DNA from: Candidatus Poseidoniales archaeon
Lineage (GTDB): Archaea > Thermoplasmatota > Poseidoniia > Poseidoniales > Poseidoniaceae
Assembly (NCBI GenBank): GCA_003602485.1
Contig: QQSD01000078.1
Span: 29,593 to 63,306 of the forward strand
Reading direction: 5' to 3'
DNA: 33,714 bases
Shown: positions 1 through 33,714 of the stretch, piece by piece
Layout of the letters: every line of letters begins with the position of its first letter
How positions within the stretch are numbered: position 1 is the first letter of the stretch
Notes under the pieces: generated by a model
The model's database searches: none
Seen by the model: the letters and a program-made list of their open reading frames with translations, nothing else
What the model was told of the DNA's origin: nothing
Translations under genes and position numbers: made by a program

Positions 1-138
1 CCAAGCCATCATTTCCCCACGAGAGGCGGCACCTTTGGCGGGCATAAGGACCTCTTGATCCCACCCCAAATGACCTTGAATGGCACTTAGCCTGTGGATA
101 TCTTTTACCCGATTCAAAAACTCGTCATAGAGGTCCAT
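1..138 (-). CDS. M32 family metallocarboxypeptidase (Taq carboxypeptidase type), 5' end only
   Basis: This is a partial gene. I translated the reverse strand from the ATG at 138-136 to the window edge, giving 46 open residues. Residues 17-40 hold the N-terminal signature of M32 carboxypeptidases, which are zinc enzymes that trim C-terminal residues from peptides: LGWDQEVLMP at 24-33, followed by a GAASRGE stretch. Family members usually carry (L)GWDq.t.MP.gga..R near residue 25-45, so both the frame and the start fit. Upstream in this frame there is a stop (TGA near 200) and no earlier ATG, so the start is well bounded. The catalytic HExxH lies outside the window. The gene is divergent from an M29-fold aminopeptidase homologue across 118 bases, suggesting a small peptidase neighbourhood. 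Confidence is limited by the short visible length. Confidence 0.72.
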   Translation of the reverse strand, partial: MDLYDEFLNRVKDIHRLSAIQGHLGWDQEVLMPAKGAASRGEMMAW

Positions 139-256
139 GAAATCCTCACGAAGGGGTTCTTCTTGAACACTCCCCTTCTCTTGATTGTGGAAAATATCTC
201 ACAAAAAATTCATCATGGAAGCACACATTGAAGAAGAGTTGTGACCTACACTCACC

Positions 257-1399
257 ATGGCCTCTCCCTTCCGCCGAAAAGGAAAAGGGGGGGGTGATGA
301 GGGTGCAATTGACATCGACATTGCAGACCTCATTGACGCCGAGGAGGGGGTTCCGGAACCAATTATAGCTGTAGAACCAGTTGTTGAATCTCCTCCAGAG
401 GGTGATTCTCAAGAAATTGACCTCATGGCCAAGAGCGCTCGAACTGTCATCGACACCTGCATGGATCTGAGGCGGGGTGAGAACATCTTGGTGATTTGCG
501 ACCCGACAACAACAGACATCGGTCAAGCACTACACGATGCGGCAAGCAAGCGTTCGGATCGCGTTCTGCTCGTTGTCATGCCCAAAGGGCGGCATCACGG
601 GGAAGAACCTCCTGCGCCTGTTGTGAACTTGATGCGACAACAACAAGTCGTCATTGCCCCGACGCGCTATTCTCTGACACATACACGAGCTGTCCGCCAA
701 GCCATCAAAGACGGGGCTCGAGTTGCAACCATGCCTGGAATGAGCAATGAAATGTTCACCCAAGGGGGCATGTCTGCTGATTTCACTGCTATCAAAAAGA
801 AAATGGGAGAGATGGCCCCAGTCATGCGACGCAAGCGAATTGTAAACGTCAAATCGGACTCAGGTACAAACGTCACATTTGAGGTGAATTGGCGTGAATG
901 GAAACTGGATGATAATGGCATATGCAATCGACCACGGATGCTTACCAACTTACCTGCTGGCAAGATCTTCACCTTGCCTCGGGAAGGCACTATGAATGGA
1001 ACAATTGTCATTGATGGGTCGTGGGATTCTGCCCTTGTGGATGAACCCGTTGCACTCCAAATTGAGGACGGCTTAGTCGTTGACGTCAAGGGTGGAATCG
1101 CTGCTGCACAAATTCGTCAAGCCTTTGGTGAAGCCGCTAAGCGACTTCGTAGCAAAGAACAAGAAAATGTTTGGACCGTTGCTGAGTTTGGTTTTGGAAT
1201 GAACCCGAATGCGCGCCTTATGGGCAACGTTTTGGAGGATGAAAAGCGACTCGGGACCGCTTATTTTTCACTTGGTGATAACACGAGGCTAGGTGGAACA
1301 GCAGCGGTAGGAATTCACATCTCTGGCGTGCTTGAAACACCAAGTATTTGGTTGGATGAAACGCCAATCGTAGAAGATGGGACCTTTCTGGTTGACTAA
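257..1399 (+). CDS. M29-fold aminopeptidase homologue (COG2309-like), possibly inactive
   Basis: The 380-residue product has a poorly conserved acidic and proline-rich N-terminus (about 1-56), then a domain that matches the short M29 / NicX-like family (COG2309). Visible landmarks are NLPAGKIFTLPREG near 233-246, the EFGFGMNP...DEKRLGTAYFSLG block near 308-340, and a GIHISGV...PSIWLD stretch near the C-terminus. Family enzymes remove N-terminal amino acids using metals. The motifs I recall for the family are NLPAGE, GTxHIAxG and HxD. Here the corresponding residues read K, Y and S, so metal binding may be lost or altered; that is inference from remembered consensus. The ATG at 257 gives the longest frame. 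An internal ATG at 425 (residue 57) would remove the low-complexity leader and cannot be excluded. Its stop directly abuts the stop of the convergent EF-hand gene. Confidence 0.78.
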   Translation: MASPFRRKGKGGGDEGAIDIDIADLIDAEEGVPEPIIAVEPVVESPPEGDSQEIDLMAKSARTVIDTCMDLRRGENILVICDPTTTDIGQALHDAASKRSDRVLLVVMPKGRHHGEEPPAPVVNLMRQQQVVIAPTRYSLTHTRAVRQAIKDGARVATMPGMSNEMFTQGGMSADFTAIKKKMGEMAPVMRRKRIVNVKSDSGTNVTFEVNWREWKLDDNGICNRPRMLTNLPAGKIFTLPREGTMNGTIVIDGSWDSALVDEPVALQIEDGLVVDVKGGIAAAQIRQAFGEAAKRLRSKEQENVWTVAEFGFGMNPNARLMGNVLEDEKRLGTAYFSLGDNTRLGGTAAVGIHISGVLETPSIWLDETPIVEDGTFLVD

Positions 1400-2902
1400 T
1401 CAATAGCCCAAATTTTGCTGGCCGCATACGGGACAGAAGCGCCAATAAGGGTCAAGGCCGATTCCACATCCGCGGCAGTGAATGCCGGAGCGAATGGTGG
1501 GTTGAACCAATGGAGCCTGTTGACGAGGCCAACCCTGTTGTCCTGGTTGCTGAGGTTGCTGCCAATTCTGTTGTGGAACGGGTTGTTGAGGAGGGGGTTG
1601 TTGCCAATCCTGTTGATTTGGCAATGGTTGAGGACGTTGATTCACTGGTTGCCGGGGTTGAGCCACAGGTTTTGCTGCGGCCCCGAGTGGCTTGCGGACG
1701 GGAGCGATAGGCTTGGGTAGAGCTGCAGTTCGTTCAGCGGCTGGTGAGGAAATAAATTCTGAGAGGGATACTACACCATCACCGTCAGTGTCGGCCTCTG
1801 AATGAAGTTCTCCTGCCTCCTCAAGTGTGCTCCCTGTTGCCTGTGCTAACTCTTCAACCGAAAGTGCACCGCTGCCATCTTCGTCAGCAGCAATGAAGTG
1901 TTCAGCCGCACTGACAAACTCTTCCTCTTGCTCTTCTTCGTGTGGAGGCACCTCAACAACTTCAGCAATGTTTTGTTGGGGTTCAATAACCTCTTGAGAA
2001 GGCAGTTCTACTGGTGCAGGTCCCTCTGCGGCCAACTCAAGGTCAAATGCTCCTGCGAAGGCATCTTGAGTTGCTCGAGCAACTTGCTTTTCGCTCTCAA
2101 CATTCACTACTTCGGGTGCAAGCTCAACGGGTTGAACCTCGGGGAGAGCGACAGAAGTATCAGGAAGTGGAACAACTGGAGGTGACTCAGTCTTGCTGGT
2201 TTCAGGCAAAGGTATTGGTGGAATATCCTTTGCTTTCTCAACGACTTCTGGGACTGATGCCGTTTCTTGGACAGTTGGCTTGGGGGGCGAAGGTGGTAGG
2301 GCAATGGTGGCGGCAGAGGCCGTTCCACTAGCAAGTGTCGCCACGGGGAGAACATGTCCCGCCACATCGAGAGCAGCATTGAGTTCCTGGTCGATGCTCA
2401 CTAGGGCATCCATGGATTGTTCAACCTGGCTGAGATAGCCTTCAAGCGCATTGAGATATTTGAGGACCTCCTCGCCTTTTCCAGTTTGATGAGCAACCGC
2501 AAAGAGCTTCATCATACGCATAGGGTCAGCAAGACTGGAGAGATGCTGTTCCTGTTGAGCAGTCATTCCTGCGACCTTTTGGCCCTGTATTTCACCAGAG
2601 GAACCTGGTTGACCAAGAGCGTTCAACAAAGGGTCTGGTAAACTCATCAATCCGAGATGGCCTGCAACAAGATAGTAGATTTCTCCACCCTCACATGCCA
2701 TCCGGTCACTGGCGGCCTCAAAATCAAAGTCCCCAGGTTGCAAAACAATGTCAGAGAGGTATTCAAAAAACTGTGTCATTGCCTCATTTCGGGGCATGCT
2801 CATCATGTTATGGAGCATGTCTGATGACTCGGTTACACCAAAGTATGCTGCAGCAGCATCAACCTCAATTTCGGTGTTGTTGGTAGCGTTGCCATCTGTC
2901 AC
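1400..2902 (-). CDS. Cytosolic EF-hand and zinc-ribbon protein with Pro/Gln-rich linker
   Basis: The 500-residue product has no signal peptide or membrane segment. Residues 1-180 form an apparently folded, mostly helical, unrecognised domain. Residues 200-330 are a Pro/Val/Glu-rich linker. Two canonical EF-hand loops follow, at 340-351 (DEDGSGALSVEE) and 371-382 (DTDGDGVVSLSE), which should bind calcium. A Pro/Gln/Trp-rich segment runs 400-470. The C-terminus has a zinc ribbon with Cys at 476, 479, 490 and 493. The start is a GTG supported by an AGGAGG ribosome site 8 bases upstream. The gene lies 58 bases downstream of the giant surface-protein gene on the same strand and is probably co-transcribed with it. 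I do not recognise the whole protein. A calcium-responsive cytosolic partner of the surface protein is an inference from position and domains. Confidence 0.82.
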   Translation of the reverse strand: MTDGNATNNTEIEVDAAAAYFGVTESSDMLHNMMSMPRNEAMTQFFEYLSDIVLQPGDFDFEAASDRMACEGGEIYYLVAGHLGLMSLPDPLLNALGQPGSSGEIQGQKVAGMTAQQEQHLSSLADPMRMMKLFAVAHQTGKGEEVLKYLNALEGYLSQVEQSMDALVSIDQELNAALDVAGHVLPVATLASGTASAATIALPPSPPKPTVQETASVPEVVEKAKDIPPIPLPETSKTESPPVVPLPDTSVALPEVQPVELAPEVVNVESEKQVARATQDAFAGAFDLELAAEGPAPVELPSQEVIEPQQNIAEVVEVPPHEEEQEEEFVSAAEHFIAADEDGSGALSVEELAQATGSTLEEAGELHSEADTDGDGVVSLSEFISSPAAERTAALPKPIAPVRKPLGAAAKPVAQPRQPVNQRPQPLPNQQDWQQPPPQQPVPQQNWQQPQQPGQQGWPRQQAPLVQPTIRSGIHCRGCGIGLDPYWRFCPVCGQQNLGY

Positions 2903-2910
2903 CGTCTCAC

Positions 2911-2916
2911 CCTCCT
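2911..2916 (-). promoter_or_regulatory. Shine-Dalgarno site AGGAGG for the EF-hand protein
   Basis: On the reverse strand AGGAGG is followed after 8 bases by the GTG start at 2902. There is no in-frame ATG nearby, so this site decides the start. A strong ribosome site on an internal gene fits translation from a polycistronic message, whereas several first genes in this window look leaderless. Confidence 0.65.
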
Positions 2917-2960
2917 ATCAACCGCACTTAGGTTCTCCATTTAAGCCCTCATGAACATCA

Positions 2961-5900
2961 TTACGCCGAGCGATTCTTTGCCAGATTGCAAATCGCTCGT
3001 GATTGTTCAGCAGACCAGCCTGTTTCCTGGAGTTGCATCAAAATACTCCGTTCATCTTCACCATCTGAGATGGCGCCAACTACCCATTCCACAGCGGATT
3101 CTCTGTCGTCTTCCTGCCAGTCCTCAAAGATACTGAGATCCACTTGAATTCGCGCCTTTCGAACCTTCGTTGAAGGCTCTTCTTCGGACGTAACTGACTT
3201 TTTCTTAGCGACCTTCTGAGCTGGTGCGGCCTGACGAGAAGGTGGTTGACGGCCAGGTGGACCTGAGGACTTTTGTCGCCCTGGTGGACCTGAGGACTTT
3301 TGTCGTCCCGGCGGGGATTTCGGCCCTGCCTTTTCCGCTGGCGTGGCACGTGGTTGACTTGCTTGCCGAGGCTGGCTGGCTTGCCGTCCTCGAGATGCCA
3401 TCGGTGAAACTCCTTTCCGGTCAAGCGCATCCAAGACACTTTCTTCCTCTTCCTCATCATCATCAAAGAAGTAGTCATCATCGTCCTCATCGTCATCTTC
3501 CTCTTCTCGCAGCATTCGTGCGATGATGAGGCCGACCACGAGAAGACCGAGCCCGCCACCGCCAAGGATGACCATCAAGGCTCCAGCATCGAGGCCAAAG
3601 AGGGCAGCATCGCCGTCACCTCCCTGTGGGACATAGGGACAACCGTCATCGTATCCATCAACACCTTTCGGTTGGTCGACACAGTTGTCATTATCGTCAA
3701 GAACACCGTCTCCGTCAGTATCACGTTCGGAAATGTGACATCCGAATTCATCCACCTGATTTCCTAATCCTATCGGTGTATTTGGGCAACGGTCCGGATT
3801 TCCAGCACCCTCGATGAATTGACCTGGGTCGTTCATTTCCAACCGCTGGTAATAGGCGTCACGTGTTGCATTCCAAGATGAATCTCCCCAGTTGTCGCCA
3901 AAACCATCATAATCAGTATCTTGCCATTGGGTTGGGTCGTCCCGGGTTGAGGCAGGTTCAAGTTCATCTCTCCACCCATCTCCGTCGTCGTAGCAACCTC
4001 GGTAGATTCTGAAGGATGTCCCTGCTTCATTAGGGCAATCATCTGCATTGGATGCTGGAGACGGATTGTCACCGTAGCCATCTCCGTCGGAATCGAACCA
4101 CTGCGTGTTGTCCGAAGGGAATGCATCACCCGTTTGATTCGTATGTAAGCCGGTAAGAGGGTCCAGATCATAGGCGTACATTCCAGAATATCCATCTCCG
4201 TCAATATCGGTGTCGAGCGCACTCTCATCCGTGCAGCCGTTGTCAAGGATAGGGAAACCAACTGGCGTATCATCACAAGCATCATCCAAATCTGACAAAC
4301 CATCGCCATCACTGTCGCGTTGGCTTTCTGCACAGCCATTTGTGTCGACCGTCTCACCGCTTGGGGTGGCAGGACAGGTGTCTTCAGGGTCATTGATTCC
4401 GTCGCCATCCGTGTCAGAAGTTCGCTGTTCAAGGCTACAACCCTCTGTATCCACAGAAACACCTGTGGGAGTCGAGGGACAAAGATCCAGATTATTGTTA
4501 ACGTCATCGTTATCGTCGTCGAGTTCTGATTGCGCACATCCTTCGGAATTGACTGGTTCATTCGCAGGGGTATTTGGGCACAAGGTATCCAAATCGTTGA
4601 TGACACCGTCTCCATCACTATCAGCAACGTCGATGAGCCGGCAACCAATTCCGTTGGTACCGTTGAGCACACCAGCTTCTGTCGGGCAATCATCGCCTTC
4701 AAATCCGGCCAATTGGTCACCGAACCCGTCCCCATCGGTGTCCAACCATTGACTGTCAAGATAGGGGAAGGCGTCACCCTGTTGATTTTCTCTAAGTCCA
4801 GAACTTGTATTCAGGTCGTATGAGTAGATGTCGGTATAACTGTCACCGTCACTGTCCAAGCAACCAACGACGGGGCGTGTTGAATTGCCCCAGATGTCTG
4901 AACATCCGTCTAATTTGAGTCCCATCCCATTGGAGCCGTTGTAAAGTGCAGTCCAATTATCTGGGAAACCATCGCCGTCAGTATCGTTCGCAGCGGCTGG
5001 ATAGAATCGGAAATGATCGGGATTGGTTGCATTTTCAGAGTCATTATCGCCGAAGCCATCACCATCGCTGTCCACCCATTGAGTTGCATCGAAGGGCCAA
5101 ACATCGGCACCATTTGTGATGTTCCACTCGAAGATACTTCCTACATCTGAAACGTCACTCGAACCGTCGCCATCAGAGTCCAAGCAGCCGTTGCGGTCAC
5201 GCCATGAAACTCCATAATCCCATGGACAATAGTCACCATGAACGTTGTCGGCGTCGTTATCTCCGTAGCCGTCGCCGTCATAATCCTCATACTGAGAAGC
5301 AAGATAGGGGAAAAGGTCTCCCGGTCCTGCGTTGGGGTCGTAAACCGGTACCGAACAGCAATCTACGCCGTGGTTGTCACCAAAACCATCGCCATCGGTA
5401 TCCAAGGCTTGCTTCCAATTGCTCTTGAACTGGTCACCGTCGTAATAGGTGCCGTCGTTGTCAGACCAACCGTCCTGGTCGAGATCTCCACACCCATAGC
5501 GGTCAATCCATGATGTACCGCCGACGTCATCACACCCATCGATGGAGTCCTTGTAGCCGTCAGCATCGTAATCTTCACACCCGAAAATGATGTAAGAAGA
5601 CAGTCCGCTGGTGGTTGGACAAGCGTCAGGGAGTGGGCCAAGGGGATTGTCACCGTGGTTATCTCCATCCGTGTTCATCCACTGGTCACCCACCGTAGGC
5701 ATAGCATCCACCAGATCAAAGACAAGGTCACGGTCTTGGTCCTCGTAGAGGCGTAGAATGATGACATCATCATTCACTGTATCCCAGTAGGCCATGTGGA
5801 CGGTCCCGTTGGCGTCAATCTTCGCGTTCAATTCTTCACGAACCACAACGTCTCCAAATTGTACCGACATCCACGGAGCAAATCCTGAATGAACACCGTT

Positions 5901-8900
5901 GAGTTCTGCAGTGTTAACGATGAGATGATGAGTCACCGGGTCGCTGGTCAACATCAAGAGATGCGTCCCCGTATGGAGAATGTCCCAAGCCCCATCAACT
6001 GCAGCAGCAGGACGTTCTTGGATGGTCACCCAATGACCCGTGCTGTTGAGGCTCATCAAAGAGGATACCGTATTTCCTCGAACGGCTAACATCGGGGATG
6101 CTCCTCCTTCCAGGTCCAGGCGGAACTCGCCTGCAATGCCACTGGGCTGTGCGACGGTGTGTTGATTCCATATGTCGTCGCCTGGCCATTGCTCATAGAC
6201 GCTCAGAGTTCCGTCGTTGGTCAAAACTGCAACGATGATTGACCCGTTGACCAATTGAGCAATTTCAATTTGAACATCAGTATCCGTTCCGTTGGCGATG
6301 AGGCTTTTGCTGAGAGATACACCGTCATAGGACCACAGAGAAAGATTTGATTCATCCGCCCCATCATCTTGGGTGACCAATGCTACGACGAGCTCATCGT
6401 TTGCTAGCATCATTGTAGGGTGTTGAGAGGAAACAGCTTCGCCTTCCTCCCCCAATGTACCCAGCGTCCACGAACTGTCTCGAGTAGCAAGGGCAAGCTG
6501 ATCGGTATCGCCATGCCGATAGATGAGGTGAGGTACATCCGTACTGTTGACTTGAACCGAAATATTGCCACCGAGTATGACGCTGTTGCGTACCATTTCC
6601 GACGTCCATCCATTTGTCTCATCGTACGCTGAATAGAAGATTTGTTGGCCAGCACCCGTGGTGTAAGCGACTGCTTGCTTGCCGTACTGGTCAATAGTTG
6701 AGCCGAGATATTGGCCAACCGTTCCAGTAGATGCAACATTCTGTTGAACGGCCGTCATCGAGCGTGTCGTGTGGAGATGGATAGCGCTTTCATCTTGGGT
6801 AACCAGAACCGGTTGTCCGGTAGACCGCGCTTTGAAGATGAAGGTCGTGTTCATGTTTGCATCCTCTGTGATGGATTGAACGACCCATTGGCCTGAAGGA
6901 GTCTGGTCGTTCATATGTTCAAGTTTGACAAGATGCATACCAGTGTTGTCACTAAAGGTGAAGACTATGCTTGTTTCACCCCGATGTGCAGTAGCGAGGT
7001 CAAGCCCTTGGGCCGTGCCGGTGTAAGCAAAGGAAATTGATTCCCAATCGCGTTCGCTCAAGATATGATACTCGAGGCCGTAACTCGTACCTTGCTGGCT
7101 GTTGCGAGATGAAAAGACCATTTCACCCAAACCATCTCCATTGAGATCGCCTGTTGCAACCATGCGTTGCCCAATCTTTTGATTGCTCGTGCCCTGAGCA
7201 AGCAACTGAGATTCTGACTGCAAACCACTGGCACTGCCGAGGTAAATCTCAACCTTACCCGATGTATCACCGTTCAAACTCGAGATGTAGACATCACCAA
7301 AGCCGTCTTCGTTGATATCACCTGCTGAGACGATTGCTTCACCTATTCGGGAATTTGGTACAGTTGGAACAAGCGTCCAATTGGGCCCATTTTGATACCC
7401 GCTATCGCCTCCGTTGTACATCCATAACTTTCCTCCTCCGAAGGTTTCAGTCCCATTGAAGGGTTCAGTGATGATGTGGTCGGCAAATCCATCGCCTTGG
7501 ACGTCACCTACACAACGCACCGTATGGCCGAAGAGGCGACCTTGGATGTTGGTCTCAAGTGTATGGTCGGGGGTGCCATTGTATCCTGTGCTCATGCCAC
7601 TGAAATATTCAATGGAGGAGTAATCGGGTGAAGTAGTGTACGTCCCTACGTTGGAAATAATCAGTTCTTCATGGCCATCACCGTTGATGTCACAGCCCTC
7701 AATTGAGCGTCCAAACAAGTTACCATTCTTGGATGCTGTTAAGTTTCGCTGACTCGAGAGGTTGGACTCACCACCGTCATAGAGGTTGACTTTTCCATCG
7801 ATTGTTGATGTCCCTGAGCCAGAAACGAACCCGTATGCTGCTGCTGCAAGCATGTCTGCTTGCCCGTCGTGCATGAGAGTAGAGAGGTAGCTACCCAAAC
7901 GCTCTCCGTTTGAGCCTGAAACAGACCACCAAGGCGTAGCTGAGATTCCCGATGCATTTCCGAGATAAACATGGACTTGACCGTGCGTGTGATTGGAATC
8001 ATTGGTTGGATTCCAGCCGGGAAGGCCAACCGCCAAATCTTGAATCCCGTCGTGATTGAAATCCCCCGTATCCAAACCAGCACCAAAGTGACTTCCGTTA
8101 TCTTCACCGGCGAGAATCATATCGGGAATTTGAGCAACACCGCTTGAAGACCCGTAGTAGATTTCAACGCGGCCGTTTTCTACATAGGTGAGTAAACTGG
8201 CCTGCGGTGTGGCAATAATGAGGTCGTCATAGCCGTCGTGATTAAGGTCCGCAAATTTGATTTCTCCTTCTGAGACATCATCTTGACCGGTCACAATTTG
8301 AGTAGGAGTGGGGTTCACACGGCCTGAGTCCTGACCCGCCAACGAGCGGATGAGATTGATAGAAAAGTCATTTCCAGATTGGGTCATGGTGGCGACCTGC
8401 TCGATGTTTTGGTCGTCCAAGCCCATGCCTATGCCGTCAACAATCGTGGTGTCTGTGGCAAGAATACGTAAATCATGCTCGCTACCGTCAATCCGTAGCA
8501 AGACCACTTCTCCAACTGAGGAGCGTGTGTAAAGAATATGAATCAAGCCTTGGTCATCGATTTCAAGTTCAAAATCTTCACCAACAGGACCTGCATCCAG
8601 CAGATAATTCGTCCAATATGCTCCGCTGAAGTTCACTTGGTGAAGGGCACCAGAGGACGTCCGCATCAATCCCCATTCAAGTCCTTCTGATGTGATGTCC
8701 AAGGCGAGGTGGGTGGCATTCACGTTTTCCATAATCGTACGTGTATGCCATCGAGGGCCATCATAGTACGTTGCACTTTGCCTTGCATACCGCCCCATTT
8801 TCAAATCTGGACCATCTGCATAAAGGACGCGTGGCAATTCATTGGACGTGATACCGATAGCACAATCGACAAGTGTCGATGTATTGGAAGCTGCGACAGT

Positions 8901-9317
8901 ATCAACAAGGGTGGAGGTCCAGGCACCCGACGGACGATGGACTGCTGTTCGAACAGGCCCTTCTTCCGTGCTCCAACAGTAATGTTCCTTGTCATGGCGA
9001 TTTAATTTGAGGTCCGGTGTACCGTGATGTTCGGTGCTTGAATTGTTCAACTCCTTGCTGTGCCAATAATCTAACATTGATTCTTCCTTCACCACTGCAT
9101 TTTCCATTCCATCAAAGGTGAATGTCGTGCCTGCAAAGTCATGCCCGTAGCCCGATGCCGTGGTATACAGGCTGCTTTTCTGCGAGACATCCTTCCCCTC
9201 ATCAAGCAAGGTTATCTCGGTTGGAAGAGCCAACATCGGTGACCACGAGGCGAGAAGAAAGGTGAGGACGACAAGGACGCTTTTAGCGAGTGTTCTTCGA
9301 GAAAAGGCGTCCGACAT
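2961..9317 (-). CDS. Giant membrane-anchored surface protein with FG-GAP propeller and DxDGDG repeat stalk
   Basis: The 2118-residue product begins with a clear signal peptide (basic n-region, hydrophobic core to about residue 30). Residues 30-340 look like beta-propeller-type sequence. About 355-735 contains at least six FG-GAP blades with Ca-binding cores such as DLNHDGYDD, DFNHDGIQD, DINGDGHEE and DLNGDGLGE, as in integrin-alpha propellers. About 740-1180 is further beta-rich sequence with VHMAYW-type blade motifs. About 1190-1894 is a long run of thrombospondin-type-3-like acidic repeats with paired cysteines. A single membrane segment follows (about 1912-1937), then a very acidic stretch, a Gly/Pro/Arg/Gln-rich linker and a small C-terminal domain, all predicted cytoplasmic. 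The role is probably cell-surface adhesion or recognition stabilised by calcium, with the ligand unknown. It is the first gene of a likely operon with the EF-hand protein. The start ATG at 9317 gives an ideal signal peptide; only a weak TATA-like element is seen near 9344. Confidence 0.9.
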   Translation of the reverse strand: MSDAFSRRTLAKSVLVVLTFLLASWSPMLALPTEITLLDEGKDVSQKSSLYTTASGYGHDFAGTTFTFDGMENAVVKEESMLDYWHSKELNNSSTEHHGTPDLKLNRHDKEHYCWSTEEGPVRTAVHRPSGAWTSTLVDTVAASNTSTLVDCAIGITSNELPRVLYADGPDLKMGRYARQSATYYDGPRWHTRTIMENVNATHLALDITSEGLEWGLMRTSSGALHQVNFSGAYWTNYLLDAGPVGEDFELEIDDQGLIHILYTRSSVGEVVLLRIDGSEHDLRILATDTTIVDGIGMGLDDQNIEQVATMTQSGNDFSINLIRSLAGQDSGRVNPTPTQIVTGQDDVSEGEIKFADLNHDGYDDLIIATPQASLLTYVENGRVEIYYGSSSGVAQIPDMILAGEDNGSHFGAGLDTGDFNHDGIQDLAVGLPGWNPTNDSNHTHGQVHVYLGNASGISATPWWSVSGSNGERLGSYLSTLMHDGQADMLAAAAYGFVSGSGTSTIDGKVNLYDGGESNLSSQRNLTASKNGNLFGRSIEGCDINGDGHEELIISNVGTYTTSPDYSSIEYFSGMSTGYNGTPDHTLETNIQGRLFGHTVRCVGDVQGDGFADHIITEPFNGTETFGGGKLWMYNGGDSGYQNGPNWTLVPTVPNSRIGEAIVSAGDINEDGFGDVYISSLNGDTSGKVEIYLGSASGLQSESQLLAQGTSNQKIGQRMVATGDLNGDGLGEMVFSSRNSQQGTSYGLEYHILSERDWESISFAYTGTAQGLDLATAHRGETSIVFTFSDNTGMHLVKLEHMNDQTPSGQWVVQSITEDANMNTTFIFKARSTGQPVLVTQDESAIHLHTTRSMTAVQQNVASTGTVGQYLGSTIDQYGKQAVAYTTGAGQQIFYSAYDETNGWTSEMVRNSVILGGNISVQVNSTDVPHLIYRHGDTDQLALATRDSSWTLGTLGEEGEAVSSQHPTMMLANDELVVALVTQDDGADESNLSLWSYDGVSLSKSLIANGTDTDVQIEIAQLVNGSIIVAVLTNDGTLSVYEQWPGDDIWNQHTVAQPSGIAGEFRLDLEGGASPMLAVRGNTVSSLMSLNSTGHWVTIQERPAAAVDGAWDILHTGTHLLMLTSDPVTHHLIVNTAELNGVHSGFAPWMSVQFGDVVVREELNAKIDANGTVHMAYWDTVNDDVIILRLYEDQDRDLVFDLVDAMPTVGDQWMNTDGDNHGDNPLGPLPDACPTTSGLSSYIIFGCEDYDADGYKDSIDGCDDVGGTSWIDRYGCGDLDQDGWSDNDGTYYDGDQFKSNWKQALDTDGDGFGDNHGVDCCSVPVYDPNAGPGDLFPYLASQYEDYDGDGYGDNDADNVHGDYCPWDYGVSWRDRNGCLDSDGDGSSDVSDVGSIFEWNITNGADVWPFDATQWVDSDGDGFGDNDSENATNPDHFRFYPAAANDTDGDGFPDNWTALYNGSNGMGLKLDGCSDIWGNSTRPVVGCLDSDGDSYTDIYSYDLNTSSGLRENQQGDAFPYLDSQWLDTDGDGFGDQLAGFEGDDCPTEAGVLNGTNGIGCRLIDVADSDGDGVINDLDTLCPNTPANEPVNSEGCAQSELDDDNDDVNNNLDLCPSTPTGVSVDTEGCSLEQRTSDTDGDGINDPEDTCPATPSGETVDTNGCAESQRDSDGDGLSDLDDACDDTPVGFPILDNGCTDESALDTDIDGDGYSGMYAYDLDPLTGLHTNQTGDAFPSDNTQWFDSDGDGYGDNPSPASNADDCPNEAGTSFRIYRGCYDDGDGWRDELEPASTRDDPTQWQDTDYDGFGDNWGDSSWNATRDAYYQRLEMNDPGQFIEGAGNPDRCPNTPIGLGNQVDEFGCHISERDTDGDGVLDDNDNCVDQPKGVDGYDDGCPYVPQGGDGDAALFGLDAGALMVILGGGGLGLLVVGLIIARMLREEEDDDEDDDDYFFDDDEEEEESVLDALDRKGVSPMASRGRQASQPRQASQPRATPAEKAGPKSPPGRQKSSGPPGRQKSSGPPGRQPPSRQAAPAQKVAKKKSVTSEEEPSTKVRKARIQVDLSIFEDWQEDDRESAVEWVVGAISDGEDERSILMQLQETGWSAEQSRAICNLAKNRSA
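3256..3305 (-). repeat. Two-copy 27-base tandem repeat in the cytoplasmic tail of the giant protein
   Basis: A 23-base stretch (3256-3278) recurs identically at 3283-3305, a period of 27 bases. It encodes two copies of a nine-residue KSSGPPGRQ unit, with a further degenerate copy on each side. The near-perfect DNA identity implies recent duplication. Confidence 0.85.
3635..5755 (-). repeat. Thrombospondin-type-3-like repeat array in the giant surface protein
   Basis: The segment encodes many acidic units built on D.DGDGxxD cores, including DTDGDGFGDN and DSDGDGYGDN, interleaved with CP and GC cysteine motifs. In the forward strand it appears as recurring CCATC(G/A)CC(A/G)TC-like words. The units diverge at DNA level, so this is an old protein repeat and not a simple satellite. 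Known TSP3-type repeats bind many calcium ions and form rods. Confidence 0.85.
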
Positions 9318-9364
9318 AGCCTACACACAGACGCCGACCTAGAAAATCATTGTTCACAAAACCC

Positions 9365-9383
9365 TGACCCCCTATGGGGGTCA
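9365..9383. promoter_or_regulatory. Perfect 8-bp inverted repeat in the divergent promoter region
   Basis: TGACCCCC, then TAT, then GGGGGTCA form a perfect palindrome with 8-bp arms. It lies between the giant surface-protein gene (start 48 bases away on the reverse strand) and the thiamine pyrophosphokinase gene (start 61 bases away on the forward strand). It could be a dimer-binding operator or a very stable hairpin in a 5' leader. The sequence does not decide between these. Confidence 0.5.
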
Positions 9384-9443
9384 ATTTCCCCTGTCAATGA
9401 GATGAACCGCTGACTTGAGAAAGGAGCTTGCCGTGGACTCTCC

Positions 9444-10109
9444 ATGGCTGACGACACGTGGCTGGTGGTAGCCAATGGAACTTGGCCAGACCGTGAGGTC
9501 ATGAAGGCACTGGTCAACAATTCGCGCCAATTGATTGTATGTGATGGCGCATTAAACCGGTGGACTCCGGACATGAAAACACCAACCATTGTGATTGGTG
9601 ATTTTGATTCTGTAGACTCCTCGTTACTTGCAAGATGGGAAGGAAAAGGAGCCCAGTTGTTGAAGCTCCAAGACCAAGACACGAATGACTTGCAGAAAGC
9701 CATGGCTCATATTGAATCATTAGGAGCCGTTTCAAGTCTCATTTTGGGAGCGACAGGCGGAGACCCTGCTCATGAAATTGCAAACCTCCTTGTTTGCGGG
9801 ACGGTATCGTTCGAAACTCGATGTCAGAGCCCGACCCATGAATATTTATTTTTTAAGCCCGAAGTTAACTACTCTATAGATTCTTTCTCCGGCCAAGAAT
9901 TCTCGCTTTTCGCTATCGAAAAATGCCTCCAAATTGTTCTCAAAGGAGCTCGCTTTCCTCTTGATGATGACAGCCTTGAAAGCGGTTCGAGAGGGTTGCA
10001 CAATCAAGCAACTGCAACGAACATCGACCTCGTTTACCAAGCAGGCCGATTGATGATGATCAGGGCTCTTCGGGAAGAGGGCCCTTCGGAAGATGGGAAC
10101 GAAGCATAG
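9444..10109 (+). CDS. Thiamine pyrophosphokinase
   Basis: The 221-residue product matches thiamine pyrophosphokinase, which transfers pyrophosphate from ATP to thiamine to make thiamine pyrophosphate in the cytosol. The N-terminal catalytic domain shows IGDFDSV at 51-57, DQDTNDLQKA at 77-86 and a GATGG loop at 102-106. The smaller C-terminal beta domain has the family-typical GARFPL, SRGLHN and final GRLMMIRAL elements, which form the thiamine site. In the loop usually written GGRxDHxxxN this protein reads GGDPAHEIAN, so the Asp is replaced by Ala, a modest deviation. The length is normal. The ATG is preceded by AAGGAG at 9421-9426, but 17 bases away, which is too far for a classical ribosome site. 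The end overlaps the convergent DUF4105 gene by 50 bases. Confidence 0.85.
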   Translation: MADDTWLVVANGTWPDREVMKALVNNSRQLIVCDGALNRWTPDMKTPTIVIGDFDSVDSSLLARWEGKGAQLLKLQDQDTNDLQKAMAHIESLGAVSSLILGATGGDPAHEIANLLVCGTVSFETRCQSPTHEYLFFKPEVNYSIDSFSGQEFSLFAIEKCLQIVLKGARFPLDDDSLESGSRGLHNQATATNIDLVYQAGRLMMIRALREEGPSEDGNEA

Positions 10110-10935
10110 CCGAATAGTCTTCAACACCATCCCAGGATTGAGATTTCTCGTCGATTCGTGCGTGCTCGAGGGTTTTCTCAAAACCTCCCCAGTCCTCAAT
10201 CAATTTGAGTTTGAAGGCAGCGCGAGGCGTATATCCCGGAAGGAAATTTCTCCAGAGGAAGGGAATTCGTCCGGGTGTGACTTTGTTCACGATTTGAACG
10301 ATGGATGTATTGCAGGTTGTCAAGAGGGAGTGATACCACTCAGGTGACACAGAAAGGGAATTCAATTTGCCAATAAGGCCCAACAGAAGCTCCTGGTCCT
10401 TTCCTGGCGGTGTGATGGCCCTGAACATGTAATCTCGATTGCCACGTCCGTGCGTTCGCAATCCGGTCACATCGCGTTCAAAACCAACGAGGAGATAGAG
10501 TTCATAGGCTCGCCAAAATCCATTCCATGGGTGGTATCGTTCGCCTTTTTCTCGACGTGCCTCAAAGGAAAATGAGAGGCAGGTTCCATCTTCAAATTCA
10601 AAGGTGAGGTAGGTATGTGCCATTCCATGAATCGAATGGAAATGGTCAACTACGAACCACACATCTTTGAGTTCATCAAGACGAACCTTGACTTCCTCTG
10701 CCCACTGTTCATCACGGTCACGTGTTGTGCGCCATACGAAATCCCGAACCATGTGAAAGGTGATGTCATTTCCATCAACCGTAGCAGTTGTAGCATGCTC
10801 ACAGTCATTCTCCCATACGAGGTCGAGTGAAGGCTGAAGGGGACGTATTCGCGTCCACCACAAATAGAAGGAACGCAATAGAACAATCACGAGGAAGGCA
10901 AGCAACAAGATACCAATCCTTTCGAGCCAAGTCAT
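10060..10935 (-). CDS. DUF4105 (Lnb_N) membrane-anchored protein
   Basis: I take the ATG at 10935, one base after the stop of the preceding gene. The longer open frame reaching 11091 would run inside that gene and lacks a sensible N-terminus. The 291-residue product starts with a membrane anchor (about 8-26) and then a DUF4105/Lnb_N domain. The domain is recognisable from HGMAHTYLTFEFEDG, SFEARREKGERY, a YELYLLVGFERD block and the later TTCNTSI element with a conserved cysteine. This domain is known from bacterial envelope proteins; its biochemical role is not settled and I assign none. It is the last gene of a three-gene unit with two other exported proteins, so an envelope role is likely. 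Its 3' end overlaps the thiamine pyrophosphokinase gene by 50 bases. Confidence 0.8.
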   Translation of the reverse strand: MTWLERIGILLLAFLVIVLLRSFYLWWTRIRPLQPSLDLVWENDCEHATTATVDGNDITFHMVRDFVWRTTRDRDEQWAEEVKVRLDELKDVWFVVDHFHSIHGMAHTYLTFEFEDGTCLSFSFEARREKGERYHPWNGFWRAYELYLLVGFERDVTGLRTHGRGNRDYMFRAITPPGKDQELLLGLIGKLNSLSVSPEWYHSLLTTCNTSIVQIVNKVTPGRIPFLWRNFLPGYTPRAAFKLKLIEDWGGFEKTLEHARIDEKSQSWDGVEDYSAMLRSHLPKGPLPEEP

Positions 10936-10936
10936 T

Positions 10937-12250
10937 TCATTCCCACCCGTGCCAAATTTGCCATTCATCATCCCACCAATCCATGGTTCCATCGGGATGT
11001 TGGCGCCAAAGGACACCTTGGTCGTCAAGCGTGGTAGGCAAGCCTTGAGTGTCTGGAGAACCGTCTTCAAGGACTTGTGGTGTTGGCCCAAGTGAGGGAA
11101 GTTGGAGAGGTTCGGGCTCTCTGTTTCGAATCAACAGAATGAATACGAGCAAGGTGACGATCAACGCCAGAGCACCAATAGAGAACCATCCAACTGATTC
11201 GGTTGGTGTCTCGGGTCCAAGTGATGTCGATGGCATAGCAGCGCTTTCATTTTCGCCAATATCTAGCGGTGGCAAACGAATGAGATTCACCCCCTCAATG
11301 GAGGAAATCATTTTGTCGGTCACAATTTCGAGCGAAATCAAATATGCACCAGGTGGAAGTTCAGTGCAATCGAGGAAGGTGCTGTTGACGCCTTCAACAA
11401 CCTTGCCCTTGATACGCCAAACCTTCATCAAGGCGTCATAATCCATGTTTTGAGTTGTTGTCACTCTAATTTGGCAAGGTGTTTCTGTAGTATTTTGGTG
11501 ACCACTTGCAGAGAGTGAAAAGTCAGGAGGTGGACGATTATAGATGGTAAAGTTGAGGGTTGATTCTGCTGTTTGTCCCAAACCATTTCGGTAGGTCTCC
11601 TTCAATTTGTAATCGCCCGCAGGCCATGAAGAACAATCCAGTGTGTCCTCCGAATCAAGAACGCTGAAGGGTGCTCCGGTGAAGGTACGAACACCAGTCT
11701 CCCCGTAACGTGGGCCTGTTTCATCGCCAAAGTTACGATGGATTTCACACACTTCTCCAGTCCTGATGGAACTTGCAGCATTCAACTGGAGGTCGACCAA
11801 TGGAGTTTGCAATGCAGGCTTGAGAAGGAAGGTCGGGAGAGGATATGAAGCGATGGATTCTCCATCATCGTCAAAGAAATCGAGCCTCAAATCGTGTTCC
11901 CCCGCAGACCATGCATCGTAGACGAGACTCACATTTGTTTGACCTTCGAATGATACTTCGAGCGTTTCAAGAACGGCACGTTCTTTGTGCAAGCCGCGTA
12001 ATTTGATAATCAGGTCATTTTCCGCTGCAGTTGAATTCAACACAACAACAACACGAACCGCATCGATGTCCCCGTCTTGATTGGTGTCGATGGTGTCGTT
12101 TCTCAAAGCGAGCAAGGTTAAGCCACGCTCAGCAAGTTGTTCCTCTGCAGTTATATCAGCCGATACTTGCGGCATTGGTACGAGCAAGAGCATCAACAAA
12201 AGAGTGAGCGTATATGCCGTACTGCGACGATTATTGAGCATCTTGCTCAC
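10937..12250 (-). CDS. Secreted, membrane-anchored protein with tryptophan-rich cytoplasmic tail
   Basis: The 437-residue product has an N-terminal signal peptide (about 8-32, cleavage near VSA) and an extracellular part with one EF-like acidic loop near 56-67 (DTNQDGDIDAVR). Several beta-sandwich (Ig/CARDB-like) stretches follow, each with spaced cysteines and a CSSWPAGDY or CTELPPGAY motif. One membrane segment sits at about 352-375. The 61-residue tail ends with a compact motif, LWRQHPDGTMDWWDDEW, reminiscent of short W-rich (DUF2510-like) modules. I do not recognise a named family. Its start overlaps the upstream repeat-protein gene by 20 bases (a second possible ATG is at 12241). The downstream DUF4105 gene begins one base after its stop. 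These spacings argue for tight co-translation and a shared envelope function. Confidence 0.8.
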   Translation of the reverse strand: MSKMLNNRRSTAYTLTLLLMLLLVPMPQVSADITAEEQLAERGLTLLALRNDTIDTNQDGDIDAVRVVVVLNSTAAENDLIIKLRGLHKERAVLETLEVSFEGQTNVSLVYDAWSAGEHDLRLDFFDDDGESIASYPLPTFLLKPALQTPLVDLQLNAASSIRTGEVCEIHRNFGDETGPRYGETGVRTFTGAPFSVLDSEDTLDCSSWPAGDYKLKETYRNGLGQTAESTLNFTIYNRPPPDFSLSASGHQNTTETPCQIRVTTTQNMDYDALMKVWRIKGKVVEGVNSTFLDCTELPPGAYLISLEIVTDKMISSIEGVNLIRLPPLDIGENESAAMPSTSLGPETPTESVGWFSIGALALIVTLLVFILLIRNREPEPLQLPSLGPTPQVLEDGSPDTQGLPTTLDDQGVLWRQHPDGTMDWWDDEWQIWHGWE

Positions 12251-14750
12251 CTCCTTGGGCCTCTGGAAGTGGCGGCAAGTCTTCCAGCGGTATCAGTTGT
12301 GGAATAGTAGCACCGATTTCCGGGGCTGTCATGAGTTTCATCTCGGTATCGAAGGCAAGTTGTTCCATCATGGTAGCCCTGCTACGAGACATTCGAACAA
12401 CGAATGCTCCTGTCGCTCCCAGCAGGAAACCCAGTCCGATGATAAGGTACGTTAGCCACGATGCGGCCGGATCTTCACCCATGATGGCGATAGCTGCTGA
12501 CAATTCACCATAATCGTTGGACCACCCGTCTCCGTTTTGGTCAGGGCATCCCTGTACGTCCCGTTTCGATTCACCAGCCACATCGGGGCAGTCGTCTCTG
12601 AAGGCGCCCAATGGAAGGTCGCCATAGCCGTCCCTATCGGTGTCAGCCCATTGAAGCGCCTCTGTCGGGAAAGCATCGCCTGATCCAAATGGGTGGGCTG
12701 CCCAATTTTCTGTAGGATCTGACCAGCCGTCGCCGTCGGTATCACGGCAGCCGAGTCGGTCAAGAATCGAGGTCCCACGCGTTTCAGGGCACGCGTCCCC
12801 TTGATGCCCAGCCATTCTATCGCCGTAGCCATCACCATCACTGTCTCGCCATTGAGATGGTTCGTGAATAAATGCGTCTCCTAAATTTGACCAGCCATCG
12901 CCGTCAGTATCCTGGCATCCCCAGCGGTCGCCACCAGAGGAAGGGCCTACTGAAGTCCCTGCAACATCTGGACAGACATCGGCCGTGGTGCCCATTGGGT
13001 TGTCGCCACGTCCGTCGCCGTCGCTATCATGCCACTGCGTTGGGTCTTCTGGCCAAGCATCACCCGCACCACCTGGGCTCGCAAGCCAGTAGGATGTTGG
13101 GTCCGACCAACCATCACCGTCACCGTCAGGGCAACCCCAGCGGTCGAAGGTTGAATTTCCCTCAGTGGTTCTACAGCCGTCGGGCCGATAGGAGGTCCTC
13201 CAGGTTTGGCCGTCAAAATATTCGAGGTTATCCCCATAGGAATCATCATCGGTATCGTGCCACTGTGAGGCATCATCGGGGAAGGCATCTGCAAAACCAA
13301 AGGGATGAGCAGTCCACAAATCGGTTGGGTCAGAATAGCCGTCTTTGTCTGTGTCTCTGCATCCTAAACGGTCGAAACGAGAGATCCAATCGTTGTCAAC
13401 TTCCTCGGGTGTAGAGCCGACACAAACGTCTCCTTCGAATCCGGACAAATTATCGCCATAACCGTCCCTATCGCTGTCTCGGAACTGAGAAGGAACGAAA
13501 GGAAAGTCATCGATTTGAGTGGCTCCGTAGGTCTGGTTATCACCCCACCCGTCATCATCTGTATCCCGCCATTGCGTTGGGTTGAATGGGAAATCATCGA
13601 CCTGTTGAGCACCAAAGGTTTGGTTGTCACCCCATCCGTCTCGGTCAGAATCTTCCCACTGGGTTGGTTCTGCAGGGAAGGCATCTGAACCGTTTTCAAT
13701 GGTCCAATTTTCATCGCCGTCTGAGAAAGTGTCACCGTCTGAATCAGGACATCCGAAGCGATCTCCGAATGATGTACCGGTAAGGAACGGACAGGCATCA
13801 GGCTGTGATGCATTGCCGAAGTATTGACCGATTTCCCAAACAGCACGGGTATCGTTAAGCGAAGCGTCAGCCCAGTTATCGCCGTATCCATCGTCGTCAG
13901 TATCGTTCCATTGCGAACGTTCAGAAACAAATGCATCGGCTTTCCCTACCGGATGCGCAAACCAGGCCTCGTAGCCGTTGAGGCCTCCGGGGTCTGGGTC
14001 AGAATAAGCATCTCCATCAGAATCAATGCATCCGTAGCGGTCAGCGGAGGAATAGCCTCGGCTGTATTGACAGTGGTCTCCTTGGTAGCCTTCCAAATTG
14101 TCGCCGTAGCCATCGTTGTCAGAATCCAACCATTGTGTGGCTTCATCAAGGAAGGCATCTGCACCGTTTTGCACACCCCATCCGTTGTCTGGATCAGACC
14201 ATCCGTCGCCATCACTGTCTGTACATCCACTGCGGTCATTGGTGGAGGTACCGACCAAATCATCACAGTCGTCGTCATTGTCTACAAATCCGTCCTCATC
14301 TGAATCTCGATTTGTTTTGTCAATCGATGGAGTCAACGTGTAATCAAAGCCGTCATTGCACCATGAATCACTACCCTCCACTTTGATGATGATTTCACCC
14401 GCTGTCGAGAGCGTCGTGGAAAGTGAGGCTGACGGATTTCCATCGTCTACGTTTTGAGTGACTGAATCCATGGTAAAGGTTCCAGTCCAGCCGTCATTGA
14501 CACACCACCATGCAGGATTGCTCATGCTTCCGGAGAAATCCACTCGGACAATGTCGCCTTTTTTACCTTGGATTTTCCAGTAGTCGCGCTTGTCGTTAGG
14601 AGAGCACCCATCAGCATCGCATACATAGCCAGTTGAGGAGACGCCATCAGTAAGTCCGTTGGCGCTTGTGGGGTTGTTATCAGCGGACGCAATGGGCAGA
14701 TGGAGCAGGGTGAGACAAACGAAGACGACCAGCCACCCTCTGCCGCTCAT
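12231..14750 (-). CDS. Secreted DxDGDG-repeat (TSP3-like) surface protein with C-terminal membrane anchor
   Basis: The 839-residue product has a signal peptide (1-23, ending near ASA). Residues 24-135 look like a PPC-type beta-sandwich (DYWKIQGKKGDIVRVDF, then a GEIIIKVEGSDSWC strand). About 138-745 is a long array of calcium-binding-type repeats in which two modules alternate: GCxDxDGDGWSDP, and QWxDxDxDGYGDN followed by a CP/GTS cysteine segment. One membrane segment lies at about 763-785, followed by a 54-residue tail ending in Pro/Glu-rich sequence. The architecture suggests a rigid surface rod. It is the first gene of a three-gene leftward unit. A TTGATAAT element (14771-14778 on the reverse strand) about 25 bases before the ATG could be its TATA box. 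It is related in repeat type to the giant protein at 2961-9317, but not collinear with it. Confidence 0.88.
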   Translation of the reverse strand: MSGRGWLVVFVCLTLLHLPIASADNNPTSANGLTDGVSSTGYVCDADGCSPNDKRDYWKIQGKKGDIVRVDFSGSMSNPAWWCVNDGWTGTFTMDSVTQNVDDGNPSASLSTTLSTAGEIIIKVEGSDSWCNDGFDYTLTPSIDKTNRDSDEDGFVDNDDDCDDLVGTSTNDRSGCTDSDGDGWSDPDNGWGVQNGADAFLDEATQWLDSDNDGYGDNLEGYQGDHCQYSRGYSSADRYGCIDSDGDAYSDPDPGGLNGYEAWFAHPVGKADAFVSERSQWNDTDDDGYGDNWADASLNDTRAVWEIGQYFGNASQPDACPFLTGTSFGDRFGCPDSDGDTFSDGDENWTIENGSDAFPAEPTQWEDSDRDGWGDNQTFGAQQVDDFPFNPTQWRDTDDDGWGDNQTYGATQIDDFPFVPSQFRDSDRDGYGDNLSGFEGDVCVGSTPEEVDNDWISRFDRLGCRDTDKDGYSDPTDLWTAHPFGFADAFPDDASQWHDTDDDSYGDNLEYFDGQTWRTSYRPDGCRTTEGNSTFDRWGCPDGDGDGWSDPTSYWLASPGGAGDAWPEDPTQWHDSDGDGRGDNPMGTTADVCPDVAGTSVGPSSGGDRWGCQDTDGDGWSNLGDAFIHEPSQWRDSDGDGYGDRMAGHQGDACPETRGTSILDRLGCRDTDGDGWSDPTENWAAHPFGSGDAFPTEALQWADTDRDGYGDLPLGAFRDDCPDVAGESKRDVQGCPDQNGDGWSNDYGELSAAIAIMGEDPAASWLTYLIIGLGFLLGATGAFVVRMSRSRATMMEQLAFDTEMKLMTAPEIGATIPQLIPLEDLPPLPEAQGGEQDAQ
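12515..14339 (-). repeat. Alternating two-module Ca-binding-type repeat array
   Basis: I count nine QWxDxDxDGxGDN-type modules and eight GCxDxDGDGxxD-type modules alternating through the array, joined by DAFP or DAWP linkers and cysteine segments. Individual copies differ at many bases, so the array is old and under protein-level constraint. Confidence 0.8.
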
Positions 14751-14811
14751 GAAATGGGATAGCCCTATGGATTATCAAACGAACTCCTACGAGGGTTCAC
14801 CGTATCTGTGT

Positions 14812-16206
14812 TTAAAGTCGCTGTTTTCCGAGACATTGACGGAAACAATCTGTGAGGTTTGTGTGTTGGAATTCGTAACCGCTTTCAAGCAGACGATGCG
14901 GTGTAACCCGCTGACCGTCGAGCACCAAAGCCTTGCCCATTTCTCCAAATAAGGTACGGATAGCAAAGCCCGGAACAGGAATGAACCACGGGCGCAGCAT
15001 CACTTTACCGAGCGATTTTGCAAAGGCCTTCTGCTGAACAGGCTCGGGGGCTGTTAGGTTGTAGGCACCCTTGCATGAGGGGGTCATCATCAGATGGTGA
15101 ATGGCGTAGATTTGGTCATCGAGTGAAATCCAAGAATAATATTGTCGCCCTCCACCAACAGGTCCGCCTCCACCGAGTTGTGTTGGGAGAAGGAGTTTCT
15201 TGAGGACACCACCCATCGGCGTCAAAACAAGACCGGTTCGCAGCCATACGGTTCGGATTCCGGCATCAACAGCAGGTTGTGCTGCTGCTTCCCAATCTTG
15301 GCAGAATTCTGCTAGGAAATTGTCACCTGGTGCTGAATCTTCGGTCAATATCTCGTCCTGTCGGTTTCCATAGAAGCCAATCGCTGAACCACAGAGAAAG
15401 TTGGACGGAGGGTTTTCGAGCTTGCTGAGAAGGGTTGCAAGATTTTTCGTGGGCGTCGTGCGAGAGTTGACGACGAGTTCCTTTCGCTTCTTGCTCCATC
15501 GTTTGTCTCCAATACCCGCACCGGCGAGGTGAATCACCGTGTCAAAACCATTGAGATCTCCTTCAATAACCTCTCCAGTTTGGTCGTTCCATCGAATGAC
15601 ATCATCGTTTTTTGCATCCGGTGGTAGGATTGTTGTCGGACGTAGAAGACGCGTGACCTGATGACCGGCAGCGGAGAGGAAGGCACACAATTGCAAACCA
15701 ATCAATCCAGTAGAACCGCTAACGAGGATACTATGTCGGGCTTTGTCTGCAGATTCTGAGATTCGTTTCAAATCGTTCTTCACCCGGAGTGTCCTGTAGG
15801 CAAACATTTGGTTCATTCGTCCCTTGACGGTGAAAGGTGCCGACCAAAATGTAAGGGGATGGAAAGGAAGTTTCCATTGTACTGTGTCACGAATTTGACT
15901 GGATTGGGAATCAACACCGATGAAACGATGTTCATGGTCCCATTTGCCAAAAGGTCCTTTCTCCATCACATCGTTGAAAACTTCTCCACTCACAACGTCA
16001 TAATGACGAGCAATCCACATCATTTTGACCGGTCCAAGACTCACCTTGAACCGAGTAGTTGCACCGTTCACTAAGGCTCCTGCTTCAATTGGTGCGATGC
16101 CTTCCCATTCGGGCATAATCCGTCGGAAGGCCCCTGGGCTGTTGTACCAATTCCACACGTCTTCAACTGGTGCATCATAGGTTGCGAGATGCTCGTAGGT
16201 TGGCAT
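14812..16206 (-). CDS. SRPBCC domain fused to TIGR01777-type SDR epimerase
   Basis: The 464-residue product is a two-domain fusion. Residues 1-150 are an SRPBCC/START-like ligand-binding domain (COG4276-like), opening with EHLATYDAPVEDVWNWY. Residues 158-464 are an extended short-chain dehydrogenase of the TIGR01777/YfcH (COG1090) group. That part has the NAD(P)-binding GSTGLIG at 164-170, VIHLAGAGIGDKRW, a GSAIGFYGN active-site region, and a C-terminal WFIPVPGFAIRTLFGEMGKA block typical of this group. The substrate is unknown for the family. It lies 9 bases downstream of the photolyase gene, with a GAGG ribosome site in the gap, so it is the third gene of the Nudix-photolyase unit. From memory, bacterial homologues of both domains are often found beside photolyase genes, which supports a light-stress link. 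Confidence 0.85.
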   Translation of the reverse strand: MPTYEHLATYDAPVEDVWNWYNSPGAFRRIMPEWEGIAPIEAGALVNGATTRFKVSLGPVKMMWIARHYDVVSGEVFNDVMEKGPFGKWDHEHRFIGVDSQSSQIRDTVQWKLPFHPLTFWSAPFTVKGRMNQMFAYRTLRVKNDLKRISESADKARHSILVSGSTGLIGLQLCAFLSAAGHQVTRLLRPTTILPPDAKNDDVIRWNDQTGEVIEGDLNGFDTVIHLAGAGIGDKRWSKKRKELVVNSRTTPTKNLATLLSKLENPPSNFLCGSAIGFYGNRQDEILTEDSAPGDNFLAEFCQDWEAAAQPAVDAGIRTVWLRTGLVLTPMGGVLKKLLLPTQLGGGGPVGGGRQYYSWISLDDQIYAIHHLMMTPSCKGAYNLTAPEPVQQKAFAKSLGKVMLRPWFIPVPGFAIRTLFGEMGKALVLDGQRVTPHRLLESGYEFQHTNLTDCFRQCLGKQRL

Positions 16207-16215
16207 GTCAGGTCC

Positions 16216-17760
16216 TCATTGATGGGCTGAATACAGCGAAGGGCCGGACCCTAAGGCAGATTGAACTGTACTCGGGTTGTTGTACTTCTCCATGTAGGCT
16301 TTGGTGTTGAATTTACGTTTGGTTGAATCTGAGGTCATGCAGCGAATCTTTCCGAAAACTGCACGTTCGGTCCAGCCTCGGTCAAACTTGCCCATCACCC
16401 ATCCAATACCAGTGTAGGAGTTCGGGTCGCGCCCGTCGAGTGCCCATCGGTCGTTGATGGCAATCATCCATTCCATGGCCAATTCAGGTGTGGGAGACCA
16501 TTCAAGGATTTTCTTCCCCCACAACATTCGGAGATAGTTGTGTATGATGCCTTCCCGGCGAAGTTGGTTTTGAGCTGCGTTCCACAACGGATCGTGGGTA
16601 GCAGCGGCTTCGAATTCCTCTAGCGTGTAGGTGTAGGGGCGCTGATCATTTGCGTGCTCTGCGAGCGTAATCTTGGCCCACTCGGGGAGGGAACTGTATT
16701 CCATGTGGTCATCAACCATGGCACAATGAATGAAACCGATGTCTCGCCATGTAATCACCTGGTCGAGGAAGGCTTCCACTGGTTCAGACATTCCCCACCA
16801 GCCCCGTCGACGTCCGTCATTGGGCAGATTGACTAACGATACATCCCAACGGTTCTGGGTAAAGATTTCATGAAGAATCTGATGAACACTAATGTGCCCG
16901 AAGTGGAGCCATGGAGAGATGCCGCTTGCACCTTTCTCGCCGGGATGGTTGCGTTTTTCGTGGTAATTTTCAAGACGCTCCGCAAAGAATTCTCTCCAAC
17001 GACGCCTTGCTTCTACCCAACCGCCTTTCTTACTGAGCACTGGCGACACGTTGTGGTCAATACTCAACGTCGAGAGTGCTTTCTTTCCAACGTCTCCTCC
17101 TTCGGAAACTCGCCATAGGAATTCATACGGTGTTTGCGGCGTCTGAGATTGATTGAATATTTCACTGACGATATATTCTGGAAGGAGAGGTAAGTCGGCC
17201 GCCTGTTCAAGGGGTCGAGCGCTCGGGAAGTCATGCATGTGTTCGAGGATAGTCTTGTGAAGATGACGTCGGAGGGAGTAGGCTGTCGAAAATGCTCTGC
17301 CTTGGGCTCGCATGGCCATGAATCCATTGGAGTCAACGACGCGGATTTCGCAGGGTTTCACCTTCAATGCAGTGTTGAGTACATGCTTGGGGTAGTAGGT
17401 GGGGTAGTCGTCAATGACGCATATCTTGGCACGATGTAGCCACTCTTTGAGGAGACCTGAAGCTTCTTTACGCTTGGTTTCAATGTAGGGGATATAGGTC
17501 ACACCGGTCTTGGCGAACGTGTCTCGATTGTCGAGCATGCCCTGCAGTACGAAGGTGGAAATGCGGTCGTTAGCCCACTTGTGCTGAAGAGCCAAACTTT
17601 CAATGACGACCAACGGCAAGTTGTGGGCTTTTGCGAGTTCAATACTGTGCTCGAGGGCGTGATTCCAATGAGGACGACGTGCTGCTGTCATCCAGTATAC
17701 GATGTATTCACCGGACGGATTGACAGCCCCGTGAATTTGGATACGGGTTGAAGCGATCAT
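16216..17760 (-). CDS. phr: Class II deoxyribodipyrimidine photolyase
   Basis: The 514-residue product should repair UV-induced cyclobutane pyrimidine dimers using blue light and FAD. The N-terminal photolyase alpha/beta domain begins with YWMTAARRPHWNHALEHS, the class II form of the antenna-domain start. The C-terminal FAD domain shows the class II hallmarks: an ITWRDIGF helix, LRREGIIHNYLRMLWGKKIL, the NDRWALDGRDPNSYTGIGW region and ERAVFGKIRCM near the end. The length is normal for class II enzymes (about 450-530). Its ATG overlaps the Nudix stop by 4 bases (ATGA), so translation is probably coupled. It runs divergently from ribA, which makes the flavin precursor this enzyme needs. The class assignment is firm; 6-4 photolyase or cryptochrome function is unlikely. 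Confidence 0.93.
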   Translation of the reverse strand: MIASTRIQIHGAVNPSGEYIVYWMTAARRPHWNHALEHSIELAKAHNLPLVVIESLALQHKWANDRISTFVLQGMLDNRDTFAKTGVTYIPYIETKRKEASGLLKEWLHRAKICVIDDYPTYYPKHVLNTALKVKPCEIRVVDSNGFMAMRAQGRAFSTAYSLRRHLHKTILEHMHDFPSARPLEQAADLPLLPEYIVSEIFNQSQTPQTPYEFLWRVSEGGDVGKKALSTLSIDHNVSPVLSKKGGWVEARRRWREFFAERLENYHEKRNHPGEKGASGISPWLHFGHISVHQILHEIFTQNRWDVSLVNLPNDGRRRGWWGMSEPVEAFLDQVITWRDIGFIHCAMVDDHMEYSSLPEWAKITLAEHANDQRPYTYTLEEFEAAATHDPLWNAAQNQLRREGIIHNYLRMLWGKKILEWSPTPELAMEWMIAINDRWALDGRDPNSYTGIGWVMGKFDRGWTERAVFGKIRCMTSDSTKRKFNTKAYMEKYNNPSTVQSALGSGPSLYSAHQ

Positions 17761-18260
17761 GTGCGACGACCTCCCGTTGGTGAAGAGGACACCGCTGCCC
17801 GGTACACAGAGTAGGGTCTGTTTCGGGCCGTTAAACCTGGTTGTCCATCAAGATTGACCGGTTGTGTCAATCCGTCAATGGCCAGTTGTTGCATGGTTTC
17901 AGAAACCCACTTCAGAGACTGGAGGTCATTGAGCGAAAACCACCCTGTTGACGAGATTTCGTCGTTACTTTCTTGAATCTGTCCGGCATGTATGGCGACA
18001 TCGTAACACAGGAATACTGCAGGGTGGTCCTTACGTAGTGCGGTTCGGACGCCTGCGAGTCCAAGTATGCGGCCGTCAAAGCCGGATTCCTCGACGAGTT
18101 CTCGCAGCGTTGCTTCCTCGGGACTTTCTCCTTCTTCGACGTGACCTTTGGGGAGTCCCCAGCAGCCTTCATGACGGCCCCGTGCCTCTTGAACGAGGAG
18201 TATTGAACGGTTGGCAACGACGCGGGCTGCAACGCCTAGGTCACACGATACGGTCGCCAT
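17757..18260 (-). CDS. Nudix hydrolase
   Basis: The 167-residue product contains a complete Nudix box at 39-60 (GHVEEGESPEEATLRELVEE followed by SG), with the catalytic REx2EE core intact. Nudix enzymes hydrolyse nucleoside diphosphates linked to another group; the substrate cannot be read here. Candidates include oxidised nucleotides, ADP-ribose or diadenosine polyphosphates. The frame opens at 18284, but I choose the ATG at 18260: a TATA-like TGATATAG (18284-18291) sits about 27 bases before it, the spacing for a leaderless archaeal message, and it would overlap the upstream ATG. It is the first gene of the Nudix-photolyase-epimerase unit and shares a 98-base divergent promoter region with ribA. 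Confidence 0.87.
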   Translation of the reverse strand: MATVSCDLGVAARVVANRSILLVQEARGRHEGCWGLPKGHVEEGESPEEATLRELVEESGFDGRILGLAGVRTALRKDHPAVFLCYDVAIHAGQIQESNDEISSTGWFSLNDLQSLKWVSETMQQLAIDGLTQPVNLDGQPGLTARNRPYSVYRAAVSSSPTGGRRT

Positions 18261-18283
18261 CAATTTCGTAAAATTTTCTTTCA

Positions 18284-18291
18284 CTATATCA
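18284..18291 (-). promoter_or_regulatory. TATA box of the Nudix-photolyase unit
   Basis: Reverse-strand TGATATAG is centred about 27 bases before the chosen ATG at 18260, the normal distance from an archaeal TATA box to its transcription start. This predicts a leaderless message and decides between two candidate starts. Confidence 0.5.
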
Positions 18292-18328
18292 AGAGCGGTT
18301 TAAGCCCAGTGGAGGAAAAAGACGAGTG

Positions 18329-18336
18329 TTTATATA
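18329..18336 (+). promoter_or_regulatory. TATA box of ribA
   Basis: TTTATATA is centred about 26 bases before the ribA ATG at 18359. A purine-rich GGAGGAAAAAGA stretch just upstream fits a BRE-like element. The distance predicts that transcription begins at or next to the start codon. Confidence 0.65.
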
Positions 18337-18337
18337 A

Positions 18338-18353
18338 GAAATCTAGCGATTTC
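18338..18353. promoter_or_regulatory. Candidate operator: palindrome between the ribA TATA box and start codon
   Basis: GAAATC-TAGC-GATTTC is a perfect inverted repeat with 6-bp arms and a 4-base spacer. It fills the space between TATA box and start codon, where a bound repressor would block polymerase. No identical copy is seen before crtI or the Nudix gene. Confidence 0.45.
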
Positions 18354-18358
18354 CTATC

Positions 18359-18970
18359 ATGCTAAGCAGCAACCAAAAAACTCTCGACGAACTACCCGAG
18401 TCCGACGCATCGCTTCCAACTAAGTTCGGAGATTTTCGCATCCGTGCGTTTCGAGATCCATCCAATGGCAAAGAACACTCCGTCCTCTATGTGGGTGACA
18501 TCTCAGATGGTAGCCCATTGGTCAGAATCCACTCGGAGTGCTTGACTGGTGATGCATTTGGCTCGCTACGTTGCGACTGCGGACCACAGCTCCAGGAATC
18601 GATGAAAGCCATCCAAGATGCCGGCAAGGGAGCCATCGTTTACCTTCGACAAGAAGGCCGTGGCATAGGCCTCTATGCCAAAATGCAAGCCTACGCACTC
18701 CAAGACATAGGCTATGATACTCTCGATGCTAACCTCGCGCTGGGCCTACCAGCAGATGCTCGTCGTTACGACATCGCAGCAGAGATGCTCTACGCAATGG
18801 GTGTCGATGGCGTCGAGTTGATGACCAACAACCCCGAAAAGCGCCAACAACTCCTCGACAATGGCATTCTGGTCACCAATCGCGTACCTCTCATCGTTGG
18901 ACGCTGTGCTCAAAATAATTCCTACTTGCAGACAAAGGCGGCCCGAATGGGCCATATGCTTCCTATCTGA
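18359..18970 (+). CDS. ribA: GTP cyclohydrolase II
   Basis: The 203-residue product carries out the first step of riboflavin synthesis, opening GTP to a diaminopyrimidine with release of formate and pyrophosphate. Zinc-binding cysteines are at 61, 72 and 74 ([14 protein letters not shown]). RQEGRGIGL (97-105), the AYALQ tyrosine (112), [15 protein letters not shown] (123-137) and MTNNPEKR (155-162) are all present. The length fits a stand-alone enzyme without the RibB domain. Many archaea use a different GTP cyclohydrolase (ArfA/GCH III) for flavins, so a bacterial-type RibA here is noteworthy. It has its own TATA box and probably a leaderless message, is divergent from the photolyase unit, and leads the peroxiredoxin, regulator and kinase genes. 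Confidence 0.94.
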
Positions 18971-18979
18971 GGCCTCACC

Positions 18980-19447
18980 ATGTCAACCAACCTTATCGGC
19001 CAAACCGTCCCCCAATTTTCCCTCGAAACTGACGACGGTACTGTCTTTGAAAGCACCTCGCTGAGCGGAACGTGGCGCGTGATTTTCTTCTATTCCCGAA
19101 ACAACTCGCCTACGTGCAAGCGCGGCTGCCTCACCTTCAAAGAGCAACACGACCTTTTTGCATCCGCAGGATGCTCTATCCTCGGCATTGGACCTGGAAC
19201 GGTTGAAGAGCAGGCAGTCCACAAAGCATCGCTCGGAGACTTACCCTTCCCGTTGCTTGCTGACCCCGAACGTTTGGTTGGCAAGGCATTCGGTGTACCC
19301 GTCCATCTCGGTCAGTTCCCTGCCAAATCATCCTTCTTGATTGGCCCTGACGACACCATTCACTACGTCTATGATTGGCTTTTCAGACCCCGAAGACACG
19401 TTGCAAAGATTCTTGCAGACATTTCAAAGGTCACGGGGGACAACTGA
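18980..19447 (+). CDS. bcp: PrxQ/BCP-type peroxiredoxin
   Basis: The 155-residue product has the thioredoxin-fold AhpC/TSA layout of bacterioferritin-comigratory protein. It reduces peroxides in the cytosol through a cysteine sulfenic acid. The peroxidatic site is NNSPTCKRGC (41-50), with Cys46 as the likely peroxidatic residue and Cys50 as the likely resolving residue. Typical PrxQ proteins have C-x4-C; here the spacing is C-x3-C, checked in the DNA. The remaining blocks (GIGPGTVEEQ, FPLLADPE, AKSSFLIGPDDTI) are normal. It starts 9 bases after ribA and ends immediately before the regulator's ATG, so the three are probably one transcript. Its presence between flavin synthesis and carotenoid genes fits protection from photo-oxidative damage. 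Confidence 0.9.
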   Translation: MSTNLIGQTVPQFSLETDDGTVFESTSLSGTWRVIFFYSRNNSPTCKRGCLTFKEQHDLFASAGCSILGIGPGTVEEQAVHKASLGDLPFPLLADPERLVGKAFGVPVHLGQFPAKSSFLIGPDDTIHYVYDWLFRPRRHVAKILADISKVTGDN

Positions 19448-20848
19448 ATGTGGGACGAATTGTTGCTTGAGGCAGGACTCAATGAGCGAGAAGTGCGGTC
19501 AATCATGATCCTCGGCTCGAGGCCACGCATGAAAGCCTCCGAACTCGCAAAGGAATTGAACACAACCAGACTCGACGCTTACAACAGCCTATCAAGACTG
19601 CAAGAAATGGGCATTGTCACCGCCACTGCTGACCGTCCGATGTTGTTTTCGAGCCTGCGAATCAACGAGGCGATGGAACACATCATCAACTCCAGAAAAC
19701 AACAACTTGACAGACTCATCCATGGCTTTGATGACCTTTCCAAAGGCATCACAGAGACCGATGCATCCTATGAGAAACAACGAAGAGATATCGATGACCC
19801 ACGCTTCGCCGTCCTGAAAGAACGAACGCACATTTACAATCGGCTGCAAAAGATGGCTTCGGAATCTGAGGAACGATTGATCCTCTTGCTCGGCCAATTT
19901 GGAATCCTACACCTTTGCCGCAACCCCGATGCTCTTGAGGCAGTCAACACCGCCTCAGTACGAGGCGTCGTGGTCCAAATCATCACCCACCTTGACGGTC
20001 GTACGTTACGATTTTTTGACCAATTAGACGCCAGTATTGAAGTTCGCCACTCGGATGAACTCGACTCCCTCGGGTTCGTGCAAGACCAGTCAGAAGTGAT
20101 TCAATACCTCAACATTGAGGACAATCCTGTCGGGCGAGGAAAGGAAGACGCAGCTCTCATCATTGAATCTGGACCCTTCTCTCAGGCTCATCTGCATCTG
20201 ATTGATGCCATCTGGGAAGGCGCTGTACCGCTTGCAACAGCACGTGCCCGCTTTACCGAGAATCAAATCAACGACCCGTTGCGCCTGACCATCGGAGAGG
20301 GCTCGTTCCTGAAGAATGTCTCCGTTGCCCTCGGCTTTGACGGCGAGCTACCTGACGAAGACACTCCGTTCGACCCCGACGCTTTCTTCGCTGCAGGACA
20401 TGAAGTGAACGAGGCACGAAGGCGCCTGACTGAAGGGAAACTCTCCAATCTCAAAGTTCTTGGAATTGACATCGGGCGAATGCTTCGTCAAATCGGCAAC
20501 CGAGTCGGCCAAGAAATCGCTTTCTCACTCCGTTCTATAGAAAATGATATCGAGTTTCTGGACGAGATGATGGACTGGTGGGAACATGCTGGTTTGGGTT
20601 TACTCCAGTACAATGTCGACCCCCAATTCCACGTCCGAGTAGGCCTTAATCACCCTCCAGTGGACGACATCGATGCTTTGCCAATGTGGGAAATGGATGA
20701 TGGAATTATCGAAGGAGCTCTTTCAACTCGCTTCGCCAAGGAAGTCAATGTCGTGATCCAGCGAACTGAAGGCGAAGGAGACGCAAGCGATTTGTGGCGC
20801 TACATCATTCACCGCCATGAAATGAAAATGATTGAATTGGGCGATTAG
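19448..20848 (+). CDS. TrmB-family transcription regulator with additional C-terminal sensor-like domain
   Basis: The 466-residue product opens with a winged helix-turn-helix of the TrmB type (about 10-75, with KASELAKELNTTRLDAYNSL as the DNA-reading region). A charged coiled linker follows (about 75-125), then a PLD-like alpha/beta effector domain (about 125-275) as in other TrmB proteins. The last 150 residues (about 320-466) are an extra domain. Its GLGLLQYNVDPQFHVRV and GIIEGALSTRFAKEVNVVI strands loosely resemble V4R-type small-molecule domains; this resemblance is unverified. TrmB proteins usually sense sugars or metabolites and repress or activate nearby genes. Its position among ribA, peroxiredoxin, photolyase and carotenoid genes makes it the natural candidate regulator of this island. 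The ATG abuts the preceding stop. Confidence 0.8.
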   Translation: MWDELLLEAGLNEREVRSIMILGSRPRMKASELAKELNTTRLDAYNSLSRLQEMGIVTATADRPMLFSSLRINEAMEHIINSRKQQLDRLIHGFDDLSKGITETDASYEKQRRDIDDPRFAVLKERTHIYNRLQKMASESEERLILLLGQFGILHLCRNPDALEAVNTASVRGVVVQIITHLDGRTLRFFDQLDASIEVRHSDELDSLGFVQDQSEVIQYLNIEDNPVGRGKEDAALIIESGPFSQAHLHLIDAIWEGAVPLATARARFTENQINDPLRLTIGEGSFLKNVSVALGFDGELPDEDTPFDPDAFFAAGHEVNEARRRLTEGKLSNLKVLGIDIGRMLRQIGNRVGQEIAFSLRSIENDIEFLDEMMDWWEHAGLGLLQYNVDPQFHVRVGLNHPPVDDIDALPMWEMDDGIIEGALSTRFAKEVNVVIQRTEGEGDASDLWRYIIHRHEMKMIELGD

Positions 20849-20860
20849 AGCGGTGAACCC

Positions 20861-22099
20861 ATGAAATTGCGCACATTTCTCAGTTTTTTCCGTCAGTTGA
20901 AGGGTAAAAAACCAATCGATATCGATAAGATTCAATCAATGGGACTTCTCGCTGTCAAACTCGGCCAAATCTTTGCACTGCGGCCCGACCTCATAGAGCC
21001 GGAACGCTGTATCGAATTGCAACGGTTGTACAGTCGGGGGGCTACCATTCCAACCGAAGACTCTCAGCGCCTTCTTGACAGGTTTGCACCAGCTGATTTC
21101 AGAAGTCATTTCCAATCAATTGAGCCCGTACCATTTGCTGCTGCGAGTATCGGTCAGATCCACCGAGCTGTCCTCAACGACGGCACCCGCGTGGTCGTAA
21201 AAATCATCAAAGCCGATTTTGAAGCTTCCTTCAAGCGGGATGTTCGTCGTATGAAGCGCTGGATACGCACCGGTCTTTTGTTCAATCCACGTTTGCGAAA
21301 GGTCGGCAACCCAATTGGACTTCTCGCCCACATCGAAGACTATACCCTACGTGAGTTGAATCTTACTAACGAGATAGAAGGCCAAAACCAACTTATTGAA
21401 AAGGCAGCGGAAATTGAGAAACACTTTCCAATGCCCAAACTGAAATTTCCCCGCATGTGGGACGAACTATCCAATCAGCATGTTCTCGTCATGGAGGAAA
21501 TTATCCATCCCACACTCGAGACTCGCCTTGAAGAAAAATCACTCAACTGGGCCAACATGTTGGAATTGTTCCGAATTCACGGCGCCTTCATGTTCGGAAT
21601 CGGCACCTTCCACGGGGACCTGCATCCTGGCAACGCTATGATGAACGACGATGGTGACTTTTTCTTCATTGACACGGGTGCGATCTGTAACGCACCACCT
21701 CACGTCCGCAATGCCCTCTTTGGATTCTTTTACTTCCTTGCTAAGGGTGAACTCAAGCATGCCTTTGACGCAATGTTGACGATGGCAGCTGTACAACCCA
21801 CAGGGAAAACTCTGCAGACCTATTACGACTCGATGAACGATCTCTATGATGGCTTCGTTGGAACTTCGGTTAGTGAAGTTTCTTTGACAGAACAGATGAT
21901 GAAGACTGTCAAAGCAGCAGTGCTAGCAGGTTGCGCGTTCGGAGAAGAGGCCTTTCCAATCATTCGCTCTCTGATGTACATGGACGGGATGGTCCTCAAA
22001 GGACACCCAGAAGTTGATTTAATCAGTTCCATGGGGCCATATCTTGACGAATTTTCCGTCCTTATTGACCCCTACTCCATTATTTCCGAAGAAAAATGA
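20861..22099 (+). CDS. ABC1/UbiB-family atypical protein kinase
   Basis: The 412-residue product shows the diagnostic features of the ABC1 (ADCK/UbiB) family: the KLGQ motif at 33-36 inside a helix continuing FALRPDLI, the AAASIGQ loop at 93-99 in place of a normal kinase glycine loop, the ATP-site Lys114 (VVVKII), the VLVMEEI hinge, the catalytic HGDLHPGN near 251-258, and the metal-binding FIDTG near 268-272. Members support isoprenoid-quinone metabolism in bacteria and mitochondria and affect isoprenoid lipids in chloroplasts, mostly as ATPases. Here it precedes the carotenoid genes, so a role with isoprenoid lipids is plausible but inferred. It starts 12 bases after the regulator with a GGTGA ribosome site. 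A T-rich terminator follows, so it ends the ribA transcript. Confidence 0.88.
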   Translation: MKLRTFLSFFRQLKGKKPIDIDKIQSMGLLAVKLGQIFALRPDLIEPERCIELQRLYSRGATIPTEDSQRLLDRFAPADFRSHFQSIEPVPFAAASIGQIHRAVLNDGTRVVVKIIKADFEASFKRDVRRMKRWIRTGLLFNPRLRKVGNPIGLLAHIEDYTLRELNLTNEIEGQNQLIEKAAEIEKHFPMPKLKFPRMWDELSNQHVLVMEEIIHPTLETRLEEKSLNWANMLELFRIHGAFMFGIGTFHGDLHPGNAMMNDDGDFFFIDTGAICNAPPHVRNALFGFFYFLAKGELKHAFDAMLTMAAVQPTGKTLQTYYDSMNDLYDGFVGTSVSEVSLTEQMMKTVKAAVLAGCAFGEEAFPIIRSLMYMDGMVLKGHPEVDLISSMGPYLDEFSVLIDPYSIISEEK

Positions 22100-22107
22100 A
22101 GATGTTA

Positions 22108-22126
22108 TTTTTTTAGCATTTTTTTT
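22108..22126 (+). terminator. T-rich archaeal terminator after the ABC1-family gene
   Basis: Two T-runs (7 T at 22108-22114 and 8 T at 22119-22126) directly follow the stop of the kinase gene. Archaeal RNA polymerase terminates at such runs without a hairpin. The run lies before a new TATA box, separating the ribA unit from crtI-crtB. Confidence 0.65.
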
Positions 22127-22141
22127 GGTCAAAAACCTTCC

Positions 22142-22148
22142 TTTATAT
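22142..22148 (+). promoter_or_regulatory. TATA box of crtI
   Basis: TTTATAT is centred about 26 bases before the crtI ATG at 22171, and CAAAAACC upstream could serve as a BRE-like element. The geometry matches the ribA promoter and predicts a leaderless message. Confidence 0.62.
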
Positions 22149-22170
22149 GGTCGTTATTTGAGCGAAGAAC

Positions 22171-23784
22171 ATGGCAGCCACTGCTCAGCCGAAAGTCGCA
22201 ATCATTGGTGCAGGTCCCGGAGGTTTGGCCTCAGCACTCCTGCTCGCTAAATCAGGTGTTGACGTCACGGTCTTTGAACGGTCAGGAAGCGTTGGTGGAC
22301 GGAACAAGGTATTCGAGAGAGACGGCTTCAAATTTGACCTCGGGCCCACCTTCTTCCATTACCCAGAGGTCATCGAAGACATCTTCAAGGCCATCGGAAT
22401 GGACGCTCACGAGGAACTCAAACTTCACCGACTTGACATGAATTACCGACTCATCTTCGGACAAGGCGGGCAATTGGACTGCACGAGTGATTTGGACGAG
22501 ATGACCGAACGCATTCGAGACCTTTCTGGAGATTTCAACGCCGAGGCCTTCAAGCGCTATGTCGTTGACAACCGCCTCAAACTCGACAAATCAAAGGCTT
22601 GCCTTCAGGAACCATGGTATGGACCAACTGACCTGCTCTCCAAGCGAGCCATGCGAGTGGCAAGTGTGCTGCGACCTCAGCGCTCTGTTGCAAAAGACCT
22701 CATGAAGCTCTTCGATGATGACCGTTTGATGTTGGCAATGTCATTTCAGACCAAGTACCTCGGAATGTCTCCCTTCAACTGCCCCAGCCTGTTCACCATG
22801 CTTGCCTTCCTCGAATATGAATACGGCATCTTCCACCCCATTGGCGGGCTGGGAAGCGTCAGTGCACGTATGGCAAAAATTGCAGAAGACTTGGGTGTTA
22901 AATTCCGGCTCAATGAAGCAGTTGAAGGCGTGATCATGGACGGCAAGACCATCAAAGGCGTACGAACTGCCAAGGAGGAGTTCTTAGCTGAAAAAGTCAT
23001 CATGAATGCTGATTTTGCCAACGGCATGACGCAGCTCTTCCCTGACAATGTCCGTAAAAAATGGAGCAATAAAAAACTGGACAACAAGAAGTATTCCTGT
23101 TCCACCTTCATGCTCTACCTTGGCATTGACCGGACCTACGACGACCTCCCACATCACCAAATTTATGCTTCATCAAATTATGAAAATAACCTAGAGGACA
23201 TTGAAAAACACCATCGAATCACGTGGGATGACCCTTCCATCTACGTTCAAAACGCATGCATTACCGACCCTGGTCTCGCTCCCGAAGGCTGCTCTACAGT
23301 CTACGCACTCGTACCAGTATCTCACATTCACGAAAACATTGACTGGGACAAAGAGAAGGACGCATACCGCGACAGAATCATCGAACAGATTGAAACGAAA
23401 CTTGGCTATGAAAACCTCCGTGACCACATCGTGACTGAAATGATCATCACCCCCGAAGATTGGGGAGACCATTGTTACCGAGGAGCCGTTTTCAACTTGG
23501 CTCACGGCTTGGACCAAATGCTCTGGCGCCGACCAAAGAATCAATTTGACGAAATCAAGAATCTGTACCTTGTGGGTGGAGGAACTCACCCTGGAAGTGG
23601 ACTACCCGTCATCTATGAATCCGCACGAATTAGCAGCAAACTCCTGCTCGACAGCCTCGGAATCATACCCGACTGGAATGGTGTTGACACCTGGTTTGAA
23701 AGCCGTAAGCGAAGCAAGCAAGGACGTATGGCCTTGGATAAATCATCCAAGGATTCGTCAACAGGCACACCAACATCGGCTTGA
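22171..23784 (+). CDS. crtI: Phytoene desaturase (CrtI type)
   Basis: The 537-residue product is an FAD-dependent desaturase that should introduce double bonds into phytoene on the way to lycopene or a related carotene at the membrane. The N-terminal dinucleotide fold is IIGAGPGGLASALLLAKSG (about 8-26), with the flavin-contacting ERSGSVGGRN near 36-45 and FDLGPTFFHYPE shortly after. The C-terminal carotenoid-desaturase signature is LVGGGTHPGSGLPVIYESA (about 467-485). The length is normal, slightly extended by a basic Ser/Lys-rich tail. CrtI is inferred over an oxidase or isomerase of the same superfamily mainly because crtB follows at once. How many desaturation steps it performs cannot be read. 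It heads a separate TATA-driven transcript. Confidence 0.92.
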   Translation: MAATAQPKVAIIGAGPGGLASALLLAKSGVDVTVFERSGSVGGRNKVFERDGFKFDLGPTFFHYPEVIEDIFKAIGMDAHEELKLHRLDMNYRLIFGQGGQLDCTSDLDEMTERIRDLSGDFNAEAFKRYVVDNRLKLDKSKACLQEPWYGPTDLLSKRAMRVASVLRPQRSVAKDLMKLFDDDRLMLAMSFQTKYLGMSPFNCPSLFTMLAFLEYEYGIFHPIGGLGSVSARMAKIAEDLGVKFRLNEAVEGVIMDGKTIKGVRTAKEEFLAEKVIMNADFANGMTQLFPDNVRKKWSNKKLDNKKYSCSTFMLYLGIDRTYDDLPHHQIYASSNYENNLEDIEKHHRITWDDPSIYVQNACITDPGLAPEGCSTVYALVPVSHIHENIDWDKEKDAYRDRIIEQIETKLGYENLRDHIVTEMIITPEDWGDHCYRGAVFNLAHGLDQMLWRRPKNQFDEIKNLYLVGGGTHPGSGLPVIYESARISSKLLLDSLGIIPDWNGVDTWFESRKRSKQGRMALDKSSKDSSTGTPTSA

Positions 23785-23793
23785 GGGTTGAAC

Positions 23794-24783
23794 ATGGAGA
23801 AAAGCGTCATCAATCAGGCTTATGCCTATTGCGAAACGGTTTGTAGAAACGCTTCAACGACCTTTTATTCCTCATTCTCAGCTCTCTCAATTCAAAAGCG
23901 CAAAGCGGTCCATGCAGTCTATGCACTCTGCCGCTGGGTTGACGACATCGTTGATGGAGACGAAGAACCAAGCATTCTCGAAACCATTGAACTTCGTCAA
24001 GAAACAGATGAACGCCAAAAAATCATCACTGAAATTCACGATGGAAAAACTCCCTCTCTGCCTGAGGAAGAACACCGGCGTCGCCTCATGGCCCTTGTTG
24101 ACATTCGTTTGAAACTTCACCGAGCACATGCACAGGACATCGGTGAAGAGGAACATCCCATCTTCATCGCACTCCAAGATGTCTTCAGCCGATACGCAAT
24201 CAAACTCAGCGATTTCGAGACCGTCCTCGAAGGGATGGAAGACGACCTCTACCCGGTCAAGAATCGCACTTGGGACGAATTACGTTCATACTGTTACAAA
24301 GTTGCCTCGGCCGTTGGCCTTATTCTGATTGAAATCTATGGTTACGAGGATCGAGCCGCTCGCCTGCACGCGATTGATTTGGGCATTCAAATGCAATTGA
24401 TCAATGTCTTGCGGGATATTAACGAAGATATGGAGCGAGGGCGGGTCTATCTGCCCTTGGACATCCTTGCATCCCACGATATGACCCTCGACCAACTCCA
24501 ATCCCCCGGAATTGCTCAAACTGCTGCCTGGAGAGGTTTCATCATTGAATACGTGGACATGATCAAGCGGCATCAAGAATCAGCGAACCATCTTTTCGGC
24601 TACCTCGATGCCCGGGCACGCGTCCAGCCAGAAATTATGGCCGATGCCTACGCATCAATCTTGAGTGAAATCGTGCGACGCTCAGGTGACGTCTTCACCC
24701 AACCTGTTCGCCTTTCGTTCGCCCGTAAGGTCCTGCTCGGAATTCGATTGAATCTTCGTAAAATAAGAGCACGAATGTTCTGA
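23794..24783 (+). CDS. crtB: Phytoene synthase
   Basis: The 329-residue product condenses two geranylgeranyl diphosphates to phytoene. Both aspartate-rich motifs are present: DDIVD at 50-54 and the LRDINEDMERGRVYLPLD block near 205-222. The family's opening region (ASTTFYSSFSAL) and RKAVHAVYALCRWVDD are also clear. I choose the ATG at 23794. An upstream TTG at 23788 is in frame but adds only two residues and would clash with the GAGGG ribosome site (23783-23787). The gene begins 9 bases after crtI and is surely co-transcribed. It converges on the Asp-box lipoprotein gene 38 bases away. Neither GGPP synthase, lycopene cyclase nor a carotene cleavage enzyme is in the window, so the final product stays open. 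Confidence 0.94.
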   Translation: MEKSVINQAYAYCETVCRNASTTFYSSFSALSIQKRKAVHAVYALCRWVDDIVDGDEEPSILETIELRQETDERQKIITEIHDGKTPSLPEEEHRRRLMALVDIRLKLHRAHAQDIGEEEHPIFIALQDVFSRYAIKLSDFETVLEGMEDDLYPVKNRTWDELRSYCYKVASAVGLILIEIYGYEDRAARLHAIDLGIQMQLINVLRDINEDMERGRVYLPLDILASHDMTLDQLQSPGIAQTAAWRGFIIEYVDMIKRHQESANHLFGYLDARARVQPEIMADAYASILSEIVRRSGDVFTQPVRLSFARKVLLGIRLNLRKIRARMF

Positions 24784-24821
24784 AATCGCACCCGTCTACC
24801 GGGGCCTGATTCCAAGGTTCC

Positions 24822-26300
24822 TCAAAGCAAGGCGTCCAATTCACCAAAGTCGGCATAGAGAGAAGGTCCACCCGCAAGATAGTAGACAGACCCTCTGCCG
24901 TCTCTTGAATCTGCAGCGGTCGCATTACCATTTGTAGCACAATCTCCCGTGCAACCATCAGCAAAGGCCACGTAGACTCGGCCTTCTCTGTCGATATGCA
25001 AGTCGTTGAAGTCCAGGAGATTACGGTTTGAGCCTCCGATGTCGCGGCAGTCGCCCGAATTGAGGCAAATTGACCCAACTTGGACTGGGTCGTCTGTGAC
25101 CCGGTAGGTATGGAAGGTAGGATTCGCATCCAATGCGTTGAGGCTGATGGTGATGTAGAGGTGGTAGGTTGCATTATTTGGAGCATAGTGGGCATTTCCG
25201 TCCCAAGGACTGCCGTCAATATTTGATTGATTCAGCATTTCCGAATTTTCACTGCCCAAATAGGTCACCGCAATTCTACCAGGGTCTCCTGCATCGGTTT
25301 GGGGAAATACTGTAGAGATGACTTCTACTGGTGATATTCGAATACTTTCTTGCTCCCAAGTTTCACCCGAATCTGTCGACCTCGACATGTAAATTCCTTC
25401 GTCCCCGCCCGTCCAGACGTGATATGCATTCGATTCGGTATCCGTGGATATTTCCGAATTCTTGCGAGGGTAAGGAGTTCCTACGTCTTCGCCCATGGTT
25501 CGGTCAAACCATGTAAATCCGTTGTCTTTTGAGACGATGACGGAGGGAGTTTCGACCCGAGGAGTGACGTAAACAGTTCCGTCAGCAGCGGTTGAAATTG
25601 CTCCGTGGAGACCTCCGTTGGTAGTAGCGAGGCCGACGATTTGTCCCCCAGCCTCGAAACTTGCTCCACCATCAAAACTGGTAAAGCAAAAGATCCCAGC
25701 AAGCTTGTTGTAGCAATAATACACTGCCGTTTCGTAAATCGTACTGCCTGTAATTTGTCCCAAAGCTCCGTATCCAGCCGTCGTCCATGGGCCACTGGCC
25801 AACTTGATGTGGTCGTTAATCGGAGTTGTTCCTGAGTCGTGCGGATTCCCAAGCCAGGTCTCACCGTCATCGTCGCTCCAGCAAATCCATGATGTTTCAA
25901 GGCCGATCATTTGGACACCAAAGACACGGTCGGTGATGGGGTCAACCCAGCCGTAGGGGTCGCTTGTGGTCGGAGAACACATGACCGGGTCTTGAGATTC
26001 AACCCAAGACTCGCCATAATCACAAGAGCGCATCACCTTCTCCATGGCGATGAAGAAAATGCACCCGCTCGATGTGATGCCGATGCTCGGTTCTTTGCCT
26101 GTTTCACCGACATCGCTGAATTGGAATGAGATGTTCATTGGGGATTCACCAGTGGATTCGCCAGTCTTGTCGGTGACGAAGATACGAGGGCTCTCCATCT
26201 CTACTTCTTCAGGTACAGATACCGGCTCAGATTCACCAAAGCATCCAGACAGAGAGAGTGAGGCTACCATGAAGGCTAGGAGTAGAGCACGACCTTGCAT
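24822..26300 (-). CDS. Lipoprotein with BNR/Asp-box beta-propeller
   Basis: The open frame extends to 26552 into the upstream glycosyltransferase gene, but the ATG at 26300 gives an ideal lipoprotein signal: MQGRALLLAF, a hydrophobic core, then the lipobox LSGC with Cys20. The 492-residue product is therefore predicted to be lipid-anchored outside the cell. It contains at least five Asp-box (BNR) repeats: SCDYGESW, WSDDDGETW, SFDGGASF, SKDNGFTW and STDSGETW, spread through about 90-400 as in sialidase-like six-bladed propellers. The usual sialidase catalytic FRIP motif and arginine triad are not evident, so glycan binding or a structural role is as likely as hydrolysis. Several cysteines suggest disulfides. 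A weak TATA-like CATTATTA lies about 24 bases upstream of the chosen ATG. It is 55 bases downstream of the GT4 gene. Confidence 0.82.
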   Translation of the reverse strand: MQGRALLLAFMVASLSLSGCFGESEPVSVPEEVEMESPRIFVTDKTGESTGESPMNISFQFSDVGETGKEPSIGITSSGCIFFIAMEKVMRSCDYGESWVESQDPVMCSPTTSDPYGWVDPITDRVFGVQMIGLETSWICWSDDDGETWLGNPHDSGTTPINDHIKLASGPWTTAGYGALGQITGSTIYETAVYYCYNKLAGIFCFTSFDGGASFEAGGQIVGLATTNGGLHGAISTAADGTVYVTPRVETPSVIVSKDNGFTWFDRTMGEDVGTPYPRKNSEISTDTESNAYHVWTGGDEGIYMSRSTDSGETWEQESIRISPVEVISTVFPQTDAGDPGRIAVTYLGSENSEMLNQSNIDGSPWDGNAHYAPNNATYHLYITISLNALDANPTFHTYRVTDDPVQVGSICLNSGDCRDIGGSNRNLLDFNDLHIDREGRVYVAFADGCTGDCATNGNATAADSRDGRGSVYYLAGGPSLYADFGELDALL

Positions 26301-26355
26301 GCCCTGCCGAACGGACAGTGTAATAATGACCTTCCGCTTGACGAAGATGAAGAAT

Positions 26356-27621
26356 TTAGGAATGAATCGCATCAACATAGATGCCTTCGTACGCTTCTGC
26401 ATTGTGCTCGTAGGTGTAATGATTGAGGACGCGTTCACGTCCTCGGGCCGCCTGTTCACGACGCTCGTTGGGTTGGTCAAGAGATTGGATGACTGCACGA
26501 GCCAAATCTTCCGGATCACCGCAGGCAAAGAGCCCTCCAACTGTTTCATCAATCATTTCTGTAAGAGGTGGTTGGTCAACAGTCACCACGGGTGTCCCGC
26601 TGGCTAAAGCCTCGAGAGGCACCAGCCCCTGTCCCTCGTAATAGGAAGGATAAACCACGAGGTCAACGCTTCGGAAATGGAGGGCCAAGTCCTCATGACT
26701 CATTCCCCCTTTCATCACTACAGCATCCGTAATACCCATCCGTTTGGCCTGCCGCATCAACGACTTTCGCATGTGACCGCGGCCGATGACGACCAACTTG
26801 GCACCAGGATGTGCTTTGAGGATGCTCGGCATGGCTCGGAGTAGGGTTCGGTGGCCTTTTCTTGCCACCAACCGACCAACGGCCAACAAAAGAGGTGTGG
26901 AGGTGTTCGGTTCGCCTATCAAGGCTGCATCATCGGCTGCATCGTAGGTCTTCCTCACTTCTTCATAGGCTAATTGGTCTTCTTCATAGTCGTGATTCAC
27001 CGGGCGAAACAACTTGTGGTCAACCCCGTAAAGAACAGTCTCACACCACCAATCATCAGGAGGAAGGTACCATTGTTGAAATTCCTCTTTCGCTGACTGC
27101 GAGATAGCGACACATACCGAGGATTCCTCAATGGCAGCCTGCTCGTAGCGAGCATACCAACCACTTGTGAGCAGCATGGCGAGGACGTTTGGATTCTTCC
27201 AGGTCGCAGCCTCCTTGTGGCGAGCTGCGAGTTTCATACCCTCACGCTCACCTACCCAGCTGCCGTTGAGTGCGGAAACCACAGGAGCGACATTCTCCTC
27301 AACCCAACGGAATTCTTTCTTTGTCCAACTTACCAGCGGGAGCAAGGTATGAACGACGTCGACTGGTTTTACTTGATGGAGACGGCGTAATTCTGTCAGG
27401 GCATGTTTCCCATAGGAGCGAGTGGAGGCCATGGGGACCTTGAGCCAAGGCACCCGCAAGACGCTAACACCTGGTTGCTGAGGTATGCGATGTTTGTGGC
27501 TTCGAGTGATGATGGTCACATCGTGTCCTCGCTGTGCGAGGTGTCCCGCTAGATGGTAGACGACCGAGCCGATTCCATCCCAACGTGGAGGATATTCGCC
27601 TGAGACCATGGCGATGTGCAT
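26356..27621 (-). CDS. GT4 family glycosyltransferase
   Basis: The 421-residue product is a GT-B fold retaining glycosyltransferase. The start I choose, ATG at 27621, gives the canonical MHIAMVSGEYPPRWDGIG opening with its glycine-rich acceptor loop; the frame itself opens at 27657. The C-terminal half shows LLAVGRLVARKGH, AKLVVIGRG and the GT4 donor-site EGQGLVPLE (E-x7-E) followed by ALASGTPVV. It transfers a nucleotide-activated sugar to a lipid, polysaccharide or protein-linked glycan in the cytoplasm. Donor and acceptor are unknown. It is divergent from a GT2 enzyme across about 107 bases that hold no clear TATA box, and it precedes the Asp-box lipoprotein. Together these suggest surface glycan assembly. 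Confidence 0.9.
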   Translation of the reverse strand: MHIAMVSGEYPPRWDGIGSVVYHLAGHLAQRGHDVTIITRSHKHRIPQQPGVSVLRVPWLKVPMASTRSYGKHALTELRRLHQVKPVDVVHTLLPLVSWTKKEFRWVEENVAPVVSALNGSWVGEREGMKLAARHKEAATWKNPNVLAMLLTSGWYARYEQAAIEESSVCVAISQSAKEEFQQWYLPPDDWWCETVLYGVDHKLFRPVNHDYEEDQLAYEEVRKTYDAADDAALIGEPNTSTPLLLAVGRLVARKGHRTLLRAMPSILKAHPGAKLVVIGRGHMRKSLMRQAKRMGITDAVVMKGGMSHEDLALHFRSVDLVVYPSYYEGQGLVPLEALASGTPVVTVDQPPLTEMIDETVGGLFACGDPEDLARAVIQSLDQPNERREQAARGRERVLNHYTYEHNAEAYEGIYVDAIHS

Positions 27622-27728
27622 CGTGATGACCAAGGTGAGACACCATTTGAATGTCATTGATTGGGGTTCAATTTCTACGCACGCTTTGAGCCAAACCTTT
27701 GAAGGTCAATCGTTGGCTCGCCCTGTTC

Positions 27729-28502
27729 ATGGACGATGTGTTACCCGTAACCGTGACGGTCATCTTGCCTACACGAAACGAGGAAGAGGCTCTCGGGCCC
27801 ACCATTGATGCTATCCCGCGCGGATGGTGTAAAGACCTTGAAATTATGATTGTGGACGGAAACTCCTCGGACCGAACTCGCGAGATTGCTCTTGAGAAAA
27901 AAATACGGGTCCATCTTGAAGACCGAAAAGGCTACGGGCGTGCTTACCGTACTGGTTTTGATGTTGCTAAAAACGACATCATTGTCACCATGGATGCGGA
28001 TTGTACCTACCCCGCAGAACTTATCCCGGACCTTGTCAAGCGCCTCATTGACGATGATTTAGAATTCATTACCTGTGACCGACTTTCCCTGGCTGAAGAC
28101 GGTTCTATGTCTGGCCTCCACGGCTTTGGCAACTGGATGTTATCCTTCACCGCACGATTGCTCTTTGGCTACGGAGTAAAAGATTCTCAATCTGGCATGT
28201 GGGTATTCAATAAATCTATTTTCAACGATGAAAAAATGCGTCCGACCAACGATGGTATGCCACTCAGTGAGGAGATGAAAATCCTTGCACGACGAACGCT
28301 TGGTAAGAAAAAGGCAGTGGAAATTTCTGTCCCGTATCGTCCACGTGTTGGTGAGGCTGAAATTCACACATGGGGTGACGGGTGGAAGAACTTGAAATTC
28401 CTCTTCGCTCGTCGCGTCCGACTTCACAAGACCTTGACCCCATGGGGTGGGCGTGATACCAACCCGGATTCAACGAAGGGTGACCTCCCTGAACAAGTGT
28501 GA
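27729..28502 (+). CDS. GT2 family glycosyltransferase (dolichyl-phosphate sugar synthase-like)
   Basis: The 257-residue product has a GT-A fold with VILPTRNEEEALGPTI at the start, VDGNSSDRT (42-50), the metal-binding DAD at 89-91 in TMDADCTYPAE, and a DSQSGMWVFNK region. These match the dolichyl-phosphate mannose or glucose synthase subgroup, which loads sugars on a lipid carrier for protein glycosylation. There are no C-terminal membrane segments, as in DPM1-like soluble forms. The ATG at 27729 is preferred; an in-frame TTG at 27699 would add ten residues that look unlike the family N-terminus. Its stop overlaps a possible GTG start of the following methyltransferase gene. Sugar specificity cannot be read. 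Confidence 0.87.
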   Translation: MDDVLPVTVTVILPTRNEEEALGPTIDAIPRGWCKDLEIMIVDGNSSDRTREIALEKKIRVHLEDRKGYGRAYRTGFDVAKNDIIVTMDADCTYPAELIPDLVKRLIDDDLEFITCDRLSLAEDGSMSGLHGFGNWMLSFTARLLFGYGVKDSQSGMWVFNKSIFNDEKMRPTNDGMPLSEEMKILARRTLGKKKAVEISVPYRPRVGEAEIHTWGDGWKNLKFLFARRVRLHKTLTPWGGRDTNPDSTKGDLPEQV

Positions 28503-28513
28503 GTCGATTGGCG

Positions 28514-29149
28514 ATGACACATTGGCACGAACGCTGGACAAACCAGCAGACGGGTTGGCACAGGGATGTTTACAACGACCTTTTGCTGAAGCACTGGCCT
28601 GCGGTCGGAGCTACTGCATCAAGCAATGTTTTGGTACCTCTTTGTGGTAAGAGCCTCGACATGGATTGGTTCGCTCAGCAAGGCCATACTGTGACGGGGT
28701 TGGAGTTGGTGAGTCGGCCCGTTGAAGAGTTCTTTCAAGAGCGTGAACTGGTACCCGAGAAGGAAGAATTCGGCGACTTAATACGCTATTCAGCATCTCC
28801 ATTTGTGCTGATTCAAGGAGATTTGTTCAACGTTCAACCTTCGCTGGTCCAGGCCGATGTCTGGTACGACCGCGCAGCCATGGTTGCCCTACCGCCCTCA
28901 ATGCGGGTAGCCTACGTTCGCCAACTTCTTGCACTTACCAAAGCGGGGGCTATGGGTTTGCTCATCACCTTCTCATACCCGGCAAACGAGATGGAAGGCC
29001 CACCATTTTCGCTTCCAGATGAAGAAGTAGAAGCCTTGTTTTCTGAGCATTTTGAACTTGAATGCCTCGAGCGTATTACGCTTGAAGATGAACGAGACCG
29101 CGGCCTTTCTTCAACGCACTCTTCAGTGTACAGAATTATACGTCGTTGA
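28514..29149 (+). CDS. tpm: Thiopurine S-methyltransferase-like (TPMT) SAM-dependent methyltransferase
   Basis: The 211-residue product matches the bacterial TPMT family: THWHERWTNQQTGWH at the start, VLVPLCGKSLDMDWFAQQGH as the SAM-binding loop, GLELVSRPVEEFF, then YDRAAMVALPPSMRVAYV and a GPPFSLPDEEVEALF near the C-terminus. Bacterial members methylate thiopurines and oxyanions of selenium or tellurium, giving volatile products; the natural substrate is unsettled. I prefer the ATG at 28514, because the family N-terminus begins right at the W..RW motif. A GTG at 28499 overlapping the preceding stop (GTGA) is a real alternative with five more residues. The gene follows the GT2 gene and converges on the beta-helix gene with a 17-base gap. 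The family is chiefly bacterial and eukaryotic, so transfer is likely. Confidence 0.87.
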   Translation: MTHWHERWTNQQTGWHRDVYNDLLLKHWPAVGATASSNVLVPLCGKSLDMDWFAQQGHTVTGLELVSRPVEEFFQERELVPEKEEFGDLIRYSASPFVLIQGDLFNVQPSLVQADVWYDRAAMVALPPSMRVAYVRQLLALTKAGAMGLLITFSYPANEMEGPPFSLPDEEVEALFSEHFELECLERITLEDERDRGLSSTHSSVYRIIRR

Positions 29150-29166
29150 CAGACATGAACGATGGT

Positions 29167-32100
29167 TCATTCCAATTCTTCAAGGGTCGCCTGAACTTCT
29201 TCTGTTCCATCCATGATGTTCTCTTCAAGGGCTGGGACGTTCTTTTCGTCAGTTTCCGCCTTGCTTGCAGGCGCCCGGAAGGCGTCCCATGATGTCAAAA
29301 GATCAATGTCCTCGAGTGCCCGCTTTCGTCGGGCGAGTACAAAGGCTACCAAACCAACAAATGCGACCAATCCAGCAACCGCTGCGCCGAGAATCAAGGC
29401 ACGTTGGTCTGTCTCTTGGACCTCAACGACGAGACTGCGCGTCACCACGTCGACGTTGGCTGTTTCGCCCTGTCCATCCTTTGCAATGATTTTCAAACTC
29501 GGCCTACCGGTGCTTTCGGGTCGCCATTCAAGGACGCCCTCCCAAATACCGTCACCATCTTCGTCTGTGAGATTCACCTCCCACTGTTGGATGTTAAGCG
29601 TCAAGTTTGCACGAACATCCTGCGTGGTACCGTCAGCGTCATCAAGACGAATACTGATGCTTAATCGGTGCAATTCATCTTGAGAAAAGGTCGTCTCACT
29701 CAGACTGAGAGAATCACGGTCCAGCGTTGGTAAACTGGATTGCATGGTGATGTTGACGTGTTCCTCTGCCCATTTTCCTCGTGCGTCTTCAACATAAAGA
29801 GAAAGATGGTATTCACCAGGTGCAAGCCCGGATAACTCCTCAATGGAACTCGTTGATACTACTTCTGGGAAACTCGTCTGCGGTGACCAGAGGCGCCATT
29901 CCCGAACGGTCAGGTCGTTGTCAGCATCGAATGAGGCTTCCTCCAATCGTAGTACGGCACCGGGTTCGAGAGAGGCTCTGTTCTCTGGAGAGATCAACAC
30001 GAGTGTGGGCTCGGATTCAAACACGGTGAGCACAAAGGTTTCATCGCGGGAATCTCCATCCTCATCGGTCAAGGTCACCGTGAGCGTATGTTGACCCGCT
30101 TTGAGGTCAAAGGCGTGAGAGTTGAACGGGTCGACATCAACGAGAAGAGGGTCGGGGTGAAGTGAAGAGCGGAGCGTAACCGTGAAGGCATCACCGTCAT
30201 AATCCACGCTTTGGGATGCATCAAACATCAACGTCTGTGAGGAAAAGGATTGACTGCCATTGAGAGGACTGACCAATCCAAGAACTGGGGCCGATGGCAC
30301 AATGGTGACCGTCTGCTGTGCAAGAACAGGGTCGTGAATGCCGTCATCAACGCTCAGAGTAATGGTGTGGACACCCGCTGTCAAACGCCCGTCGAAATAA
30401 AGCCAATCTTCTCCCACTGGAGTTAATCTTCCATCAAGGTCACTGGTCCATGTCACTACTAAAAATTCAGAACCACCATAGGGTGAAAATGGAACGCAAT
30501 GCCATGTTCCTTCGGTTGGGAAGGTATCACAAGCAGCGTCAAAGTCACCCGAGCCATTGGCTGAGAATTCGATTAATTCAGAGGACTCAAAGGTTTGACT
30601 TGCAGGAGTTTCAATCACGGCTCGGGGAAGTGAATTTTCAACTGTCATGAGTGTGGTTGTGGAACGGCTTTGATTTGCGTGTTCGGCACGGTCGTCAGTG
30701 ACTTCCATCGTCAAGGTGTGGACTCCGCGTGAAAGATAGCCTTCCCAAATGATAGAACCGTCGTTGAGGATTCCGTCGAGTGAAGAAATGTAGGTGGTGG
30801 TTAAGCTATCGCCTTCTGGGTCAATCGTAGCGCTCCCGTCAAGAGTCACCAGGGATTCGCTGCTGTTGGTGTCCCTTGAAATTGTGAAACTGGGCTCAGG
30901 TATCTCGTTGTACAGAATGACCGGGACGCTGTACGTGGCGTTGTTGCCCACGGCATCAAAAGCCATGACCGTTAACGTGGCGGAAGCTGGCGGGTCTTCC
31001 GTGGTGTAATCAAAGGTATACGTGAGTTCCTCAGGACACACCCACTGATTGCCCCAACCCATGCCTTCGCCGTTGAAATCAATGGCGCATGCGAAATCAT
31101 CACCTTCGGGGTCAAACGTGCCCGTGGTATTCACAACCACGGTGCCAGTTTGCGGCATAATGAGTTCGCTCCATGGATTGAGACTCGGTTCGAAGTTCAC
31201 AACGAGTTCTGGAGGCAAATTGACCCATTCCATCGTTCGAGTTTCCGCAACACAATGGGACGGATCACAAACTCCCAAGGTGATTGCATGAATGCCATCT
31301 GAGAGTTCGCAGAAAGGCGGCACCTGGGAAAGCGGGTCACCGTTAACAAGGAAGGCAGCACCATCAGCGGGGTGGTTCGAGGATTGGAACACACCAGCGC
31401 AGCCGGCAACAATATCTCCGTCGATTGAACTTGTCCAAGTGAACGAAAGCGGGTCGTTGTCTAAATCCCAAGACCGGCTTGCATTAAACAACACTTCGCC
31501 TTTGGAAGGATAGATCATCCCGTCAAACGGTGTGTCCCAATTCACAAAGGGTGCTTGATTATCCAACTCCAACAAACAATAGACGATTTTATCGTCGTCA
31601 AGAGTTGTGGTTGTTGAATTGGAGACACTGTCATAACCGCAAGAACTGGTAGCGGTATTGTAGGATGTAGCGCCGCTGGAAGTCCAACGTTGACCGATAA
31701 AATCAGGGAGAAGGACATAGCCGAGGTCGTTGGTATACAGCTGTAAGGAGGGCTCAAAATCGCTAAACGACACGTTGATGCTCGCCATCGGGATTCCATT
31801 TGAGAAATTATTCACGGCCCAGACCGTCAAATCATAGGCCACGTCAACAGTCGCACCTGGCGCCAAGGAGGCTCCAGCAACATCGATTGCCTGAGGCTGG
31901 TGGAGGTGGAGGTCTGAAGTTGCATCAAGTGTGAGAAGGTGGGGTGAGGCAGTTTGACCGTCAGCATCAAGAAGATTTGACCAATTGACTTGGCTGTTTT
32001 CAAACTCAATGGACCCCGTGCAAGTTGAGGCAATGGTATTGCCAGTACCGTTCAAATTTGGATGGTCAATCAAATGAAGACAATGTGTCCCAGAAAAGGT

Positions 32101-33714
32101 GCTTTGTGAAAGGGTTGATGGATAATTACCGTTATTGTCGCCCTGCCAAATGAATCCTGTGTTGTTACCCAAGGTTGTCAAACCAGTGATACTTGCTGCA
32201 GTTCGCTTCAATTCAAGTGCTGGTTGTGTCGGGCTTTCGCTGGTAATGCTTGCCTGAGCGATGGTCACACGCCCTAATGCGCCTGCTGGCATGGTATCGG
32301 TGTTGTCAATTTCAAGGGCTGGCACATCACCACTGTTCTCCTCCAAGGTGATGTTCTCCAACCAAAGGTCCACGGAGTTGACTGCGAGAATGCCCGCTCC
32401 CGTAGAGCCCGTGACGAGGCAGTTTCGACAGCGAACATCGCCCGAGCCCGATTCGATGTCGTTTGAATCCTCATAATACAGTCCAGCCTGATTTTGGGGC
32501 AGGGGGTTGCTGGAGGCAATCCCTCCGTTGTTGTGTGCACTGAGGTTCTCAAAGATCACGTACCGTGCATCCCAAACCTGTGCGCCTGACTGTTGGTTAT
32601 AGGAGAGGTTCAATCCATCGACCACCACAGTGGCCCTGTCGATGTAAAGACCGTGCTCCGTATTGTTGTGAAGGTTCCAGTCCGAGCCTTGCATGGCGCC
32701 ACCCGAGGTAGAAGAAATACCAGGGCCTACCGACCCACTGATTTCTACGCCTTCAAAGCGCGGAGCAAAGAAGGACGAGCGAATGGCCAATCCAGCTTCA
32801 TGTGGCCCCTGGCCCGGGTCGCCTGAATCACGTATCGTCAAATTTCTGAACGTCGTTGTGTCGTCGACGAAATACAGGCGAACGCCAACGGTGGTGGAGT
32901 CTTCGATCACCGTATCGTCAAACCACGCACCTGTGGCGTTAACTTCAAGCGCGGCATACCCTATATTGGCAGTTTTTGCACCTGATGTGCCCGTTCCGGT
33001 AATGGTCAAATTTGTGAAATCTGCAGTTTCATAATTGGTGTAATTCGTATGGTTGTTCTTGTCCACATATACGCCTCTGTACATCGAATTACTTATCGAT
33101 GCATGACGAATCACTGCGTGTGTATATCCCCCATCATCGATGTGACGAACGACGATCCCCGTATCGGATTTATCAATGCTGATATTGGTGAGCAGAGGCT
33201 GGCTGTCTTCGACCCAAATCCCAGCGACCATGGAATAGGTGGAGCCGGAACAATTGTCCACAGTGATACCTTGAATCAATCCACCTGAACCTCCCCAAAT
33301 ATTGACTGCGCGTGTGAGAATATCTGTAAAGACGGCACGGGTCACAATCGGTGTTGAGCCTGAACCAATCGAAAGCCCAATGCCGTAACGCCAATCACCC
33401 TGGAAGGGTAAATCACGCCCTGCCTGGTTCACATACAAGTCGGTAATACGTGGTGCTGCGTTGTTGAACAAATCAAGAGCGACACGGTCAGGATTGACGA
33501 CGGTCAAGTTCTCAATGACAGGGTTTGACCCGTAGATGGTCATCCCGTAAATCGAATCGGTGATGGTGAGGTTTTGTAAAAAGGAGCCTCGCCCGTTTGA
33601 CGACGCATTGAATTGAATTCCTTCGTGGTCCTGCAGACCGCTCGCTTCAAGCGTGACGGGGCAGGTTTGAGTACCCAATACTGTCAAGCGCCCTTCGACA
33701 ATAATTCGAACTCC
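29167..33714 (-). CDS. Large beta-helix and PKD/Ig-like membrane-anchored surface protein, N-terminus beyond the window
   Basis: The frame is open to the right edge (1515 residues visible). The first possible start inside is a TTG at 33687, but the nine codons before it (GVRIIVEGR) continue a normal beta-helix strand, so the gene is cut by the window edge and its signal peptide is not seen. The first 560 or so residues form right-handed parallel beta-helix rungs (NLTITDS-like and NLTV repeats). About 660-1400 holds at least five PKD or Ig-like modules, recognisable from ASRSWDLDNDPLSFTW, SATIDPEGDSL and SQSVDYDGDAFTV. A single membrane segment lies about 54 residues from the end, followed by RRKR and an acidic tail. 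The role is probably surface binding or polysaccharide degradation; no catalytic residues are recognised. The stop is 17 bases from the convergent methyltransferase stop. Confidence 0.88.
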   Translation of the reverse strand, partial: GVRIIVEGRLTVLGTQTCPVTLEASGLQDHEGIQFNASSNGRGSFLQNLTITDSIYGMTIYGSNPVIENLTVVNPDRVALDLFNNAAPRITDLYVNQAGRDLPFQGDWRYGIGLSIGSGSTPIVTRAVFTDILTRAVNIWGGSGGLIQGITVDNCSGSTYSMVAGIWVEDSQPLLTNISIDKSDTGIVVRHIDDGGYTHAVIRHASISNSMYRGVYVDKNNHTNYTNYETADFTNLTITGTGTSGAKTANIGYAALEVNATGAWFDDTVIEDSTTVGVRLYFVDDTTTFRNLTIRDSGDPGQGPHEAGLAIRSSFFAPRFEGVEISGSVGPGISSTSGGAMQGSDWNLHNNTEHGLYIDRATVVVDGLNLSYNQQSGAQVWDARYVIFENLSAHNNGGIASSNPLPQNQAGLYYEDSNDIESGSGDVRCRNCLVTGSTGAGILAVNSVDLWLENITLEENSGDVPALEIDNTDTMPAGALGRVTIAQASITSESPTQPALELKRTAASITGLTTLGNNTGFIWQGDNNGNYPSTLSQSTFSGTHCLHLIDHPNLNGTGNTIASTCTGSIEFENSQVNWSNLLDADGQTASPHLLTLDATSDLHLHQPQAIDVAGASLAPGATVDVAYDLTVWAVNNFSNGIPMASINVSFSDFEPSLQLYTNDLGYVLLPDFIGQRWTSSGATSYNTATSSCGYDSVSNSTTTTLDDDKIVYCLLELDNQAPFVNWDTPFDGMIYPSKGEVLFNASRSWDLDNDPLSFTWTSSIDGDIVAGCAGVFQSSNHPADGAAFLVNGDPLSQVPPFCELSDGIHAITLGVCDPSHCVAETRTMEWVNLPPELVVNFEPSLNPWSELIMPQTGTVVVNTTGTFDPEGDDFACAIDFNGEGMGWGNQWVCPEELTYTFDYTTEDPPASATLTVMAFDAVGNNATYSVPVILYNEIPEPSFTISRDTNSSESLVTLDGSATIDPEGDSLTTTYISSLDGILNDGSIIWEGYLSRGVHTLTMEVTDDRAEHANQSRSTTTLMTVENSLPRAVIETPASQTFESSELIEFSANGSGDFDAACDTFPTEGTWHCVPFSPYGGSEFLVVTWTSDLDGRLTPVGEDWLYFDGRLTAGVHTITLSVDDGIHDPVLAQQTVTIVPSAPVLGLVSPLNGSQSFSSQTLMFDASQSVDYDGDAFTVTLRSSLHPDPLLVDVDPFNSHAFDLKAGQHTLTVTLTDEDGDSRDETFVLTVFESEPTLVLISPENRASLEPGAVLRLEEASFDADNDLTVREWRLWSPQTSFPEVVSTSSIEELSGLAPGEYHLSLYVEDARGKWAEEHVNITMQSSLPTLDRDSLSLSETTFSQDELHRLSISIRLDDADGTTQDVRANLTLNIQQWEVNLTDEDGDGIWEGVLEWRPESTGRPSLKIIAKDGQGETANVDVVTRSLVVEVQETDQRALILGAAVAGLVAFVGLVAFVLARRKRALEDIDLLTSWDAFRAPASKAETDEKNVPALEENIMDGTEEVQATLEELE

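Follow-up and report, generated by a model that had tools for sequence, protein, structure and literature searches.

The photolyase-carotenoid island

The window (the whole stretch of 33,714 nucleotides analysed here) comes from a Poseidonia genome (Marine Group II), and in its part 14812-24783 nine ORFs were confirmed, with coordinates and strands as earlier listed. Three genes are read leftward (Nudix, class II photolyase and an SRPBCC-epimerase fusion) and six rightward (ribA, prxQ, a regulator that we call REG, ABC1, crtI and crtB), with a divergent gap of 74 bases between the two arms. All the genes named in the original prediction are present at these positions and on these strands, in agreement with the family searches, and the presence of photolyase and carotenoid genes in one cluster is confirmed both by these searches and by the neighbourhoods of relatives. 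The features of the island are:

14812..16206, minus strand: SRPBCC + NAD(P)-epimerase (TIGR01777/DUF1731) fusion; 313 bits, above cut-off
16216..17760, minus strand: class II CPD photolyase; TIGR00591, E 1e-100
17757..18284, minus strand: Nudix hydrolase, overlapping the photolyase start by 4 bases
18285..18305, minus strand: shared promoter element of the Nudix-photolyase-epimerase arm, GCTTAAACCGCTCTTGATATA; 10.1 bits
18316..18336, plus strand: diverged copy of the element before ribA, AAAAAGACGAGTGTTTATATA; -4.8 bits
18359..18970, plus strand: RibA, GTP cyclohydrolase II; 262 bits, above cut-off; the second copy in this genome
18980..19447, plus strand: PrxQ-like peroxiredoxin; under the NCBIfam cut-offs, over Pfam AhpC-TSA
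19448..20848, plus strand: REG; TrmB helix-turn-helix (HTH), PLD-like middle domain and a C-terminus that appears V4R-derived, without redox cysteines
20861..22099, plus strand: ABC1/UbiB-type atypical kinase; ABC1 family match
22129..22149, plus strand: shared promoter element before crtI, TCAAAAACCTTCCTTTATATG; 13.5 bits
22171..23784, plus strand: CrtI-family phytoene desaturase; 487 bits, above cut-off
23788..24783, plus strand: CrtB-type phytoene/squalene synthase; SQS_PSY

The photolyase reaches 338 bits against TIGR00591, missing the curated cut-off of 550, and is thus a divergent member of class II. Its nearest solved structures are 8oet (E 3e-68) and 2xry (E 3e-67), which we take to be class II photolyases, and it retains the tryptophans at spacing 0, +21 and +28 seen in 8oet, presumably the electron-transfer triad. 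The second RibA copy is a recurrent property of island-bearing genomes: seven of the nine searched have two copies and two have one (both of these assemblies being incomplete), against a single copy in all nine genomes without the island, and ArfA-type GCH III was found in none of 18 genomes. The RibA pathway feeds FAD and, through a ribityl-uracil intermediate common to both, the antenna chromophore (8-hydroxy-deazaflavin) of class II photolyases. CofH was considered as a further member of the regulon proposed below and rejected, its family matches being under cut-off in 11/11 genomes and positioned away from the island.

Conservation of gene order and co-occurrence

In what follows, the family of the window is called f1, and the second family of the order, probably Thalassarchaeaceae, f2. 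A search for REG across 292 genomes of the order gave matches (E <= 0.001) in 222, spread over 20 of 22 genera; part of the matches are to a paralog only. The neighbourhoods of 60 relatives from the matching genomes were read. The core order (epimerase-photolyase facing ribA-prx-REG) is kept in both Poseidoniales families, with a cross-family identity to the window of roughly 40-70%, so that the gene order, whose comparison the original prediction had proposed, is conserved beyond close relatives. Among the loci with a contig long enough for the count, prx lies immediately upstream of the regulator in 56/58 loci and ribA upstream of it in 53/58, while the divergent arm contributes photolyase in 47/51, epimerase in 45/48 and Nudix in 31/55. 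An ABC1-crtI extension after the regulator recurs with the core order in part of the loci (ABC1 downstream in 45/55 and the crtI label in 39/50, a count inflated because some loci carry, under that label, a FAD amine oxidase matching at 43-48%). Being downstream on the same strand in 10/46 loci, and past the outer end of the epimerase in 11 more, crtB is only loosely attached to the island, and the genes beyond the core differ from genus to genus.

The REG ortholog (E <= 1e-100) and the class II photolyase (E <= 1e-70; 207 of the 292 genomes match in the photolyase search) occur together in 175 genomes and are both missing from 91, with 16 genomes having REG only and 10 photolyase only. The agreement is therefore 266/292 (Fisher 1.5e-46, a value that does not count independent events, since the genomes share kinship). 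Ten of the 16 genomes with REG and no photolyase belong to one genus, g14, and six of the 10 photolyase-only genomes carry a weaker REG match. The distances of REG and photolyase correlate with r 0.933 over 37 loci, as is expected of any vertically inherited pair.

Rhodopsin is present in 169/292 genomes, with a trend like that of photolyase: 152 genomes have both REG and rhodopsin, 39 REG only, 17 rhodopsin only and 84 neither, so that 39 of the 191 REG genomes show no rhodopsin. In two of the three g14 loci read (G139 and G241, the rhodopsin of the latter scoring 166 bits in Pfam), rhodopsin stands directly upstream of the island ribA with the promoter element in between, occupying the usual place of the photolyase arm; the third (G137) retains the epimerase. 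The coordinates of a further locus, G042, suggest the same placement of rhodopsin before ribA. All genera with proteorhodopsin have been reported to encode photolyase, whose history is described as a patchwork of gene transfers (PMC6461757). The accessory genes were each identified on one representative. Photolyase and epimerase are separated by a TudS-DUF1722 (RudS-type) gene in genus g5 (in locus L041, PF04463 at 112.6 bits followed by PF08349 at 29.5 bits, the TudS + DUF1722 order), and a DUF1295 gene follows REG in genus g3; an SDR, a FAD amine oxidase, an ABA4-like protein and a fasciclin-cupredoxin protein also recur. Since the accessory genes (RudS-type, DUF1295, SDR, FAD oxidoreductase) include kinds known from bacterial light clusters, part of the island content may have been imported, under a regulator that would be archaeal, and the independent assembly suggested in the original prediction may hold only in part. 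Together, the photolyase, RudS-type and rhodopsin neighbours and the RibA copy point to sunlight.

A promoter element shared by the island genes

The same words were first seen on both strands of the divergent intergenics. They define an element, RAACA-N5-TTYATA, which adjoins the TATA box, occurs on both divergent arms with the two copies facing each other, and recurs in many loci before ABC1, crtI and other island genes. A position weight matrix was trained on f2 intergenics only (49 of the 52 training strands carry the element) and reads as a purine followed by AACA, five positions of loose conservation, T, C/T, ATA, W and S. With it, we scanned upstream regions in the window, the loci of the island (60) and those of the paralog (13), keeping every ORF that is 110 aa or longer, has 240 or more usable bases and leaves a gap of 30 or more, and dropping the others. 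At 13 bits, a threshold picked after the scores had been seen, 2/311 control upstream regions are positive, both of them from genus g14, where they precede the gene that directly follows REG; at 10 bits there are 4/311.

In the held-out genus g2 (f1), sites of at least 13 bits precede Nudix in 7/7 cases, ribA in 7/8, ABC1 in 7/8 and the crtI label in 2/5, against 0/92 other genes. The f2 promoters outside the training set give 7/18 for ABC1 (the other 11 being below threshold), 3/7 for crtI, 1/1 for crtB and 1/1 for the epimerase, with 2/159 for other f2 genes. The signal is sparser in the rest of f1 (ribA 4/10, Nudix 2/9, crtI 2/9, other genes 0/53), where none of six ABC1 and none of three crtB promoters has the element; crtB is also negative in g2 (0/9). 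The operon-internal prx is negative, as expected (0/18, 0/8 and 0/2). In the window, the crtI site is the best of the whole 33.7 kb and the Nudix arm comes second, while the ribA-arm copy has drifted and was assigned only by its position (20 bp from the opposite box) and by the occurrence of the same sequence in other Poseidonia. Two more window sites of 8.5-10 bits, both on the minus strand (11842-11862 and 15917-15937), do not precede island genes.

Of the 110 distinct intergenics examined, 62 score under 8 bits on at least one arm. In the 48 two-armed ones, the boxes are spaced by 18-20 bp in 27, by 31-33 bp in 11 and otherwise in 10. The helical phasing of the longer spacings is no more than suggested (p 0.054 when the longer classes are taken alone; over all classes, p falls below 1/20000, mainly through the 18-20 mode). 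Sites scoring 10 bits or more before crtI, crtB, ABC1 or the epimerase number 33, and 29 of these start 27-49 bases ahead of the called gene start, a position that would fit leaderless or short-leader transcripts. The strict pattern has 15 matches in eight whole genomes, seven of them at island promoters; the eight outside the island equal the eight of a reversed control (no enrichment), and most fall inside or between unrelated genes. One such match, in G012, lies between MsrA-like and MMPL-like genes. The strict pattern is low in sensitivity and misses weaker sites, so more targets elsewhere are possible. The shared element is a candidate operator, and makes the island look like a regulon.

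The regulator and its paralog

The original prediction saw no CarH and a TrmB-type protein in its place, and both observations hold: MerR_1 (PF13411) was found in 0/12 genomes searched, some of them incomplete (BLUF likewise in 0/12), and REG has a TrmB winged helix (PF01978, 33 bits against a cut-off of 25.6). The label "TrmB-like" is right for this HTH and too narrow for the whole protein. In the predicted structure (466 aa, one fold, mean pLDDT 70, with 78-93 for aa 121-220), the middle domain is PLD-like, as in TrmB/TrmBL2: the Foldseek matches include 5bpd (E 5e-13; TM by query 0.25, REG being multi-domain), 3qph and PLD folds such as 1byr (TM by target 0.72). The C-terminal aa 335-445 are weakly matched by the MsvR model NF053755 (E 3e-8, 33.5 bits, cut-off 220). 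Pfam V4R has no match in the REG of the window (E up to 0.001) or in two orthologs (E up to 1), and the V4R part of the model, with a pLDDT of about 48-76, is too weak for a pocket search.

The origin of this C-terminus is clearer from a paralog, REG2, which is 31-37% identical to REG (13 Poseidoniales loci read). Pfam V4R matches two REG2 proteins and a more distant homolog from outside the order (L191), with 24.7, 44.3 and 63.4 bits, two of the three being over the cut-off of 31. Each of four cysteine columns of REG2 is occupied in 13/13 sequences; in REG, the same columns have 0, 0, 0 and 12 of 61. The last three are the MsvR-type redox positions, at 0, 0 and 12 of 61 in REG, and are spaced by 26 and 8 residues (L181, L182), like C206, C232 and C240 of MaMsvR, which mutagenesis implicates in rearrangements affecting DNA binding (PMC3729527). 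REG has instead a near-invariant cysteine of its own, Cys157 (57/61). With Pfam run on representatives, REG2 is found between a TPR protein and an Fe-S_biosyn (IscA-like) gene in 11/13 loci, and near a GCV_T-like gene (a weak match, perhaps YgfZ-like) in nine of the 13, all nine in f1; the outside homolog likewise adjoins an Fe-S_biosyn gene. The cysteines and V4R matches of REG2, set against their loss in REG, argue for common descent of REG with a redox-type V4R regulator whose sensor it would have lost. The cysteine-bearing state is probably the ancestral one, given the cysteines of MsvR and of the outside homolog, and REG thus looks like a remodelled oxidation sensor.

Comparison with known systems

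Light-inducible clusters governed by LitR/CarH are found in Thermus and Streptomyces, besides Pseudomonas. Those of Pseudomonas resemble the island in combining photolyase with SDR, FAD oxidoreductase and RudS, and in having the regulator within the cluster and a shared operator (PMC9758184, PMC11417400), which in the island is a candidate sequence element. RudS strips near-UV-sensitive 4-thiouridine from tRNA and is frequent in bacterial light operons (PMC11417400). Both regulons would also include a GTP cyclohydrolase, folE in Pseudomonas (PMC9758184) and ribA in the island, so that flavin takes the place of pterin supply. The island differs further in its class II photolyase, in an element abutting an archaeal TATA box, and in its regulator, of TrmB-PLD and probably V4R type instead of MerR. 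Because the defining MerR regulator was found in none of the 12 genomes searched, the island is not a member of the LitR/CarH clusters; the best reading by analogy is a functional counterpart of them under an unrelated regulator.

The methanogen regulator MsvR shares with REG an HTH and perhaps its C-terminal V4R domain (in REG, a weak model match); MsvR regulates oxidative-stress genes and has a DNA motif before its own gene (PMC3729527). REG differs from it by the lost cysteines, the added PLD-like domain and the TrmB-type HTH. TrmB and TrmBL2 have the HTH in common with REG and provide its best Foldseek matches (5bpd, 3qph), TrmB differing in its sugar sensing. A TrmB family protein of Haloferax volcanii, presumably OxsR, differs from REG in being a single winged helix that works by thiols. 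This protein runs an oxidative stress response (PMC9426492). In Corynebacterium glutamicum, CrtR is a non-CarH regulator of a light-dependent carotenoid operon, as may be the case in the island; unlike REG, it belongs to the MarR family, and phrB is not light-regulated there (PMC6739363).

A proposed regulon and its alternatives

We propose that the island is a Poseidoniales photoprotection regulon, controlled by REG through the shared element and repressed in the dark, and we put the probability of this reading at about 0.68. REG, encoded by the third gene of the ribA operon, would bind RAACA-N5-TTYATA as a dimer or tetramer and control both divergent promoters at once (the DNA repair arm and the arm of flavin, peroxide and regulator genes), and so, lying in the latter, itself too; depending on the lineage, it would govern further promoters (ABC1, crtI, accessory genes). 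Given an element that directly adjoins TATA, REG would most probably act as a dark repressor that keeps TBP/TFB from the promoter and lets go in daylight, with light or a light product as the presumed signal. The extra RibA would increase the supply of the precursor from which the two chromophores of photolyase, FAD and the deazaflavin antenna, are both made, and the peroxiredoxin, the carotenoids and ABC1 would deal with photo-oxidation.

Published expression data agree only in part with a light signal. In 24 h dark incubations, 36 genes fall in one Thalassarchaeaceae MAG, including crtD, uvrA, uvrC and cofH, with rhodopsin transcripts unchanged and two other MAGs without change (PMC9723583). 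The authors read this depletion as field-active genes ceasing, and the main text does not contain the word photolyase (PMC9723583). The crtD named there may be the island gene.

A possible, though doubtful, alternative is that stress, oxidative or metabolic (the level of peroxide, flavin or isoprenoids), and not light, is what the regulon responds to, the photolyase and carotenoids riding along because surface cells meet both. The peroxiredoxin is indeed the most constant neighbour of REG (56/58), the paralog family is tied to Fe-S/redox, and CrtR gives light-dependent carotenogenesis without a known chromophore (PMC6739363); it is reported to answer GGPP, a result that a second group could not reproduce (PMC6739363). 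This alternative is weakened by the loss of the three V4R redox cysteines in REG, though Cys157 could act in their stead, and by the photolyase, RudS-type and rhodopsin neighbours, which indicate light.

The photoprotection reading could be carried one step further, to a version that we consider unlikely: REG as a new archaeal class of light or photoproduct sensor, in which an Fe-S-linked thiol-redox V4R regulator was duplicated, discarded its cysteine triad and had its V4R/PLD pocket taken by a chromophore or a light-made molecule. The ligand would then be a flavin or deazaflavin, retinal or a carotenoid, and REG itself would switch the regulon, as CarH does with B12.

It is quite improbable, in our judgement, that the element is a special BRE/TATA recognised by a TFB/TBP variant of its own while REG acts elsewhere. 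The element does lie directly upstream of the TATA box, the binding place of TFB. The usual BRE position, however, is the bases next to TATA, and in the element these are variable, with AAACA 5 bp away; in addition, the paired boxes show a preferred spacing, and the strict pattern is not enriched beyond the REG island in the eight genomes. We give equally little credence to the import of a whole bacterial CarH/LitR cluster with replacement of the regulator alone. The gene kinds are the same (photolyase, SDR, FAD oxidoreductase, RudS), and on a Tsukamurella plasmid a full-length epimerase homolog lies beside a FAD oxidoreductase, DUF1365, a methyltransferase, a lipocalin and an ECF sigma factor, the one photo-oxidative-looking cluster among the four of 49 epimerase plasmid records whose neighbourhoods were read. 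Those four neighbourhoods, however, have no annotated photolyase, and the island photolyase is only 23-34% identical to the seven matching records of a search confined to plasmids. Finally, retention of the order through slow rearrangement in small genomes (1.0-2.3 Mb), without common control, agrees with flanking genes partly conserved within genera, yet is very unlikely, being already largely refuted by the shared element (2/311 controls); flanks that vary between genera while the core persists also speak against it.

With a photoprotection regulon, the most abundant archaea of sunlit ocean waters would have a switch for protection against sunlight that differs from the one known in bacteria, and yet parallels bacteria in wiring chromophore supply (the extra GTP cyclohydrolase) into a repair regulon. 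REG would also be a case of a redox regulator that, minus its sensing cysteines, holds a different regulon. To our knowledge, the regulation of sunlight responses in archaea other than haloarchaea has been little explored; now that the regulator, the precise DNA element and the list of genes are given, the question becomes testable. What appears new, as far as sequences tell, is the type of regulator, its loss of redox cysteines and the putative operator, and no earlier description of the island, regulator or element was found in the literature searched.

Among the best 80 of 211 confirmed relatives, 79 have archaeal titles and one is titled Rhodobiaceae, probably a mislabelled bin.

Genes at the island and on its flanks

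A rhodopsin gene is located immediately 5' of the island ribA in two genomes of the Poseidoniales genus g14, with the shared element (RAACA-N5-TTYATA) lying in between:

L053:7402-8202 (REG-oriented coordinates), g14 rhodopsin-ribA locus
L054:6507-7307, g14 rhodopsin-ribA locus

In these same two loci, the gene for the island regulator (REG) is followed by a fasciclin-cupredoxin-grouped gene (c13 in L054, a truncated or frame-split form in L053), also with the shared element. Within the window, two very large proteins flank the island, one on each side:

window 2961-9317, 2118 aa protein, FG-GAP repeats
window 29167-33687, 1506 aa protein, beta-helix match and weak PKD match

Related loci outside the island

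The strict element pattern was matched perfectly at G012:C44:46498-46514 (L219), between MsrA-like and MMPL-like genes (as placed from their start positions), and this site may be either a further regulon member or a chance occurrence. Elsewhere in the window's genome, on a different contig, lies an ORF of 781 aa for a second member of the photolyase/cryptochrome family, and its Pfam match is above the cut-off:

G000:C33, locus L224:2929-5274, second photolyase/cryptochrome family ORF, Pfam DNA_photolyase

The strict pattern, which suits other genera, did not turn up in the fetched stretch of L224. For REG2, the REG paralog, in which the MsvR-type cysteines are intact, the order TPR protein, REG2 (V4R/TrmB regulator) and Fe-S_biosyn gene is kept in 11 of 13 loci (L181-L190 and L198-L200), and this neighbourhood may represent a regulon for Fe-S or redox functions in archaea. 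Finally, one contig carrying the Poseidoniales island (L156, CALDQY010000037.1) is recorded as an uncultured Rhodobiaceae bacterium MAG, and this record is probably mis-binned or mislabelled.
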